Below are positions 1 to 64,000 of a stretch of 64,000 bases of DNA, one piece after another. How positions within the stretch are numbered: the stretch's first letter is position 1; every line of letters starts with the position of its first letter. The stretch spans positions 124,001 through 188,000 of the forward strand of contig CAJXVS010000001.1 of the NCBI GenBank assembly GCA_913061265.1, read 5' to 3'. The position numbers and the translations under genes are program-made. The notes under the pieces are model-generated. The model searched no databases and had not been told where the DNA came from. It saw only the letters and a list, made by a program, of their open reading frames with translations. The stretch comes from an uncultured Halobacteriovorax sp. GTDB lineage: Bacteria; Bdellovibrionota; Bacteriovoracia; Bacteriovoracales; Bacteriovoracaceae.

Positions 1-3000
1 CAAAGCGTTACCAATAAACTCTTAGTCGTGGCCCTTTCGCCTCAGTTCTTTTTTAACTTTGCGACTCAAACTCAAGAGTACTATTACCTAGTTTCTCCAT
101 CAGAGAAAGCTACCAATCAAACTTTTTGTAATAAGCCTGGAATAAATTCTGCCCTCTCTCTCAGGTTCCCTGGTGAGAGTATTTCTTTTTCTCTTAGTGA
201 ATTATGCCCAACGTGTAGCAATTCAGTTTTAACTTCTGATGCGGTTGAGGTTCTTACAACTTCTGGTACTGAGATAAGCTCTATCGATACAAGTTACCTC
301 TTTCTCAAATTAACAAATAGTGGTACTTCAACACCAATAGGGCCACAATGTGGGTCAACCACTGAGTGTGTCTCAAAAGGTTTTGATTGCTGTAGCTTTG
401 GTCAATGTGTAAATGATAAGCAGTTAAAAGACGGCGTTGATACTAATTCATCAGATTTTTTACAAGCTGAGCAAGACATTCTTGCCGCTGCTTCTAATAT
501 ATTTAACTACCCTAATTTTTTCCATTTATGTTCGGTCTCAGTTAATCCAGTACCAACTCCGACTCCTCTAGTAGACCCAAGTGTAAATGCTGCCAAAAGG
601 TTTATTAGATTAAAAGAGCTCTTTGAGTGTACGACTCCTAGTGAAGGAGAGATGAGCTTATGCACAAACTCGACAGAGAACGCTAGTTTAAACGCGACCT
701 ACCTAACAGGATTAGATGACCGTAGCTTCGTGGATATTTATAATGGAACAAACCCTGTTCCTAGTCACTCTATCAATAAGATTCAATTCGCAGGCGAAAT
801 CCTTTTTGAGGACAGGCTTTTTAAGAAAGATAATTTTACTATAAACGGAATCAGTAAAGCCTCTAGTGGATCTCCTCTCGGAAATGACACTTTAACGGAT
901 CCTGTTAGTATTTTTCTAGATCCCGCTTACGCCATTTCAGCCTCAGCGCCAGATCAGGACTTAAAGATTCAATATAAGATTGATGGCTCATGTAAGAAAG
1001 TCAGTACCTCACTTGCAAAATGTGAAAAGCATTATGTTCAAGGTGAAAACTTAAGTAAGGTTACGGATCACTTCCCTGCTAGCAATGAATTCTTTCTTCC
1101 TTTTTATGCTGACACTAATAAATCTATAAAAGTAGAAGTTGATGATACGGCTAAGCTTCAAGGCTCTCAATGGGCGCTTACCTTAACTTCCCCAGCGAAG
1201 ATTACCTTTCAAGGAGTTGGTCTTCAAGTCTATGATACCCAAAAAATAAAGATCACATACTTTGTTGATCTTAATAGCTTTGATGTCCTTCAGAATTTAC
1301 AGACGGCAAGAGATGAAATTAAGACCATCTGTGATTGCGGTACAACTGATTGTACCTTAGAAGAAGTAGTAGAGAATTCAGCTGTAGTTGACTACACTTG
1401 TATCTACCCTGAACCGGATATACCAGATGCTCCTCTTCAACAAACAGTCTTACTCTCATCAAAAACTGTGCCTGTTAGGTACTATGATGAAGATGGCGTT
1501 TATCAAAAAGATGTTACCTTTGATTCTAAGCCACAAGAAGGTAATGAGTTCAAATACACTAATGGTGATTTATTAAAGCCTAATAACGTCACTGACTACG
1601 TCGGGTTCAATGAGATCTATGGTAGCTTATCATCGGTTGGAACTACTGCTAATGCTGCTAAAGAAGTAAGTGTTACAAAAGGTAAAACCTACGACATCTT
1701 TGTTGATACTGGAACATTTTCAAGTTGCTACTTTTGTGGAACTGATTATTTTAGTAGTATTACAAAGCTCTTTCCAGCAAACTTTCAATCTAAGGGAGCT
1801 GGCTATACCCCAGACCTTACTACGACTGATCCTTTAATAGCATCAACCTACCCTGCCCACGATAAGATCTTTGGTAGGGCCTGCTTTGTGCCAGCCACTA
1901 TGATTCCTTGGACTCATAAGACCTCCTCAGATCGTCAGCAACAAAGAATAGCAAGAATGAATGCTCAGCATTTTCTCTTCTCAAATGGTTACCAGAGAGA
2001 TTGGTATGGATTTGATTACGGATCAATCATCGGCTCTTTTGATGGAGTAAGATGGTTCGCCATTGGAAATCAAAGAAGAATCAAAGCAGATACAACGAAA
2101 CTCTTTCTAGCTGTTAACGCCTATTTTGGTGATCAAACGATAGAGAGCACTTATACAATTGTTGTCTCAGATGCTTCTACAACTGCTCAAAGTGGATCTT
2201 CAGTTACTAAGGACTTTGATTCAGATGGCGCTCAATGCCAGCAAAATCACCTCTGCTCTGTTGATCAAGACTGCGCCACTCAACTTGGCTGGGACTACTC
2301 ATGCGAGACTGTCTCTACTATTAAGACAAAATGGCCTAGCTTTGATGCTAATGGATTAGAAGTTCCTGAATTAGAGAATCAAGAGAACCTTATTAACTTA
2401 ATTGGAGGGCTTGGTTCTTCAACTAAGAGGTGTGTTTATAGGGGCCGCGGGGCTGCTTGCTCGCCAAATTATGATGTCAATGATCCTGCTAATAGTTATT
2501 CAGGAACAGATAGCTTAAAGCTTCATGCTTGTTCAAATAATAATTACTGTCAGCAATTCCTACAAGGAGTCCAGGTAGAGAAATTTAATAATCGAATTTC
2601 TCGTTACGGAAAATCAGTAAAGGTTCAAAACTCAAGCTCCACTGTTGCAGAGACAGACTTAGATGAGTTTGGCTTTGGTGTGAGATCAATTGGTAGACCT
2701 TATGCTTATCATGGAACTGAGGCGATTAGAACCGATGCTCAATCTGCTCTTAGTAATAATAGTATCTCCGCTATTTGTATTCCTGGGCGAGACCCAAGTG
2801 ATGACTTAGTCGAAGATAGCAATCGAAATATCCCTGGCTCTAACCATCTTGGTGATTTAGTAAACGGGATCGGAATGACAGCTACTGGGATTAGATCAAG
2901 TGATTACCTAAGCTCTTGCTCTATCTTTAATTCTACTGGTGAATACATCCAGTTTGACACTACTTTAAAGGCCCTAGCTCTTAGTAATGTAGATGTTCAA

Positions 3001-4614
3001 ACACTGGCGGGCAATCAATCCATTCCAACAAATGCCTTAGAAGTTCTTGGGACCATGGCCTCTAAAGACTTTCTCGTTAATTTTGAAAGTACTCAGGTAA
3101 CGGGACCTACTCTCCAAGAAAACAGATGCCTAAGAGCTCCCGGCTCTTCGTGCCATACTGATTTTGAATGCGCTCCATCTAAGACTATCTCTGAGCAGTT
3201 GAACGGCTTAGATCCCTTAGATTCAAGCCTCTACTCTAGCTTAAATAAATATGAGATTCAGTTTTGGCAAGAGCGGCTTGTTTGTGGGCAAGAGTTTGAC
3301 CCCGCTGACCCTAGTTTTGATTTAAAGAACAATAGATGCTGTAGAGAAACTGGTAACTCAATTACTATTGGTAACTTCTATGATAACTCAGCTCCAGTCG
3401 ATGCTTCTATTATCGCAATCGATAATACTTCTATTCCAGGGGTGGATATAGATTTAAACAACCCCGCTCGCTATTCTAGAGTTTCAACAATGGTTGATAA
3501 ACTTAGATCCGCAACCGACCAACAACCTCAGATTCAAGCCGGAAAAGCTGACAGATGTAGTGGACCTGGCTGTCAGAACACAAGCATCTTAGATAACCAA
3601 TGGAAAACAATCTCAACAGTCGCAGCAAGAACATGCTGCTCTGGTCACTGGATTAGAAACTTTAACACAACCGGTAATGGTGGTGGACATAATTGGGGCA
3701 GCAATAAGCACCAAGATATTCCAAAAGATTCGCTTAAATGCTTAAACTGGCTTCCTTGCGATGCTGCTGAAGGTGAGTGCGGAAGTACTGACTTTGTTTG
3801 CGATACCAACGTAGTTGAGCCGGATGATTTAAAATGTATGCAAAGAGAAACCAGTAACTCAGAAGCCACCGTTATTTTTAATTGGATGAATTCATTAGAG
3901 TTAACTGGTATTCCACAAGTTCCTGTTAAATCTGAACAGTTCACAGATATCTTATGTAAGGTTGATCCTACTAATCAACAAAACTTGGCTCCTGGTTCAA
4001 TTGCACTGCCTAATATTTTAGGGACAACCTTTGCTAATGCTGAGTACACCGACGGAACCTCTAATCTCTACTCTGCTAATGACGCCGGAAACTTTGCCAC
4101 AGGTATCAAGAAAGTCTTCTCTGAAGATACCTTTAGCTGCTGCCTTCCTACAGGAACAGTTATGAACCAGGGTGATGATCCTAGTCTTTGTTGCACAGGT
4201 GTTATAAATGGAAACAATAATCAATGTGCTCTACCAGATTTTACGAATGTAACAGTTTATTTTAACCGTTATGTTTCTTCAGCGGCAAAAGATATTAATG
4301 ACTCCCAAGTAGATGCGCAAACTGGTTATATTAGTAACCCACTTATTGTTGAGAACTTGGCCTGTCAGCAACAAGTCTGCGCCTCAGGAACTCTTGCTAG
4401 AGGTGTTGCTCTTAGTAATCTAAAGATACCTGGAAAAGAAAGTAGCACTAAGACCTTTAAAAGATTTATCGATGAGACTTCTCAGGCCACTAATGCAAAT
4501 GGACTCGCTGACCTTTATGATTCTGGTCTTAGATGGAATGATGATATTTACTGCGCTCCAGCGGGTCTTGCGCAAACAGGTTCAACAGCGCTAAAGATTA
4601 CGGTTTGTCCTTAA
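1..4614 (+). CDS. Giant cysteine-rich secreted protein, 5' end outside the window
   Basis: The reading frame is open from base 1 to the TAA at 4612-4614, so this is the 3' part of a longer gene. The first in-frame GTG (base 28) has no ribosome binding site and is probably internal. More than 1530 residues are visible. They are rich in Ser, Thr, Asn and Asp, with dozens of cysteines, often as small modules such as CSVDQDC and SCHTDFEC, or CC pairs (DCCSFGQC). That pattern suggests a disulfide-stabilised extracellular or surface protein. No catalytic motif or membrane segment is visible, and I do not recognise a family. The cysteine modules recall EB/Dickkopf-like knots, but this is only a resemblance. 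Its stop overlaps that of the convergent uppP gene in the tetranucleotide TTAA. Confidence 0.8.
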   Translation, partial: QSVTNKLLVVALSPQFFFNFATQTQEYYYLVSPSEKATNQTFCNKPGINSALSLRFPGESISFSLSELCPTCSNSVLTSDAVEVLTTSGTEISSIDTSYLFLKLTNSGTSTPIGPQCGSTTECVSKGFDCCSFGQCVNDKQLKDGVDTNSSDFLQAEQDILAAASNIFNYPNFFHLCSVSVNPVPTPTPLVDPSVNAAKRFIRLKELFECTTPSEGEMSLCTNSTENASLNATYLTGLDDRSFVDIYNGTNPVPSHSINKIQFAGEILFEDRLFKKDNFTINGISKASSGSPLGNDTLTDPVSIFLDPAYAISASAPDQDLKIQYKIDGSCKKVSTSLAKCEKHYVQGENLSKVTDHFPASNEFFLPFYADTNKSIKVEVDDTAKLQGSQWALTLTSPAKITFQGVGLQVYDTQKIKITYFVDLNSFDVLQNLQTARDEIKTICDCGTTDCTLEEVVENSAVVDYTCIYPEPDIPDAPLQQTVLLSSKTVPVRYYDEDGVYQKDVTFDSKPQEGNEFKYTNGDLLKPNNVTDYVGFNEIYGSLSSVGTTANAAKEVSVTKGKTYDIFVDTGTFSSCYFCGTDYFSSITKLFPANFQSKGAGYTPDLTTTDPLIASTYPAHDKIFGRACFVPATMIPWTHKTSSDRQQQRIARMNAQHFLFSNGYQRDWYGFDYGSIIGSFDGVRWFAIGNQRRIKADTTKLFLAVNAYFGDQTIESTYTIVVSDASTTAQSGSSVTKDFDSDGAQCQQNHLCSVDQDCATQLGWDYSCETVSTIKTKWPSFDANGLEVPELENQENLINLIGGLGSSTKRCVYRGRGAACSPNYDVNDPANSYSGTDSLKLHACSNNNYCQQFLQGVQVEKFNNRISRYGKSVKVQNSSSTVAETDLDEFGFGVRSIGRPYAYHGTEAIRTDAQSALSNNSISAICIPGRDPSDDLVEDSNRNIPGSNHLGDLVNGIGMTATGIRSSDYLSSCSIFNSTGEYIQFDTTLKALALSNVDVQTLAGNQSIPTNALEVLGTMASKDFLVNFESTQVTGPTLQENRCLRAPGSSCHTDFECAPSKTISEQLNGLDPLDSSLYSSLNKYEIQFWQERLVCGQEFDPADPSFDLKNNRCCRETGNSITIGNFYDNSAPVDASIIAIDNTSIPGVDIDLNNPARYSRVSTMVDKLRSATDQQPQIQAGKADRCSGPGCQNTSILDNQWKTISTVAARTCCSGHWIRNFNTTGNGGGHNWGSNKHQDIPKDSLKCLNWLPCDAAEGECGSTDFVCDTNVVEPDDLKCMQRETSNSEATVIFNWMNSLELTGIPQVPVKSEQFTDILCKVDPTNQQNLAPGSIALPNILGTTFANAEYTDGTSNLYSANDAGNFATGIKKVFSEDTFSCCLPTGTVMNQGDDPSLCCTGVINGNNNQCALPDFTNVTVYFNRYVSSAAKDINDSQVDAQTGYISNPLIVENLACQQQVCASGTLARGVALSNLKIPGKESSTKTFKRFIDETSQATNANGLADLYDSGLRWNDDIYCAPAGLAQTGSTALKITVCP

Positions 4615-5411
4615 TAGAACATAATCAAAGTTACTACGGCCAATATGAAGCGATAGATAGAAAAGATCCATAAGCCCATACTCGAAACATATTTTAAGAA
4701 GTAATGAATAGTCGCCAAGCCCACTATAAAAGAGAGAACAAGCCCCACGACAAGAGAAGTAATCGAAAAGGCGGCCTCAGCAGAAAAGAGCTGGGGCAAT
4801 TTATAAACAAAACCTGCCCCAATTACGGGTAAACTTAGTAAGAAGCTATACCTTGTTGCCTCAATGCGTGAGAGGCCTAGGAAACGCGAAATAGTCAAAG
4901 TTCCTCCACTTCTACTTACTCCAGGAAAGACCGCTAGACCTTGAAAGAGGCCTATTAAAAGAGATCTTTTATAATCGACTTTAGCCGTCATGAACTCAGT
5001 TTCACTTCTGGTCCCTCGGTGATCAAAGAACCACATCAAGGCTCCGAAAAGAACGAGGTTCGCGCTAATCATAACAGCACTTCTTCCATAGACTTCTGCT
5101 GTATCTTTAAGAGCGTAGGCCAAGATAAAAGTAATCCCGGTACTTAGGCCAATATTGAATAACCAGTTTCTCCCCTTCTCTTTCTCGATTCCCTCAGAAA
5201 AAGCACTGGTCACAATTTCTTTGATGTCTTTAAAGAAATAAACAAAGACGGCTAGAGCGGTTCCTACATGCATAGCTAAATCGAAGGCCACACCTGGGTC
5301 ATCAATCTTTAAGTAATGAGGAAGAAGGGCCAGATGCCCTGAAGAGCTTACTGGTAAGAATTCTGTGATCCCTTGAATTACTCCATAAAAAGTAGCATCT
5401 AACCAAGTCAT
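4611..5411 (-). CDS. uppP: Undecaprenyl-diphosphatase UppP (BacA)
   Basis: UppP removes a phosphate from undecaprenyl diphosphate at the membrane, recycling the lipid carrier for peptidoglycan and O-antigen synthesis. The 266-residue length is typical. Both family signatures are present: GITEFLPVSSSGHL near residues 14-27 and PGVSRSGGT near 163-171, which supply the catalytic Glu, Ser and Arg residues. Several hydrophobic segments fit a polytopic membrane protein. Its ATG overlaps the TGA of the upstream RDD-protein gene (ATGA), so the two are probably translationally coupled. Its stop overlaps the convergent giant gene. Confidence 0.96.
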   Translation of the reverse strand: MTWLDATFYGVIQGITEFLPVSSSGHLALLPHYLKIDDPGVAFDLAMHVGTALAVFVYFFKDIKEIVTSAFSEGIEKEKGRNWLFNIGLSTGITFILAYALKDTAEVYGRSAVMISANLVLFGALMWFFDHRGTRSETEFMTAKVDYKRSLLIGLFQGLAVFPGVSRSGGTLTISRFLGLSRIEATRYSFLLSLPVIGAGFVYKLPQLFSAEAAFSITSLVVGLVLSFIVGLATIHYFLKYVSSMGLWIFSIYRFILAVVTLIMFY

Positions 5412-7099
5412 TTTTTTACCAGCCCAAAATAAGTTAATTCTTTATCTCTAATCGAAGTTCTAAGATCTTTTAAGTGAACTAAGAACTTCTCAGTATAGTA
5501 TCTTTTCTTTGTTTCTTTATTTAAATGGGCGGCCACTAAGAAGAGCCTATTGAGGTTATCAAAGAGGATATCTTGCAAGCGGTGATCACCATTTTGTAGA
5601 GCACGCCTCCCTAACTTAAAATAAATTCTATAAACAGCCTCTTCCATCTTCTCCCGCTCGGATTTAGTCAGGCTCGTTTTTATAAAGTGATCAAAGATAG
5701 TTAAGGAATTTATATCATCACTTCTTTTTGGGTATTCAAACATATTGAAGTAGTCAAAGTACCAAAGAGTGCTTTGAAGAAAGCTTCTTCTAAAGTTCTT
5801 TCTTGATAATGCGCTTTGAAGACCACCTCCCCAGTAAAAACGAAGGGCGACTGAGTTATTAGTCTCAATAGGAATATAGGTTTCAACCATTTTCTTATCT
5901 AAGATGATATTCTCTTCAAATAATTGTTTATAGCGAAGAAACTTATAGTTCCCTACTTTTCCAAAATCAATTTCTGGAGGAACCCCATCGAGGCCTTTCT
6001 TCAAGAGCTCTTTTCGAACTTTAACAAAGCCTCTATAAAAAGGACCGAATGTTAAGAGATGACCGATTATTGTACGGCTGCCTAAGCTTAGTGAGGCTCG
6101 AACTAACCTCTCCATCTCGTTTCTCATCTTTGGCTTTAAGATCTTATCTGTACCGTAAGAGCTTTGATACTTTCTTTTATAAAAAACGTCTTTAGGTTCT
6201 AAAAACCCTTTAGAAAGAACAGGAAATTGAGAAGTGAAAAAAGGATTCCCTAGCTTACCTTGTTCTAAAAGTTTAAGAAGAGAAAAGCGCTCTTCTACCT
6301 TTATGAGAGCGTCCATATTCGAATCTTTATCATAAACTCTTAAATAAGCATTTATCTTAGGGTTATTAGCTCCTCGCTTGATAAACTCAAAGCTAGGCAA
6401 GAAAATAAACCTGCCTTCAGAGAGGGAGCTTAAGGATTTAAACTTAAACCTATTACTTGTATGTTCTTTAAATTCCTTTAAAGAGCCTTCGTCTTTTAAA
6501 TCTAAGTTCTCAGTGACGGGGTTTAACACCATCCCATCTACTAAGCTTAAGCCTTCTAGAAGAGGAGAAACAGTTGAAAAGATAAGAAGACCACTTACCC
6601 AGATCACTCCTAGGATTAGGCTTAACTTCCCACCAACATTATAAACTCTAGTATGGCTAAATACCTCTTTCAGGCTTGGTTTCTTGAAAACTAATAAAAG
6701 CTCCCCAATTAATAAAGGTCCAAGGATTGCTTCGAGGACAACCCGAGCTGCTCCCCCTACTCTTTTCCAACTCTTAGTACCAAGGCCTCTAAGACCTAAG
6801 AGCCACTGAGAGAGAGAGACCCCTAAAAGTAGAGTCATATAAAAACGAATTAAAAGATAGATGGCAAAAACAAAAACTAAGGTAGCAAGGCCTTGAGAAA
6901 GATAGAGCTCTTTTGATGAGGGCCCAAGCTCTAGACTCGATCCTATGCTCCGGCTAAGGCTTAAATACTTACGTTCATAGACCTGAAAGGATAAAAGCGT
7001 ATAGAAGCCTATGTAGGCGAAGCCCATATCGGCCCAAAAGGCCAAGAACCGCCGGCTAAGCCCCTCGAAACTGATAGAATACTCACCACTACTATTCAA
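5408..7099 (-). CDS. RDD-domain membrane protein with a long soluble C-terminal region
   Basis: The first ~150 residues look like an RDD domain: RRFLAFWADMG near residues 15-25 carries the Arg and Asp, with further hydrophobic segments and a GVSLSQWLLGLRGLG stretch near 92-106. Another membrane helix follows around 155-180. The remaining ~380 residues are soluble-looking, rich in Lys, Arg, Phe and Leu, and not recognised. RDD proteins are poorly characterised; some have been linked to ion transport. The gene lies upstream of uppP with a 4-bp overlap, so a role in the envelope or near the lipid-carrier cycle is a contextual guess. At 563 residues it is much longer than a minimal RDD protein. 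Confidence 0.7.
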   Translation of the reverse strand: MNSSGEYSISFEGLSRRFLAFWADMGFAYIGFYTLLSFQVYERKYLSLSRSIGSSLELGPSSKELYLSQGLATLVFVFAIYLLIRFYMTLLLGVSLSQWLLGLRGLGTKSWKRVGGAARVVLEAILGPLLIGELLLVFKKPSLKEVFSHTRVYNVGGKLSLILGVIWVSGLLIFSTVSPLLEGLSLVDGMVLNPVTENLDLKDEGSLKEFKEHTSNRFKFKSLSSLSEGRFIFLPSFEFIKRGANNPKINAYLRVYDKDSNMDALIKVEERFSLLKLLEQGKLGNPFFTSQFPVLSKGFLEPKDVFYKRKYQSSYGTDKILKPKMRNEMERLVRASLSLGSRTIIGHLLTFGPFYRGFVKVRKELLKKGLDGVPPEIDFGKVGNYKFLRYKQLFEENIILDKKMVETYIPIETNNSVALRFYWGGGLQSALSRKNFRRSFLQSTLWYFDYFNMFEYPKRSDDINSLTIFDHFIKTSLTKSEREKMEEAVYRIYFKLGRRALQNGDHRLQDILFDNLNRLFLVAAHLNKETKKRYYTEKFLVHLKDLRTSIRDKELTYFGLVKK

Positions 7100-7221
7100 C
7101 TAGTTATCCTTACTTAGAGAAGAGATGCAACTTTTATGGGCATTTTACTAAAGGCCCTATGATAGCTTCACAATCTTCAAAGTCATTGTAATCTCATAAA
7201 CTATTCTACCTTTTCCCTAAA

Positions 7222-7245
7222 AATTGCCAAGGTTAATTGGCAATT
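7222..7245. repeat. Inverted repeat in the divergent 7.1-7.37 kb intergenic region
   Basis: AATTGCCAA (7222-7230) and TTGGCAATT (7237-7245) form perfect 9-bp arms around a 6-base centre. The site sits about 120 bp upstream of the 1052-residue protein gene and about 125 bp upstream of the leftward RDD-uppP pair. A dimeric regulator site or a transcript hairpin are both possible. No convincing promoter boxes could be assigned with it. Confidence 0.5.
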
Positions 7246-7365
7246 GAATAGTTTAATTGTGACTAATTCAGTCAGCTATTAAAATAAGAGGTGAAACTAA
7301 GTTAATGAAATGTAGGGAAAATTCCGAAAATAGATTGTGGGAAACCCTAAAACGGGAACGTTATA

Positions 7366-10300
7366 ATGAATCGAAACAACTTTTTAAAAACGCTTACTGT
7401 ACATCTGATCAGCCTTAGTCTGACTTTTGCGCCTCTTCCCTTATTCGCAGCAAGCGATAGTGAAGGTAAAGTAGAAGTTAACAATAGTGACTGGGTCGGT
7501 AATATTGGCGGAATCTTAGGCCAAGTCAGTAGCACTGTCTTGCAGAGTCAGCAAAAGCAATTTGCCATGAGGCAACAAGCGGCTCTTCTTCAAGGCTCAA
7601 GACCACAAGTTGTTCCGGCAAAGTTCTTTCCACAATGTAGAATTGCTCCAGCCGGTGCACAGATTCCCTTACAAGCTTGTAAACCTGCAGGGAACCCAAT
7701 GCAGTCAATTCAACAAGCACAAACCTTCCAGACAATCGCTCAACAGAATATTGACTTCTATGATCAACTCTTAAACCCAGCACAAAATTCAGCGACTCCT
7801 TCTGGTATCGCCTGTCTAGATCAAGCGATGGATGGAGTTGCTTCTTCTATTCAAGATAGAATCAATGGTCTTGAAAGAATGAAAGAGCAGATTGCAAAAT
7901 CAAATCAACTCTTTGAAGAACAAAATAAAAAGGTTCTTGAAGACATAAAGAGAAACGGAAATGTTCTTCTTGGTGCTGAACGTGGTAAGAAGATCGACGT
8001 TAACCTTGAGACAGCTGAGTTTGATAAGATGATGTCTCCTGAATGTAAAAACATCATCGTCAATAGTGGAAACGCCACTGTTAACTCGCAAGTCTTTAGA
8101 GGTGGTCTTCTTGGTATTCGTGATGGAGCCCTAAGTTCACTCAACGTTAAGGCTACAAACCTTCAGTCGAATTATGGATCTTATAAGAAAGACCTCGACA
8201 CAAAGATCATCCAAATGAAAAAAGACATTAAGGACTACGGCCTTGAAGGCTTCTTAGATCAAAATGGTGGTCAGTCTGGAAATTTTGCCTTTGAAAGAAA
8301 TGGTCAAAAGTCTTTTGGATCACTAAAGAATGCTTTTACTGATAAAGCCAATCAGATTGCAACTAAGATTGCTGATATTAAAAAGAATATTAGATCAGAA
8401 GTAGGTGGAACCTCTACTGATCTTGATAGCCTTATGAGAATGGATCAAAACTTCAGAGCTGACTTTGCAAAGTTTGCTGATGTAGCTGAATCACAATTAA
8501 AAAGAGAAAAGATGGGTCAGTGTATTACTGGCGCTAATAGCGGTGTTAGTCTTTCGACTGATCAGATCCTTTCAAGCCTTAGATATGAGACAACTGCCGT
8601 TACTGGTAATACTCTTGATAATTACCGTAGCGCTCTAAAGTATATCCTTGATGACACGCAGACGACTCCTGAAACTAAGAAGACTCGTATTAAAGATCTT
8701 GATGCAAAGTTTCAAGGACAAATTGTTATTGTTAATGCAGCCGAGAACTCAGCTGAGAGAACAATGCTTCCTTATCAGATGTTTCAACAAATTGTTTCAA
8801 ATTGTGAAGCTGTAATCGATGAGCAAAATGATAGTAACGTAGGTCGCTCAACAGCTGATAAGATTAAGCGAGCAAAGACTTATATGAGAGATCTTCAAAA
8901 GCTAGAGAGAACCTTTGCTTCAGAGATGTCTAACCATATCCTTTCAGAAGTTCAAAACTGTTCAGGCAGAGGCCTAGATGCTGGTCAATGTGGTGAAGAG
9001 GCCATGGATCCTTCTAATGGTGAGTTCTGTTTATCACAAGCTTCAACTTGTGCTGATCAGGCCAATAAATGTTATGGACAGATCAATAGAGAAGTTAAGA
9101 AAAGACAAGAGAATATGACTAACTTAGCAACTGTTTATAATAATAATGTTGCTGCCCTTATCACTTCTCAAGAAGCCCTTCTTGGACAGGTTAAAGCGCA
9201 AGTGCAAAGAGATGCTAACTTCTTCAAGAGTTTCTTTCCTGGAGCCAACTTCGCCTACCCTGAAAGCCTTTTTGTTAAGATGCCACAACTCTCTGAGTTT
9301 GGCTCTTTAGGTGTTGAGCTTCGTGGTGGTGGAGATATTGAAACACTTAAGAAACTTCCAGAAGAGATCGCTAAGCTTCAAGGTGCCCTAAAAGATCAAT
9401 GGGAAGGCGGAGCTGGTGGAAAAGGAATTCAAAAAGTCATTGCAGATTATAGAGACGCCCAAAAAGATGCCATGATAGCTAATCAAGATAAATGGCGTGG
9501 CCTACTAGGCGAATGTCAAAATACAGAAGTTCAGTCTGTCGCGGCTATTCAAAAACAAAATGAGAAAGCTCAAAAAGCTTACGGAGAAAAAGCTGAAAAA
9601 GTTGGTGAGTTCTGTGCCCGCTTTGATGCCCTTAAGCAAACGAACCCAGCCGCTGGTTGTAATGACGACTATGATGTTAAGGGTCTTTATAAAGATTCAC
9701 ATAAAGTCTTAGCTCATGTAAACGATGACGCCATTAGATTAGTGAGAAAGTATCAAGAGATATGCGCTCAATCACAAAATGAAAAAGAAAATGGAACTGA
9801 AGATAAAGATGAGGCTAAAGATGGAGCTGACTATATCTTATCTAATTGTAAGAAGAGAGGGTCAGAAGATACTCTTGCAAAGGCCTTAAAAGAAATTCAA
9901 GAACTAACAGGCATTACAAAAGAGCAGACTAAAGTTATTGCAAAAGCTGAAGACCTTAAAGGTAGTAAGGTTAAGAAAATTTTGAAGGAATTTGAAGATG
10001 ATAAAAAGATTATCGATGCCATTGAGAATTATATTTCTCTCAATAAATTAAATAATGAAGTAAAGGCAAAGTTCGAGCTCGCAAAAAAGGCAGATTTCTA
10101 TGAGAAACTTGCTGATGCTAAAGACCCTTTGGACAATCCAAAGATCGCTTCTAAAGCAGCAGAGTACATTAGTGAGTCAAAAGAGCTTAAAGAAGATAGT
10201 GGGTTCTGTAATCAACAAATCCTATTTAATGTCATAAAAGTTGTTAAGGATGTGGATACTAAATCTGGAATGATTAAGTTGATTGAAGAAAAAGGTAATG

Positions 10301-10524
10301 AATTAAGTAATGATAATGAAATGGAGGAAGTTGGTCGCTCGATTGCGAGCCTATCAAGTGCTCCTTTAAGTAATAAAGTATCTAGCTTTGGTCAAGCAGA
10401 CTATTCAGATGTTGAATGTGCTGCTTCTGCTACCCCAGGAAGATTTGGGGCCGGTGACTTTAGTAGCTTTGATGCAAGTATATTAGGCCCGAACGCCGGA
10501 GCCATTCTCGGGCTTGGCAAGTAG
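7366..10524 (+). CDS. Large secreted coiled-coil protein, function unknown
   Basis: The 1052-residue protein starts with a signal peptide (MNRNNFLKTL, a hydrophobic stretch, and a likely cleavage after LFAAS near residue 30), so it is exported. The rest is dominated by Gln-, Lys- and Glu-rich helical segments, probably coiled coils, with scattered cysteines; one cluster lies near residues 555-580 (CLSQAS, CADQANKC). The C-terminus is Gly/Ala-rich. No enzyme motif is visible and I do not recognise the family. The ATG at 7366 has GGGAA about nine bases upstream. It is followed at 71 bp by the peptidase lipoprotein gene and may share its transcript. In size and style it resembles the 1092-residue protein at 30.9-34.1 kb, but no clear sequence similarity is seen. 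Confidence 0.75.
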   Translation: MNRNNFLKTLTVHLISLSLTFAPLPLFAASDSEGKVEVNNSDWVGNIGGILGQVSSTVLQSQQKQFAMRQQAALLQGSRPQVVPAKFFPQCRIAPAGAQIPLQACKPAGNPMQSIQQAQTFQTIAQQNIDFYDQLLNPAQNSATPSGIACLDQAMDGVASSIQDRINGLERMKEQIAKSNQLFEEQNKKVLEDIKRNGNVLLGAERGKKIDVNLETAEFDKMMSPECKNIIVNSGNATVNSQVFRGGLLGIRDGALSSLNVKATNLQSNYGSYKKDLDTKIIQMKKDIKDYGLEGFLDQNGGQSGNFAFERNGQKSFGSLKNAFTDKANQIATKIADIKKNIRSEVGGTSTDLDSLMRMDQNFRADFAKFADVAESQLKREKMGQCITGANSGVSLSTDQILSSLRYETTAVTGNTLDNYRSALKYILDDTQTTPETKKTRIKDLDAKFQGQIVIVNAAENSAERTMLPYQMFQQIVSNCEAVIDEQNDSNVGRSTADKIKRAKTYMRDLQKLERTFASEMSNHILSEVQNCSGRGLDAGQCGEEAMDPSNGEFCLSQASTCADQANKCYGQINREVKKRQENMTNLATVYNNNVAALITSQEALLGQVKAQVQRDANFFKSFFPGANFAYPESLFVKMPQLSEFGSLGVELRGGGDIETLKKLPEEIAKLQGALKDQWEGGAGGKGIQKVIADYRDAQKDAMIANQDKWRGLLGECQNTEVQSVAAIQKQNEKAQKAYGEKAEKVGEFCARFDALKQTNPAAGCNDDYDVKGLYKDSHKVLAHVNDDAIRLVRKYQEICAQSQNEKENGTEDKDEAKDGADYILSNCKKRGSEDTLAKALKEIQELTGITKEQTKVIAKAEDLKGSKVKKILKEFEDDKKIIDAIENYISLNKLNNEVKAKFELAKKADFYEKLADAKDPLDNPKIASKAAEYISESKELKEDSGFCNQQILFNVIKVVKDVDTKSGMIKLIEEKGNELSNDNEMEEVGRSIASLSSAPLSNKVSSFGQADYSDVECAASATPGRFGAGDFSSFDASILGPNAGAILGLGK

Positions 10525-10546
10525 CTAGCCCCTAAACGGAGGAAGA

Positions 10547-10575
10547 AGAGATTAAAGACGGAACTGCAAATCTCT
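10547..10575 (+). promoter_or_regulatory. Hairpin between a strong Shine-Dalgarno sequence and the peptidase start codon
   Basis: AGAGATT (10547-10553) and AATCTCT (10569-10575) form 7-bp arms. Directly upstream is GGAGG (10538-10542), yet the ATG used for the lipoprotein lies at 10596, more than 50 bases away. Folding would shorten the distance, or translation may begin at a rare ATT at 10551, correctly spaced after GGAGG. Neither is proven. Confidence 0.35.
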
Positions 10576-10595
10576 CATTCAATCAAAAGAACAAA

Positions 10596-12956
10596 ATGCT
10601 TTTTTCAAGCAACGGGGGGAAACTCATCCTTCTGGTGCTTTGTCATTTTTTCCTCACATCTTGTTTATCAAGTCCAAGTAAAGGAAATAGAAAAAAATCT
10701 GGTGGAGTTTCAAACTCCCCTTCAAGTGTCGCCGCTGGTTACGGAAGAATTCTTGCTGATAACCCCATCATCTTAAGTGGCAATTATAACTTAAGTGCTG
10801 ACACTAATTTAAATACCCTCTTATCTTCAAGACAAGATTTTATAACCAATAATCAATTCCTCGCAGATGAATGCGATGGAGCTTCAACATCAATTGCTAA
10901 TTGTATCGATGTAAGAACAAACTCAACTTCGCTTCCGCTTCAAGCGGCTGATAAGAAATGGGCCTTTCAAACAAACACTGATGAATGGCTTCAGGTACAA
11001 ACCTTTGGTCATATGATGAGAGTGGCAGATAATTTTCATTCCACGTTAGAGAATGCCCATAGCTCTGCTCCTATTTTAGGATATGAGACTTCCCTACCAA
11101 CAAGCCTCTTCTCAAACTCAACGCATTGGAATACAGCAACTCCACTGGTCGCCTTTGCTAATTGCGGAGTAGAAGATCAGGCCTTTTATTCACCTTCAAA
11201 GTTTCAGCTTTGTTTTGGAAATGACTCTGTCTTTCCAGAGGTTATGATTGCTGAAGATAATACTGTTATCTATCATGAAATGGGACACGCTTTTAATCAT
11301 ATCCTGGTTAATGTTAGAAATAGAGATGCAGGGATAACTCCTTCAGCTGATCTAGGTCACCTCTTTTATGATGAGGCTGGTTCTATCAATGAAGGCATCG
11401 CTGATCTTTGGTCTTACTTTATGAATCAGCGAGCTCACTTTGCAGAATGGGCCCTTGGCCGCTTTGCTAATCTCTCTCGCCCTATGAGTGAAGATGACCC
11501 TCTTCACGCTCCTGGGATTGCAGCTGATAATAACTCACGATTGAGTTACCCGGCCTATCTTCTTTATGATCCAAACCTTCCTGATGAACCCATTGAAGAT
11601 GTTCATACGGCTGGTCAAATTATATCCCATTTCCTTGTGGCCTTAGGTAAAGACATGAGCACTCAATGTGGATGGTCGACTTCAACATCAATTACAACTC
11701 TTCAATACCTTCTCTATGAAACATTCGTAGAGCTCGGTGACCTTGAGGCCTTTGGTTCTAATGCTGATAAACTTGGTGGCATTAATAGTGTTAATTTATC
11801 TCAGGCCCATGCCTTAACATGGTCAAGGATAGCCAACCCTATTAACTTTAGAAGGTTTACTCAGGTCCTCTCTAAATATCTTCTTTTGATCCATGGTCAA
11901 GCAGGAAGAACATCTTGTAATAGCACTAATTATGACATGGACTCTTATGAGCAACTTCTTGATGCTTATGGACTCCTTCTCTTTAAAAACTACAATGAAG
12001 ATGGTGGCTCTATTGCAGCAGGGAGAAGCCTTTCGAACACTCAAATAACGGCTGCTAACAGAGTTAAAACTGTAACCATCTCTAAGGACCTCTTAAAGTT
12101 AGACCCGACTCAGAACGCCTCTCAGGCCTTTATATTTGATAATAGAGAGGCCTTGGTTCAAGCTTATAAGAGCTTAAGTATTGGCGGAAGAATCGGTCAA
12201 CTCTCAGATCTTATCGATGTCGGCCTGCCTTATAATAACGGAAATATCTCCATCTCACCTGGAGAGCTTGTTGGTGTCGCCCTTAATCTTTACAACGATT
12301 CAAATTCACCAATGGCCGGTATTCAGGTTCTAGGTAATGACTGGGACCATGGCAATGCCGATGGTAAACCTTGCGGTACTTTTCAAGATCAATTTCCAAG
12401 TTCAAGTGAAGGTGGGGTTGTTGCCTCTGACGAAGTAGGGCTTCCTACTGCAGGTCAGTGCCAATATATTACAAGAGAAAATGGTGATGATAGTGTTTTA
12501 GAAGTCATGCAGCCAGTATGTATGGTTCAAGTGGCCGAAGATAACGCTACAAAATGGACTTTCCAAGGCGCTCTTCAAACACAAAGAAGAATCGAAGATA
12601 GAAACTGCCTCGATGGAGTTGGTGGAAATCCTAATGAGTGTTTTGTTAGAGTCGTCCAAGGAACTGATCAGGCTACTTACTCAATGCTTAACCCTAAAAG
12701 TAACTGGTCAAGTACAGTTGCCCCTAATGGTACTCCTACCTTTAATTATAGTAACCTGATCTTTATGGAAGTAAGTCCTTCCACCCCTCCTGGAACAACA
12801 TTTAACTGTCGTTTTAGAGTTCGCTTTACTAACTGTGAAGACTGCTGGGTCGATCCTGCTGCGTCTAATACTAAAGGTGATGACTACCAAGACTATCAAT
12901 ATTCTGGAGGCGATCCATTCAAGATTATCAATTTTGAATTCATCGTTATCGATTAA
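10596..12956 (+). CDS. Lipoprotein zinc metallopeptidase (HExxH, M36/M4-like)
   Basis: The N-terminus has a lipoprotein signal with lipobox LTSC near residues 20-24, so the mature protein is lipid-anchored in the envelope. The core contains HEMGHAFNH near residues 228-236, a zinc-binding HExxH, and about 40 residues later NEGIADLW, which fits the third ligand Glu and downstream Asp of gluzincins such as fungalysin (M36) and thermolysin (M4). After the catalytic region come ~450 residues including Gly/Asn-rich beta-type segments and several cysteine pairs, probably accessory domains. Substrate unknown; peptide hydrolysis at the cell surface is inferred. The start is not certain: no good ribosome binding site precedes ATG 10596. 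The stop overlaps the next ATG by one base (TAATG), coupling it to a PepSY-like protein. Confidence 0.8.
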   Translation: MLFSSNGGKLILLVLCHFFLTSCLSSPSKGNRKKSGGVSNSPSSVAAGYGRILADNPIILSGNYNLSADTNLNTLLSSRQDFITNNQFLADECDGASTSIANCIDVRTNSTSLPLQAADKKWAFQTNTDEWLQVQTFGHMMRVADNFHSTLENAHSSAPILGYETSLPTSLFSNSTHWNTATPLVAFANCGVEDQAFYSPSKFQLCFGNDSVFPEVMIAEDNTVIYHEMGHAFNHILVNVRNRDAGITPSADLGHLFYDEAGSINEGIADLWSYFMNQRAHFAEWALGRFANLSRPMSEDDPLHAPGIAADNNSRLSYPAYLLYDPNLPDEPIEDVHTAGQIISHFLVALGKDMSTQCGWSTSTSITTLQYLLYETFVELGDLEAFGSNADKLGGINSVNLSQAHALTWSRIANPINFRRFTQVLSKYLLLIHGQAGRTSCNSTNYDMDSYEQLLDAYGLLLFKNYNEDGGSIAAGRSLSNTQITAANRVKTVTISKDLLKLDPTQNASQAFIFDNREALVQAYKSLSIGGRIGQLSDLIDVGLPYNNGNISISPGELVGVALNLYNDSNSPMAGIQVLGNDWDHGNADGKPCGTFQDQFPSSSEGGVVASDEVGLPTAGQCQYITRENGDDSVLEVMQPVCMVQVAEDNATKWTFQGALQTQRRIEDRNCLDGVGGNPNECFVRVVQGTDQATYSMLNPKSNWSSTVAPNGTPTFNYSNLIFMEVSPSTPPGTTFNCRFRVRFTNCEDCWVDPAASNTKGDDYQDYQYSGGDPFKIINFEFIVID

Positions 12957-13555
12957 TGTTAAAAAAAATAGCGCTTTTCTTTTCATTCATCGCTTTGGCC
13001 ACTGTCTTTTATTACTCTCTAGATAAAACTAAACGAAGTGAATCTAAAAAAATTGCAAAAGGCTGGAAGAAGTATCAAAAGGTCAAAGATAAGACCGTCG
13101 CCACAACAATAAAAAAAGAAGAATTAGTCAAAGATAAGTTAGTTCAAAAAAGGGCTCCTGCTTCTGTTAGATCAAGAATCCTGCCCATGAGAAATGGTCG
13201 TTTTTTAGATGGCGCTAAAGCAAAAGACTATAGCAATATGGCCGTCCCCCTAAAGTATAAGAACAAGGTAAGCCCTGATTGGCAAAAGAGGCTTGGACAT
13301 AGTTTGGCTCGTTTTCAAGATGAAGGCACAGAAGTTCTTATCCAAAAAGAAAGACCCATCCTCTATATCAATAAAGGCGTAGCAGAATACCGCGAGCAAG
13401 TAAGTATCAATTTTAAATTACCTAATGGAACTAAGAGCTCTTACAGGGCCATGGTAGATTCATCTAATGGTAGGATTCTTTATACTTATGATAGAACGAA
13501 GATTGAGTACTTTAGAAACAAACCAACGGGGATGACTCACCCGTTGGCCAATTAA
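12956..13555 (+). CDS. Membrane-anchored PepSY-like protein, coupled to the peptidase
   Basis: The 199-residue protein has a short N-terminal hydrophobic anchor or uncleaved signal (residues ~4-22), a basic Lys/Glu-rich linker, and a C-terminal domain. That domain ends in a beta-strand pattern (AMVDSSNGRILYTYDRT near 165-181) resembling the PepSY/FTP propeptide fold (VDaxtGeIlyxxD). PepSY and FTP domains commonly occur as inhibitory, chaperone-like propeptides of M4 and M36 peptidases. Here the preceding gene encodes such a peptidase and overlaps by one base, so this may be a propeptide encoded in trans. The domain call is by eye and the inhibitor role is inference. Confidence 0.55.
   Translation: MLKKIALFFSFIALATVFYYSLDKTKRSESKKIAKGWKKYQKVKDKTVATTIKKEELVKDKLVQKRAPASVRSRILPMRNGRFLDGAKAKDYSNMAVPLKYKNKVSPDWQKRLGHSLARFQDEGTEVLIQKERPILYINKGVAEYREQVSINFKLPNGTKSSYRAMVDSSNGRILYTYDRTKIEYFRNKPTGMTHPLAN
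13523..13547 (+). terminator. Hairpin at the 3' end of the PepSY-like gene
   Basis: CCAACGGG (13523-13530) pairs perfectly with CCCGTTGG (13540-13547) around a 9-base loop, inside the last codons before the TAA at 13553. No clean T-run follows, so it may slow or protect the 3' end rather than act as a classical terminator. It lies between two convergent genes only 8 bp apart. Confidence 0.4.
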
Positions 13556-13563
13556 GATATTTC

Positions 13564-14172
13564 TTAGAAACCTAATGGAGCTGAAACGCTTAGAACTAAG
13601 TAACTAGATCCTGCCTCATTATTTCCTGTTAAGTTAGTTGTTATACCGGTTTGAGCATCATCGTACTCGTCATAAGTAAATGACTTATACTCTAAGTTGA
13701 CAGCTAAGATCATGGGAATAACACTCATCCCAACACCAAGACCAATACCACTTCCTACATAGGCGTCACCTATAAGACCAGAGCCAGAGAAGCCTGTAAT
13801 ACTGTCAAATTCAAACTTTGCTGAAGCATAGTATGTTCCCCATAACCTAAGGCCAAGTGGAAATTCATAACCTACAAAGACCCCCATATTGGTTCCCTTG
13901 TAGTCAACTTCAAGAGTTGGAGTATCGTCATCTGAAGAGGTTAATCCTTGAGAGTCATAAGTTAGTCCAGCTAAAAGCCCTACAAATGAAACACCTACTC
14001 TAGCCCCAAAACCAAGACCAGTATAATCAGCAGCACTTACATCCCCAGTACTTGGAGTATGATTGCCTTCACTTCCTTTAGCGTAGCCCACATAGGGCTC
14101 TAAATGAATTCCAGCAGAAACGCTGGTAGAAACCATGGTAAGCAATGCAAAACTTAAAATAAAATTCTTCAT
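13564..14172 (-). CDS. Small outer-membrane beta-barrel protein
   Basis: The 202-residue precursor has a signal peptide (cleavage near VSA-GI at residue ~20). The rest shows alternating hydrophobic/polar strands with Gly, Tyr and aromatic girdles and a C-terminal Phe, the usual signature of an eight-stranded outer-membrane barrel. Charged loops such as SSDDDTPT alternate with strands such as GLGFGARVGVSF. No specific family could be named; OmpW-like or opacity-like barrels are candidates. It has its own promoter, with -35 TTGGAA and -10 TATAAT at 14231-14258, and a strong ribosome binding site (AAGGAGG) before ATG 14172. It appears to be transcribed alone. Confidence 0.8.
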   Translation of the reverse strand: MKNFILSFALLTMVSTSVSAGIHLEPYVGYAKGSEGNHTPSTGDVSAADYTGLGFGARVGVSFVGLLAGLTYDSQGLTSSDDDTPTLEVDYKGTNMGVFVGYEFPLGLRLWGTYYASAKFEFDSITGFSGSGLIGDAYVGSGIGLGVGMSVIPMILAVNLEYKSFTYDEYDDAQTGITTNLTGNNEAGSSYLVLSVSAPLGF

Positions 14173-14230
14173 GATATCCTCCTTGATGGATATTGAACTC
14201 TTAATTTTTTTTCTAATTTAACATAGTTAA

Positions 14231-14258
14231 ATTATATAGGAATTTCCTATAATTCCAA
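14231..14258 (-). promoter_or_regulatory. Sigma-70-type promoter of the outer-membrane barrel gene
   Basis: On the minus strand TTGGAA (14258-14253) and TATAAT (14236-14231) are separated by exactly 16 bp, a near-consensus promoter reading toward the gene starting at 14172. The leader would be about 50 bases. A 17-bp palindrome fills most of the spacer. Confidence 0.7.
14235..14251. promoter_or_regulatory. 17-bp palindromic operator candidate within the promoter spacer
   Basis: TATAGGAA (14235-14242), a single T, and TTCCTATA (14244-14251) form a perfect palindrome. It overlaps two bases of the -10 box and ends next to the -35 box. A protein bound here would compete with RNA polymerase, so repression of the barrel gene is the simplest reading. 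The regulator is unknown. Confidence 0.6.
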
Positions 14259-14330
14259 ATGGGATGGAATTTAGATAAGTTAAAATTATTTATAGAATTT
14301 ATAAATGAGTTGATCGATGAAGGGTCTATG

Positions 14331-14363
14331 TAGTCGGTCATCCAAGCTCCACTTGGCTGACTA
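14331..14363 (+). other. Hairpin followed by a T-rich stretch in the 14.2-14.4 kb gap
   Basis: TAGTC (14331) and CCAAG (14342) pair with CTTGG (14352) and GACTA (14359), forming an interrupted stem with a five-base loop. TTTTCTC follows on the plus strand. No plus-strand gene lies upstream to be terminated, so it may end an unannotated small RNA, or simply be the 3' structure of the leftward acetoacetyl-CoA synthetase transcript. Confidence 0.3.
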
Positions 14364-14422
14364 TTTTCTCAACCTCATCTTATCAAGGGCAATAACTGAC
14401 TAAAAGCCTAGGCAAATAATAC

Positions 14423-16333
14423 CTAAATATAGGCCTTAAACTGCTCTAAGCATTCAGGATTAGAGACAGCTTCTAAGTTTGAAGGAATTTTTCCCGCTAA
14501 GATTCTAGTAATGAGAAGCTCCATTTTCTTACCAGAGCGCGTATAGGGAATATCACTAACCGCGATTACTTCCTTTGGAACATGCCTCGGAGTCGTCTTT
14601 GTTTTAATCAATCTCTTTATCTCAAGCGTCTTTTCTTCATTTAAAGTTTCACCTTCAAGAAGCTTCACAAAGAGCATCACTTCTACGTCCCCATCGACCT
14701 GCTTACCTACGCAGAGGCTATCAACTAAATAAGGTAGAGCTTCTGTTTGCCTATAGATCTCTGACGTTCCTATTCTTACTCCACCAGGATTTAACGTGGC
14801 GTCACTCCTTCCAAAGACCTGAACACCTCCGTCCTTTGTAATAGTGATAAAGTCACCATGATGCCAAGTCTTTTCAAACTTATTAAAATAGGCATCTTTT
14901 ATTTTCTTATTATCTTTATCTCCTAAAAAAGAGATTGGTCTACTAGGAAAGCTTGATTTACAAACAAGCTCTCCTTCAAGGTCCCTAAGGTCTTCCCCTA
15001 AGTCATTAAAGCAAGAAACGTCCATGCCAAGACCTAGGTTTTGAATCTCCCCACGCCGAACTTCAAGAGTCGGGACTCCCAGCATAAAACAGCCAAGAAT
15101 ATCAGTCCCGCCACAAATAGAGGCAAGCTGAACATCCTTTTTAAAAGAATCATAAACAAAGTCATACTGCTCAGGTAGTAGTGGAGCGCCTGTACTCATT
15201 AGAGTCTCAAGGCTATCGAGCTTAAAATCATTTTTATAACCAGTATCTTCTAAGGCCCTTAGAAACTTAGGAGAGGTTCCAAAGATATTCAATTTTTCTC
15301 GCTCTATTATTCTTGTGTATTCTTTTAAGCTTGGAAAACCTGGGCTTCCTTCGTAAAGAGTCACGGTGGATCCAAAATGAAGAGAGCTTACAAGCCAGTT
15401 CCACATCATCCAGCCACAAGTGGTAAAGAAAAAGATATTCTTATGACTTTGTAAGTCTGTATGAAGGCCAAGCTCTTTTATATGCTGAAGTAAAGTGCCG
15501 CCAACTGAATGAACAATACACTTGGGCTTACCTGTGGTTCCTGAAGAATACATAATATAGAGTGGGCTATCAAAGCGGACTTTCTTAAACGAAAGATCTT
15601 CACCTTGTTTTTCAAAATCTAAGTAGAGCTCAGCTTTATCAAGGCCATCAAGAGAAACTCCCTTTTCAAGGAAGTCCACGATGACAATCTTCTCTAGAAA
15701 ATCTAGTTTCTTTTCAAGTTCTTTGATCTTAGGCAACTGATCGAAGTATTTTCCATTGTACTCATAACCTGCTGCTGCAACCAAAACTTTTGGTTTGCTC
15801 TGACCAAAGCGGTCAATAACGCCCTCGATACCAAAGTCACTAGAAGTTGAAGTAAAACTTGCGCCTAAACTTGTGGCGGCCAACATTGAGATTACGGTCT
15901 CAGGAATATTTGGCATATAAGCGGCTAGAACGTCCCCTTCCCCAATAAGTCCCTTTAGTCCTGAAGCTAGAGAGGCGGTTTTTTCTCTAAGATCTTTATA
16001 GTTTATCTTTCGATTATTTCCGGACTCATGACAAAAATTTAAAGCAATACTTTCATCCTCTCCTTTAGAGAGGAGGTTCTCTGCAAAATTCAATCTTAAG
16101 TTAGGAAACCAGCCATAGCTCTCAAAGCTATAATCAGTACAAACAGGAGTCAGGCTTCCTTCGTACTTAATATCATAAAAATCAATTAACTTTGTCCAGA
16201 ATTCATCAGGCTTTTTAACTGACCAAGAATGAAGGTCTTTGTAAGACGATGCGCCAACTTCTTTTTGAAATTGAAAGAGAGAGGTTTTCCCTATTCTCTC
16301 CTTACTTGGACTCCAAAGAACATCATTTGCCAT
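14423..16333 (-). CDS. Acetoacetyl-CoA synthetase
   Basis: This 636-residue ANL-superfamily ligase activates acetoacetate with ATP and CoA, giving acetoacetyl-CoA, which thiolase can split to acetyl-CoA. Typical acetoacetyl-CoA synthetase features are visible: the N-terminal WSPSKERIGKTSL motif (residues 7-19), the AMP-binding loop MYSSGTTGKPKCIVHS near 268-283, the GDFITI hinge-side motif near 495, and a conserved RSGKKMELL stretch near 600. Its ATG follows the TAG of the fumarase beta gene without a spacer (TAGATG), so the two are translationally linked. Acetoacetate is expected from HMG-CoA lyase (encoded at 25.5 kb) and from tyrosine breakdown. Confidence 0.92.
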   Translation of the reverse strand: MANDVLWSPSKERIGKTSLFQFQKEVGASSYKDLHSWSVKKPDEFWTKLIDFYDIKYEGSLTPVCTDYSFESYGWFPNLRLNFAENLLSKGEDESIALNFCHESGNNRKINYKDLREKTASLASGLKGLIGEGDVLAAYMPNIPETVISMLAATSLGASFTSTSSDFGIEGVIDRFGQSKPKVLVAAAGYEYNGKYFDQLPKIKELEKKLDFLEKIVIVDFLEKGVSLDGLDKAELYLDFEKQGEDLSFKKVRFDSPLYIMYSSGTTGKPKCIVHSVGGTLLQHIKELGLHTDLQSHKNIFFFTTCGWMMWNWLVSSLHFGSTVTLYEGSPGFPSLKEYTRIIEREKLNIFGTSPKFLRALEDTGYKNDFKLDSLETLMSTGAPLLPEQYDFVYDSFKKDVQLASICGGTDILGCFMLGVPTLEVRRGEIQNLGLGMDVSCFNDLGEDLRDLEGELVCKSSFPSRPISFLGDKDNKKIKDAYFNKFEKTWHHGDFITITKDGGVQVFGRSDATLNPGGVRIGTSEIYRQTEALPYLVDSLCVGKQVDGDVEVMLFVKLLEGETLNEEKTLEIKRLIKTKTTPRHVPKEVIAVSDIPYTRSGKKMELLITRILAGKIPSNLEAVSNPECLEQFKAYI

Positions 16334-16900
16334 CTATAACTCTTTTTTAAAGATAGCATCACTTGCAGCAAAGACCTTATCGTGAAGAGATCCCCCTACA
16401 CTGTCCATCGTCACAACCACTGGAAAGTCTTCAACAGTTAATTCCCAAATTGCTTCAGGTGAACCTAGGTCTTTCCAATAAACATTATCAACTGATTTTA
16501 TCTTCTCTGCTAGTACTTGAGCGGCTCCGCCAATGGCATGAAAATAAACACAGCCATAGTCTTTGCAGCCTTGAAGAGTCTTAGGACCCATACCGCCCTT
16601 ACCGATAACACCGATGATGCCATAGTCGCGCATGACTTCCCATTGATAAGGCTCTTCACGAATAGAAGTAGTAGGCCCAGCGGCTTTAACTTCATAGCCC
16701 CCTTTTTTATCTTCAAGAACGACCGGACCACAATGATAGATGATCTGTTGATCAAAGCTAACAGGAGGCGGAGTTCCATCATGAATTCTTTTATGAACGG
16801 CATCTCGTCCCGTGAACATCTTTCCTGAGATAAGAACCATATCACCGACTCTTAAATCTCTAACATCTTCTCTTTTAAACGGATAAGTTAATCTTTTCAT
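16334..16900 (-). CDS. Class I fumarate hydratase, beta subunit
   Basis: The 188-residue protein matches the C-terminal (beta) domain of the iron-sulfur fumarases: RVGDMVLISGKMFTGRDAVH near residues 17-36, GPTTSIREEPY near 75-85 and GKGGM near 100. Together with the alpha subunit just upstream (1-bp gap) it forms the [4Fe-4S] enzyme that interconverts fumarate and malate. Separate alpha and beta genes are the usual arrangement in many bacteria and archaea. The gene abuts acetoacetyl-CoA synthetase. Confidence 0.93.
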   Translation of the reverse strand: MKRLTYPFKREDVRDLRVGDMVLISGKMFTGRDAVHKRIHDGTPPPVSFDQQIIYHCGPVVLEDKKGGYEVKAAGPTTSIREEPYQWEVMRDYGIIGVIGKGGMGPKTLQGCKDYGCVYFHAIGGAAQVLAEKIKSVDNVYWKDLGSPEAIWELTVEDFPVVVTMDSVGGSLHDKVFAASDAIFKKEL

Positions 16901-16901
16901 C

Positions 16902-18074
16902 TTAGTACAACCATTTTTTTACTGAGTTATTATTTCCTAAAACAATACCCTGACGCCTAAAGGCCCAGCACATATAGCTTATAGACACAAAGAAACTGGC
17001 AGGGAGCCTATTGAGGACTCCTACTTTACAGCCAAGAAGAGTCGTCTTCCCTCCAAAGCCCATAGGTCCAATCCCAAATTTATTAGAGGTTTCAACAATA
17101 TCATTCTCTAGTTTTTTAAGATCTGGGTGATCATTGGTATCGTCAAGCATTCTTAGAAGCATCTCTTTGGACTTAGCGTAACCGGCTCCGCGATCTCCAC
17201 CAATAGCAACTCCGAGAACTCCAGGTCCACAGCCTTTTCCTTGAGCTTGAATAACAGCGTCTAAGATAACCTTTCTTACGCCATCAAGATCTCGCCCAGC
17301 ATTTAGGCCTGTATCAGGAAGCTTGTATTGCGCCCCAACGTTCTCACAACCGCCGCCTTTAAGCATAAGCTTAACTTCAACTGTAGATTTATTATGCTCA
17401 TGAAAATGAATATCAGGATGCCCAGGACCAATATTCATAGTCTCATTCTTTCCTGTTAATGAATCCACAGAGTTTTGTCTTAAAAAGCCAAGCTCTGTTG
17501 CTTTGACTACGGCCTTATGAATAACTTTCACAAAGTCATTTTGTCTAAAACCAGGAGGATGCTCTACGTAGAAAAGTATGGTCCCAGTATCTTGACAGAT
17601 AGGCTGAGATTTCTTTTTAGCGAGTTCAATATTTGTTTTGATAATACCCATGGCGTATTCAGCCGTGGTGTTTTTCTCTTCGTCGTGTAGGGCCTTGAGG
17701 ACAACCTTTTGAATATCATCAGGAAGCACAGTTGAAGTGATACGAATAAGCTCTAAAAGAGAATCAAAGAGTTGATCCTTTTTCTTAACAGGTTTCTTTT
17801 TCGTAATCTTCTTAGCTACTTTCTTTTTTGTAGTTTTTTTAGCAACTTTCTTTTTCGTGGCTTTCTTAGCTACTTTCTTTTTCGTAGCTTTCTTAGCAAC
17901 TTTCTTTTTCGTAGCTTTCTTAGCAACTTTCTTTTTCGTGGCTTTCTTAGCAACTTTCTTTTTCGTGGCTTTCTTAGCTACTTTCTTTTTCGTGGCTTTT
18001 TTAGCTACTTTCTTTTTCGTGGCTTTTTTAGCTACTTTCTTTTTCGTAGCTTTTTTAGCCTTCTTTTTAGACAT
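16902..18074 (-). CDS. Class I fumarate hydratase, alpha subunit with an N-terminal lysine-rich repeat tail
   Basis: Translation should begin at ATG 18074 (MSKKKAKK), preceded by AAGGGGA; starting further upstream at 18128 has no support. Residues ~6-100 are ten tandem nonapeptides of the type KKATKKKVA, eight nearly identical and two degenerate, giving an extremely basic histone-H1-like tail. The fumarase alpha domain follows without interruption: CQDTGT (around residue 158), GGGCENVG (around 243) and GKGCGPGVLG (around 280) supply the three cysteines expected to hold the [4Fe-4S] cluster, and the GGDRGAGYAKSKE stretch is intact. The core is therefore predicted to be active. The tail is not part of known fumarases that I can recall. 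Its function (nucleic acid, polyphosphate or membrane binding) is open. Confidence 0.9.
   Translation of the reverse strand: MSKKKAKKATKKKVAKKATKKKVAKKATKKKVAKKATKKKVAKKATKKKVAKKATKKKVAKKATKKKVAKKATKKKVAKKTTKKKVAKKITKKKPVKKKDQLFDSLLELIRITSTVLPDDIQKVVLKALHDEEKNTTAEYAMGIIKTNIELAKKKSQPICQDTGTILFYVEHPPGFRQNDFVKVIHKAVVKATELGFLRQNSVDSLTGKNETMNIGPGHPDIHFHEHNKSTVEVKLMLKGGGCENVGAQYKLPDTGLNAGRDLDGVRKVILDAVIQAQGKGCGPGVLGVAIGGDRGAGYAKSKEMLLRMLDDTNDHPDLKKLENDIVETSNKFGIGPMGFGGKTTLLGCKVGVLNRLPASFFVSISYMCWAFRRQGIVLGNNNSVKKWLY
17793..18062. repeat. 27-bp tandem repeat encoding the fumarase lysine tail
   Basis: About ten head-to-tail 27-bp units occupy this tract. Each reads on the minus strand as Lys-Lys-Ala-Thr-Lys-Lys-Lys-Val-Ala, and copies differ mainly at third positions (GCC/GCT/GCA). 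The two units nearest the catalytic domain have Ala changed to Thr and Ile. Unit length is a multiple of three, so gain or loss of copies would change tail length without shifting the frame. Confidence 0.9.
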
Positions 18075-18192
18075 GAAGGAATCCCCTTTAATTGTTTTCA
18101 GACTTAGGGAGTATAACAATTTCCACACCCTTTTGAGAATAACGCGTCTCTGAAAATAACCTTGTTAACAGCTCCCCCTCGCGGTGGTAAAA

Positions 18193-20235
18193 ATGGGGGT
18201 GATTTCTTTATCAGGCCTTAATGACCCGCAGCGCGAAGCTGCAAGTACTATCGATGGACCAGTTCTAATACTGGCAGGGGCAGGCTCAGGTAAAACCCGT
18301 ACTATTACTTATAGAATCGCCCATATGGTGGACAACCTGCAAATGGATCCTAAAACGATCCTAGGGGTTAGTTTCACCAATAAAGCTTCTAAAGAGATGA
18401 AAGAGAGAGTGATTACTCTCCTTGGTAAAAGAAAGGCCCGCGGCATCACCTTGGCCACTTTTCACTCCCTTGGGGTTAAGATCTTAAAAGAAGAAATCCA
18501 CCTCCTTGGTTACCATAAGAACTTTTCGATCTACGATACCTCTGATCAAACCTCCATTGTCAGAGAGGCCTTAAAGTCGATTAAGACCGAGAAGACCTTT
18601 GATAGAAAACAGATCATGTCTAAGATTGGTTATTTAAAAAATAAAGGAATCATGTCTGAAGACTTTATCTCTTCTGTTTATTTTGATGAAGATGATCCTT
18701 ATGACTTAATGGTTGAATATGTTTACCGCTATTATCAAGATAAGCTCAAGTTCTATAATGCCATCGACTTTGATGATATCTTAAACCTAGTTGTTCGCCT
18801 CTTTAGAGAATTTCCTGATGTGACGACTAAGTACTCTGAGAAGTTCAAGTACGTCATGGTTGATGAGTATCAAGATACTAATACCCTTCAATTTGAATTG
18901 ATCATGGGCCTGACTAAGACCCATAATAACCTCTGTGTGGTAGGTGATGATGATCAGGCCATCTACGCATTTAGAGGAGCTGATGTCTCTAATATCCTAG
19001 AGTTTGAAAAGAAATTTGAAGGTGCAAAGGTAGTAAAGTTAGAGGAAAACTACCGCTCTACTATGCCTATTCTGGACCTTGCCAATAAAGTCATTAAAGA
19101 AAATAAAAACCGAAGAGAGAAATCTCTTTGGTCTAAGATAGAAAGCTCTGATAGGCCCTTTCTTTGGTTAACTGCTGATACCGATCATGAGGCGCAAGTG
19201 GTTGTCGATGAGATTGTTCAGCATCAAGGACGAGGCGGCCACTTAGGTGATATGGCGGTCCTCTACAGAAGTAATACTCAGGCTCAGCCCATTGAAGATC
19301 AATTAAGACTCTCGCAAGTTCCCTACACTATTCTTGGTGGTCAGAAGTTCTATGAGAAAAAAGAAGTCAAAGATCTTATTGGCTACCTTAGTGTTATCTT
19401 AAATCCTAAAGATCAGATTGCTCTTAGACGAATTCTCAATATCCCTCACAGGGGAATTGGTAACGTCACTTTAGAGAAGTACCTAAACCTCTCTGAAGAA
19501 AAGCAAGTCACTCTCTTTCAGGCCCTTGAACTAGAGCCTGGTCTTGATCCAAGACGCCATGATCAAATTGTTCATTTCACGAAGCTTATTAGAAAGTTTC
19601 AAAACAGCTTTGAGAACTCTCCCCTTCCTGAAGCAATATCTGCAATGGTGGATGATATTGAATATTTAAAGTTTGTCGAAAAGTCATATGACTCCGTAAA
19701 ACAAGTCGATCAAAGAAAAAATGATGTTCATATGTTCGTTGAATCCGCTGTCAGGTTCTTAAAATACAATCAAGGACAGGGCTCCTTAAAGATGTTTGTT
19801 GAAAGACTTCTTCTTCAGGATAATCAAGATGAGCGCGATGAAGATGATGACGACGACGTAAGAAAGAACGAAGTTACTATGATGACTCTTCATAGTTCGA
19901 AAGGGCTAGAGTTTGATACGGTCTTCCTTATAGGTATGGAGGAAGAGACCCTTCCCCATAAACGAGTTCTTCAATTAGGTGAAGATATTGGAGAAGAAAG
20001 ACGCCTCGCCTACGTTGGGATTACTAGGGCCCAGCAAAAGCTTGTCATGACCTATTGTAAAGAGAGAAAGCTCTACGGAAGAGATTCTGTTAGGCATAAA
20101 AGCCGTTTTCTAAACGAACTTGGAAACTTCTACACAGAACAAGACCGCACTACCTTTGGCCATCTTACTGAAGATGAGGCCACAGAATACAAATCAAGTT
20201 TTTTTAATAATCTTATCGATGGACTCGATGAATAA
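18193..20235 (+). CDS. rep: UvrD/Rep-family superfamily 1 DNA helicase, most like Rep
   Basis: This 680-residue protein carries the ordered SF1A helicase motifs: Walker A GAGSGKTRT (near residue 30), FTNKASKEMKER, TFHSLG, Walker B DEYQDTN, GDDDQAIYAFRGAD, LEENYRST, MTLHSSKGLEF and EERRLAYVGITRAQ. The GDDDQ motif, the ARGITLATFHSLG context and the length fit Rep slightly better than UvrD or PcrA. It should unwind DNA 3' to 5' at stalled forks or in repair. The start is ambiguous: GTG at 18184 gives three extra residues and ATG 18193 is preferred. An acidic stretch (DERDEDDDDD, near 550) is unusual. A strong hairpin terminator follows immediately. Confidence 0.88.
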   Translation: MGVISLSGLNDPQREAASTIDGPVLILAGAGSGKTRTITYRIAHMVDNLQMDPKTILGVSFTNKASKEMKERVITLLGKRKARGITLATFHSLGVKILKEEIHLLGYHKNFSIYDTSDQTSIVREALKSIKTEKTFDRKQIMSKIGYLKNKGIMSEDFISSVYFDEDDPYDLMVEYVYRYYQDKLKFYNAIDFDDILNLVVRLFREFPDVTTKYSEKFKYVMVDEYQDTNTLQFELIMGLTKTHNNLCVVGDDDQAIYAFRGADVSNILEFEKKFEGAKVVKLEENYRSTMPILDLANKVIKENKNRREKSLWSKIESSDRPFLWLTADTDHEAQVVVDEIVQHQGRGGHLGDMAVLYRSNTQAQPIEDQLRLSQVPYTILGGQKFYEKKEVKDLIGYLSVILNPKDQIALRRILNIPHRGIGNVTLEKYLNLSEEKQVTLFQALELEPGLDPRRHDQIVHFTKLIRKFQNSFENSPLPEAISAMVDDIEYLKFVEKSYDSVKQVDQRKNDVHMFVESAVRFLKYNQGQGSLKMFVERLLLQDNQDERDEDDDDDVRKNEVTMMTLHSSKGLEFDTVFLIGMEEETLPHKRVLQLGEDIGEERRLAYVGITRAQQKLVMTYCKERKLYGRDSVRHKSRFLNELGNFYTEQDRTTFGHLTEDEATEYKSSFFNNLIDGLDE

Positions 20236-20265
20236 AAAAAAAGCCCGTGGCTAGACGGGCTTTTT
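20236..20265. terminator. Bidirectional rho-independent terminator
   Basis: GCCCGT (20243-20248) pairs with ACGGGC (20255-20260) around a 6-base loop, extended by flanking A/T pairs. There is an A-run before and a T-run after the stem, so it can end both the helicase transcript and the convergent leftward transcript that stops at 20303. Confidence 0.9.
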
Positions 20266-20302
20266 GTATGATGAACAAAGATCTTCCTAATCAATTGCTT
20301 TT

Positions 20303-21442
20303 TTAATCTAAAGTATCTACTTGAAGGGCCATGACTCCTTTTCTTACTTTCCCGTCTGGAAAAGTATTAGTCGTTGTACCTTTAAGTCTAATATTTGTAT
20401 AAGTCGCTCCAGACTTATGAAGAACGATCACTTCTGAAGAAACAGAGAGAACAGCATCGATTCTATAGTCCCCATTTATTGAAAAACTTAAACGACTAGT
20501 TCCTCTGGCTGTTTGATCATATACAAGGTTTGAGATTCCACCATTTTCGATTGAATACTCTTGGTAACCAGATCCAAAGTTAACTCCTAGAGAGAAAACA
20601 TCAACCTTTGTTTTTGTATCGTTAAATTTAAGTGTTGAAGTAAAGTCACCTTCTTCTTTCTCTTTTGAATTAACAACGATAAGACCTTTAAAACCTGCGT
20701 AAGCGCTATAATCTTCAACAAGAGCAACACCTAGGTCTCTTCCCATTTGCCTGATAGTTAGAACTTTTTCTTCAAGATCTCTAACAGCTGAGATTTTATC
20801 TTGTAGAGCTCCACATTGAGTGATTCCTTCTTGATAAGATGACTCTTGCTCTACTGATAGTTCGTCAAACTTCTTTAAGTTTCTTTTTAACTCTGAACAT
20901 TTCTTTGGAAGTTTAGCTTTAGCGATAGTTGTCTCATCTGCTTCAAGCTTACACTTTCTTTTATTTTCTTTTAATTTAAAGCAAGGAAACTGACTTAGTA
21001 CTGACTTAATCATTGGCTGAACCTGTGCTTCAGTCGCCTTAATTCCAAACTGTACTTGCTTTAATTTTCTGAGTGAATTGTCCTTTAACTTACCTAAACT
21101 TAAAATGGCCGTAGAGATTTGAGCAATCTTGCTTCCACTTGTTGATTCCGCGGCGTAAGTAAGAGGAAGTTGATCTCCATAAGAGAGTCTAGACATTACT
21201 GTCTTCCACTGCATTTCAGGGTAAGCATAAGAATAACCAACAAGATCTTCACCTTGCGGGAAAGTTAAAATTGTTGCGTCACCAATCGTACCATCAAAAG
21301 TCTTATTCACTTGGAACTGACTGACTTCCTTTGCGTGGTGAATATCTGATGTAATATCAATTTTATCTGCTTTAGGACCACCGCAGCTCATAAGGGAGCC
21401 AAGGGCCAAGGTCGCTGAAAGTATGATTATTTGTTTTTTCAT
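20303..21442 (-). CDS. Lipoprotein of unknown function
   Basis: The 379-residue precursor has a lipoprotein signal with lipobox SLMSC-G near residues 16-20. A central Lys/Leu/Glu-rich region (~110-240) contains four cysteines (CFKLKENKRKC, CSELKR, CGAL), probably two disulfides, and looks helical. The C-terminal third is beta-rich. No family is recognised. It lies 31 bp downstream of the barrel-like protein gene at 21474 and probably shares its transcript, which suggests an outer-membrane-associated partner. Transcription would end at the shared terminator at 20236-20265. Confidence 0.72.
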   Translation of the reverse strand: MKKQIIILSATLALGSLMSCGGPKADKIDITSDIHHAKEVSQFQVNKTFDGTIGDATILTFPQGEDLVGYSYAYPEMQWKTVMSRLSYGDQLPLTYAAESTSGSKIAQISTAILSLGKLKDNSLRKLKQVQFGIKATEAQVQPMIKSVLSQFPCFKLKENKRKCKLEADETTIAKAKLPKKCSELKRNLKKFDELSVEQESSYQEGITQCGALQDKISAVRDLEEKVLTIRQMGRDLGVALVEDYSAYAGFKGLIVVNSKEKEEGDFTSTLKFNDTKTKVDVFSLGVNFGSGYQEYSIENGGISNLVYDQTARGTSRLSFSINGDYRIDAVLSVSSEVIVLHKSGATYTNIRLKGTTTNTFPDGKVRKGVMALQVDTLD

Positions 21443-21473
21443 TTCTATATCCTTTTAACTTTATCTTTAATAA

Positions 21474-22727
21474 TTAGAAAAACATTGAGAAATCAATTGT
21501 CGTTAATGGTGAAGCGACAACATTTTTCCCTGTTAATACTCGGCTATGACCAACACTTACTTTCATTGGAGCAAAGAATTTTCCAGCTCTAAAAAGCGAG
21601 ATAGTGTCATACCCTGCCGTTACTTGAAGAGTCTGCATATTTTGAACAGAGTCTTTCTTAAGTAATTCATATCTAGAGGCTTCATATTGGTCTCCTGAGT
21701 AATCATCCCCTTGCTTGTACTGAATTGCGTACCCAGCACCAAGATTGATTCCATGAAAATTCCATGCAGCCGCGAGTTCTGCTTTAGAGATATCTCCAAG
21801 GTCACGAGAAGTACTTCTATCAACATCTGGAGTTAAACTAGAAGTATGAGTAAAAGGAACTCTCTTAGCTACTGTGTCTGCGAATTGAAGAGTATGACTT
21901 ACAGCTGCCGTAAAAGTAATATGCTTATTTGCGTAAAAATCATTGGCAAAACCAAGTTCAAGATCGGTTTGTCCGTCTCCGCCACCGATATCAACCACTT
22001 TATCAGGGTTAACTTCTTTACCAGTAGGAAGAGTTAGAGCAGAAACGAAAGTGAAGGCAGATTTCTTACCTTCAAAAGCTTTATACTTAGAAACTAATTT
22101 AATATCTCCAAGCTTAGTATCGTTTTCATTTTCTAATTTTTCGTAGTTGTATTCAGAGAGTTTTGCATTGATTGGGTCACCAAATTTTTCATCAAATTCT
22201 TCTGACTTTAATGGAGAACCTGTCTCAGCCGATAGCTCTTGTCTTAAAGCATCAATCATTCCAGGGTTTGTATGGCGAACACCTGTTGCTACGTTTGTGC
22301 TGTATCTAGTTACTGGAACTGCAATAGCGAGCGTATGTTTCTTTGTTAAACCTAAAGCAAAGATAGGAACATTGGCCTGAACAGACATATTGATCTGACC
22401 AACAGTCTCGCCCATTTCAGTGCCTTCGTTAGCACCGATGGCCATCATCTTTTGCTCTAATGAGCCTTTATCAACTGGGTCATACTGACCGTTGATCATA
22501 TCTCCAAAAGTGATCTTCTTCATAAGAGGATCAGCAAGGACAACATTATCACCATTACCATTAAATTTTTGGTCTGGGTTTGTGATAATACCTTTGTAAG
22601 TAAAGTTTCTAACACCCTTTGGTAAGACCTTCGCAGAAGGAAGTGCAATCGGTTGCCCTAGCCCGGCAGCGAAAGTAGAGGTGCTCAATAGTAGGGCCGT
22701 TATAGCCACGAGCTTTTTGTTCATCAT
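21474..22727 (-). CDS. Outer-membrane beta-barrel-like protein
   Basis: The 417-residue precursor has a signal peptide (cleavage near TFA-AG at residue ~21). The mature protein shows long alternating strands, Gly- and Asn-rich loops, and a C-terminal end DFSMFF with a terminal Phe, as in large outer-membrane barrels. Stretches such as SAFTFVSALTLPTGKEVNPD resemble the strand-turn pattern of porin-like transporter barrels, but the family is not certain. Translation starts at one of two adjacent ATG codons (22727 or 22724) after AGGAG. It lies upstream of the lipoprotein gene at 20303, an operon-like pair. Confidence 0.7.
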   Translation of the reverse strand: MMNKKLVAITALLLSTSTFAAGLGQPIALPSAKVLPKGVRNFTYKGIITNPDQKFNGNGDNVVLADPLMKKITFGDMINGQYDPVDKGSLEQKMMAIGANEGTEMGETVGQINMSVQANVPIFALGLTKKHTLAIAVPVTRYSTNVATGVRHTNPGMIDALRQELSAETGSPLKSEEFDEKFGDPINAKLSEYNYEKLENENDTKLGDIKLVSKYKAFEGKKSAFTFVSALTLPTGKEVNPDKVVDIGGGDGQTDLELGFANDFYANKHITFTAAVSHTLQFADTVAKRVPFTHTSSLTPDVDRSTSRDLGDISKAELAAAWNFHGINLGAGYAIQYKQGDDYSGDQYEASRYELLKKDSVQNMQTLQVTAGYDTISLFRAGKFFAPMKVSVGHSRVLTGKNVVASPLTTIDFSMFF

Positions 22728-22793
22728 TAACTCCTAAAATTTCAACTATATTCCATAGTCGTTTGTTTTATTTATTATTGACTCTCATTCTCG

Positions 22794-22845
22794 CTCACAT
22801 CGTCCCCACGTTGTGAGTGGAACAGCAGAACATCCGGTTCTGCTG
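22794..22845. terminator. Two consecutive hairpins between leftward genes
   Basis: CTCACA (22794) pairs with TGTGAG (22812), and CAGCAGAAC (22823-22831) pairs perfectly with GTTCTGCTG (22837-22845) over a five-base loop. They lie just after the stop of the gene ending at 22861 on the minus strand. The T-run after the second stem is poor, so termination is likely but may be incomplete. Confidence 0.55.
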
Positions 22846-22860
22846 CTTAACTGTAACCTT

Positions 22861-23712
22861 CTAGCTACATTTCTTATCGTAGTACTTAATGATCTCTTCT
22901 TGATCTGTATCTTCTTTAGGATCAAGGAATTGATTAACTTCATCTTGAGTCTCAGGAATAAGATTTGGATTATGAGCATCTTGAGTTTCTCTTTCAGACT
23001 CAGCAAAAGCATAGAATTCATCAGCAAGAGCACAGAATTCTGTCTTATACTTATTCTTCATTAGAGCAAAAAGCATGTAACGAGTTGTTGTCGAATTCGA
23101 AGCAACAGTAAAGTCGTCACCTTCAACTACAGTAGCGTCAAAACCTCTACGAATCATCTTGAGACCTTTTTCTTTATCGCCACCAAGAAGTCCTGGAACT
23201 TTAACGTAAGCTAGTCCTAAGATTCTATAGACACCGTATTCTTCAACAGTTTCATCAAGGTCGATTAACTCGTTCATCTTTGGCTTAAGAACTTTCTTAA
23301 AAAGCTTAAGTGGTTCTGTACCACCTTCAGCAAGTCCTCTTTTACCAATATTTGATCCATAGAAATAAAGAGCTCTAGCTCTTAAAGATTTATTTGATTC
23401 ATCATCTTTAAGCATCTTAGACGCTGCAAGACCGGCGTTTTCACCTTTAGTATGAACTTTGATTTGATCAGATGAAGACTTTTGACGAGTTCCTAAGAAA
23501 TAGAGAGCTTCCGACTGAGAAACTAATAACTCTGCTTTCTTAACAGTATTAACTTCATTTGCGGCTAAGGCTTCATAGATAGAAGCGGCTTTTTTAGCGT
23601 TTTGTGCATCTTCGCCTCTTTTAGAGAAAAGATCAGTGGCCACTTCAATAGTGTTTGCGCTTGCGTAAAAGCTACCTAAGAGTGAAATGCTTATGATTAA
23701 TGGCTTCAACAT
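22861..23712 (-). CDS. Secreted helical (TPR-like) protein
   Basis: ATG 23712 is chosen because AAGGG lies 8 bases upstream; an upstream start at 23769 would spoil the signal peptide. The 283-residue protein begins with a signal peptide (cleavage near YASA-NT, residue ~18), followed by helical Ala/Leu/Lys-rich repeats (NAKKAASIYEALAANEV, LRARALYFYGSNIGKRG). A segment VPGLLGGDKEKGLKMIRRGF near 175-194 has the look of tetratricopeptide-like helices. The C-terminus is acidic and ends KKCS. A periplasmic scaffold or binding role is plausible; nothing more specific can be said. Confidence 0.7.
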   Translation of the reverse strand: MLKPLIISISLLGSFYASANTIEVATDLFSKRGEDAQNAKKAASIYEALAANEVNTVKKAELLVSQSEALYFLGTRQKSSSDQIKVHTKGENAGLAASKMLKDDESNKSLRARALYFYGSNIGKRGLAEGGTEPLKLFKKVLKPKMNELIDLDETVEEYGVYRILGLAYVKVPGLLGGDKEKGLKMIRRGFDATVVEGDDFTVASNSTTTRYMLFALMKNKYKTEFCALADEFYAFAESERETQDAHNPNLIPETQDEVNQFLDPKEDTDQEEIIKYYDKKCS

Positions 23713-23781
23713 AGTTAATCCCTTGTAATTACACAGTAATAACGGTTTTTTAAGTTTTGGTTTCAGCAAAATATACGATAT

Positions 23782-23810
23782 TAGGGGGAATTTACAATAA
23801 ATTACCCCTA
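23782..23810. promoter_or_regulatory. 29-bp imperfect palindrome upstream of the TPR-like gene
   Basis: TAGGGG-g-AATTTA (23782-23794), CAA, and TAAATT-a-CCCCTA (23798-23810) form 13-bp arms with one mismatch. It lies about 70 bp upstream of ATG 23712, where a promoter would be expected. An operator for a dimeric regulator is the likeliest reading. The rest of the 176-bp gap shows nothing else convincing. Confidence 0.45.
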
Positions 23811-23945
23811 TGCTCTGTAATTGCTACACGGGTGGCAGAATCCTGTCATCAAAGCCAGAATTGCTGTTATAGGCCTTCAGAGGTGAAAGGGTGCTCATCC
23901 ATGAGCAAATCCTCCATGATTAAGACGCTTCCTTGCATCTCATGA

Positions 23946-24299
23946 TTAATCTTTAGTCGATTCTGAGGCCGAAGCGCTACCACTAATGATCAGTGTGGAG
24001 CGTCCGGTGAATGGGATGAGATTCCAGATGGCATCGCCCCAAGTGTACTCGTGGGTTAGGTTTAGATGCTCTAAGTCTCCGCAAACACGTTTATAGTCTT
24101 CAAAGATCCGTCTAAGGGAGGTGGACTGCCCGTCGGATCTAATATGATGTTTGATTTGAAAGTTATAGGTATCAGACGGTAACGACCATCTTGCCTTAGG
24201 GGCCAAGCACTTTCTAGGGCTTACCTTAATATGCTGAGAGCATGAGCTCAGGCACAAAAAACCTACTATAATGATGAGCTTGATTCTAGATCCTATCAT
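23946..24299 (-). CDS. Small lipoprotein, possibly Bor-like
   Basis: ATG 24299 (MIGSRIKL) is preferred over an upstream start at 24353 because it gives a clean lipoprotein signal with lipobox LSSC near residue 20. The 117-residue product has a mature part with the pattern CGDLEHLNLTHEYTWGDAIWN then LIPF and a basic strand near the end. This loosely recalls the lambda Bor lipoprotein layout (a cysteine, a Glu/Thr segment, then a hydrophobic strand). It overlaps the upstream lipoprotein gene by 14 bp, so the two are coupled and may be diverged duplicates. The tail SASASESTKD is low complexity. Confidence 0.6.
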   Translation of the reverse strand: MIGSRIKLIIIVGFLCLSSCSQHIKVSPRKCLAPKARWSLPSDTYNFQIKHHIRSDGQSTSLRRIFEDYKRVCGDLEHLNLTHEYTWGDAIWNLIPFTGRSTLIISGSASASESTKD

Positions 24300-24645
24300 C
24301 AGTTTTGATCCCAAAGCCTCTAACTTTATATGTTCTTGGAATATACAAACCAAAAGAGAGCCACGAATAAATAAGGTCCTCTGTAGTTTGATATTCTTCG
24401 ATGCTTATATTGGCAGCGCTAATAAGCCCGCTCTCTGATAATTTTTCGTCAACTTTTACGATGTGATCATGAGGAACAAGCCCCCAAAGATAGAACTCTT
24501 TTCTTCCAATGATTTCTCTTAAAGTATCGTGACCGGGTTTTGGAGAGAAGCTAGTAGAAATAAGACCCGACGATCGATAGTGCATCGTCGTACAGGAATT
24601 TAGGCATAGAACTGCCCATATGAGGGCCATTGCACCAAATCTCAT
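24286..24645 (-). CDS. Small Bor-like lipoprotein
   Basis: This 119-residue lipoprotein has lipobox LNSC near residues 15-18. The mature part FYLWGLVPHDHIVKVDEKL, then SIEEYQTTEDLIYSW, LSFGLYIPRTYKVRG, follows the order seen in the lambda Bor family: a strand ending in a Gly, a V-D segment, an E..QT helix, and an FGxYxP-type strand. Bor is an outer-membrane lipoprotein linked to serum resistance in lysogens. The similarity is by eye and distant, so no symbol is given. It is the first gene of an overlapping pair of small lipoproteins. Confidence 0.6.
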   Translation of the reverse strand: MRFGAMALIWAVLCLNSCTTMHYRSSGLISTSFSPKPGHDTLREIIGRKEFYLWGLVPHDHIVKVDEKLSESGLISAANISIEEYQTTEDLIYSWLSFGLYIPRTYKVRGFGIKTDDRI

Positions 24646-24718
24646 TTTCTTCCTTGAATCGAGTCATTTATTGGATTACTTAAATTTTGAGTGAGCTATA
24701 GCTTATTGTCAAATTGAT

Positions 24719-25531
24719 CTACTCGCCGATCCACTGGGGCTTTCGTTTTTCTCTGAAGGCGCGGATGGCCTCAAAATGATCTTTAGTTCTTTGAGTTTGT
24801 CCTTGAAAGGTAGAGAGCATATCAAGCATCTTTGGAACTTCATCATGATAAGCTCGCTTCAAAGCTTCCTTTCCCATTGAGACAGCTTGAGGTGCCGTTA
24901 ATAAAATGGCGTTAATAAAATCAGCCACGTCACTTTCAATTGTCTCTGGCGTGGATAATTTATTAATAAGCCCCATACTCAGGGCCTCATTAGAGTCATA
25001 GACTCTTCCTGTAAGAGTCATCTCCATGGCCTTAGCAAAACCGACAACTCGTTGGAGAAAGTATGATCCTCCGTCACCTGGAACTAAGGCAAGCTTAGCG
25101 AAGGTCTCTCCATATTTTGAAAAAGTGCTTCCTACGCGAAGATCGCACATGCAAGCGAGATCAAGCCCTGCACCAATGGCGGCACCATTGACCATAGCAA
25201 TGATTGGTTTTTGACAGGACTCTATTGTTAAAGGAATTCTTTGAATCCCTTCTTCGTAACGCTTCTTTAACTCAGCTGAGTCTCCAGCAAACATGCCAGA
25301 TTTTTCTTCCATGGCCTTTAGGTCTCCACCAGCGCAAAAGGCTTTTCCTCTTCCACTAATAACTGAGACTCTAACAGACTTATCTTTCTCTGCTCGCTCA
25401 AGAGCGTCTACTAGTGAGTTTATCATCTCATCAGAAAAAGCATTCATAGCTTCAGGGCGATTTAGATAAATAAAAAGGACCTCATCTTTTTGAATAAGGT
25501 CTAAGTCTGTCGTTGATTTAAATTGGCTCAT
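24719..25531 (-). CDS. Enoyl-CoA hydratase/isomerase family protein, last gene of the liu operon
   Basis: The 270-residue crotonase has the oxyanion-hole segments AFCAGGDLKAM (near 65-75) and AMVNGAAIGAGLDLA (near 110-124). Glu is present at both usual catalytic positions (GETFAKL near 142 and AMEMTLTG near 168), so hydratase activity is credible. It overlaps the HMG-CoA lyase gene by 4 bp (ATGA) and closes the operon. Leucine breakdown needs only one hydratase (methylglutaconyl-CoA), encoded at 28351, so this one may serve isoleucine, valine or fatty acyl-CoA intermediates. That is inference. Confidence 0.88.
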   Translation of the reverse strand: MSQFKSTTDLDLIQKDEVLFIYLNRPEAMNAFSDEMINSLVDALERAEKDKSVRVSVISGRGKAFCAGGDLKAMEEKSGMFAGDSAELKKRYEEGIQRIPLTIESCQKPIIAMVNGAAIGAGLDLACMCDLRVGSTFSKYGETFAKLALVPGDGGSYFLQRVVGFAKAMEMTLTGRVYDSNEALSMGLINKLSTPETIESDVADFINAILLTAPQAVSMGKEALKRAYHDEVPKMLDMLSTFQGQTQRTKDHFEAIRAFREKRKPQWIGE

Positions 25532-26445
25532 GAAAGGCTTCCGAGATAGGCCGTTAAGTATTTTGATGAACTCTGCCGTCCAACCTTTGTAAGAATAAAT
25601 TCGCTGGCCCGAGCTAATTTCTTCATATCGACTCCAGTTTCAATACCTAAAGATTCACATAGGTAAACAATGTCTTCTGTGGCCACATTTCCAGTGGCAC
25701 CTTTAGCATAAGGACAACCACCGAGACCTCCAGCAGATGAATCAAACTTACGGATTCCATTTTCGAGACTAGTTAGGATATTAGCTAAGGCCATTCCTCT
25801 TGTGTCGTGAAAGTGCATGGAGAAAAGATCTAGCTCAAAGTTTGTCTTTAACTTACTAATTATTTCTTGAACCTGTTTTGGCGTGCCGACCCCTATAGTG
25901 TCTCCAAGACTGATATCATAAACACCAAAGTCTTTGAGTCTTCTTACTACTTCTATTAGCTTCTCTACAGAAGTCTCTCCCTCATAGGGACAACCAAAAA
26001 CAGTTGAGATATAGCCGCGGATTTTAAGGTTATTTTCTTGAGCAAGCTCAACCACTTTAGCCATTCTTTCAAAAGATTCATCAATACTGGCATTTATATT
26101 CTTCTTATTAAAACTTTCACTTGTGGCCGTAAAAAGAGCGATTTCTTTTACCCCAGCTGAAATCGCTAGTTCTAGTCCTTTTAAGTTTGGAACTAAGCAA
26201 GGATATGAAATAGGCTTTTGAGTTAAGCTCATTAATCCTTCGAAGAGCTCTTTTGCATCACCCATTTGAGGAATTTTATCTCTTCTTACAAAGCTAGTAG
26301 CTTCAATACTTTTTAAGCCGGCTTCTTGAAGCATAAGAATGAATTCGATCTTATGCTCGGTAGAGAGGACAGTCTTTTCATTTTGAAGACCATCCCTAGG
26401 CCCGACTTCAGTTATAAAAATAGATTTCGGTAGATTTGAAAACAT
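25528..26445 (-). CDS. Hydroxymethylglutaryl-CoA lyase
   Basis: HMG-CoA lyase splits 3-hydroxy-3-methylglutaryl-CoA into acetyl-CoA and acetoacetate, the last step of leucine degradation. The TIM-barrel signatures are clear: EVGPRDGLQNEK near residues 13-24 with the catalytic Arg and Asp, HFHDTRGMALANIL near 202-215 with metal-binding His residues, and the signature GGLGGCPYAKGATGNVATED near 230-249 with the active-site Cys. At 305 residues the length is standard. It overlaps the biotinyl-carrier gene by one base (TAATG) and the following crotonase gene by four. The acetoacetate produced can be re-activated by the synthetase at 14.4 kb. Confidence 0.95.
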   Translation of the reverse strand: MFSNLPKSIFITEVGPRDGLQNEKTVLSTEHKIEFILMLQEAGLKSIEATSFVRRDKIPQMGDAKELFEGLMSLTQKPISYPCLVPNLKGLELAISAGVKEIALFTATSESFNKKNINASIDESFERMAKVVELAQENNLKIRGYISTVFGCPYEGETSVEKLIEVVRRLKDFGVYDISLGDTIGVGTPKQVQEIISKLKTNFELDLFSMHFHDTRGMALANILTSLENGIRKFDSSAGGLGGCPYAKGATGNVATEDIVYLCESLGIETGVDMKKLARASEFILTKVGRQSSSKYLTAYLGSLS

Positions 26446-26867
26446 TAGAGACTTAACTCCACAAGTTCAACTTGTCCTTGAACAAGATCACCTTCTTTAT
26501 GTTTAATTGAGATCACCTTTCCGTCTTTTGATGCCTTTAGAGTATGCTCCATCTTCATGGCCTCCATGATCACTAAAGGGTCGCCCTTTTTAACAAGACT
26601 CCCAACTTCGACTAGAACCTTAAGGATTTTACCAGGCATCGGAGAAACTGATCCGCCTTCATCAGCAGCTTTTCTTTTTCTGCCATTAAGTTTTTCTACG
26701 AAGAAGTCCCGGTTATCTAAAACAAAATGGGCGCCATCGTTCTCCATTCTCAAATCATTATTAGAGAATTTATAAGACTTTCCTTCAAGGATGATTTCTA
26801 TCTCAGAACTCCCAGGGATCAGGTCATATTCATATTGTTCTTTGTTTATTAGTATTTTCTTGGCCAT
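26445..26867 (-). CDS. Biotin carboxyl carrier subunit of methylcrotonyl-CoA carboxylase (split alpha chain)
   Basis: The 140-residue protein ends in a biotinyl domain with the signature EAMKMEHTLKA near residues 102-112, whose Lys is the biotinylation site, and a typical SPMPGKILKVLVEVGSLVKKG entry motif near 75-95. The first ~65 residues are a short beta-rich region, perhaps a remnant of the inter-domain (BT) part that links biotin carboxylase and carrier in normal alpha chains. In most bacteria biotin carboxylase and carrier are one ~660-residue LiuD/MccA protein. Here the carrier is a separate gene, one-base coupled (TAATG) on both sides. Confidence 0.9.
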   Translation of the reverse strand: MAKKILINKEQYEYDLIPGSSEIEIILEGKSYKFSNNDLRMENDGAHFVLDNRDFFVEKLNGRKRKAADEGGSVSPMPGKILKVLVEVGSLVKKGDPLVIMEAMKMEHTLKASKDGKVISIKHKEGDLVQGQVELVELSL

Positions 26868-28354
26868 TAACAGTTCCTAAACCCTTTTAACTCATCCCAA
26901 GCAGAAGCTGCATTTTCTGAAGATGAAGATTTAATATGATGAGACTTATGAGAAGCAGCAATGATCAAAGCAATTTCTTCTATTGAAGGTTTCTTTGGAT
27001 TTAAGTCATCTTTATAGGTTTCGACAAAGTGAGTAAAGGTACGACCTTCATGAAAGACCGGGTGATCTAGGACTCGTCCAAGGTATTCTCTGTTGGTTTT
27101 CAAACCAATAAAGGGAAAGTCTTTAAGAGACTCTCTCACTTTTTGAATAGCTTTTTCTCTATTGTCTGAAAAGGCAATAAGCTTGGCCAGCATGGGATCA
27201 AAGCTAACTCCGATTTCATTTCCATCTTGATAACCTGAATCAAGCCTGACTCCGCGAAGCTTTGCGCTCCCTACCTTATTCAAGGTACCAATAGAGGGAA
27301 GAAACCCATTATCAGGGTCTTCAGCATAGATCCTAAGTTCTATGGCATGACCTCTACAGGTGATCTCACTTTGCTCTAAAGGAAGCTTTTCCCCAACAGC
27401 AACCTTGATCTGCCATTCAACTAAATCTTGCCCCGTGATCATCTCAGTTACAGGGTGCTCCACTTGAAGCCTAGTATTCATTTCTAAGAAATAGAACTTT
27501 TGATCTTCATCAAAGATATATTCAACGGTCCCTGCTCCAAGGTAGTTAATTCCCTTAGCGATCTTAACCGCGGAACTTGTAATGGCCTCCCTTAACTCAG
27601 GGGTCAAGGCCATTGATGGACTCTCTTCAATTATTTTTTGGTGCCGTCTTTGAATAGAGCACTCTCTTTCATAAAGATGAACGCAATTTCCATGAGAGTC
27701 GCCAAAGACTTGAACTTCAATATGCCTCGGGTTTTGAATGAATTTCTCAATAAGAACAATATCATTCCCAAATGCGTTAGTAGCTTCTCGTTTAGCAGAG
27801 GCCAGTGATTCATCAAACTCCTCTTCAGAGTTTACGATTCGCATTCCTTTACCACCGCCACCAGCGGAGGCTTTGATTAAAACAGGGTAGCCAATCTTTG
27901 CAGCTTCTTTTTTTAAGAGACCTGCTTCTTGAGAATCCCCATGATAACCAGGAATAAGAGGAGCTCCAATCTTTTCCATTTCTTGTTTTGAGGTCTTCTT
28001 ATCCCCCATCAACTCGATGGAATCCGGCCGGGGTCCAATAAAGATGAGCTCCGCTTCTACGCAAGCTTTAGCAAAGGTAGCGTTCTCACTGAGAAAGCCG
28101 TAACCAGGATGAATAGCGTCAGCTTTTAACTCTATCGCTAATTTAATCAAGCGCTCTTGATTGAGATAGGTTTCAGCTAAGCTTCCCTCACCTAAATTGA
28201 TATTTTCATCACCAATAGATGAGTGAGGTAATTCTTGTTCTTCGTCTGTAAAGATACTGACCGTTTTAATCCCAAGCTCGCGGCAAGTCTGAGCCACGCG
28301 TATTGCGATCTCACCACGGTTGGCAATTAAGATCTTTGTTATTTTATTATTCAT
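26867..28354 (-). CDS. Biotin carboxylase subunit of methylcrotonyl-CoA carboxylase
   Basis: The start is placed at ATG 28354 (MNNKITKILIANRGEIAIR), overlapping the upstream TGA as ATGA; 28366 would add four residues. The 495-residue protein has the biotin-carboxylase order: ANRGEIA, the glycine-rich ATP loop KASAGGGGKGMRIV (near 165-178), and the signature FLEMNTRLQVEHPVTEMITG near 285-304. It lacks the carrier domain, which the next gene encodes. It charges carrier-bound biotin with CO2 using ATP. Between liuC and the carrier gene it clearly belongs to the leucine pathway, not fatty acid synthesis. Confidence 0.93.
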   Translation of the reverse strand: MNNKITKILIANRGEIAIRVAQTCRELGIKTVSIFTDEEQELPHSSIGDENINLGEGSLAETYLNQERLIKLAIELKADAIHPGYGFLSENATFAKACVEAELIFIGPRPDSIELMGDKKTSKQEMEKIGAPLIPGYHGDSQEAGLLKKEAAKIGYPVLIKASAGGGGKGMRIVNSEEEFDESLASAKREATNAFGNDIVLIEKFIQNPRHIEVQVFGDSHGNCVHLYERECSIQRRHQKIIEESPSMALTPELREAITSSAVKIAKGINYLGAGTVEYIFDEDQKFYFLEMNTRLQVEHPVTEMITGQDLVEWQIKVAVGEKLPLEQSEITCRGHAIELRIYAEDPDNGFLPSIGTLNKVGSAKLRGVRLDSGYQDGNEIGVSFDPMLAKLIAFSDNREKAIQKVRESLKDFPFIGLKTNREYLGRVLDHPVFHEGRTFTHFVETYKDDLNPKKPSIEEIALIIAASHKSHHIKSSSSENAASAWDELKGFRNC

Positions 28355-29139
28355 TTGTCTAACCAATTAGCGGGTCTCTTATCTAAGAGGGCCTGCATGC
28401 CTTCTTGACCTTCGTCGCTTGTTCTAATTCTTGAAATTGTTTTGCAAGTAAAAGCCGTAGCTTCTTTTGGTTCTAGTGAAAGAACATTTTTTATTAAACT
28501 CTTAGCCTCACGAGCGGCAGCTGGTCCAGCTTTGAGAAACTTTTCAACAAGAGCTTCAAACTCTCCATCAAGACTATCAAGAGGACAAACTTCATGAACG
28601 AGTCCCATCTCTTTAGCTTTGAAAGCGTCAAAGCGGATTCCAGAAAGAAACCACGCTCTAGCATTACTCTCCCCAATCTTCGCCATGACAAAAGGCGAGA
28701 TCACAGCAGGAATCAACCCAAGTCGAACTTCTGTGAAACCAAAGACCGCTGACTTTGCGCTTAAGGCAAAATCACAGGCGGCTAAGACACCAGTCCCACC
28801 ACCAAGGGCGGCTCCATTAACTTTAGCTAAAACAGGGAGGCTACAATTATTGATAGATTCAAAGAGCTTTGCTAGCATAAGACTGTCTTGGTAATTCTCT
28901 TCATCAGAGTAGTTCACCATCTTTTTCATCCAGTTCAAATCAGCGCCGGCGCAAAAAGACTTCCCTTCTCCTGTTATCGTCACGAGCCTTAAGCTCTTAT
29001 CATTTTCAATATCCTCAAAGGCCTTGATCAAACCTTTGATCATCTCATCGTTAAAAGCATTGTGTAACTTAGGCCTGTTCAATACAATACGAACAATTCC
29101 CTTCTTACCTTTAATAAATTTAAAATACTCTTCACTCAT
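28351..29139 (-). CDS. liuC: Methylglutaconyl-CoA hydratase
   Basis: This 262-residue crotonase hydrates 3-methylglutaconyl-CoA to HMG-CoA. Features typical of this subgroup are FCAGADLNWMKKM (near residues 62-74), VNGAALGGGTGV (near 103-114) and FGFTEVRLGLIPAVISPFV (near 134-152) with the catalytic Glu. It lies 2 bp downstream of the carboxylase beta gene and overlaps the biotin carboxylase gene by 4 bp, which fits its position between the carboxylation and lyase steps. Confidence 0.93.
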   Translation of the reverse strand: MSEEYFKFIKGKKGIVRIVLNRPKLHNAFNDEMIKGLIKAFEDIENDKSLRLVTITGEGKSFCAGADLNWMKKMVNYSDEENYQDSLMLAKLFESINNCSLPVLAKVNGAALGGGTGVLAACDFALSAKSAVFGFTEVRLGLIPAVISPFVMAKIGESNARAWFLSGIRFDAFKAKEMGLVHEVCPLDSLDGEFEALVEKFLKAGPAAAREAKSLIKNVLSLEPKEATAFTCKTISRIRTSDEGQEGMQALLDKRPANWLDK

Positions 29140-29141
29140 CT

Positions 29142-30767
29142 CTACATCCTAAAGACACCAAACTTGGTGTCTTCTATTCCTGAATTAAGAGAAGCGCTTA
29201 TGGCAAGGCCTAAGATATCTCTTGTTTGAGTTGGGTCTATAATTCCATCATCCCAGAGTCTGGCCGTTGAATAATAGGCAGAACCTTCTTTTTCATACTT
29301 ATCAAGGATTGGTTTTTGAAAGGCGGCGACTTCTTCAATTGATAATTCCTGCTTGCCTTTAACTTTAAGGCCCGCTTGTTTTACTGTTGTAAGAACTCCC
29401 GCTGCCTGCTCCCCGCCCATGACGGAAATCCTAGCATTAGGCCACATCCATAAGAATCTTGGGGAATACGCTCTTCCGCACATGCCATAGTTTCCAGCAC
29501 CGAAAGAGCCTCCGATAATAACGGTAAACTTAGGGACGTTCACAGTTGAGACGGCCGTTACTAATTTGGCTCCATCCTTAGCGATACCGCCAGCTTCATA
29601 TTTCTTTCCAACCATAAAACCGGTTATATTTTGTAAAAAGACTAAAGGGATCTTTCTTTGTCCGCAGAGCTCTACAAAGTGAGCGCCTTTTAAAGAGGAC
29701 TCACTAAAGAGGATTCCATTATTGGCAACAATGCCAACCTGTTGTCCGTGAATCTTGGCAAAGCCACAAACGAGAGTTGTTCCATAGCGTTCCTTGAACT
29801 CATGAAACTTTGATCCATCGACTAAGCGAGCGATAACTTCACGAACATCAAAGGGCGTCTTTGTATCTGCTGGCACAATGCCTAGGAGGTCTTCAGCGGG
29901 ATATTGCGGTTTCTCAACCGGATCTACTTTCTTAAGCCCTTGTAACATACCCGCTGATTTATAATTTAAGTTCTCAACGATATTTCGGCATAAGGCTAAG
30001 GCCTCTTCTTCGTCTTCAGCAAAGTGATCAGCGACTCCTGATTCACTTGTATGAACTCTTGCCCCTCCAAGATCTTCAGCGGTAACCTCTTCACCGGTAG
30101 CGGCCTTAACTAGAGGTGGCCCGCCTAAAAAGATTGTTCCATTTCCTTTTACAATTATACTCTCGTCACTCATGGCAGGAACATAAGCTCCACCAGCTGT
30201 GCAAGAACCAAGAACGACAGCAATCTGAGGAATCCCCTTTGCTGACATTTGTGCTTGATTAAAAAATATTCGTCCAAAATGATCTTTATCGGGAAAGACT
30301 TCATCTTGGCGTGGGAGAAAGGCCCCACCAGAATCAACAAGATAAATACAAGGAAGCTTATTTTCTAGAGCAATCTCTTGAGCGCGAAGATGCTTCTTCA
30401 CTGTCATGGGAAAATAGGTTCCTCCCTTAACGGTGGCGTCATTAGCCACGAATAAACACTCAACGCCGTGAACACGCCCGACTCCTGTAACAACACCAGC
30501 TGAGGGAACTTCACCTTCAGGGTAGAGGTCATTGGCCGCAAGGCTTGAGAGTTCTAAAAAGGGAGAGCCATCATCTAAGATGGATTCAATTCTTTCTCTA
30601 GGAAGAGTTTTACCGCGAGAGCGGTGTCGATCTACTGAAGATTCGCCTCCTCCCTGCTTTGCCATTTCGAGTTTATTCAAGAGTTCACTTCTTAGTGACT
30701 GATGAAAAGATAAGTTTTCTTTAAAGGCTTTAGAGCCTTTTTCAATTTGCGAATTAAGCGCTTCCAC
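29142..30767 (-). CDS. liuB: Methylcrotonyl-CoA carboxylase, carboxyltransferase (beta) subunit
   Basis: The 541-residue carboxyltransferase moves CO2 from biotin to 3-methylcrotonyl-CoA in leucine degradation. It shows the beta-subunit layout: [14 protein letters not shown] near 48-61, [16 protein letters not shown] near 190-205 and, in the second half, [13 protein letters not shown] and [19 protein letters not shown] around 395-430. The latter resembles the LiuB/MccB subgroup rather than propionyl-CoA carboxylase. It is the first gene of the operon liuB-liuC-biotin carboxylase-carrier-HMG-CoA lyase-crotonase. Isovaleryl-CoA dehydrogenase (liuA), often first in such operons, is not in the window. 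Confidence 0.94.
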
Positions 30768-30827
30768 TACGACCTCGGGTGTCAGAAATAGCTTAAATTA
30801 TGATAATTGTTGCTTAATGTGGCAAGG

Positions 30828-30852
30828 CGCAGAGGCTCTTCGAACCCCTGCG
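30828..30852 (-). other. Stable hairpin after the 1092-residue protein gene
   Basis: On the minus strand an 8-bp stem (CGCAGGGG / CCTCTGCG, one G-U pair) closes a 9-base loop beginning TTCGAAG, 11 bp after the stop at 30863. No T-run follows, so it is a weak terminator candidate or a 3'-protective structure. The loop recalls a tRNA T-loop, but the surrounding bases do not make a T-arm. Confidence 0.4.
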
Positions 30853-30862
30853 TTGATAGGTC

Positions 30863-33800
30863 TTATTTTGAATCTAAGATAGCATTTAATTCTTTAACAC
30901 GTGCCGCTCTACGGCGCTTAACGTCCTTCTTATCTATCTTCATAGGAAGAGGCTCGATGTCTGATGCTGGCACTCTTAGCCCTGCGACATTGAAGCCATT
31001 AAGAGGTTTTTTCCTAAAAGGAACAACAATCTTTCCATCAGCTACTTCTAGCTCATAGAAGATATTTCCTTCTCTGATCACAGGCGGCTTTCCACCAGAG
31101 ACCCATTTATTAGGATTCTCTACGACTTGAAACTTTTGCTTGATAGCTGTTACTTGATCTTGAGTTAAAGTAATCACGTAAGGAGCAGATCCAGCTGAAT
31201 TAGCATCTGATGAAAAGCCTACTCCAGAACCACCACCACTGGCACTACTAGAGCCACCGCCTCCAACTGAGGCAATCTTTCGTGAAGCTCCAGAGCTTCC
31301 AGAGCCACCCTTAGTAGATGCTTTCGTTTTTGAGGGAGCTGCTTTACTAGCTGTCGCCGTCTTTTGCGCTTGTTTGGCCTTATAATCTTTTTCAGTTTCA
31401 ATTGCCGTTAATTTTTGTTCAAATTCTTTTTTAGCTTTGAGTTTTCTTTTCTTTTCAATCCCAAGACTAGCAATCTCTTTTTCTAACTTGAGCTTTTCAA
31501 TAAGCATCTCTTGATATTTAGGATCAGAGCTTAGTGAATCTTTGTCTGACGTTTTCTCTTTCAGAGACCTAGCCTCGTCGTTTCTTTTCTTAGAGGCCAT
31601 AAGGTCTGCTAAGCGGCTTGCGATAACATCGAGTCTTTCATCAGCGGCTTTTTTATCTTGGGCCACTTTTGCTTCTTCACTTTCAAGTTTATCTTTATTA
31701 AATCCTGATAAGTTCTTGGCATAGTTAGCTTCAGAATTAAAACTGGCACTATCTCCCGAAGAAGTATTATCGCCTGTCTGAAGTGAGTTTTTTGCCATAT
31801 CGGCAATATTATTAAGGGTTGAAAGTGAATCGGCAGTAGGCCCTGTAGTATCAGCTGCCGCTAGTGCAGCGGTATTACCTAAGGTGCTATCACTTACACT
31901 CTTTAAATTACCAGTAAAAGAGTTTTTCTTATTAGCTTTACCAATCGCCTTTCCAAATTTTTCCATCTCAGTAACACCTGAGTTTGAGAGAAAATGTTGA
32001 AAGCCATTACCTTTTTCATCTTTAGCATACGGGTCAATAGCATGACGTTGTTTAGATACATCGACATTTGAAGCAAGTCCCTCTTTAAGATCAGGATCAC
32101 TTACGACTCCAAAAACTTCTCTAAAGACACTTCCATCGAGTTTAGAATCGCTATTAAAAGCAAGTGAGCTTAGATTTGGATCTCTCATTAGGTTTCCGCA
32201 ACGATAGAGCTCAAATTTTCTTCTTAGGCCATCTACTGAAATAGGATGGATGTCATTGCCTAAGATTTTACCTTGTGATTGAAGCCTTTTTGCCGCTCCT
32301 TTAGGAGAAAAATTTGTCATATCAAGGAGAGAGATGGGCTTCTTTGCCATATCTTCAGGCTTTGCATCCATTTCCTTACAAGTCACTCGTAGTTCCGCTA
32401 GGGTAGATTTACAGGTCTCTATGGCCTGCTTAGCAATTTGAATCTTAGAAGTTTTAAACCCTTCACCAAGGTCTCCTGAAGCTTCATTTAAGCTACTAGC
32501 ATCTTCACTATTAAGTTCAATATGTTCTGGAATGGTATCATCGACAAAGCTTAGTATCTTAGCAAACGGTGTTTTTTGGTTTGAGTGAGTATCAAAGACT
32601 CCTGCCTTTAGGACTCTATGTGCTTCATCCATTCCTTTTACAACCTTAGCTACTTGCTCAGCATTTTGTGGATCACTTTCAATTTCAGCTGCGAACTCTT
32701 CAATACTTTTATAATTGCCGCTTCTATAAGCATCAACCAAACTAACCACATCAGCTAGATTTGCAAGGGCAGCTTTGGGACCTTGATCATCAACATCCTG
32801 ATTACACTCTTCAAGATAACGTCTTTCTTCTTCTTCATTTTGAGGTCCATTATCACAGAGGAGTCTAGCTTCTGTAATAACATCTACAGAAAGGCCTTCA
32901 GATTCATCAACAGCTTCACTTGCACTGGCAGATTTATTATTTGATGCTTTAGTGGAATTTCCATAATGATTGGCCAATGACTGTCTTTGAACAAACCTAA
33001 AGAAGTTAAACTTCTTATGTGATTTTCTCTTTTGTAACCTTGCTTTAAGGTGATCTAAACCTCGCCACTGACTAGAGCATTTTTTTGAATCTGCACAATC
33101 TAAGACTGCTCTTCTAGAGAACTCATTTAATCTATGCGCCCCTTGTTCGCCACATAGTGTCTTATCATCCGTTTGTTTCGTATTAAACCTCATTCCAATG
33201 GCATCAAAACTACCTGGTACGCAGGCTAGAGACTCATTTCCTTCCCCTGCAAAAAGGTGCTTTGTATCAGCATCCCTTGAAGCCGCTCCTAAGATCTTAG
33301 AAACTTGAAAAAGAGAACTTTGAATCTCTGCGGTTTTTCTTTGAAAATCGTCTAATTGAGTAAGGGCCGCAATCCGGCTTTTCTCTTTATCAGTTAAAGG
33401 AGAGAAGAGTTTTTCTTTTGGGTTCGCAGCCTTTTTTAAGATACATCCACAAAAACTGGCGTCATTTTCATCATCCTTTCTTTGAATATTACAATCATAT
33501 CCAATAAGTTGGGCAAGAGAATTTAACTCACTTGGGTTTTCAATGGCCAATGATTGACAGCTAACAAGTCCATTTTTACCTATAATAACTGGCTCTAGAG
33601 TTAGGTCCCCCATACTCATTCCACAGCTATATAACCTAGATTTTAATGCTTTTTCTGAAAGAGGCCCCCACCCGCAATTAGGCTGGTTCTTATCACAAGT
33701 CTTAGTACAGTCTGAAAACTGAAACAAACTTGATTGTTGCTTATCTTTAAAAAAATTATATTTATAAAGATCTTGGTCATTATATAAAAACCCGTAACCT

Positions 33801-34141
33801 CGACCTTCCGCTCTATCATCTCTACGGCCGCTTAGTTGATCTAAAAAAGAATTTCCAGTCGCTTGGTAAGTCGTTCCTAAATTGGGATTTATGCTTAAAC
33901 TAAAATGCTTATCATCATCCGTATCTAAAGAAGTTTTTAATGGTCCTAAGCCTAGGCCTACAGGAACTACTGAAGCTTCAGCTGCCTCACCATTTGGATA
34001 ATAACCTTGCCTATATGGGCTGGTTTCATTCTGACTTTCCATATAGGTTTGCCAGAAGTTGAATTGACCAAAACATAAGCTACTAAAAAATAAGCTTCCA
34101 AGTAGAGTCATTATTTTGAAATTACAGGTTTGTTTCTTCAT
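30863..34141 (-). CDS. Large secreted protein with cysteine-rich N-terminal part and coiled-coil C-terminal part
   Basis: The 1092-residue precursor has a signal peptide (cleavage near LCFG-QF at residue ~25). The first ~450 residues contain many paired cysteines (CTKTCDKNQPNCGWG, CGCILKK), suggesting disulfides. Residues ~830-930 are a Lys/Glu-rich coiled coil (IEKLKLEKEIASL and similar). A Gly/Ser/Ala-rich linker follows around 950-1000, then a compact C-terminal domain with KWVSGGKPPVIREGNIFYEL near 1025. I recognise no family. It stands alone, divergent from acetyl-CoA synthetase. A surface or periplasmic structural role is a guess from composition. Confidence 0.75.
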   Translation of the reverse strand: MKKQTCNFKIMTLLGSLFFSSLCFGQFNFWQTYMESQNETSPYRQGYYPNGEAAEASVVPVGLGLGPLKTSLDTDDDKHFSLSINPNLGTTYQATGNSFLDQLSGRRDDRAEGRGYGFLYNDQDLYKYNFFKDKQQSSLFQFSDCTKTCDKNQPNCGWGPLSEKALKSRLYSCGMSMGDLTLEPVIIGKNGLVSCQSLAIENPSELNSLAQLIGYDCNIQRKDDENDASFCGCILKKAANPKEKLFSPLTDKEKSRIAALTQLDDFQRKTAEIQSSLFQVSKILGAASRDADTKHLFAGEGNESLACVPGSFDAIGMRFNTKQTDDKTLCGEQGAHRLNEFSRRAVLDCADSKKCSSQWRGLDHLKARLQKRKSHKKFNFFRFVQRQSLANHYGNSTKASNNKSASASEAVDESEGLSVDVITEARLLCDNGPQNEEEERRYLEECNQDVDDQGPKAALANLADVVSLVDAYRSGNYKSIEEFAAEIESDPQNAEQVAKVVKGMDEAHRVLKAGVFDTHSNQKTPFAKILSFVDDTIPEHIELNSEDASSLNEASGDLGEGFKTSKIQIAKQAIETCKSTLAELRVTCKEMDAKPEDMAKKPISLLDMTNFSPKGAAKRLQSQGKILGNDIHPISVDGLRRKFELYRCGNLMRDPNLSSLAFNSDSKLDGSVFREVFGVVSDPDLKEGLASNVDVSKQRHAIDPYAKDEKGNGFQHFLSNSGVTEMEKFGKAIGKANKKNSFTGNLKSVSDSTLGNTAALAAADTTGPTADSLSTLNNIADMAKNSLQTGDNTSSGDSASFNSEANYAKNLSGFNKDKLESEEAKVAQDKKAADERLDVIASRLADLMASKKRNDEARSLKEKTSDKDSLSSDPKYQEMLIEKLKLEKEIASLGIEKKRKLKAKKEFEQKLTAIETEKDYKAKQAQKTATASKAAPSKTKASTKGGSGSSGASRKIASVGGGGSSSASGGGSGVGFSSDANSAGSAPYVITLTQDQVTAIKQKFQVVENPNKWVSGGKPPVIREGNIFYELEVADGKIVVPFRKKPLNGFNVAGLRVPASDIEPLPMKIDKKDVKRRRAARVKELNAILDSK

Positions 34142-34407
34142 CTTTATTATCCTCGTCTATACTCTATTCGGAAGGTCGGCTATATAACTTGAGTGCTTCA
34201 CTGTGTTAAGTATAGATTAAGCTAACTTAGAGACCTAGAAATACCCTCTAAATATGGGCATCATATCTATAAGATGCTGAATTAATTGGGTTTTCAACTA
34301 AATAAGAAGTATGTTTTAACCTTTTGCTCTTGCCTTAGAAATTTGTCACTTTCGCAAACAATATCCTAAGATAAATGGAGAAATTCGATTAACTAGGAAT
34401 ATTAAGA

Positions 34408-36315
34408 ATGAGTATGAACACAATTAAAAATGCTGACGATTACAAACGCTTTTATGACATGAGTTTGAATGATAAAGAGGCCTTCTGGTCGGAAGTCGCC
34501 TCCAATTATAAATGGAATAGGCCCTTTGAAAAGATAACTTCAGGGGACTTTAATAACCTTGATGTAAAATGGTTCGAAGGCGCCAAGTTAAATATTACCG
34601 AGAACTGCATTGATAGGCACCTCGAAAAAAGAGCCAATAAAACCGCCATCATCTATGAGGCGAATAACCCAGATGAAGAATCACTTCATATCACCTATAA
34701 AGAACTTCATTCTAGGGTCTGTAAATTTGCAAATGTCTTAAAAGATAGAGGTGTAAAGAAAGGCGACAGAGTCATCTTTTATATGTCTATGGTCCCAGAT
34801 CTTCTTGTTGGTGTTCTTGCTTCGGCTCGAATCGGAGCGATTCACTCAGTGGTCTTTGGCGGCTTCTCTGCAAATGCTCTAGCGGGAAGAATTCAAGATT
34901 GTGAAGCGACTATTATTGTTACTAACGACGCTGGCTTTAGAGGAGATAAAACAGTTCCTCTTAAGGCCATAACTGATGAGGCGCTTAAAAGCTGCCCTAC
35001 TATCAAAACGGTTCTAGTCTCAAAAAGAGTTGGCGAAGATATTCAAATGATTGAAGGCCGCGATCATTGGCTACAACCAATGCTTGATCAGGCCGATAAT
35101 AACTGTGATCCCGTTTATGTGGACTCAGAGGACCCTCTTTTTATTCTTTATACATCAGGCTCTACAGGTAAACCTAAAGGCCTTCTTCATACTACTGCTG
35201 GCTATATGGTTTGGGCCGGAGAAACTTATAAGAATGTTTTTCAAGTCGGTGAGGACGATGTGTACTGGTGTACCGCAGATATTGGCTGGATAACAGGACA
35301 TAGTTATATTACTTATGGCCCTCTTCTTAATGGTTCTACTCAAGTTATGTTTGAAGGAGTTCCGACTTACCCTGATGCCGGACGCTTTTGGGAGGCCACA
35401 GAAAAGCATAAGGTCACTCATTTCTATACGGCCCCTACAGCTATTCGCGCCCTAGAGGCCCATGGGCTAGATTATGTTAAGAGTCATGACCTCTCTTCAT
35501 TAAAGGTCTTAGGAAGTGTTGGAGAGCCTATCAACGAAGAAGCTTGGGATTGGTATAATAAGAATATTGGAAAAGAAAAATGCCCTATCGTTGATACTTG
35601 GTGGCAAACAGAAACGGGCGGGATCATGATCTCTCCTCTTCCTGGTGTTGGAAAGTTTCTACCAAGCTTTGCTGAATCTCCCCTTCCTGGAGTTGATCCT
35701 ATCTTTGTTGACGCTGAAGGAGTCGAAGTCACTGGTAACCCTGCTGAAGGTAACCTTTGCATCAGATCTCCTTGGCCCGGCATGGCGCGGACTATCTGGG
35801 GCGATCATGAGCGCTACCGCCAAACTTACTTCTCTACCTACCCTGGACTTTATTTTACTGGAGATGGAGCAAAGAGAAATGAGCAAGGTGATTACAGGAT
35901 CACTGGTAGAGTGGATGATGTCATCAATGTTAGTGGCCATAGAATGGGGACAGCGGAAGTTGAAGATGCCCTTAATCAACATGAGGATATTGTTGAGTCG
36001 GCCGTTGTTGGATACCCTCACGATATAAAAGGTCAGGGGATTTACGCCTATGTTATCTGGAATCCACAAAGTAAGAATACTCAGGACCCTAAGCAAATCC
36101 ATAAAGAATTAAATGATATGGTCATCAAGATGATCGGTCCCATTGCAAAGCCAGACAAGGTTCAAGTTGTCTCTGGTCTACCAAAGACTCGTTCAGGAAA
36201 GATCATGAGGAGAATCCTAAGAAAGGTCGCTTCTGGGGATTCATCGAATATGGGAGATATTTCAACTCTTCTTAACCCTGAAGTGGTTGAAGAGATTAAG
36301 AATGGGGCTCTTTAA
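34408..36315 (+). CDS. acsA: Acetyl-CoA synthetase
   Basis: The 635-residue ligase makes acetyl-CoA from acetate, ATP and CoA. The adenylate-forming motifs are complete: LYTSGSTGKPKGLLHTTAGY near residues 248-267, DIGWITGHSYITYGPL near 291-306, DTWWQTETGG near 396-405, and KTRSGKIMRRILRK near 592-605, whose first Lys of the GK pair is the usual acetylation site. The start at 34408 follows AGGAA. Its end overlaps the convergent Nudix/MBL gene by 20 bp. It probably salvages acetate and feeds the same acetyl-CoA pool as the amino-acid pathways nearby. Confidence 0.95.
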   Translation: MSMNTIKNADDYKRFYDMSLNDKEAFWSEVASNYKWNRPFEKITSGDFNNLDVKWFEGAKLNITENCIDRHLEKRANKTAIIYEANNPDEESLHITYKELHSRVCKFANVLKDRGVKKGDRVIFYMSMVPDLLVGVLASARIGAIHSVVFGGFSANALAGRIQDCEATIIVTNDAGFRGDKTVPLKAITDEALKSCPTIKTVLVSKRVGEDIQMIEGRDHWLQPMLDQADNNCDPVYVDSEDPLFILYTSGSTGKPKGLLHTTAGYMVWAGETYKNVFQVGEDDVYWCTADIGWITGHSYITYGPLLNGSTQVMFEGVPTYPDAGRFWEATEKHKVTHFYTAPTAIRALEAHGLDYVKSHDLSSLKVLGSVGEPINEEAWDWYNKNIGKEKCPIVDTWWQTETGGIMISPLPGVGKFLPSFAESPLPGVDPIFVDAEGVEVTGNPAEGNLCIRSPWPGMARTIWGDHERYRQTYFSTYPGLYFTGDGAKRNEQGDYRITGRVDDVINVSGHRMGTAEVEDALNQHEDIVESAVVGYPHDIKGQGIYAYVIWNPQSKNTQDPKQIHKELNDMVIKMIGPIAKPDKVQVVSGLPKTRSGKIMRRILRKVASGDSSNMGDISTLLNPEVVEEIKNGAL

Positions 36316-37624
36316 GAGAGCCTTCTTTTACTAATTTTTCAAGATGCTTTTCAATAGTGGCGACGGCATAGATCTTAAGCCTCGCCTCTAGACCTTCATA
36401 GATCTCTTCAAAGATCTCTTCAGTATTCTTTCCAGAACTAGCGAGCTTTAAGACAAGGGCCTCGCGCTTCTTTCTATGGGCCAGAGTCATCTTAAGTTTA
36501 TGGACTCCCCCAAGAGCAATCCCATGGCTAGGAAAGATGGCCTTTGGCTCAAGAGCGATCACCTTTTCTAAAGAAGAAAAGTACTTTGCCATGTCTCCCT
36601 CATCACCGCCCACAACAACGGTGCCTACTGATTGAAAAAGATCTCCCGCTATTATCCATTCTTTAGATTCAACATAAGGGGCCAATTGCCCTTCGTCATG
36701 CCCAGGAACGGCCATTAAAAGAACGGGTTTTCCCTTCCAGTCCGTTAGGATATCGCCATCACAGGCCTTAAAAACATTATTTCTTTTAAAGTAATCTTGT
36801 CCCCACTTAGCTTCAATCCTAGTTCTTGAGTCAAGGCTTATAAAGATAGGCAGGTTAAGCTCTAGGCCTAGCCTCGGGGCAAATTCATGATGATCAGGAT
36901 GATGATGAGTTAAGAAAATCTTTTTTATCTCTAATGAAGAAATTGAATTCTTTAGTTTTAAGTATTCATCTTCATTTTTTGGGGAAGGATCTATAAGAGT
37001 ATCCCCTATGAGAAAGCAATTTGTTCTATTGGCCGGGGGAAAGGTATGAGATAGTGGAAGAAATTGTTTAATTCCACTTATACTTTCAATCCAAGGAACC
37101 TGCGATTCGGGATTATAGGGAAGCCTAAGCTCTGCCCTCTCATTGCTAAATAAAGAGGCTGCAAAACGTTCAATGATTCTCACTGTGGGAGGAACCGCTA
37201 AATGAAGCCCATCTTCATATTCTTTTAAAAGTTCCGCTCCTTTTTTCCAACTGGCTTCAAAGACCTCTCCCTCATCACAATTAAATTCTATTTTTTCTGT
37301 CAGTTCTACCCAGTAAAAATAAGTTTCAAAACGATAAGGATTAAATTCAGGCGTTACGGCCAAAGCTATCTCTTCAACTCTTTTGATAGGAAGTGACTTT
37401 AGATCTATATTAACTTCTTCTTTAACTTCTCGAATCAAGGCCTGCATCAATTCAGGCGAGAACTTATCTAATTCACTATGCCCTGTAGGCTCTTTTGAAT
37501 CCTCACGGTCTACCTTTCCTCCAGGAAAGGCCAAGTATCCTGGAAAGACAGTTAGGTAATTCTGACGTTTTACGGAAAAAATCTCATCTTCAAAAGTAAA
37601 CACAACCGTGACTGCTTTTCTCAT
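36296..37624 (-). CDS. Fusion of a Nudix hydrolase and a metallo-beta-lactamase-fold hydrolase
   Basis: The N-terminal ~190 residues form a Nudix domain: AFPGGKVDRED near 32-42 and, after a short insertion, ALIREVKEEVNID near 62-74, which complete the GX5EX7REUXEE box. The second half has the metallo-beta-lactamase metal motif THHHPDHHEF near 239-248 and GHDEGQLAPY near 298. A C-terminal helical region, a possible winged helix (KNTEEIFEEIYEGL), resembles LACTB2-type proteins. Nudix domains cleave nucleoside diphosphate-X bonds, and LACTB2-like enzymes can be endoribonucleases or glyoxalase II-like; the combined role is unknown. It overlaps the DUF962 gene by 4 bp. Confidence 0.85.
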   Translation of the reverse strand: MRKAVTVVFTFEDEIFSVKRQNYLTVFPGYLAFPGGKVDREDSKEPTGHSELDKFSPELMQALIREVKEEVNIDLKSLPIKRVEEIALAVTPEFNPYRFETYFYWVELTEKIEFNCDEGEVFEASWKKGAELLKEYEDGLHLAVPPTVRIIERFAASLFSNERAELRLPYNPESQVPWIESISGIKQFLPLSHTFPPANRTNCFLIGDTLIDPSPKNEDEYLKLKNSISSLEIKKIFLTHHHPDHHEFAPRLGLELNLPIFISLDSRTRIEAKWGQDYFKRNNVFKACDGDILTDWKGKPVLLMAVPGHDEGQLAPYVESKEWIIAGDLFQSVGTVVVGGDEGDMAKYFSSLEKVIALEPKAIFPSHGIALGGVHKLKMTLAHRKKREALVLKLASSGKNTEEIFEEIYEGLEARLKIYAVATIEKHLEKLVKEGSLKEPHS

Positions 37625-37941
37625 TCTTTTAGCTTCCCTTTGAAAGGTAATTCGAAGGTCAGCATTTGCCAGAACATAATAAAGTCTGAGGCTAAGCTTT
37701 TGATGGGGTACTTAAAAGTGGCAGGGCGATTCTTTTCAAAGACAAAATGTCCTAGCCAAGCAAAGAAGTAGCCAAAGAAAACACTAAGAAGAATAAATTT
37801 AAAATTTAGGCTTACTATAAAAGCTACTAAGTTCAGAATAACTAAGAAAGTCCCAATAAAGTGTAAGCTCCTCGAAATACCGAGGTTATGCTCCGACAGA
37901 TAATAAGGATAGAACTCTTTTAATGTTTTATACTCAGTCAT
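37621..37941 (-). CDS. DUF962 / Mpo1-like membrane protein
   Basis: This 106-residue protein matches the DUF962 family: YPYYLSEHNLGISRSLHFIG near residues 11-30 has the conserved His, Asn and His, followed by hydrophobic segments and GHFVFEKNRPATFKYP near 64-79. The yeast member Mpo1 is an Fe(II)-dependent dioxygenase in 2-hydroxy fatty acid breakdown; whether bacterial members do this is not established. It is upstream of and overlaps the Nudix/MBL gene (ATGA), so the two are expressed together. Confidence 0.85.
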   Translation of the reverse strand: MTEYKTLKEFYPYYLSEHNLGISRSLHFIGTFLVILNLVAFIVSLNFKFILLSVFFGYFFAWLGHFVFEKNRPATFKYPIKSLASDFIMFWQMLTFELPFKGKLKE

Positions 37942-37951
37942 TTATCACTCA

Positions 37952-39973
37952 CTAATTGAATTTAATCCATCCATCTTTTAATGAAATATCTATACTCTTG
38001 AATTCTCTAATAGCGGGCCAACCAAGGTTTAAGATTACATCTCGGCTGAAGATAGGGCCTTCAAGGTCTAATTCTTCAAAAGGACCTTTAAAACGAACCC
38101 CACCGCATTTAAGGATATTGTTCTTATAATTCTTTCCAAGGTTCTCAACTTTTATATCCCCTCTCACTTGTGAGCCTGTATCAACTCTTACGATATATCC
38201 TTCAGGGCACTTAAATTCGATGGCGTCATATTCAGACCTAAAGTTAGCTTGTAGATCTAAAGCTCCTTGAGGCTTACTTGTAAAATTTTTAAATTCAATT
38301 CTTTTGGTCTTTGGAGTTAAAGAGAACCCACTTCTATCAAAATTATTAAGCCCGAAGGTTCCGTCTACCCCAATAATTTTGAGATCAGCTAAGACCCATC
38401 TGGTGCTCATAAGCTTATGACTGCCGTGAGCTAGTGGTGTAGTCAGCATGACTTTAGGGGCATTCAAGGTCCTTCCCTCTGCCGTCTTAAGGGTCTTAGA
38501 CTCTAAGACGATCATTGATCTAAGCTCGTTTGAAGAAAGAGCGATTGGTCTTATGACTGAGTCCATAGCACCTAGATCAAGAACAAGTTTTCTTGAATTG
38601 ACATAGATCATAGGGAGATCATTATTTTCAAAGAAACGAATCTTCATTCCCGGACTAAAGACTTCAGGCAGTTTATTCTTCCATACCGTAAAGACACTTC
38701 TTGTTTTTGCTCCAAGCCAGCGGTCTAAAATAAGGCTGGTCTCATCAGTTGGGAAAAGATTTTGGTGTTTAAAGAGTGAGTCATAGACCTCTTGATCTGA
38801 GAGTACTTTGGCCATCTTAGAAGTGAGAACAATAGATTCGTAGTCTTCTCTACTAATGATACCTTGGTTGAATTTCTTTGAGGTCACTCTCGTATCAGGC
38901 CAATAGGAGCAGAGTCCTTTATTTAATTTTAACTGCTCTTTACGCATGACGGCCGCTACCACTAGAGCATGATCTAGTTCACCATTATAAAGGATGACTA
39001 AGTTTTTATCATCACAGACCACGCCTTCTTTGAAGATAGAGTTCTTAATAAAGTAGATCCCCTCTTCTTTGAGATCTTTTTGAAGGACCTCAAGGCTAGT
39101 GTCGATCATCTTTAATATTGTTTTCTTTGAAAACTCTTTTTGAGGTTTCCATTTTTTAGAGAGCTTCTTATAGACATGGAATTCTTTTTGTTTGATTAGT
39201 TCTGCAGACTCAGCAATGAGCCAGTCCTTAGTCCTCCAAGGAAAGTAACTTCTATAAAAGTAGAGGTTCGCAAGAGCTATATCTTTATCGATAACAGAGC
39301 ATTTAAAGGAATCGCATTCTTTATAAAGGAAGTAGTAGATCTCTTTTTCATGAAGCCACCTTGATTGATCTTTAAAATACCCTAAGAACTTTATATAGGG
39401 CTGAAGCCTAGCTCCTATTCTTTGGGCCGCACGGATCTCTTTTTTCTTCTCTAACAAACTGACACGCGTAATATGTTTTTGAAGTTGAACCACCATCTGA
39501 TCTTCTAATTTCTTTCTATTAGAGATTGAGTGTTTTTTCTTATTTTTAGAGAAGTACTGATAAAGGTGAAGAAGTTCATGAATACAATCAATCCTACCTG
39601 TCTCTTGCTTCATAAGAACCAACCTCTCAGGATAATACACCTGAGCTCTCTTGGTTGAGTTCATAAACGTTGAATATTCTTGTTCTTTGATTTGTCTTGG
39701 TTGAACTTCTTGAGAAAGAGTAAAGCCGAATTTCTTCTTAACCGTTTTCTTGCATTGGTTAAAACTCATATTCTTAAGTGAAGTTAATTCAGTCTTACTT
39801 AAAGAAAACCCAGTACAAAACTCTGCTGAACCATCTTTTTTAATCCCTGGTAAACAGTGGACAGCTTTATAGAGGTCCCCCTGCATCTTTCTCTTTAGCT
39901 TTCTTAAACCATTATATTCATCTGCGTAAAGGCTTGAAGTTAGAAATATTAGTAAGAGAATAAGTTGCTTCAT
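37952..39973 (-). CDS. Secreted protein with HExxH zincin-like and retropepsin-like motifs
   Basis: The 673-residue precursor has a signal peptide (cleavage near LYA-DE, residue ~17). HELLH near residue 133, followed about 21 residues later by an acidic LED, matches the gluzincin spacing HExxH-x20-E. Around residue 465, KLVLDLGAMDSVI resembles the retropepsin flap motif (usually DTGA), and about 80 residues later GVDGTFGLNNFD resembles its Gly-rich partner strand. The Thr of DTGA is replaced by Leu, so aspartic protease activity is doubtful. No whole-length family is recognised. It overlaps the ferredoxin oxidoreductase gene by 4 bp (ATGA), although its function seems unrelated. Confidence 0.65.
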   Translation of the reverse strand: MKQLILLLIFLTSSLYADEYNGLRKLKRKMQGDLYKAVHCLPGIKKDGSAEFCTGFSLSKTELTSLKNMSFNQCKKTVKKKFGFTLSQEVQPRQIKEQEYSTFMNSTKRAQVYYPERLVLMKQETGRIDCIHELLHLYQYFSKNKKKHSISNRKKLEDQMVVQLQKHITRVSLLEKKKEIRAAQRIGARLQPYIKFLGYFKDQSRWLHEKEIYYFLYKECDSFKCSVIDKDIALANLYFYRSYFPWRTKDWLIAESAELIKQKEFHVYKKLSKKWKPQKEFSKKTILKMIDTSLEVLQKDLKEEGIYFIKNSIFKEGVVCDDKNLVILYNGELDHALVVAAVMRKEQLKLNKGLCSYWPDTRVTSKKFNQGIISREDYESIVLTSKMAKVLSDQEVYDSLFKHQNLFPTDETSLILDRWLGAKTRSVFTVWKNKLPEVFSPGMKIRFFENNDLPMIYVNSRKLVLDLGAMDSVIRPIALSSNELRSMIVLESKTLKTAEGRTLNAPKVMLTTPLAHGSHKLMSTRWVLADLKIIGVDGTFGLNNFDRSGFSLTPKTKRIEFKNFTSKPQGALDLQANFRSEYDAIEFKCPEGYIVRVDTGSQVRGDIKVENLGKNYKNNILKCGGVRFKGPFEELDLEGPIFSRDVILNLGWPAIREFKSIDISLKDGWIKFN

Positions 39974-42900
39974 GAGAGAATTTCTCCAAAAACCTTTTCA
40001 AATTGCTCATAACGAACTTCGCGGTAACCCTTAATATTTTCAACTTCAACTAAACGTCTTCTAAGCTCATCCCCTTTTAACGAAGGAATAGAGTTAAGAA
40101 GCTCATGCTTAATCTTTGAAGCAATAAACCTTTCTTTTTTATGCCATGCCGGAAGGATCAACCTAAAGATCCTCATATGCCTCATCAATTTAAGCATCCA
40201 CTCTTTTGGGTTAATATCAAATTCGATATCGAAGCCTAAGATGTCAAAATGTGGTCTATTGATATGTTCTGTCTTAAAGCTTGAGCCTAATTTTAGATAG
40301 AGTTCACTTTCTCTATGCTTCATAAGAGGACTAATCATCTGATGGGCCACAAAGACTTCATCTTTAATAAAATAAGTACGGGCCAAGGTACGTAAGGCGC
40401 GTAAGACTAGTTTATCGTCTTTATAAAGACTATTTAAACTACCAGCTTCTTTCATAAAGCTCTCAAGGTGAGCTCCTCTGTCATAGAGAAGAATATCGTG
40501 AAGATATTTTGCCAGATGAAAATTTGAAACCTTTGGAAAATACTTCTTTAGAGTCTCTAAGTTTCTATCAAAGATACCAAGGATGACCTTAGTTGATTGC
40601 CAAGGCATGAAGCTCTCTTTCAAGCTATCTCTTATAACCTTAGAAGTCGCCTTACCCTTAATCTTTGAAACGGATTCTGAATCTCTTAAATGATACTGCT
40701 CTCTTCCTAGTTCAAAGGCCTCCAGATTATTCTGAAGTTCTTCTGGTCTCATGGTTCTTTTAAAGGCGCCAATCAGATCAGTATGAGAAAAAGGAAGTTT
40801 CCCTGATTGATAAGCCGCTCCTAAGATCATGGCAGAAGCGTAAACAGCTTTACCAAATCTCTCTTGGCATTTTCCTTTTAGGTTTCCTAGAAAGAGCCTT
40901 TCGCCTAATTTATCTTTTAAACTAGTTCTTAAATTTGCTTCAGTTATTGGATCTTCCTCTAAGGCTTTATCAAGAATGATTGATAATGGGGTTTGAAAGC
41001 TCTTGTCAAAGATTGCAATCCCTTTAGGTCCTAAGAAGTTGATATGACCAGAGCCGTCAAGAAGATCTGGAGAGACTAATAAGTCAGCACTACCAAGAGG
41101 TGTTACCGCTCCGTAGCTAGACCCTTTTTTAAAGACACAAAGATGACCTGTTACATTTCCATTTCTTTGGGCCAGTCCTTTTTGATCGACGAACTTAAAG
41201 TCGAGGTCATCTCTCCCGCCCATCTCTTTAGCGGCTTCCGCTAAGACTCGGCTAATTGTAGTCACACCAGAGCCACCAACTCCCGTGACGACTACCCGCC
41301 AACTTTTGAGACCCTCAAAACTTAAGGCATTCGTTGGCTCAGGAATATTAGAATTTATCTCGGTTTTATTACCAAGATATAGACTTGGGTGGTACTTAAA
41401 GACAGAGACTTTTTCAAAACTTGGGCAAACTTTAATCTTAGTACAATAACTATCGGCAACACAGATCTGTGGATCAATAGAGATCTTAGGTCCATAAGCA
41501 TCTTCAGTCTGAGTCAGCCCTGGACAACCAGTCATATCAACACAAACCCTACAATCTTCACAGGCCTCCGTATTAACTTGAAAAAATTCTTGAACGGCCA
41601 CTGTCTCGTTCTTGGAGAAAACCTTTCTCTCAACAGACTTTCTCTTGCCATGAAAAGTCAGTCCGCATTCTTTATTGGAAACAATAACTTTTACGCCAGG
41701 CTTTCTGACAACTTCATTTAGAGTATTCTTGTAAAAGTAACGATCACTTGGATTGACTTCAAGGCAAGTTTCAACACCTAAGTTCTTAGCAAGACCAAGC
41801 ATATCTTGCTCTGGTCTTTTTCTTCCATCAACACTCATTCCAGTTGATGGAGTGAACTGATGACCAGTCATGGCCGTATTATCATTATCTAATAAGATAT
41901 AAGTTATATTATGACCGCATTGAACAGAGTTACTAATATCAGTGAGTCCTGAATGAAAGAAGGTTGAATCTCCCATCAGGACAACACTAGGATTAGTAGT
42001 AAACATATCCATCCCTGCCCCAAGAGCGCCACCTTGCCCCATAGCGGAGAGGTTATGCATTTCTTTGAAGGGTTCTAGGAAACTCAATGAATAACAACCA
42101 ACATCACCATGACTGATAAGTTGAATGCCTTCTTTATCTAAGGTCTTTCTTAAATCTTTTAATAAACTTAAGGTTTCTCTATGAGGACAACCAGGACAAA
42201 AGGTCGGAAGTCTTTTAGGGAGATTTTCTCCTAGTGGATCAAAGTGATATCCCACTTCTCCACAGGCGCCACTACCAAGTTCACTTGAAAAATCAAGAAG
42301 GCTCTGACGGATGAGTTCGTAATTAAGACCACCATGAGAGACAAAGCCCGTTTTCCCACTAGGAAGAGACTTGCCATAGATCTTGAAATCTAACTGATGC
42401 TTTTCTTTTAAAGCTATTAGTTCTGCTTCAAGAAACCCACGTTTTTCTTCAACAACAATAACTGTTTCTCTTTTCTTAAGCCAAGGAACCAAGAGTTCGT
42501 CGACTAAGGGAAAAGAGCCCGCAGCTTTATAGACACTATAACTATTTAAGACTTCTCCTTCTTCTAAAACCTGTTTTAAGGTTTCAAAGATAGCACCCGT
42601 TGATAAGAGCCCTACTTTTGAGGAAGGCTCTCCGAGTTCTTGATCAAGAGCTAGCTTTGCTAAGACTCCCTGAACTCTTGGAAACCTTGTCTGAGTCATA
42701 GTTACATCGGCCTTTAATGAATTAGGCGGCACCATAACATTCTTAGTCAGATCAAAAGTTCTAGGGTCTATATGCGGTAGAGATTGATCAACAGGCTTTT
42801 CAGCGCCAATCTCAACACGTCCTCCTCCTTCGGCCATAAAGGTAGTGAGTAGAAGACCATGATAAACACTGGTTCTTTTACTAGCGTGAAGAGCATGCTC

Positions 42901-43380
42901 AACCCAATCCTTTAACTCTTGTGGAGTCGATGGTTCAAAGAAGGGAATATGAAGATGTTTAAAAAGGTAACGAGAATCTGCTGGTGTTGAAGTTGAAATA
43001 GACCAAGGGTCATCACCTACGACGATGACAATGCCAGGAAAGATCTCTTCTCCAGTATCAGGGTCAATCTTTGATCCACCAGGATTAGCAAAGTTTCCTA
43101 CGCTTAAAGCGTCAGAAGCTACGTGTAGACCCATTGATTTCATGGCCACCATGCAATCACGCCCAGCTTGCTTTGCCCCAGAGGCCATAGCAGCAGCGTT
43201 TGCTTCAGAATTGGCAATCACAACTTTGATGCCTTTCTTTTCTAATTCGGCCCTTTTTTCAAAGAGGATATTAAAATAGTCGGCCAGTGGTGAACCGGGA
43301 TATCCCGTATAGAGGGAGAAGCCTGCTTCGAGGCCCCCTTGAACGATCAATTCATTTCCACCCATTATTTCAATGGACAA
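39970..43380 (-). CDS. Indolepyruvate-type 2-oxoacid:ferredoxin oxidoreductase, single fused chain
   Basis: This 1136-residue chain fuses all parts of the enzyme that oxidatively decarboxylates aryl pyruvates to aryl-acetyl-CoA with ferredoxin reduction. The N-terminal domain begins GGNELIVQGGLEAGFSLYTG. The thiamine-diphosphate region has HGDVGCYSL and GDSTFFHSG (near 425-475). Cysteines CEDCRVC, CPGL, CVADSYC and CP (near 605-655) hold iron-sulfur clusters. The gamma domain has VVTGVGGSGVTTISRV (near 690), and a C-terminal ~200-residue region fits DUF6537. The start is TTG 43380 with AGGAG six bases upstream. It faces the HPPD-paa operon, so phenylpyruvate and 4-hydroxyphenylpyruvate are the likely substrates. 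Confidence 0.93.
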   Translation of the reverse strand: MSIEIMGGNELIVQGGLEAGFSLYTGYPGSPLADYFNILFEKRAELEKKGIKVVIANSEANAAAMASGAKQAGRDCMVAMKSMGLHVASDALSVGNFANPGGSKIDPDTGEEIFPGIVIVVGDDPWSISTSTPADSRYLFKHLHIPFFEPSTPQELKDWVEHALHASKRTSVYHGLLLTTFMAEGGGRVEIGAEKPVDQSLPHIDPRTFDLTKNVMVPPNSLKADVTMTQTRFPRVQGVLAKLALDQELGEPSSKVGLLSTGAIFETLKQVLEEGEVLNSYSVYKAAGSFPLVDELLVPWLKKRETVIVVEEKRGFLEAELIALKEKHQLDFKIYGKSLPSGKTGFVSHGGLNYELIRQSLLDFSSELGSGACGEVGYHFDPLGENLPKRLPTFCPGCPHRETLSLLKDLRKTLDKEGIQLISHGDVGCYSLSFLEPFKEMHNLSAMGQGGALGAGMDMFTTNPSVVLMGDSTFFHSGLTDISNSVQCGHNITYILLDNDNTAMTGHQFTPSTGMSVDGRKRPEQDMLGLAKNLGVETCLEVNPSDRYFYKNTLNEVVRKPGVKVIVSNKECGLTFHGKRKSVERKVFSKNETVAVQEFFQVNTEACEDCRVCVDMTGCPGLTQTEDAYGPKISIDPQICVADSYCTKIKVCPSFEKVSVFKYHPSLYLGNKTEINSNIPEPTNALSFEGLKSWRVVVTGVGGSGVTTISRVLAEAAKEMGGRDDLDFKFVDQKGLAQRNGNVTGHLCVFKKGSSYGAVTPLGSADLLVSPDLLDGSGHINFLGPKGIAIFDKSFQTPLSIILDKALEEDPITEANLRTSLKDKLGERLFLGNLKGKCQERFGKAVYASAMILGAAYQSGKLPFSHTDLIGAFKRTMRPEELQNNLEAFELGREQYHLRDSESVSKIKGKATSKVIRDSLKESFMPWQSTKVILGIFDRNLETLKKYFPKVSNFHLAKYLHDILLYDRGAHLESFMKEAGSLNSLYKDDKLVLRALRTLARTYFIKDEVFVAHQMISPLMKHRESELYLKLGSSFKTEHINRPHFDILGFDIEFDINPKEWMLKLMRHMRIFRLILPAWHKKERFIASKIKHELLNSIPSLKGDELRRRLVEVENIKGYREVRYEQFEKVFGEILS

Positions 43381-43564
43381 GACTTACTCCTGATTTTAAT
43401 CACTAATTTCAAGAGCATATCGCAGAATACATCATTTTAGTAAGCTATTCTTAGCACTCTAGCTTGCCGCACAAAAATCCCTTAGTCTTGTCCCTTGATT
43501 GGTAAAGAAAACTAGTACAGAATACGGAAATTAATAGAAAATCCCTCTTTATAGAAGGTTGAAT

Positions 43565-44650
43565 ATGACAAGAAGCATTAATGAGGGGAACCCTCTCGGT
43601 ATTTTGGCCATTGATCACTTAGAGTTCACTTGTGATTCTCTTTCAAGCCCTACAAAAGAATTGTTTTATAAACTTGGTTTTCAAAAAACATTTGAAAACC
43701 TTGAATTAAAAACAGAGCTCTTTAGCCAAGGCCAATGCCGTTTTCTTTTAAACGCTAGTACTGATGAGAAATCTTGGAGCCGAACTTATTTTAATAACCA
43801 TGGTGAAGGCGTTAGTAAGATTTCTTTTTTAGTTGAAGATTGTGAGCATGCTTTAAAGACCGCCGCTGAACGAGGCGCAGAACTGGTCAACGCTCTTGAA
43901 AAAGTTGAATGCAAGGATGGAGTCTTTATCACTGGAACCATAAAAGGCTTTGGTGATGTCTTGAACGAATTCGTCGAGAGACCTAAACCTTTCTTTAGAC
44001 CTAACTATACAAAACTTGAAACAGACCCTGAAGGTAAGCCTCTAAAGCAAAGATGCGCCCGAATTGACCACTTAACCAATAATGTTCCTCACGGGGAAAT
44101 GGAAAAATGGGTTAAGTTCTACGAAGATATTTATGGCTTTAAAGTAACAAGATACTTTGACATTAAAGGCGCTAAGACTGGCCTTGATTCAAAGGTTGTT
44201 CAACTGCCTAAAGGGGAAGTCATCATTCCTATCAACGAGCCAGATGTTCCTGATGGAAAGTCTCAGATTCAAGAATTCCTAGACCGTCATAAAGGAGCTG
44301 GGGTTCAGCATATTGCTCTTACTTCTGGAGATATTGTTGAGACCATCAGTGAACTTCGAAGCCGAGACATACGCTTCCTCAACACTCCTAGTACTTATTA
44401 CGAAGGAATTGCGGGGCGTGGAATTAAAGTGACTGAAGACCTCTCAGTCCTAGAAGAAAATCAAATATTAGTTGATGGGGATGAAAAAGGTTACCTTCTG
44501 CAGATCTTCTCAGATACTTATGTAGGACCTTTGTTCTTTGAATTCATTCAAAGAAAGAACAACGATGGCTTTGGGGAAGGAAACTTCCAGGCCCTCTTTG
44601 ATTCAATTGAACTAGATCAGATAAAACGAGGATACTTAAAAGATGAGTAA
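43565..44650 (+). CDS. hpd: 4-Hydroxyphenylpyruvate dioxygenase
   Basis: HPPD converts 4-hydroxyphenylpyruvate to homogentisate with Fe(II) and O2. The 361-residue protein has two vicinal-oxygen-chelate halves. Metal ligands are recognisable as His in RIDHLTNNV (near 166), His in GVQHIALTS (near 246) and Glu in FFEFIQRK (near 325), and the C-terminal GFGEGNFQALFDSIE is diagnostic. ATG 43565 is chosen over TTG 43559 because AAGG sits seven bases upstream. Its stop overlaps the paaF start by 8 bp, so a homogentisate enzyme heads a phenylacetate-type operon, an unusual combination. No homogentisate dioxygenase, maleylacetoacetate isomerase or fumarylacetoacetase gene is in the window. Confidence 0.95.
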   Translation: MTRSINEGNPLGILAIDHLEFTCDSLSSPTKELFYKLGFQKTFENLELKTELFSQGQCRFLLNASTDEKSWSRTYFNNHGEGVSKISFLVEDCEHALKTAAERGAELVNALEKVECKDGVFITGTIKGFGDVLNEFVERPKPFFRPNYTKLETDPEGKPLKQRCARIDHLTNNVPHGEMEKWVKFYEDIYGFKVTRYFDIKGAKTGLDSKVVQLPKGEVIIPINEPDVPDGKSQIQEFLDRHKGAGVQHIALTSGDIVETISELRSRDIRFLNTPSTYYEGIAGRGIKVTEDLSVLEENQILVDGDEKGYLLQIFSDTYVGPLFFEFIQRKNNDGFGEGNFQALFDSIELDQIKRGYLKDE

Positions 44651-45422
44651 TATTCTTTGCACTCCTCACTTTCAGGACCATCCCCATATTGCTCTTTTAA
44701 AGATCAATCGTCCTAAGGTTTTAAACGCCATCAATAACGAAGTTCTTCGTGAACTTCGAGATCATCTGCGCCATCTTGATGATGATAAATCTATTAGGGC
44801 CGTCATCTTAACCGGCGACGATAGAGCCTTTGCTGCTGGTGCCGACTTGGCTTCCCTTGCCTCGGCCTCTACAGTGGATCAAATCCTAGATGAGCGCGCC
44901 CGACTTTGGAAAGAGCTAGCTCTTTTTTCAAAGCCCCTTATAGCCGCCGTCAATGGCTTTGCCTTAGGTGGTGGTTGTGAGCTTGCTATGAGCTGTGATT
45001 TTATCATTGCTTCTGATTCGGCCAAGCTTGGGCAACCAGAGATCAATGTTGGTATCATGCCTGGAGCCGGTGGAACTCAGCGTTTTACCAAAGCTCTTGG
45101 TAAGGCCCGGGCCAATTATTACTTAATGACTGGGGAGATGATTGATGCCCAGGAGGCCCTTGATTTTGGCTTAGTCGCTAAAGTTGTTCCTAAAGATACG
45201 CTAATGCAAGAAAGCTTTGAAGCAGCTAAGAAGATAGCGACAAAGGCCCCCGTATCAATGCGCCTTATGAAAGAAGCTGTGAACAAATCATTTGAGATGC
45301 CTCTAAAAGATGGGCTTGATTTTGAAAGAAGAAATTTCTATTTAACCTTCTCAACAAAAGATTCTAAAGAGGGCATCAATGCCTTTTTAGAAAAGAGAAG
45401 CGCGTCATACGAGGGACTTTAA
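44643..45422 (+). CDS. paaF: PaaF-like enoyl-CoA hydratase
   Basis: The 259-residue crotonase resembles PaaF, which hydrates 2,3-dehydroadipyl-CoA in phenylacetate degradation: FAAGADLASLA near 61-71, KPLIAAVNGFALGGGCELA near 98-116 and GQPEINVGIMPGAGGTQRF near 129-147, with the catalytic Glu. The second Glu of classical hydratases is absent at AYYLMTG-type position, as in PaaF itself. It overlaps hpd by 8 bp and abuts paaG without a gap. Confidence 0.87.
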   Translation: MSNILCTPHFQDHPHIALLKINRPKVLNAINNEVLRELRDHLRHLDDDKSIRAVILTGDDRAFAAGADLASLASASTVDQILDERARLWKELALFSKPLIAAVNGFALGGGCELAMSCDFIIASDSAKLGQPEINVGIMPGAGGTQRFTKALGKARANYYLMTGEMIDAQEALDFGLVAKVVPKDTLMQESFEAAKKIATKAPVSMRLMKEAVNKSFEMPLKDGLDFERRNFYLTFSTKDSKEGINAFLEKRSASYEGL

Positions 45423-46202
45423 ATGCCTGATTTATTAATTGAAAAAGAAAATGGCACCTGCACTATTAAATTAAATAGACCGCAGGTTTATAATGCCCTT
45501 AATAGAGAAACAAAACTTGCTCTTATCACTGAGATTAGAAAAGCCTCAAGAGATGAATCTATTGGCTCAATTGTTCTAACGGGAGAAGGAAAAGCATTCT
45601 CTACAGGTCAGGATTTAAATGACCGCACCGTCTCTGGTGCTGATGCTCCTGTTGATCTAGGCTACACTCTTGAAACAGAATGGAACCCTCTTGTTAATGC
45701 TATAAGAGAGTCAGGTAAGATTGTTATCGGCGCCATTAATGGTGTTGTCGCTGGCGCAGGAATCTCGGTCGCTTTAGCTTGTGACTTTATTTATGCAGCT
45801 CCAGGAATCAAGTTTGTCAGTGGCTTCTCTAATATCGGTCTTTGCCCAGACGCTGGATCTAGTTTTATTTTCTCCCGCGCTTTTGGTTATCAAAAGGCCC
45901 TAGAGTTTTTCTTAACCAATAAGCCCCTTCTCTCTGAAGATTTAGAAAAAGCTGGGCTTATCAATTATGTAGGTGATGACTTCCTAGAGAAATCAAATGA
46001 GATGGCTCAAAAGATAAACGCTATGGCCCCCCTTTCAATAACTAATATTAAAAAGAACTTACAATTCTCTCTTGATCAAGACTTTAAAGAGAGTATGAGA
46101 AGAGAGACTTCAACCCAAAGATTCCTTGGGAATAGTCATGATTATAAAGAAGGTCTTAAGGCCTTCTTTGAAAAAAGAAAACCAGAATTTAAAGGACAAT
46201 AA
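45423..46202 (+). CDS. paaG: PaaG-like ring-1,2-epoxyphenylacetyl-CoA isomerase
   Basis: PaaG rearranges epoxyphenylacetyl-CoA to oxepin-CoA and later shifts a double bond in the open chain. The subgroup marks are visible: FSTGQDLNDRTV near 58-69, VDLGYTLETEWNPLV near 77-91, GVVAGAGISVALA near 104-116 and KFVSGFSNIGLCPDAGSSF near 125-143, where the Asp (instead of the hydratase Glu) is typical of PaaG. The start codon directly follows the paaF stop. A good paaA ribosome binding site (AGAAGGAGAT) follows. Confidence 0.9.
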   Translation: MPDLLIEKENGTCTIKLNRPQVYNALNRETKLALITEIRKASRDESIGSIVLTGEGKAFSTGQDLNDRTVSGADAPVDLGYTLETEWNPLVNAIRESGKIVIGAINGVVAGAGISVALACDFIYAAPGIKFVSGFSNIGLCPDAGSSFIFSRAFGYQKALEFFLTNKPLLSEDLEKAGLINYVGDDFLEKSNEMAQKINAMAPLSITNIKKNLQFSLDQDFKESMRRETSTQRFLGNSHDYKEGLKAFFEKRKPEFKGQ

Positions 46203-46219
46203 TTTAGAAGGAGATATTT

Positions 46220-47035
46220 ATGAGTGAAGCAATTGAATACAGCCAAGAAGAACTAACACTTTTTGACGAGATTAAGAACGGAAGACGATTTGAAGCTGAT
46301 GATGAGATGCCGGAGATTTACCGCAAGCCTCTTATGAACCTTTTATGGATGCAAGGAGACAGTGAGTACTCAGGTGCTCTTGGATATATGCCTTGGATTG
46401 AAAAAGCCCCCTCAGTAAGAGAAAAAGTACTTATCGCTCAGATCGTTAAAGATGAGATGAGACACGCCTCTGTTATTTACGGACTTCTAAAAGAGCTTGG
46501 TGAAGATACAGAGACTCATGTTGAGAACTCAGAACTTGGTTATAAGCTTGAAGAAGATGAGGCCAATATTGGTTTCAAGAGAATGAAAGATGATTTTCGT
46601 GTCAATATCTTTTATTACGGAATCAACTACTGGACTGATTTTATCCTTTTTAACTTTCTTATGGATAGAGCTGCCGGACATCAATTAGAAGATACACTTG
46701 ATTCAAGTTACCTTCCTTGGAAAAAAGGAATTGAAGGCATCTATAAAGAAGAAGTTATGCACTTAGCTCACGGAGATAAGTGGGTGCGTATTCTTTCAAA
46801 AGAGCCTAAAGAAAAAGAATTTCTTCAAAAGAGGCTTAACCTTTGGTGGCCAAGAGTGATGAACGTCTTTGGTAAATCAACTGGAAAGTCTAATGAGTTC
46901 TATATGAAGCTTGGTCTTAAAAAGAGAACTAATAAAGAAATTAGAGCTAGCTTCGTTGCTGAGATTGTAGAGCTTTGTGAGGAATGTGGACTTACCCTTC
47001 CTGAGTACAATGAAGCAGAGAATCTAAAGAAGTGA
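46220..47035 (+). CDS. PaaA-like diiron oxygenase subunit without PaaB, PaaC or PaaE beside it
   Basis: The 271-residue protein belongs to the phenylacetyl-CoA epoxidase (PaaA/PaaC) ferritin-like family and is closest to PaaA: MPEIYRKPLMNLL near 31-43, WIEKAPSVREKVL near 61-73, and diiron ligand patterns KDEMRHAS near 81-88 and KEEVMHLAHGD near 178-188, with DSE near 48. The late segment LWWPRVMNVFG near 213-223 also fits PaaA. It is shorter than E. coli PaaA (309 residues). In the known enzyme PaaA carries the active site but needs PaaC for structure and PaaE for electrons. None is encoded here, so either partners are elsewhere or this is a different one-component variant. Confidence 0.88.
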   Translation: MSEAIEYSQEELTLFDEIKNGRRFEADDEMPEIYRKPLMNLLWMQGDSEYSGALGYMPWIEKAPSVREKVLIAQIVKDEMRHASVIYGLLKELGEDTETHVENSELGYKLEEDEANIGFKRMKDDFRVNIFYYGINYWTDFILFNFLMDRAAGHQLEDTLDSSYLPWKKGIEGIYKEEVMHLAHGDKWVRILSKEPKEKEFLQKRLNLWWPRVMNVFGKSTGKSNEFYMKLGLKKRTNKEIRASFVAEIVELCEECGLTLPEYNEAENLKK

Positions 47036-47889
47036 ATCTAAACCTAGTTACGATTATAGGTGCAGGAACCATGGGGCAAGGAATTGCCCAGTGGTTTGCA
47101 CAACAGGGTCTTAAGGTAGAGCTTACGGACGCCAACCATGAAGCTTCACTAGGCGCTATTGAGAAGATCAATAGCTCTTGGAGTAAGCTTTGTGAAAAAG
47201 GAAAGTTCGACTCTGCCCAAGTGGCCAGTTTTATTGAAAATATTAAGGCCACAAAGATTGATTCTTTAAACAAAGACTCAGACCTTGTGGTAGAGGCCAT
47301 TATTGAAAACCTTGAGATTAAGCATAAGGTTTTTAAAAATATTGATGAAGTTATGAATGATAAGACAATCATCGCTTCAAATACTTCTAGTATTCCCATC
47401 ACTGATTTATCTAGTTGTCTAAGTGAGAAAAGAAAGGCGAAGTTCTTAGGGCTTCACTTTTTTAATCCTGCCACTATCATGAAGTTAGTTGAAGTCATCA
47501 AAGGTGAATCGACTGATCAAGACATTTGTGATGACCTTGAAAGATGGTTCACTGATCGTGGGAAAAAACCCGCCCAGTGTAAAGACTCACCAGGATTTAT
47601 CGTCAATAGAGTCGCTCGTAATTTTTATGGAGAACCTCTTCGTATTGCTGAAGAAGGACATGAGTACTCTGAGATCGATAAAGTCTTAAGAGAAGTTGGG
47701 GGCTTTCGTATGGGCCCCTTTGAATTGATGGATCTTATCGGAATTGACATCAACTATGATGTTACCTGTAGTGTCTGGAATGCCTTTGATCAGAACCCTC
47801 GTTTTGCTCCTCATAAGATACAAAAAGAAAAAGTTGAGAGTAAACACTTTGGAAGAAAGTCTTCTAAAGGATTCTTTGATTATGAATAG
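47032..47889 (+). CDS. paaH: 3-Hydroxyadipyl-CoA dehydrogenase PaaH, N-terminal part (split gene)
   Basis: The 285-residue protein starts at GTG 47032, overlapping the paaA stop (GTGA). It holds the Rossmann domain (IGAGTMGQGIAQWFAQQG near 8-25), the catalytic HFFNP near 143-147, and the first 3HCDH C-terminal domain (FIVNRVARNFYGEPLRIAEE near 186-205, GPFELMDLIGID). This is a complete minimal short-type dehydrogenase. In PaaH proteins (E. coli 475 residues) a second 3HCDH domain follows in the same chain; here it is a separate overlapping gene. It should oxidise 3-hydroxyadipyl-CoA with NAD+. Confidence 0.92.
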   Translation: MNLNLVTIIGAGTMGQGIAQWFAQQGLKVELTDANHEASLGAIEKINSSWSKLCEKGKFDSAQVASFIENIKATKIDSLNKDSDLVVEAIIENLEIKHKVFKNIDEVMNDKTIIASNTSSIPITDLSSCLSEKRKAKFLGLHFFNPATIMKLVEVIKGESTDQDICDDLERWFTDRGKKPAQCKDSPGFIVNRVARNFYGEPLRIAEEGHEYSEIDKVLREVGGFRMGPFELMDLIGIDINYDVTCSVWNAFDQNPRFAPHKIQKEKVESKHFGRKSSKGFFDYE

Positions 47890-48499
47890 AGTCATCTATG
47901 CCACAGAAAATCATCCCCTCTATCTAAGCCTCTCAAAATTAGAGGGCTTTACTAAAGAGGTGCCTAGAAACTCTGAAGCACTCTTATTTGATTTCTCTGC
48001 CAGTCATACTGAAGCTAAGTTAGAATTATTTTCAAGTTATAAAGGCCCTATCATAACGGATCTTTCTTTAAATAATGGGGATCAATTAATAAATGACTTC
48101 CCTCATGTTAAAGCTGCCATAGCTACCGTCTTTCCTTCTCCTAAAAAGACTTATGAGGTTTATCTTAAAGACTCATCAGTTTTAGAGGATCTAGAATCAC
48201 TTTTTTATAAATTAGAGATTAAGGCTTTGCAGGTTAGTACCCCAGGGATTGGATTTATCTTTCCAAGAACCTTAGTTCAAATAATTAACGAGGCCTGGTT
48301 TGCTCTAGAAGATGAGCTTGCTACTGATAAGGCCATCGACACGGCCATGCTCTTTGGAGTTAACTATCCTCTTGGTCCCCTCGCATGGGGAAGAGAAGCA
48401 GGGCTTAGTAATGCTGTTCTTTTACTTGAAGAGCTTTATACATCAACACAAAAAGAGCGTTACCGCCCTTGCCAAAAATTAAAAGAGGTCACCCAATGA
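47882..48499 (+). CDS. PaaH, C-terminal part (split gene)
   Basis: The start is ATG 47882, overlapping the end of the N-terminal part by 8 bp in another frame. The 205-residue protein carries ~110 residues of PaaH linker-like sequence and then the second 3HCDH domain: RTLVQIINEAWFALEDELA near 130-148, AIDTAMLFGVNYPLGPLAWG near 152-171, and the PaaH-specific ending KERYRPCQKL. Together with the previous gene it adds up to 490 residues, near full-length PaaH. Gene fission with coupled translation seems more likely than a sequencing frameshift, because the second part has its own ATG. The paaJ start overlaps its stop (ATGA). Confidence 0.85.
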   Translation: MNRVIYATENHPLYLSLSKLEGFTKEVPRNSEALLFDFSASHTEAKLELFSSYKGPIITDLSLNNGDQLINDFPHVKAAIATVFPSPKKTYEVYLKDSSVLEDLESLFYKLEIKALQVSTPGIGFIFPRTLVQIINEAWFALEDELATDKAIDTAMLFGVNYPLGPLAWGREAGLSNAVLLLEELYTSTQKERYRPCQKLKEVTQ

Positions 48500-49692
48500 A
48501 AAAGTGCTACTTAACATATGCAACAAGAACACCAATCGGAAGAATTGGAGGCGTTCTCGCTCCTGTTAGAGTAGATGATTTAATGGCGCATTTAATAAAA
48601 GACTTCTCTTCAAAGATGGATTTTGACCTGTCCCTGATCGACGATGTCATTGTTGGTTGTGCCAATCAGGCCGGTGAAGATAATAGAAATATAGGAAGGA
48701 TGGCTGCCCTTTTAGGAGGCCTACCTCATTCAGTTCCAGGAACAACTATCAACCGCCTTTGTGGTTCATCTTTAGATGGAGTTATGGGCGCTGTAGGTAG
48801 AATCAGCGCTGGCTTTGGTGAATGCATCTTAGTTGGCGGCGCAGAAAGCATGACTCGTGGGCCTCTTGTTATCTCTAAAGGATCAACTCCTTTTGGACGA
48901 GATGCTAAGATGTACGATACAACTTTTGGTTGGCGTTTTCCTAACCCAAAGATGGAGGCCATGTTTCCTCTTTATGGTATGGGCGAGACAGCTGAAGAAG
49001 TTCAAGAGAAGTTTAAAATATCTAGAGAAGAGCAAGATAAGTTTGCTCTAAACTCTCACATAAAGGCCATCAAGGCTCAAGAATCTGGTGCCTTTGATGC
49101 TGAACTCATCCCTTATAAAGTAGAACTTAGAAAGAAATCATATACTGTTGAAAAAGACGAAGGCCCAAGAGCTGATTCATCTCTAGAAGTACTAGCTAAA
49201 TTAAGACCTGCCTTTAGAAAGGACGGATCAGTTACGGCCGGAAACTCTAGCACGATGAATGATGGGGCGGCCCTTGTTTGCGTTGTATCTGAAGAATTTC
49301 TTAAGACACATAACCTAACTCCTCTAGTAGAGATCACCGGTGGAGCTGTTAAAGGGCTTCACCCGAATATAATGGGATTAGGTCCAGTTGAAGCTACCAA
49401 AAGACTCTGTAAAATGTTTGGAAAGAAGACCTCTGACTTTGATGTAGTAGAGCTGAATGAGGCTTTTGCCGTTCAATCACTCGCTTGCATGAAAGACTTA
49501 GAGCTTAACCCTGAGATCGTTAACCGTAATGGCGGTGCTATCGCTCTTGGGCATCCATTAGGTTGCTCTGGCGCCAGGATCTTAACAACCCTCACTCATC
49601 AAATGGTTAAAGATAAGAACTTGAAAGAAGGTCTTGCAACTATGTGTATAGGTGTTGGGCAAGGTGTCGCCCTCTCAGTTAGAAACTGTTAA
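48496..49692 (+). CDS. paaJ: 3-Oxoadipyl-CoA / 3-oxo-5,6-dehydrosuberyl-CoA thiolase
   Basis: PaaJ cleaves the two 3-oxoacyl-CoA intermediates of the phenylacetate pathway, finally yielding succinyl-CoA and acetyl-CoA. ATG 48496 is used (ATGA overlap with the upstream stop); an upstream start would add nine unsupported residues. The 398-residue protein has CANQAGEDNRNIGRMAALL near 54-72, the acylated Cys in TINRLCGSSLDG near 85-96, GGAIALGHPLGCSGAR near 345-360 and CIGVGQG near 384-390. These are close to PaaJ/PcaF thiolases. Its TAA shares TTAA with the convergent DUF1223 gene. Confidence 0.93.
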   Translation: MKKCYLTYATRTPIGRIGGVLAPVRVDDLMAHLIKDFSSKMDFDLSLIDDVIVGCANQAGEDNRNIGRMAALLGGLPHSVPGTTINRLCGSSLDGVMGAVGRISAGFGECILVGGAESMTRGPLVISKGSTPFGRDAKMYDTTFGWRFPNPKMEAMFPLYGMGETAEEVQEKFKISREEQDKFALNSHIKAIKAQESGAFDAELIPYKVELRKKSYTVEKDEGPRADSSLEVLAKLRPAFRKDGSVTAGNSSTMNDGAALVCVVSEEFLKTHNLTPLVEITGGAVKGLHPNIMGLGPVEATKRLCKMFGKKTSDFDVVELNEAFAVQSLACMKDLELNPEIVNRNGGAIALGHPLGCSGARILTTLTHQMVKDKNLKEGLATMCIGVGQGVALSVRNC

Positions 49693-50450
49693 AGACAACC
49701 ACCTACGACTTGCACGGGCTTCATTGAACTTGGATCGTCTAGCCAGATGGCCAGCATGCTCTCTCTTGCCTTGATCTTAGTCTTTGGAATTTCTATTTCC
49801 ATATGATTTTTGAACTCTTTAGATCTTAACTCTAAGACAGCAAAGAACTGCTTTAGCTTCTTACCCCTATTTTCTCCCGAGGTGACATTTGAAAGGATTC
49901 CATTTCCAAGGCGAGCGTAATTGACTCTTAGACCAGAGTTCTTTCCTGAAAAACTAAGACGGTATTTGTCATCTCCTAAAGAAGTGGCCTTTAAGATTCC
50001 AACTTCCTCGTCAGACTTTGGCGGGAGAGACCTAACCGCAAGCCCTCTCCATTCTTCCCCATTTTTTACAAAGCCTGGGGTATAAACACTTCGGGATTTC
50101 CAGTTCGAGGCGTAGTTTCTTTGTCTTTGAGAATACTCACTCTTAGCAAGAGGGTCGCGCCAACCGATATAGTCCCAGTAGTCCACGTGGAAGCTAATGG
50201 GAAAGAAGCTTTTTCCTAATTCTGAACTATTCCTAAGAGAATTCACCCATTTCTCTGCTGGCGGGCATGAGCTACAGCCTTCTGAGGTATAAAGCTCTAA
50301 CAAATGAACACGAGTTTTAGGTGATTCTAAGCTACCAGCTTTGCAAGAACTTGCTACCGCAACATCTGGCAAAAACAGCCCTCTTTGTGTTGCTAAGAAG
50401 AACCCGGCTCCGGTCAAAAAGAGAATAAAAAGAACTCTTTGAAGTTTCAT
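49689..50450 (-). CDS. DUF1223 secreted thioredoxin-like protein
   Basis: The 253-residue precursor has a hydrophobic signal or anchor near residues 5-22. The mature part begins with the DUF1223 signature VHLLELYTSEGCSSCPPAEK near residues 48-67, where the two cysteines sit in a thioredoxin-like position. A second conserved region HVDYWDYIGWRDPLAKSEYS follows near 97-116. The biochemical role is not known; the CxxC-like motif suggests redox or metal binding in the periplasm. The downstream neighbour on this strand is unrelated. Confidence 0.88.
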   Translation of the reverse strand: MKLQRVLFILFLTGAGFFLATQRGLFLPDVAVASSCKAGSLESPKTRVHLLELYTSEGCSSCPPAEKWVNSLRNSSELGKSFFPISFHVDYWDYIGWRDPLAKSEYSQRQRNYASNWKSRSVYTPGFVKNGEEWRGLAVRSLPPKSDEEVGILKATSLGDDKYRLSFSGKNSGLRVNYARLGNGILSNVTSGENRGKKLKQFFAVLELRSKEFKNHMEIEIPKTKIKARESMLAIWLDDPSSMKPVQVVGGCL

Positions 50451-50494
50451 AATAATAAGTGTCTCACAGAACTTCTTTGTTATACTTATTTTAT

Positions 50495-51070
50495 ATGAAT
50501 TCCTTAATTTATAGATTCAAGCCCTATTTACGATTAGTTAGCTGTTTGCTTTTCTTTATCATCTTAACTCTCACTTTAGAGCTTAGTGGTCTTAGATCTG
50601 AATTCACCATTTCTAAGATTCAATTACTTTTTGAGAAAAATATCTTAATGGCGAGCCTGATTTTTATTAGCGCCTTCACTATAGGTAGTATGTCAGGAGT
50701 CCCAGGGGGAGTTTTTTTAGCAGCTGCTGTTTATGGTCTAGGAACAACCAAGGGTTACTTTTTGACTTTAACGGCTGCCTTTATAAGCATTAGTATCAGT
50801 TTTTTTGTTGTAAGGCTTATAGGGCAAGATGGATTAAGGAAGTTTGAGCATCCCTTTGCTTTAAAACTTCTCAATAAACTTGATGAAGAGCCTCTCAAGA
50901 TTAATATAGTTCTTCGGTTTCTTTTCCAAACCCTACCTCCTCTCAACTATACTCTTGCTCTCTCTGGTGTTAAATTTAAAGATTATTTCCTAGGGGCTTT
51001 AATAGGTCTTCCCATTCCTATACTGATCATCGCGCTTTTAATCGATAAGATCATAAGTTTTATCATTTAA
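50495..51070 (+). CDS. TVP38/TMEM64 (VTT-domain) membrane protein
   Basis: The hydrophobic 191-residue protein has about five membrane segments and the VTT-domain pattern: GVPGGVFLAAAVYGLG with a re-entrant-type Gly/Pro loop near 65-80, a long membrane segment, and FLFQTLPPLNYTLALSGVKF near 145-164. Relatives (TMEM64/VMP1, DedA) are linked to lipid scrambling or transport, but bacterial TVP38 roles are mostly unknown. The start is unclear: ATG 50495 lacks a strong ribosome binding site and a GTG at 50459 would add 12 residues. Confidence 0.82.
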   Translation: MNSLIYRFKPYLRLVSCLLFFIILTLTLELSGLRSEFTISKIQLLFEKNILMASLIFISAFTIGSMSGVPGGVFLAAAVYGLGTTKGYFLTLTAAFISISISFFVVRLIGQDGLRKFEHPFALKLLNKLDEEPLKINIVLRFLFQTLPPLNYTLALSGVKFKDYFLGALIGLPIPILIIALLIDKIISFII

Positions 51071-51157
51071 GAATTGTAAACTTTTAGTCAATTCTACTCC
51101 TCCTCATATCATTGCTCATTAAAGATTGGTAAAATGATCAAAAACAAGGAAGGAAGA

Positions 51158-51742
51158 ATGAAAACAATTATAATCTTAATAGCTCTTTTTAGTAGCAACG
51201 CTTGGTCACTAAGTATCGGTGATAAGGCGCCTCAAATAAACCTAAAGGGTCACCCTAGCAGTTTTGATTTAAGTCAGCATAAAGGAAAGTTTGTAGTCCT
51301 AGAGTGGTATAACGATGGCTGTCCCTTTGTGAGAAAGCATTATGATTCTGGAAATATGCAGGCGCTTCAAAAGAAGTATGGCAACAAGGTCTCTTGGGTT
51401 GCTATCAATAGTTCAGCTCCAGGAAAACAAGGGCATTTAGAGAATATGTCTGTTGCTAAGAAAAGATTTAATGATGAAAAGATGATGGCCAAGACATTAT
51501 TAAAAGATCCTGGTGGAAAGATAGGAATGAAGTATGAGGCAAAGACTACTCCTCATATGTATATTATTAACCCTAAAGGGGAACTTATCTATCAAGGGGC
51601 CATTGATTCAATCGCAAGTGCAGACTCAAAAGACATTAAACAATCTGAAAACTATATAGCTAGCGCCTTAGATTCTGCCCTTAGTGGAAAACCCATTAAG
51701 CAGGCCAAGACCCGTCCTTATGGTTGTTCAGTTAAGTATTAA
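51158..51742 (+). CDS. Secreted thioredoxin-like redoxin
   Basis: ATG 51158 is chosen because GGAAGGAAGA lies directly upstream; an in-frame ATG at 51134 is less likely. The 194-residue precursor has a signal peptide (cleavage near NAWS, residue ~16), then a redoxin/AhpC-TSA fold with LEWYNDGCPFVRKHYDSG near 45-62. It has a single Cys in a CPFxxKHY context rather than a CxxC pair. TTPHMYIINPKGELIYQGAI near 132-151 supplies the cis-Pro. It probably acts as a periplasmic thiol peroxidase or disulfide protein. Its TAA shares TTAA with the convergent CPXCG gene. Confidence 0.86.
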   Translation: MKTIIILIALFSSNAWSLSIGDKAPQINLKGHPSSFDLSQHKGKFVVLEWYNDGCPFVRKHYDSGNMQALQKKYGNKVSWVAINSSAPGKQGHLENMSVAKKRFNDEKMMAKTLLKDPGGKIGMKYEAKTTPHMYIINPKGELIYQGAIDSIASADSKDIKQSENYIASALDSALSGKPIKQAKTRPYGCSVKY

Positions 51743-51924
51743 TCAAGACGCTTTACTTCAAGTGAAGTGATGCAGTTATCACTAGCCTTATAGGTGATCT
51801 CAATGGGACGACAGCAGACTTCACAATCTTCAATATAGGTCTGCCCCCCATAAAGTGATTCTAGAATCATTGAGATCTTCTCCCCACAATAAGGACAATA
51901 GAAGAAGTTCTCTGATTCAAACAT
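51739..51924 (-). CDS. CPXCG-type small zinc-ribbon protein
   Basis: The 61-residue protein (start ATG 51924, MFESENFF) has CPYCGE near 10-15 and CEVCC near 33-37, two Cys pairs that form a zinc ribbon, matching the CPXCG cysteine-rich family. The function is unknown. It overlaps the upstream nucleobase permease gene by 8 bp. An 80-residue version beginning further upstream would lie inside that gene and is not preferred. Confidence 0.85.
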   Translation of the reverse strand: MFESENFFYCPYCGEKISMILESLYGGQTYIEDCEVCCRPIEITYKASDNCITSLEVKRLD

Positions 51925-53134
51925 TCTTGGCCCTTGGTAATATAAGATGAAGAACAAGGCCAAGGATTGAGGCCAGCCCAACTCCTTTTAAAGAAACTGA
52001 TCCCGCGCTTAAAGTCATCCCACCAATTCCCGTTACTAGCATAATTGAGAGTACCGCCATATTTCTCGGCTGGTGAAGGTCTTCTTTTGTTTTCATTAAG
52101 AGGCTAAGACCAATAACGATTATATTTCCAAAGAGAAGAATAAAGAGTCCTCCCATAACTGGAACAGGAATCGTCTGTAAGAAGGCTCCAAGCTTTGAAA
52201 CAAAGCTTAAGATAATGGCGCTTACAGCGGCGAAGGTCATAATCTTTGGATCAAAAGCACGTGTTAAGGCCACGGCACCTGTGACTTCTGAGTATGTCGT
52301 GTTTGGTGGACCACCAACGAGGCCTGCAAATAAAGTGGCGATTCCATCTCCCATGAGAGATTTATGAAGGCCTGGCTCTTTTGCGAAGTCTTTTCCTGTC
52401 ACACTTGAGATGGCGCTTATATCGCCATAGTGCTCAATGGCCGGGGCAATAGCTATGGGAAGGATAAAGAGGATGGCCTCTAGGTTAAAGACTGGTAGGA
52501 CGAACTTAGGAATAGAGATAAAGCTAGTACTGGTAACGGCTTCGAAGTTTACGACTCCTAGGATTAAAGCGAGTAGGTAGCCACAAGTTAAACCTATTAA
52601 GATTGAAGAGAGCTTAAAGAAGCCTTTTCCCCAAATCGACGCGATCACTGTAGTGGCTAAAGTAACAAAGGCCAAAAGATAACTTTGGGAGGCTCCGACT
52701 AATTGAATGGATCCGTCTCCTGCTTTTCCCATGGCCATATTAACGGCGACTGGAGCTAGGATAAGACCTATCAACATAATGATAGGCCCCGTAATTAAAG
52801 GCGGAAGAATCTTTTCAAGAAAGTCATTGCCTTTAATTCTGATAACAAAACTGAGAATAAGGTAGAAGACGCCCGCTGCCGCAAGCCCACTAAGAGTTGA
52901 TGGCAGGCCCCATGTCTTTGTTCCGTAAACGATGGCAGGAATAAAAGCAAAACTACTTCCTAAGAAAACGGGGATAGATCTTTTTGTACAAAGCTGAAAG
53001 ATAAGTGTCCCAACTCCAGCTGTAAAAAGAGCAATATTTGAATCCATTCCAGTAAGAAGAGGAACAAGTACAAGGGCACCGAAGGCCGTAAAAAGCATTT
53101 GTAAACCTAAGACGGTTTTCTTAACAAGTTCCAT
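51917..53134 (-). CDS. uraA: NCS2-family uracil/xanthine permease, UraA-like
   Basis: The 405-residue membrane protein has the NCS2 features: LQMLFTAFGALVLVPLLTG near 11-29, IPVFLGSSFAFIPAIVYG near 53-70, AIAPAIEHYGDISAIS near 228-243 with the substrate-binding Glu and His, and GLVGGPPNTTYSE near 271-283. About 12-14 hydrophobic stretches are present. The short length and the neighbouring uracil phosphoribosyltransferase-like gene 8 bp upstream favour uracil uptake coupled to protons. The start at 53134 follows AGGA. Confidence 0.9.
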   Translation of the reverse strand: MELVKKTVLGLQMLFTAFGALVLVPLLTGMDSNIALFTAGVGTLIFQLCTKRSIPVFLGSSFAFIPAIVYGTKTWGLPSTLSGLAAAGVFYLILSFVIRIKGNDFLEKILPPLITGPIIMLIGLILAPVAVNMAMGKAGDGSIQLVGASQSYLLAFVTLATTVIASIWGKGFFKLSSILIGLTCGYLLALILGVVNFEAVTSTSFISIPKFVLPVFNLEAILFILPIAIAPAIEHYGDISAISSVTGKDFAKEPGLHKSLMGDGIATLFAGLVGGPPNTTYSEVTGAVALTRAFDPKIMTFAAVSAIILSFVSKLGAFLQTIPVPVMGGLFILLFGNIIVIGLSLLMKTKEDLHQPRNMAVLSIMLVTGIGGMTLSAGSVSLKGVGLASILGLVLHLILPRAKNV

Positions 53135-53142
53135 AAGGATTC

Positions 53143-53961
53143 CTAAACAAAAGAGTTATTTAATACTTCACCAACTCCGCCGGCGCCAGGGACAATATAC
53201 TGATTATCAGTAAGGCCCCTTTCTTCTTCTGGGAATTCTCCAGGCATTGAATGAAGGGCCCTCGAAGAACTAAGTCCCCTATCTAATCTTATGGCGAAGA
53301 TCTCCACATCAGGATGATCTTTTTGCATTCTTTGAATATATTCAGGAGTCACAATTAAGTGCATGGCCACATACTTAAGGGCCTTACCTTCAACATTTTC
53401 TTTATAGTGACTAATACAATGGCTTAATGATCCACCTGTAGCGCCCATTGGATCGGGAAAAAGAACAATCGCTTTTTCTTGAGGACCACCAATCTTTGAA
53501 CCTGATACATCAACCCCAACAACTTTCCCCTTATCATCAACTTTTCTATTGATATAAAAATGATCCTGTCTGATTCCTTCAAAATTAAAGAGATGATGAA
53601 GTTCTTCAAAACAAATATGACTTGGAAAGATTCCCGCCCGTGCTAGGTTTACGGAAATAAAACTCTGATTTTCTTTTAAAGCAATTCCAGAATAGACGCC
53701 TTCTTTTACTTGATCGATCATTCTCGTATCTAGGCTGACTTCTTCGGTGGGGGCTAAGGTATTGAGAACATTTCTTAGTAAAAAAGTATAGAGGGCCTTA
53801 ATATAAGTATTTAACTGTGGCTGAACTGTCTTTGGGCTCCCTAGTTTTGCCAACATAGAGAGCGAATAAGGGTCCACTAGAATATGAACATTTTCTCCGT
53901 ACTTAGTAGGAACTTGATTGGGAGTATATTTAGTATTGAGATACTGACTATCAGTTGGCAT
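53143..53961 (-). CDS. Uracil phosphoribosyltransferase-like protein
   Basis: The 272-residue protein resembles UPRT, which joins uracil and PRPP to give UMP. The PRPP loop is seen as LFPDPMGATGGSLSH near residues 167-181, preceded by SVNLARAGIFPS near 103-114. It is about 60 residues longer than bacterial Upp because of an N-terminal extension and insertions. The C-terminal uracil-binding motif, normally YIVPGLGDAGDR, is YIVPGAGGVGEVLNN, with both Asp changed, so the base specificity may be altered. It starts the operon with the UraA-like permease gene, which supports a nucleobase salvage role. Confidence 0.85.
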   Translation of the reverse strand: MPTDSQYLNTKYTPNQVPTKYGENVHILVDPYSLSMLAKLGSPKTVQPQLNTYIKALYTFLLRNVLNTLAPTEEVSLDTRMIDQVKEGVYSGIALKENQSFISVNLARAGIFPSHICFEELHHLFNFEGIRQDHFYINRKVDDKGKVVGVDVSGSKIGGPQEKAIVLFPDPMGATGGSLSHCISHYKENVEGKALKYVAMHLIVTPEYIQRMQKDHPDVEIFAIRLDRGLSSSRALHSMPGEFPEEERGLTDNQYIVPGAGGVGEVLNNSFV

Positions 53962-54021
53962 AGGGCTTCCTCATATGAATTTATAGGAGAAAACATACCT
54001 TATTTAGCGCGGCGTTTAAAC

Positions 54022-54048
54022 AAAAAAAGACCCCGAATTCTCGGGGCC
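54022..54048 (-). terminator. Rho-independent terminator of the flagellin gene
   Basis: On the minus strand CCCCGA (54046-54041) pairs with TCGGGG (54036-54031), with a four-base loop, followed by TCTTTTTTT. It lies about 35 bases after the flagellin stop and separates that transcript from the uracil salvage operon. Confidence 0.92.
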
Positions 54049-54079
54049 ATTTTTATAGTTTTTTGGACTAAATTTGAAA

Positions 54080-54913
54080 TTAACCAATAAGCTTAAGAGC
54101 GTTAGCACCTTGAGCATTGGCCTGAGAAAGAACTGATGTACCAGCATTAGTAAGAATACTAAGCTTCGCGTTCTTCGCAGTTTCCGCAGCGTAATCAGTG
54201 TCGCGAATTCTAGAATTTGCAGCATTTAAGTTTTCACTTGAAACCTGTAAGTTCTGAACTGTTGAAGTCAGACGGTTTTGAACTGCACCTAGTTCTGCTC
54301 GCTGACCTGAAACATTTTGGATAGCAGCATCAATTGACTCTAAACTTTGTTGTGCATTTTCTTTAGAATCAACTCCTAGAGAGTCAACACCAAGCCCAGC
54401 AGCTGTAGAGTTTGTTAATTGTGCGTTGTAAGAGATTCTGTCATTGAAATCATCATTGTTGATACCAATTTGAAAATCATATTTCTCACCTTCACCATTT
54501 AAAAGTTTTTTTCCGTTGAACTCAGTAACCTGAGAAATTCTTTCAACTTCTGATTTTAAGTTTTGATACTCAAGATCTGTAAACTTTCTTTCAGAGTCCC
54601 CTACCGTGTCTGATGAAGACTGGATAGCGAGTTCTCTTAAACGAATAAGGATATTACTAACTTCGTTTAATCCACCTTCAGCTGTCTGAATAAGTGAAAT
54701 ACCATCGTTAGCATTTCTTTCTGCTTGATTTGTTGAACGTACTTGCGCTTTTAGTTTCTCACTAATAGCTAAACCTGCGGCATCATCTGCAGAACGGACA
54801 ATTCTTGATCCTGACGATAACTTACCTAAAGTCTTCGCCTGTTCTGTGTTATTGACACCAAGGGTTCTTCTTGCTGAAAGTGAAGCGACGTTCGTGTTGA
54901 TACGTAAGCCCAT
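54080..54913 (-). CDS. Flagellin
   Basis: The 277-residue protein is the filament subunit. The conserved N-terminal D0/D1 helices are present (INTNVASLSARRTLG near 4-18, LSSGSRIVRSADDAAGLAIS near 32-51, ANDGISLIQTAEGGL near 67-81), as are the C-terminal helices (RIRDTDYAAETAKN near 230-243, ending ANALKLIG). The middle is short, so the variable D2/D3 domains are nearly absent, as in compact flagellins. AAGGAGG precedes the ATG. A long 5' region of about 270 bp up to the divergent gene contains a 10-bp inverted repeat. It is a single-gene transcript. Confidence 0.97.
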   Translation of the reverse strand: MGLRINTNVASLSARRTLGVNNTEQAKTLGKLSSGSRIVRSADDAAGLAISEKLKAQVRSTNQAERNANDGISLIQTAEGGLNEVSNILIRLRELAIQSSSDTVGDSERKFTDLEYQNLKSEVERISQVTEFNGKKLLNGEGEKYDFQIGINNDDFNDRISYNAQLTNSTAAGLGVDSLGVDSKENAQQSLESIDAAIQNVSGQRAELGAVQNRLTSTVQNLQVSSENLNAANSRIRDTDYAAETAKNAKLSILTNAGTSVLSQANAQGANALKLIG

Positions 54914-55034
54914 TGATCCTCCTTGGAAAAAACTGATCCTATTTCCTAGATCTGATCACTCGCCTTGAGCGACCTTAGCTTACTGCTTTTTTTTTTAAAT
55001 TTTGACAGAGCATTATGCGCTGACATAAAGCTTT

Positions 55035-55094
55035 TCGGGTAATTTCTGCAGGTCTTGAGAAAAATTTGCCTTTATTTTGAAAATAATTACCCGA
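55035..55094. promoter_or_regulatory. Widely spaced inverted repeat between flagellin and signalling genes
   Basis: TCGGGTAATT (55035-55044) recurs as its exact complement AATTACCCGA (55085-55094), 40 bp apart. It lies in the only regulatory space shared by the flagellin gene and the divergent 1091-residue signalling gene. It could be two half-sites for looping or tandem dimers, or a long hairpin in the flagellin leader. Clear sigma-28 or sigma-54 promoter boxes were not found. Confidence 0.45.
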
Positions 55095-55185
55095 CAAAAA
55101 CGGTCTTTAAAAATACTCATTTTTAATCCCCTATAAAGGTAAAAGATCTCAATTAAATCCCTCTATTTGGCGATAAGAACAAGGT

Positions 55186-58100
55186 ATGGGAACTAAGCCG
55201 TTAATCTTCTTAAGCCCTTTGTCAGACCGCTTGAAAGAACTTAAAGAATCAATTGAGTCGACTGCTGAAGAAGAAAACATTGAAATATACGATATCGAAT
55301 CTCTTGAAGAGTTAAATCAAGTTATTCCTCATCTTGGTCAGTTCTTATTATTAACGGCCACCCCAAAGTATTGCGCGGCTTTCTTGCAAGCTAACACGAG
55401 GCGGATTAGAAAAGATCAATCCAAAGTAATCCTAGTCACCAATCAATTCTTCTCACCAAAGATCGTCGATAGACTGAACAAGCTTGGGTTAACAGATCTT
55501 ATTCTAGAGTCAGTAGCACCTAAGACTCTCCAGTATAAAGTAAAACTTCAACTTAGATCTATTACGGCACAAAAAGAGGAAGTGGCGGATGTCTTAATCA
55601 AGCAAGACGAAGCTGAAGAAGAAGTTAAAAATGATGTTCGCACTAAGACTGAAAAAGAAGAGAAGCTTCAAAGCTTAAAAGATAAGATCCTTAACTCTGA
55701 AAAAGAAAAGTCCTACCCAGGAAAAGCCTCGCTTGAAATAAAAGAAGATATTGACCCAGATACAGTAGTCGGTGGTTCTAGTGAGACCAGAGAAGGAGAA
55801 ACGGAGAAGCCTAGCGAATCCAAGACTCTACTTGACGTTGAAAGAGAGACGGCCGAGAAGAAGGCTAATCTTCCATGGCATAAAAAAGATGAAGATAATT
55901 TAAAGGCAAAATCAAAGACTGATAAAATAGATAATGTCTGGTCGAATAAAAAAGACTCTGGATCATCAAAGAATGAAGATCAAGGAAATATTGAAGGAAA
56001 GACTTCTACAGACCGGCTAAAAAAAGAAAGAGAAGGATCGAGAGCCGAGAAAGAAGAATCTATTAAAACCCACTGGGGAGGAAGTCTTAAAAATTCTAAG
56101 GCAGATGACTCTTCCGATAAAAGTGAAGAGGATGCCTACAAAGAGCAGATTGATAAACATTATGAAGGATCGACTGAGTCTCCTGATAAGCTCAATCAAG
56201 ACTTTAAAACGGCAGAAAGTAATTTTAAAGAAAATAATATTGACTCCATGACTGGGGAATCAAAAGCAGAAGAGGACGAAGGAAACCTAACTGGTGACTC
56301 CGCTGCCACTAAAATGAACAACGCGGCTATGAAGAATGATTCAAGCTCTGTTGATAAACTCGAAGGTGACTTTAAAGGAAAAAGTAAAGATACTCCGGAC
56401 AATACAAATGGCAATATGCATGGAGAGAGTGAAACTGGAAAGATCAATGATGAGTTACAGGCCAGTGTCGAAGAGCTAAGAAGCTTAAACAAGAATTCCT
56501 CTCTTAAGACAGACCCAACACTAAATTCACTAGAAGACGAAGATCTTAAAGCTGATCTATTAGGCAGTGATCTTTTAGATCGAAACCTAACTAATGACTC
56601 AAGTGCAGACAGTCTTGATAATGAAGCAATGGGAAGCCAGCTGGGGAAAGGAATCAATCAGAATAAAGAAAAAACAAGGCGAGAGTCACTCTTAGATCAA
56701 ATAAAAAAGAATAGAAAGAGCCAGGATAAGAATAAACCGATGGACGGTTTTATGCGCTCACCAAATGCCAAGAAGAACGAAGAGCCAGAAAGTCCAGAAA
56801 ATCCATTCGATGAAATCAAGGCTGCCACCCCTATTGCCCCTAAGAAGCCTGCCTTCTCCGCTTCTGACTTTGCCTCAGACTTATTTGAAGATGATGAAGG
56901 TATTGCTGAGACAGAGAATCAGGAAAATGAAGACTTAGCAGGAAAAGGGGCAGCTGAAGAGTATGAAAATGACCTTGAAGGAAAGAATGATACTGAAGAA
57001 GCCGCTTCTGACTTATCTGGCGATTCAGTTCGAAGTGAAGAACTTGAAGACCTAAAGGGAGACTCAAATATTGCATCCTCTCTTGAAGGCTATAAGGGTG
57101 AATCCTCTGTTGACCAAATTGAAGGTGATGCTCTTTATGGACAAACTAAAGACAGCAAAGGAAGCAGCGAAGAAGAAGCGGAAGTTGCCAAAAAGAAAAG
57201 AAAACTTGAGGAGCTCTACGCTCTCAAAGATAAGAAGCTTCAAGAGCTAAAAGATAAGGCCCGGAAAGCCTCCGCCCTATCAACAGAGGAAGATTATTAT
57301 AAGAAAGACAGAGATTGGGATGAAAAGGCCTTCTCTATGGATTCTGAAAAGATTAAAAAAACAGACGAGAATCTATCCCAGGTTGAATATGGTAGTTCGG
57401 GTCAGGAGAACCTAGAAGCAGTTAATTATGAACGCTCAAAGAACGAGAACTTAACGGCACAAGAATTAGTAAAAAAAGACAGTTACTCTGAAGAGATCAT
57501 GGATCAGAGAAGCCGTCACAAGCGTGAAGAGATTATTCTCGATGACAGCTCCTTAACTGATATTGAAAGAGAGTTAATGAATAGCAATAAAGATTGGGGA
57601 GAGCAGACTATTGATTATAGTAAGCTTAAAGCGGGAGAGAACGCTATTTCAACTGACCGAGAATCAACTGATAAAGAGTTTGATTTTAAGATGACTGAAA
57701 AAGAAGTTGAGAAAGAACAAAAGACATATAAAGGATCCATTATCGATGGTGATCTTCAAGAAGAAGTTGAGGAAGAAGAAGGCGACAAAGTCATTCACGC
57801 TGACTCTAAAGGAATTGAATCCGTCATACAGATCCTAAACCTCTACTTTGATAAAGAGATCAAGCCAAGTCAGGTCTTAAATAGAACGGCTGAACTTATG
57901 AATAAAGAAAAAGGCTTTGGCGTTGTTTCTTTTTTCTATAGAAAGTTTGAAACTGAGGAGTTCTCTGAGATCCTTAATGGCCACAGTCTCTTTAGTAATG
58001 ATCAACGACTAGAGATGTGGGAAGATGATAAGGAGCTTATGGTTAAGAATTGGGCCTCTATTAAGCTTCCGACTTGGAGTGATAAGACCTTTAGGGAATC

Positions 58101-58461
58101 TAAGATCGACTTTATCTATCCTTTTTATGAGGGAGTGGATCACTTAGGTTTTGCCGTCGTTAACTTTTCTCATGGAATGAAAAGTGAGAATGCCCAAAGA
58201 ATTGAGATCACTCTTGAAGCCGCAAGAGCCGTTTATTTAACGCAAAGACATAATGAAAACGGTGACGAGGCTATCTACTCAGAAAGGAAGACGATTAGAG
58301 AGGAAGAAGCACACACAGAAGAAAAAGGATTTATGAAGGGATCTGATAATTTAATCTTTTTAGAAAAAGAAAAAGCTAAGAAGAAAGCGATAGAAATTGA
58401 ACGTGAAAAAGAAGAGAAGCCAGGGCTCGTTAAGAAGCTTTGGAATAGGATGTTTGGATAA
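55186..58461 (+). CDS. Large signalling protein: receiver-like domain, 13-residue repeats, GAF-like domain
   Basis: Residues 1-125 look like a receiver-type alpha/beta domain (KPLIFLSPLSDRLKEL, then strands QFLLLTAT and SKVILVTNQF), but the acidic phospho-acceptor pattern is not evident. Residues ~125-860 are strongly acidic, Lys/Glu/Ser-rich and mostly disordered. They include clusters of a degenerate 13-residue unit with core [D/N]LxG[D/E/K]S: around 354-421 and very regularly around 583-660 (DLEGKNDTEEAAS, DLSGDSVRSEELE, DLKGDSNIASSLE). Residues ~870-1045 form a GAF-like sensor domain. The tail is basic and ends at LWNRMFG. The gene overlaps the HD-GYP-like gene by one base and is divergent from flagellin. 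I know no protein of this architecture. Confidence 0.75.
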   Translation: MGTKPLIFLSPLSDRLKELKESIESTAEEENIEIYDIESLEELNQVIPHLGQFLLLTATPKYCAAFLQANTRRIRKDQSKVILVTNQFFSPKIVDRLNKLGLTDLILESVAPKTLQYKVKLQLRSITAQKEEVADVLIKQDEAEEEVKNDVRTKTEKEEKLQSLKDKILNSEKEKSYPGKASLEIKEDIDPDTVVGGSSETREGETEKPSESKTLLDVERETAEKKANLPWHKKDEDNLKAKSKTDKIDNVWSNKKDSGSSKNEDQGNIEGKTSTDRLKKEREGSRAEKEESIKTHWGGSLKNSKADDSSDKSEEDAYKEQIDKHYEGSTESPDKLNQDFKTAESNFKENNIDSMTGESKAEEDEGNLTGDSAATKMNNAAMKNDSSSVDKLEGDFKGKSKDTPDNTNGNMHGESETGKINDELQASVEELRSLNKNSSLKTDPTLNSLEDEDLKADLLGSDLLDRNLTNDSSADSLDNEAMGSQLGKGINQNKEKTRRESLLDQIKKNRKSQDKNKPMDGFMRSPNAKKNEEPESPENPFDEIKAATPIAPKKPAFSASDFASDLFEDDEGIAETENQENEDLAGKGAAEEYENDLEGKNDTEEAASDLSGDSVRSEELEDLKGDSNIASSLEGYKGESSVDQIEGDALYGQTKDSKGSSEEEAEVAKKKRKLEELYALKDKKLQELKDKARKASALSTEEDYYKKDRDWDEKAFSMDSEKIKKTDENLSQVEYGSSGQENLEAVNYERSKNENLTAQELVKKDSYSEEIMDQRSRHKREEIILDDSSLTDIERELMNSNKDWGEQTIDYSKLKAGENAISTDRESTDKEFDFKMTEKEVEKEQKTYKGSIIDGDLQEEVEEEEGDKVIHADSKGIESVIQILNLYFDKEIKPSQVLNRTAELMNKEKGFGVVSFFYRKFETEEFSEILNGHSLFSNDQRLEMWEDDKELMVKNWASIKLPTWSDKTFRESKIDFIYPFYEGVDHLGFAVVNFSHGMKSENAQRIEITLEAARAVYLTQRHNENGDEAIYSERKTIREEEAHTEEKGFMKGSDNLIFLEKEKAKKKAIEIEREKEEKPGLVKKLWNRMFG

Positions 58462-59477
58462 TGAAAGAATTAAATGAATCTGAATTATTTGAAATTAGCC
58501 TTGATCATCTAAAAGATATCGATGTCTTTCCCTTTCATCTCTATGTCTTTAATCCTAATAAAAAAAGTTATAATCTTTATCTAGAGGCGAATACTCCCCT
58601 CACAGACCAGAAATTAACCTTTATTCAATACATCCTTCAAAGAAAAGGAAAGGTCGCTATTTCAAATGGTCAAAAACAAACCTTCCTCTCTCATATGAAC
58701 TACGAAGACAAAGATATCCCTTCTTTAACTTGTCCCCAGCTCGGTTCATCTGAAGTAAAGGCTGAGGCCAAAATCGTTATTGATTTTGACTTTGAAGATG
58801 AGTTTGTTTCAGCCGATAAAGAAAATGATTATTCCCGTTTGATATCTCAGATGAAAACTGAAGTCAGCGGTTTTAGCCAAAAAATGAGCCATACGATTAG
58901 CCTTGCTCGCTACCTAATTGAAAATCTTTGTGATGAGGATAACTTTACTAATCGAGTGGTTTGCTTATCTTACTTCTTAGCTAAAGAGATAGAGCTTAAA
59001 GATACAGCGAGTTTAGGGGATATCATTGTCTCCTCTTATTTCTATCATATAGGTTTTACTCAACTAGATCTAAAGCATTGTTCTACCCCAAGCTTAACCA
59101 TGGGAGAGCGAATGGGTCATGAAAATAAGAAGCACTTAGGTCTCTCTCAGCATTTGATCAGAAAGTCTGGTGTTGATATCTCTAGCCGTGCAAAAAAAAT
59201 CGTCAATGAGCATCATGAAAGAGTTGATGGAAATGGATACCCGAATCATAAGTCTAAGTACAATATAGAGCCTCTAGCCTTAGTCCTAGGAGCTGCTAGT
59301 CATTTAATAGAGTTCTCAAGTGGTTTGATAGATGGAAACAAACAGCGGATCCTCCCTCTTATCAAGATATATGAAAAGGGTGAGAGAAAGCCTGGTCTAG
59401 AGACAGAATTTGGTGAACATATTATTGAGAATTTAGTTAATTTTGTAAAAAAAGAAATCAAGACCGAAGCGGCCTAA
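58461..59477 (+). CDS. Degenerate HD-GYP-domain protein
   Basis: The 338-residue protein has an N-terminal ~130-residue domain of unknown type and a C-terminal HD-GYP domain. The second half of the signature is good: NEHHERVDGNGYPNHKSK near residues 247-264, then ALVLGAASHLIEF. The first half, normally HDIGK, reads SYFYHIGFTQLD near 191-202, so the metal-binding HD pair is missing. HD-GYP proteins hydrolyse cyclic di-GMP; this one may only bind it or another ligand. It is coupled to the 1091-residue signalling gene by a one-base overlap. Its stop shares CTAA with the convergent phosphoesterase gene. Confidence 0.85.
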   Translation: MKELNESELFEISLDHLKDIDVFPFHLYVFNPNKKSYNLYLEANTPLTDQKLTFIQYILQRKGKVAISNGQKQTFLSHMNYEDKDIPSLTCPQLGSSEVKAEAKIVIDFDFEDEFVSADKENDYSRLISQMKTEVSGFSQKMSHTISLARYLIENLCDEDNFTNRVVCLSYFLAKEIELKDTASLGDIIVSSYFYHIGFTQLDLKHCSTPSLTMGERMGHENKKHLGLSQHLIRKSGVDISSRAKKIVNEHHERVDGNGYPNHKSKYNIEPLALVLGAASHLIEFSSGLIDGNKQRILPLIKIYEKGERKPGLETEFGEHIIENLVNFVKKEIKTEAA

Positions 59478-60610
59478 CGAAACTCGCTAAAGGGATGCTT
59501 GTTCTTACCTTCCCAAAGGTTTAAGGCAATATCTAACTCAGGCTCTTCACTCTTATTATAACGGACATCAATCATGGCATAAGTAAGCCTTGCTTCGTCC
59601 CCACCTTTACCAAATTCCATATTATACATCTTTGTCCATGTCCCAGTGTTGATAAACATTTTTCCATTGGCGTAGGTTCTAAAGACGGGCTCGTGGGTAT
59701 GACCAACAATAAGAGCGAGGACATCGTCTCTCTCATTGATTTCATCCATGGTTAACTCTTCATAGTCTTTCCACAGTTCTAACTCTTTTCTGGCCATCTT
59801 AAAGAGATCAGAGATGGACTTTGTTTGTTTAAAGAAAGTGATGAACCTAACCATTAAGAAATAATAGGCATTCGCTAATCCAAACCTTAGCATATAAAGA
59901 GTATCAAAGATAAAGCCATGAATAAGCATATTCTTTATAGGCCGCACTCCATTGATCCAGTGGCGCTCTTCTTTAAATTTATTAATGATCCTAGTGACGT
60001 AATAAGAACCCCAAGGAGGGAGAAAGTATCTTTTACCATCATCATCTTCAACAATGCATTCTCTAGGATCAAACTGATGGGCCAATTCGTATTCATGCCC
60101 ATGCTTAAGGACAATCCCTTTGATTGGGATATACTCACCTTGATCAAACCGAAATTCAAATTTTTCTCTAGACTCTTCGCTTAATCGCTCAAGAAGCATC
60201 TTCTGAAGCGAGTCAAAGACAAATTCTGCGTCGTGATTACCAATAATAAAGACGATCTTTTTTTTCTTTTGTAATAAGAATTCATCAAGAGCTTTAATGA
60301 CCTCAGGATGAGCGTCGAGGATCATCTTAAGCTTGGCTAAGGAGGCGTCTTCACTCCAAAACTCATCATCATAGTACTTAACAAAAGGAACAGCTAAGAG
60401 ATCAAAGAGGTCGCCGTTGATGATAAGCTTCACTTCACGTCCGGCATAATCCCCGCTTGAATAGAAGTTTAAAAAATCAACTAACTCTGAATCATAATGA
60501 AAATCTTCTAGGTAGTTCCGTCTTTGATTAACAATTGCCCCAGCCCCTAGATGAATGTCTGAAATGACAAGAATGGTCTTGTCGACTTTATCTTTGCGGA
60601 GGAATCTCAT
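59474..60610 (-). CDS. Calcineurin-like metallophosphoesterase
   Basis: The 378-residue protein has all binuclear-metal motifs in order: LVISDIHLGAGA near 14-25, INGDLFDLL near 63-71, IIGNHDAEF near 122-130, HGHEYE near 173-178 and VGHTHEPVF near 303-311. No signal peptide is present. The layout is like UDP-2,3-diacylglucosamine or other phosphatases of this superfamily, but the length is greater than LpxH (~240), so the substrate cannot be named. It overlaps the upstream small secreted protein gene by 23 bp and shares its stop bases with the HD-GYP gene. Confidence 0.88.
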   Translation of the reverse strand: MRFLRKDKVDKTILVISDIHLGAGAIVNQRRNYLEDFHYDSELVDFLNFYSSGDYAGREVKLIINGDLFDLLAVPFVKYYDDEFWSEDASLAKLKMILDAHPEVIKALDEFLLQKKKKIVFIIGNHDAEFVFDSLQKMLLERLSEESREKFEFRFDQGEYIPIKGIVLKHGHEYELAHQFDPRECIVEDDDGKRYFLPPWGSYYVTRIINKFKEERHWINGVRPIKNMLIHGFIFDTLYMLRFGLANAYYFLMVRFITFFKQTKSISDLFKMARKELELWKDYEELTMDEINERDDVLALIVGHTHEPVFRTYANGKMFINTGTWTKMYNMEFGKGGDEARLTYAMIDVRYNKSEEPELDIALNLWEGKNKHPFSEFR

Positions 60611-60956
60611 AAGGCCTTCTACCGGTGATGAGGTCTATCTTTTGAAAGGGAGGAGAAATGGGGATGAAATAGATCACTTCCCTTTTCTTTCGCCTGACAT
60701 TTACAACTTTGAATTTTCCCGGTTCTACTGAAACAAAGTCGATCACTTTCCCATTCTCTCTGACTAATTTAGCTAAACACTTTACTAGAGTTTTATTTTC
60801 AACAATAACCCCTACTTTTGCTTCATCTTTCTTTGGAGCTAAGACTTTTATGCTTTTCTCAAATACTTTTACGATAAAAGCATCACTACGCTCTACAGCT
60901 CCTAAACTAGTCGAGAGTGATATAGAGAAGAGAATGATAAGGAGTTGATTCTTCAT
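60588..60956 (-). CDS. Small secreted protein of unknown function
   Basis: The 122-residue precursor has a signal peptide (MKNQLLIILFSISLSTSLG, cleavage near residue 19). The mature part is Lys/Val-rich with predicted strands and one Cys (VKCLAKL), and ends RRPYEIPPQR. No family is recognised. It overlaps the metallophosphoesterase start by 23 bp, so the two genes are cotranscribed, although one product is exported and the other is not obviously so. Confidence 0.65.
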   Translation of the reverse strand: MKNQLLIILFSISLSTSLGAVERSDAFIVKVFEKSIKVLAPKKDEAKVGVIVENKTLVKCLAKLVRENGKVIDFVSVEPGKFKVVNVRRKKREVIYFIPISPPFQKIDLITGRRPYEIPPQR

Positions 60957-61081
60957 TAGATCTATCTTATCGAATTTACGTTAGTTGCGTTTAGAACTGG
61001 TAAGCTTTGCCTGACTTAGAGGAAGATCTCTTAAAGCTAAGAAGCCTAAACACCTGACCGAAAAGATAGGTGGAGGCATTT

Positions 61082-61609
61082 ATGCTAAATTTTTTCAAAA
61101 GAAAGACTAAAACCCTAGGTCAAAAGAGAGATGAGATTAAAGAGGCTTTTTTCCAAAGTCCCCACCACTCATGGATCAATGACAACCGTTATATTAAAAG
61201 GGCCTTTGCTTTTCTTTTAGATAATCTAAGTGAAGAGGCCATCAATTTTCTCTACCCTAATAGAAGAGAAGCTTTCTTTATCAAAGGAAATGGCCGCTTA
61301 GGAACCGCCCTTGGAACAAAGAAGAACACACATCTCATTCTCGTCTACCCAGACCTCGTCAAGATGCTCACCTCTGGTGCCCCTCTTATGGGCGTAGCGG
61401 TTCTGGCCCATGAATTAGGTCATATTGTAAAAGGACATTCTTTTAAAGTGATAGATCCGCTACAGGCACAGTGCGAAGCTGATGAGTTTGCTTACGATAT
61501 GGGGCTTGGACATGAGCTGCAAGAGGTCTTAATGGATGAGGTTCCGACTATTGAAACAAGAACGAGGATCGCCCGCTTAACGAGCATGATCCTCTCTCAT
61601 AATCATTGA
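61082..61609 (+). CDS. Small M48-like zinc metallopeptidase
   Basis: ATG 61082 is chosen because GGAGG sits six bases upstream (an in-frame GTG at 61070 lacks such a site). The 175-residue protein has VLAHELGHIVKGHSF near residues 116-130, the HExxH zinc site, and CEADEFAYDMGL near 138-149, matching the M48 third ligand pattern (ExxxD). No signal or membrane segment is visible, so it may act in the cytosol or attached to a partner. M48 relatives are usually larger membrane proteases (HtpX, LoiP), so this is a minimal catalytic form. It ends exactly next to the convergent gene. Confidence 0.8.
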   Translation: MLNFFKRKTKTLGQKRDEIKEAFFQSPHHSWINDNRYIKRAFAFLLDNLSEEAINFLYPNRREAFFIKGNGRLGTALGTKKNTHLILVYPDLVKMLTSGAPLMGVAVLAHELGHIVKGHSFKVIDPLQAQCEADEFAYDMGLGHELQEVLMDEVPTIETRTRIARLTSMILSHNH

Positions 61610-62248
61610 TTAGAAGCAAACTTCTCGAGTCCCAACACGGTCATCATCAAAGTCATTTGAATGCTCTGAACTTGTGGCGGTAAACTTAAAGTGACACTTT
61701 CCCTTAGGACAAACTGACTTTTTAGGCAGAATAAACTTTAAGGTCTCAACACCATTTGAACTCGATGTTCTATAATCAACTCCCTCCATATAGGCCCAAT
61801 TAAAATCTGAATGATCGACTCCGTCATGAGCATAGTGATCAACTGCTTCAACACTACTTAATCCACCAGAGTCAGCATAAGCTTCAACCAAACAAGGGGC
61901 ATGCCAGCCGTCTTTCTTATCAAGAACTAAGTCTTCATGTGAATCAAACCCAGTAAAGCCGCCTATAGTTGGTGAGAGGATATAGAGGTCATAATAACGA
62001 GGGTTTGTTGAGAATCCAGAAAGGCCGGCTGTTCTCGCCTCCATTTCAAAGACAATCTTAGATCCTTTATGCCACATGCATACTTTCGTAAAATCTAACT
62101 CACTAAGAGAGTTCAATCCACCAAAGATCCAATCATCTATTGAGTCGTTAATGCAAACCTTCTTACCTGGTTTAACATGGCATTTTGGGGCTTTGGCAAA
62201 GATTTGCGTGCTAAAGATTAAGGCTAAGATAATAGCGGTGTTTTTCAT
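61610..62248 (-). CDS. Secreted cysteine-containing protein of unknown function
   Basis: The 212-residue precursor has a signal peptide (MKNTAIILALIFSTQIFA, cleavage near residue 18). The mature protein is Asp/Ser/Gly-rich and contains about seven cysteines, including CHVKPGKKVC near 23-32 and CPKGKCHF near 181-188, so it is probably disulfide-linked. It ends EVCF. Stretches such as FGGLNSLSELDF and YYDLYILSPTIGGF look beta-rich. No family is recognised. Its TAA directly abuts the TGA of the M48-like gene. Confidence 0.7.
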   Translation of the reverse strand: MKNTAIILALIFSTQIFAKAPKCHVKPGKKVCINDSIDDWIFGGLNSLSELDFTKVCMWHKGSKIVFEMEARTAGLSGFSTNPRYYDLYILSPTIGGFTGFDSHEDLVLDKKDGWHAPCLVEAYADSGGLSSVEAVDHYAHDGVDHSDFNWAYMEGVDYRTSSSNGVETLKFILPKKSVCPKGKCHFKFTATSSEHSNDFDDDRVGTREVCF

Positions 62249-62324
62249 AAATAGGCTCCTATCTCTCTATTGTCACAGATATAGAGAAATAATCAGCCGC
62301 GTAATTTACTCTGGAAAAATAGTC

Positions 62325-63059
62325 TTAAACAAGCTCTGCTGTTCCCTTAAGGAAAAGCATCTTTTTAGCCGTATACCAAGCAATGAGAAGGTTTAAGAGG
62401 TAGGAGTCTTTATGTAGGATATAAAGAAGGTCATACTTAAGCTTATCAGGGGCTTTTGCATCATAGACACAAGCAATCTGAGCAAGCCCTGTAATACCAG
62501 GCTTTACGTTCTCTCTTACTTTATAGTTAGTGATGTCTTGAACATAAACATCAGTAAACTCAGGTCTCTCAGGACGAGGTCCAATAAAAGACATCTCACC
62601 CCTAAGGATATTAAGAAGTTGTGGAAGTTCATCAATATGAGACTTTCTTAGGAAATCACCAAGCTTTGTAATCCTTGGATCCCCTTCCCAGCTTAAAGTG
62701 ATCCCTGTGTGAACTTCTGCGTTTTGGATCATTGATCTAAACTTATAGATATTAAAATGTTCCCCATTCTTACCTACTCTTATCTGCTTGTAAAAGACTG
62801 ATCCTTTAGAAGAGATTCTAATAGCAATGGCAGTAGCGATCATAATAGGCGCAAAGAGAACAACTAAAATGAGGGCACAAACAAATTCAAAGGCATCAAT
62901 TAAGATATCTTTCTTATGCGCCGTTGGATTAATCTTGGCTGAATCAAAGAATGAGTTAAAAAGAGGGTTTCTCCATGAGATTGAATCATCAAGTTCTCTG
63001 AAGTTCTTACCCTTTAAAGAGGGAGAGATAATGTTTTCACCATCGATTATACTTTTCAA
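62325..63059 (-). CDS. Bacterial sugar transferase (polyprenyl-phosphate glycosyl-1-phosphate transferase)
   Basis: This 244-residue enzyme adds a sugar-1-phosphate to undecaprenyl phosphate, starting a surface polysaccharide repeat. It has a membrane helix near 52-75 and then the family motifs: GSVFYKQIRVGKNGEHFNIYKFRSM (spread over ~85-110), IDELPQLLNILRGEMSF near 141-157, GPRPERPEF near 159-167 and PGITGLAQI near 187-195. It lacks the large extra membrane domain of WbaP, so it is of the compact PglC-like type. Start is TTG 63059 with AAGGA upstream. Confidence 0.93.
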   Translation of the reverse strand: MKSIIDGENIISPSLKGKNFRELDDSISWRNPLFNSFFDSAKINPTAHKKDILIDAFEFVCALILVVLFAPIMIATAIAIRISSKGSVFYKQIRVGKNGEHFNIYKFRSMIQNAEVHTGITLSWEGDPRITKLGDFLRKSHIDELPQLLNILRGEMSFIGPRPERPEFTDVYVQDITNYKVRENVKPGITGLAQIACVYDAKAPDKLKYDLLYILHKDSYLLNLLIAWYTAKKMLFLKGTAELV

Positions 63060-63182
63060 AGTGCATCCTTATCTAATAATAAAATTGAGTTGGACGTCTT
63101 ATAATAGATTTATATAGTCGGATACAGAAAAAGTGAGGAACCGTGAAAAAAAGAAGCGAATTAGGCCCTGGCCGCTGCGTTT

Positions 63183-64000
63183 CTAGAAGTTATGGTCTAG
63201 GTGCTTTTGCAGCTGGGTTTTAAACTCGGCGTAGTCTTTACGCCCTTTTGCTGAAAAGGGCTCTTTGGAGCCTGAGATAGTATATGTTTTCAATACCTTA
63301 CGGAGCCACTTCTTAGTTTCATCAAAGTAGAGCTTATTCTTAGCGGATTTTCTCTTCAGAGAGTTCTCTAGAAGCATGAGAAGCCTATAATCTTGCAGGC
63401 CCTCCGCCGAGAGCTCAAACTTTAAGCTTGTTAATAGGCTACCATCGCTTTTAGGGTAGAACATGGCGACTTCGGTCTCTCGTCCGTCTAAATCGAAGTA
63501 AGGATAGTTATTATAAGCGGCCATATGCCAATCAAGATAATAAGAAAGTCCTTCTTTAGTGGTGCTAAACAGAGCCGGACCAAAGCCATGTCGAGGATCA
63601 TCGAGGGCCCTAGGGCTACCATTATAAGTCCCCCACTTTCTTTTTTTCTTCTTCACTGATGGGTTTAGATAAGCATAAAAGCCGTAATCAAATGAATCGT
63701 TTAACTTTTCAAGCTCCCCTGAACCAAGAGTTGAAAAGCCTCCGATTTGAAGGTCAGGGTACAGGCCTTTAATAAAGTTGGCTTTTTCTAAGTCATGACC
63801 CACCTTATCTGAATAACCTGAGGCTTCATCACTAAAGGTATAAACGATGTTCTTACTGCCAAACTCAATAAGCCCTTCTTTGAATTGAGTAGCGATTGCT
63901 CCGTGAGACTTGGCCCTTTGTTCTTTGTTCTCACTATCGAGCTCTTCAAAGTAGTCCTCGGGAAACTCTCCTCCATAAGAAAAATAAGGCCCCGTAAGAC
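63183..64000 (-). CDS. DUF4091-like (glycoside-hydrolase-type) protein, 5' end outside the window
   Basis: The frame is open from the right edge to the stop at 63183, so only the last ~270 residues are seen; an internal GTG near 63803 is not the true start. Features include PYFSYGGEFPEDYF at the cut end, YTFSDEASGYSDKVGHDL, DYGFYAYLNPSV and, near the C-terminus, ELSAEGLQDYRLLMLLENSL. The last resembles the conserved C-terminal segment of DUF4091/GH123-like proteins (ExREGIxDYxYL). Carbohydrate hydrolysis is plausible by family, but the active site cannot be checked here. It is next to the sugar transferase gene. Confidence 0.7.
   Translation of the reverse strand, partial: LTGPYFSYGGEFPEDYFEELDSENKEQRAKSHGAIATQFKEGLIEFGSKNIVYTFSDEASGYSDKVGHDLEKANFIKGLYPDLQIGGFSTLGSGELEKLNDSFDYGFYAYLNPSVKKKKRKWGTYNGSPRALDDPRHGFGPALFSTTKEGLSYYLDWHMAAYNNYPYFDLDGRETEVAMFYPKSDGSLLTSLKFELSAEGLQDYRLLMLLENSLKRKSAKNKLYFDETKKWLRKVLKTYTISGSKEPFSAKGRKDYAEFKTQLQKHLDHNF

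Follow-up and report, generated by a model that had tools for sequence, protein, structure and literature searches.

The window, i.e., the whole 64,000-nucleotide stretch of DNA analyzed here, carries an operon in which a gene for a PaaA-type diiron protein is flanked by a paaG-like and a paaH-like gene and has none of the B, C, D and E genes in its vicinity, just as the original prediction had described it (Table 1); the protein is referred to below as the lone PaaA. The order of genes is HPPD-paaF-paaG-lone paaA-paaH (split)-paaJ, spaced successively by -8, 0, +17, -4, -8 and -4 bases (the last two from inferred starts), and a Shine-Dalgarno-like AGAAGGAGAT was found upstream of the lone paaA ORF. 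The best solved relative of the PaaG-like crotonase is E. coli PaaG (4fzw_C, E 2e-45). In the fused oxidoreductase, the IOR_alpha domain scored 315 bits at residues 4-653 and the IOR_beta domain 67 bits at residues 696-893, both below cut-off. This enzyme occurred in 16 of the 21 neighbourhoods compared, the window included, and the two-domain protein with the metallo-beta-lactamase domain in 12 of them. Among the genera examined, the operon order recurs in many, and PaaH is likewise split in related clusters, many of which add a gene for an EthD protein before paaF and one for a 496-residue aldehyde dehydrogenase (ALDH) after paaJ. No further gene was constant in the clusters, the rest of the operon consisting of known enzyme families.

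Table 1. Genes of the lone PaaA locus and the PaaZ gene of the same contig (window coordinates, except PaaZ)
Feature	Position	Strand	Remarks
Two-domain protein with metallo-beta-lactamase domain	36296..37624	-	Adjoins IOR repeatedly; family named from relative in locus L045
Fused indolepyruvate-type ferredoxin oxidoreductase (IOR)	39970..43380	-	1136 aa; divergent from HPPD
4-Hydroxyphenylpyruvate dioxygenase (HPPD)	43559..44650	+	First operon gene; TIGR01263 362.8 bits, cut-off 277
PaaF-like enoyl-CoA hydratase	44643..45422	+	PRK08138, PRK05862 and PaaF models, ~300 bits
PaaG-like crotonase, candidate epoxide-to-oxepin isomerase	45423..46202	+	Best NCBIfam model PaaG, 201 bits, below cut-off
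Lone PaaA-type diiron protein	46220..47035	+	271 aa; ORF exactly at these coordinates; PF05138
PaaH N-terminal half, separate gene (3-hydroxyacyl-CoA dehydrogenase)	47032..47889	+	3HCDH_N and 3HCDH
PaaH C-terminal half, separate gene	47882..48499	+	PRK08268 397-494, TIGR02279 404-493; start inferred at internal ATG, listed open frame from 47744
PaaJ-like 3-oxoadipyl-CoA thiolase	48496..49692	+	PRK09050 497 bits, pcaF 484 bits, both below cut-off; start inferred at ATG, listed open frame from 48469
Full-length PaaZ	C1:55460-57475		915 bits, cut-off 563; 113 kb before lone gene, same contig

That the gene encodes a PaaA homologue with intact diiron ligands was confirmed by its ORF, by the alignment of all six ligands, and by its membership in PF05138 (PaaA_PaaC), for which it scored 139.8 bits against a Pfam gathering cut-off of 28.5. 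The best NCBIfam model was indeed PaaA (TIGR02156), yet the score of 125.2 bits is 155 bits under the equivalog cut-off of 280. Scores for PaaC (TIGR02158; 62.9 bits, cut-off 133) and BoxB (TIGR03225; 31.1 bits, cut-off 499) were also too low for either assignment, and the protein retains all ligands at the positions where PaaC has C/L/Q/A.

The diiron ligands of E. coli PaaA are Glu42, Glu72, His75, Asp126, Glu155 and His158, and its Phe108 orients the phenyl group (PMC4498308). In the joint alignment, these ligands correspond to E49, E79, H82, D149, E178 and H181 of the lone PaaA, and Phe108 to F131. In 70 distinct lone sequences, the first five ligands and F131 (70/70) never vary, and 69 retain H181; the sole exception (L042:9520-10338, minus strand) has Arg for H181 in a bin whose cluster lacks paaF, which may reflect either decay or a sequencing error. 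Two major differences in length were revealed by the alignment. The span from His75 to Asp126, both included, is 67-68 residues in the lone clade versus 52-56 in PaaA, owing to a 16-residue insertion that contains invariant R121, R127, N129 and F131. After His158, the lone clade has ~91 residues versus ~150 in PaaA, i.e., it lacks the C-terminal tail that every partnered PaaA examined possessed. The AlphaFold model (mean pLDDT 83.8) was good except at residues 108-131, the region of the insertion, where pLDDT was below 50. On comparison of the model with solved structures, the VIA Z score was highest for PaaA (26.5), followed by SSO1313 (24.5), PaaC (21.9) and BoxB (21.6), with aldehyde-deformylating oxygenases and BMMs also matching, at lower scores than these four. 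In place of the lysine bridge seen in E. coli PaaA (Lys68/Glu49), the lone type has Ile or Met, and Tyr. This loss was considered as proof of independence from partners and rejected as evidence, since the bridge is also missing in PaaA-type proteins of Thermus and haloarchaea that have PaaC-type partners.

The original prediction had allowed for partners encoded elsewhere in the genome, and so paralogues of PF05138, PaaB and PaaE were searched for in the host assembly (3.97 Mb in 12 contigs, 99.75% complete). The lone paaA was the single PF05138 gene of the whole genome, which leaves no gene for PaaC; no PF06243 match (PaaB), no TIGR02160 match at E<=1e-20 (PaaE), and no PaaK match at E<=1e-40 were found in it. 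PaaK was likewise found in none of the 80 genomes searched. At the sensitivity used, these results rule out partners encoded elsewhere in the host, the finding by which the original prediction would have been refuted, and the same absence was seen in the 67 other genomes with the lone type. What speaks against a PaaA that works without partners is that E. coli PaaA is insoluble alone and needs PaaC for solubility, and that paaA, B, C, D and E are each required in vivo in E. coli (PMC4498308).

Of the 369 genomes of the phylum, PF05138 was detected in 74, comprising 68 with the lone type, five with the canonical type (all of genus g43), and one with a fragment (G109). PaaB was found in 0/68 and PaaE above cut-off in 0/68 of the lone-type genomes, several of which are complete. 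Genus g43, which belongs to the same family, served as positive control: PaaB was recovered in four of its five genomes and PaaE in all five, and the detection of canonical PaaA, B, C and E there documents that the searches are able to find such partners. The occurrence of the same lone gene in 68 genomes also shows that we are not dealing with a PaaA in decay. When named genomes were scanned, 63 loci were returned, 60 of them in the same bacterial group, mostly named Bacteriovoracaceae, Bacteriovorax or Halobacteriovorax; one of the 60 was from a non-MAG record (Bacteriovorax sp. DB6_IX). The remaining three, 46-47% identical, were in bins labelled Bacillota or Actinomycetes, near apparent 2-oxoacid dehydrogenase genes. 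These bins also contain canonical PaaA and PaaC, which makes the lone type a third paralogue there and implies that its substrate may not be phenylacetyl-CoA. Several other PF05138 proteins were encountered. A second, more divergent paralogue, with Thr at the Asp126 ligand, is encoded in genomes G050 and G107 (L049:9589-10371, minus strand; L055:9458-10330, plus strand), in the latter locus directly following a second HPPD gene. An orphan on an Alteromonas plasmid (L139:3932-6287) precedes genes for a radical SAM protein and a MaoC dehydratase, with no PaaB or PaaC nearby, and another, on a plasmid of Bartonella sp. HY328 (L144:3983-4783), has no paa genes annotated around it. Haloarchaeal four-gene sets (L135, L136, L142) encode a PaaA-type protein, an FeS assembly factor, a PaaB-like protein of ~70 residues and a PaaC-type protein; the PaaA-type proteins lack the lysine bridge, have Thermus PaaA as nearest relative, and group with PaaC, not with E. 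coli PaaA.

A phylogeny of PaaA, PaaC and BoxB, as the original prediction had proposed, placed the lone protein in a clade separate from both PaaA and PaaC. The lone type and its Bacillota-type relatives formed one clade (support 99/94, or 99/95 without long orphan branches), while PaaA formed its own (100/99, or 100/100 without these branches), with the lone type outside. Thus, the lone protein should not be filed as PaaA, because its score is below the equivalog cut-off, its genome lacks the PaaA partners, and it does not group with characterized PaaA. When the tree was rooted with BoxB, the lone type fell outside PaaA plus PaaC (91/90, or 82/47 without long branches), and would therefore predate the PaaA/PaaC duplication; however, a sister relationship of lone type and PaaA was not rejected (AU p 0.157), such that the older origin is favoured but not established.

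Among known systems, PaaA of the E. coli PaaABCE complex (TIGR02156; PDB 3pvr/4iit) is the closest in fold, with 26% identity over 245 residues, the same six ligands and Phe108 equivalent, and PaaF/G/H/J-type neighbour genes, but the lone type differs in its clade, in the absence of PaaB, PaaC, PaaE and PaaK from its genome, in having no lysine bridge, in the loss of ~60 residues of C-terminal tail, and in the insertion. The benzoyl-CoA epoxidase BoxB offers a precedent, since it is homologous to PaaA and does without a structural subunit (PMC4498308). Like the lone type, it has no lysine bridge and a longer loop before the aspartate ligand; unlike it, BoxB is a 471-residue family, remote in score, and works with BoxA and BoxC, neither of which was found in the lone paaA cluster. 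SSO1313 of Sulfolobus solfataricus (PDB 4mud) is also a short PF05138 protein with six ligands and no C-terminal tail, but shares only 22-23% identity, has no insertion, and has Ser aligned at the Phe108 position; in a control search, Sulfolobus acidocaldarius, another species of its genus, had no PaaB match. A sister genus in the same taxonomic family, finally, has a canonical paa cluster (G115, L058) with the same downstream chemistry (PaaJ, PaaZ); there, however, PaaA, PaaB, PaaC, PaaD, PaaI and PaaE are all encoded and arranged as usual, and the PaaA groups with that of E. coli.

The host PaaZ is in no paa cluster, and adjoins genes that resemble those of phosphonate-type ABC transporters. 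Across the 68 lone-type genomes, 42 had only the 496-residue ALDH, 21 only PaaZ, four both and one neither; in other words, 63 had exactly one solution for ring opening (Fisher p 1.4e-12, with relatedness ignored; the counts are not phylogenetically independent). The exchange can be seen even within a genus, as g16 has three genomes with ALDH only and two with PaaZ only. Separate PacL-type ALDHs take the place of PaaZ in known phenylacetate degraders (PMC9007349), and this precedent, together with the alternation, points to an oxepin-CoA pathway downstream of the lone protein. PaaZ was also considered as a strict marker of the lone PaaA and rejected: many lone-type genomes do not have it, most of which are accounted for by the ALDH, and it is found in three genomes that have no PF05138 gene (G001, G037 and G038; loci L146 and L145 belong to the first two, respectively) as well as in the canonical genus g43, and is thus not exclusive to the lone enzyme. 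Similarly, the EthD protein was dismissed as a substitute for PaaB, as PaaZ-type clusters have no EthD; that it is an oxepin-CoA hydrolase is only a guess, its plasmid homologues being in unrelated contexts.

Of the three readings that the original prediction had offered, that of a simplified epoxidase is the best supported, by the conserved clade, the ligands, the operon, and the alternating ring-opening enzymes. Beside what is observed directly, namely the gene content, partner absence, conservation, clade and link to ring-opening enzymes, we infer an activity, a substrate, an oligomeric state and an electron donor: the lone PaaA is probably a stand-alone diiron epoxidase for arylacetyl-CoA, most likely homo-oligomeric, that acts in aromatic amino-acid catabolism. 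Its working mode, whether PaaA-like, or BoxB-like without a structural subunit, is better supported than its substrate. In the proposed route, aromatic amino acids would be transaminated to arylpyruvates, and an arylpyruvate, phenylpyruvate being the best guess, would be converted by IOR to arylacetyl-CoA, CO2 and reduced ferredoxin. Enzymes of the IOR type turn arylpyruvates into arylacetyl-CoA, which makes IOR the presumed natural source of this ester, and PaaK would not be needed. The ring would then be epoxidized by the lone PaaA without PaaB, PaaC and PaaE, the epoxide isomerized to the oxepin by the PaaG-like crotonase, and the oxepin opened and oxidized by PaaZ or, in other genera, by the stand-alone ALDH with a separate hydrolase, whereupon beta-oxidation by PaaF, PaaH and PaaJ would complete the route. 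The 4-hydroxyphenylpyruvate branch would lead to homogentisate through the HPPD of the same operon; HmgA had no match at E<=1e-20 in the host genome, and a short HmgA-like protein is found in many relatives. Phenylalanine hydroxylase was also not found in the host genome, and so phenylalanine cannot pass through tyrosine and HPPD there and needs another route. Genomes of g4, g10, g24 and g36 do have the hydroxylase, and phenylalanine thus has the alternative route through tyrosine and HPPD in them. A more speculative extension, which we consider rather doubtful, is that the lone epoxidase obtains its two electrons from ferredoxin that IOR has reduced in making the substrate, and also split off before the PaaA/PaaC duplication, keeping the ancestral homo-oligomeric state. 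If this is true, just two enzymes, IOR and the lone PaaA, would do the work of PaaK and PaaABCE at matched stoichiometry and would consume no NADPH.

The main competitor of the arylacetyl-CoA epoxidase just described is a stand-alone epoxidase or hydroxylase for some other aromatic CoA ester that IOR would supply, for instance 4-hydroxyphenylacetyl-CoA or indoleacetyl-CoA. In its favour, the operon deals with 4-hydroxyphenylpyruvate, as its HPPD shows, the lone clade is separate from PaaA, three bins have a distant relative alongside canonical PaaA and PaaC, and several lone-PaaA genera have phenylalanine hydroxylase. It is to be noted, however, that the PaaG-, PaaF-, PaaH-, PaaJ- and PaaZ-type genes fit the phenylacetyl-CoA route, that the Phe108 equivalent is kept throughout, and that the host, for want of the hydroxylase, needs another outlet for phenylalanine; on balance, a different ester is a possibility to be kept in mind, but not a likely one. 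Alternatively, the protein could be the catalytic subunit of a complex whose partners are non-homologous or too divergent to be recognized. Such a view would accord with the insolubility of canonical PaaA without PaaC (PMC4498308), and the insertion, rich in invariant residues and modelled with low confidence, is what a partner-binding loop might look like. Nonetheless, the clusters share no other gene throughout, those of the PaaZ type are without the small EthD protein, and the tail of all partnered PaaA proteins examined is gone, which renders hidden partners improbable.

A diiron protein that merely resides near catabolic genes, with a protective, de-epoxidizing or other oxidase role and not that of the pathway monooxygenase, appears quite improbable. 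The ferritin-like diiron fold is admittedly widespread, with aldehyde-deformylating oxygenases and BMMs among the matches of the model, and PaaABCE itself can oxygenate reversibly (PMC4498308); but PaaA, SSO1313, PaaC and BoxB remain the closest solved structures, above the rest, the placement between paaG and paaH is conserved while the oxepin-opening enzymes alternate, and without the lone PaaA the cluster would have no known ring-attacking enzyme. Least credible of all is an ordinary PaaA whose partners are simply missing from the assembly: in 12 contigs, the assembly may be incomplete, but its completeness is 99.75%, the same absence recurs in the 67 other genomes, several of them complete, and the protein lies outside the PaaA clade and far under the PaaA equivalog cut-off.

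For the study of ring epoxidation, a conserved lone PaaA makes the roles of PaaB, PaaC and PaaE directly testable, and with it a single gene would suffice as a small system for epoxidizing the aromatic rings of CoA esters. The lone PaaA would also mean that PaaK is dispensable for a pathway of the phenylacetyl-CoA type. In a 2026 survey covering 6,536 genomes, PaaA and PaaC were reported as kept in every PaaK genome (PMC13186573); being anchored on PaaK, that survey cannot see a variant that has the lone PaaA and no PaaK. In our own literature searches, which covered mainly openly available papers and in one case six name variants, no description of a lone PaaA was found. The proposed route further suggests how bacterial predators, such as this lineage of Bacteriovoracaceae, may exploit aromatic amino acids taken from prey.

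Two other regions of the window may be mentioned. An apparent leucine-degradation cluster on the minus strand (24719-30767), with carboxylase subunits, an HMG-CoA lyase-type protein and enoyl-CoA hydratases, fits a metabolism based on amino acids. A fumarate hydratase-like ORF (16902-18128, minus strand) starts with about ten tandem KKATKKKVA repeats that resemble a histone H1 tail.
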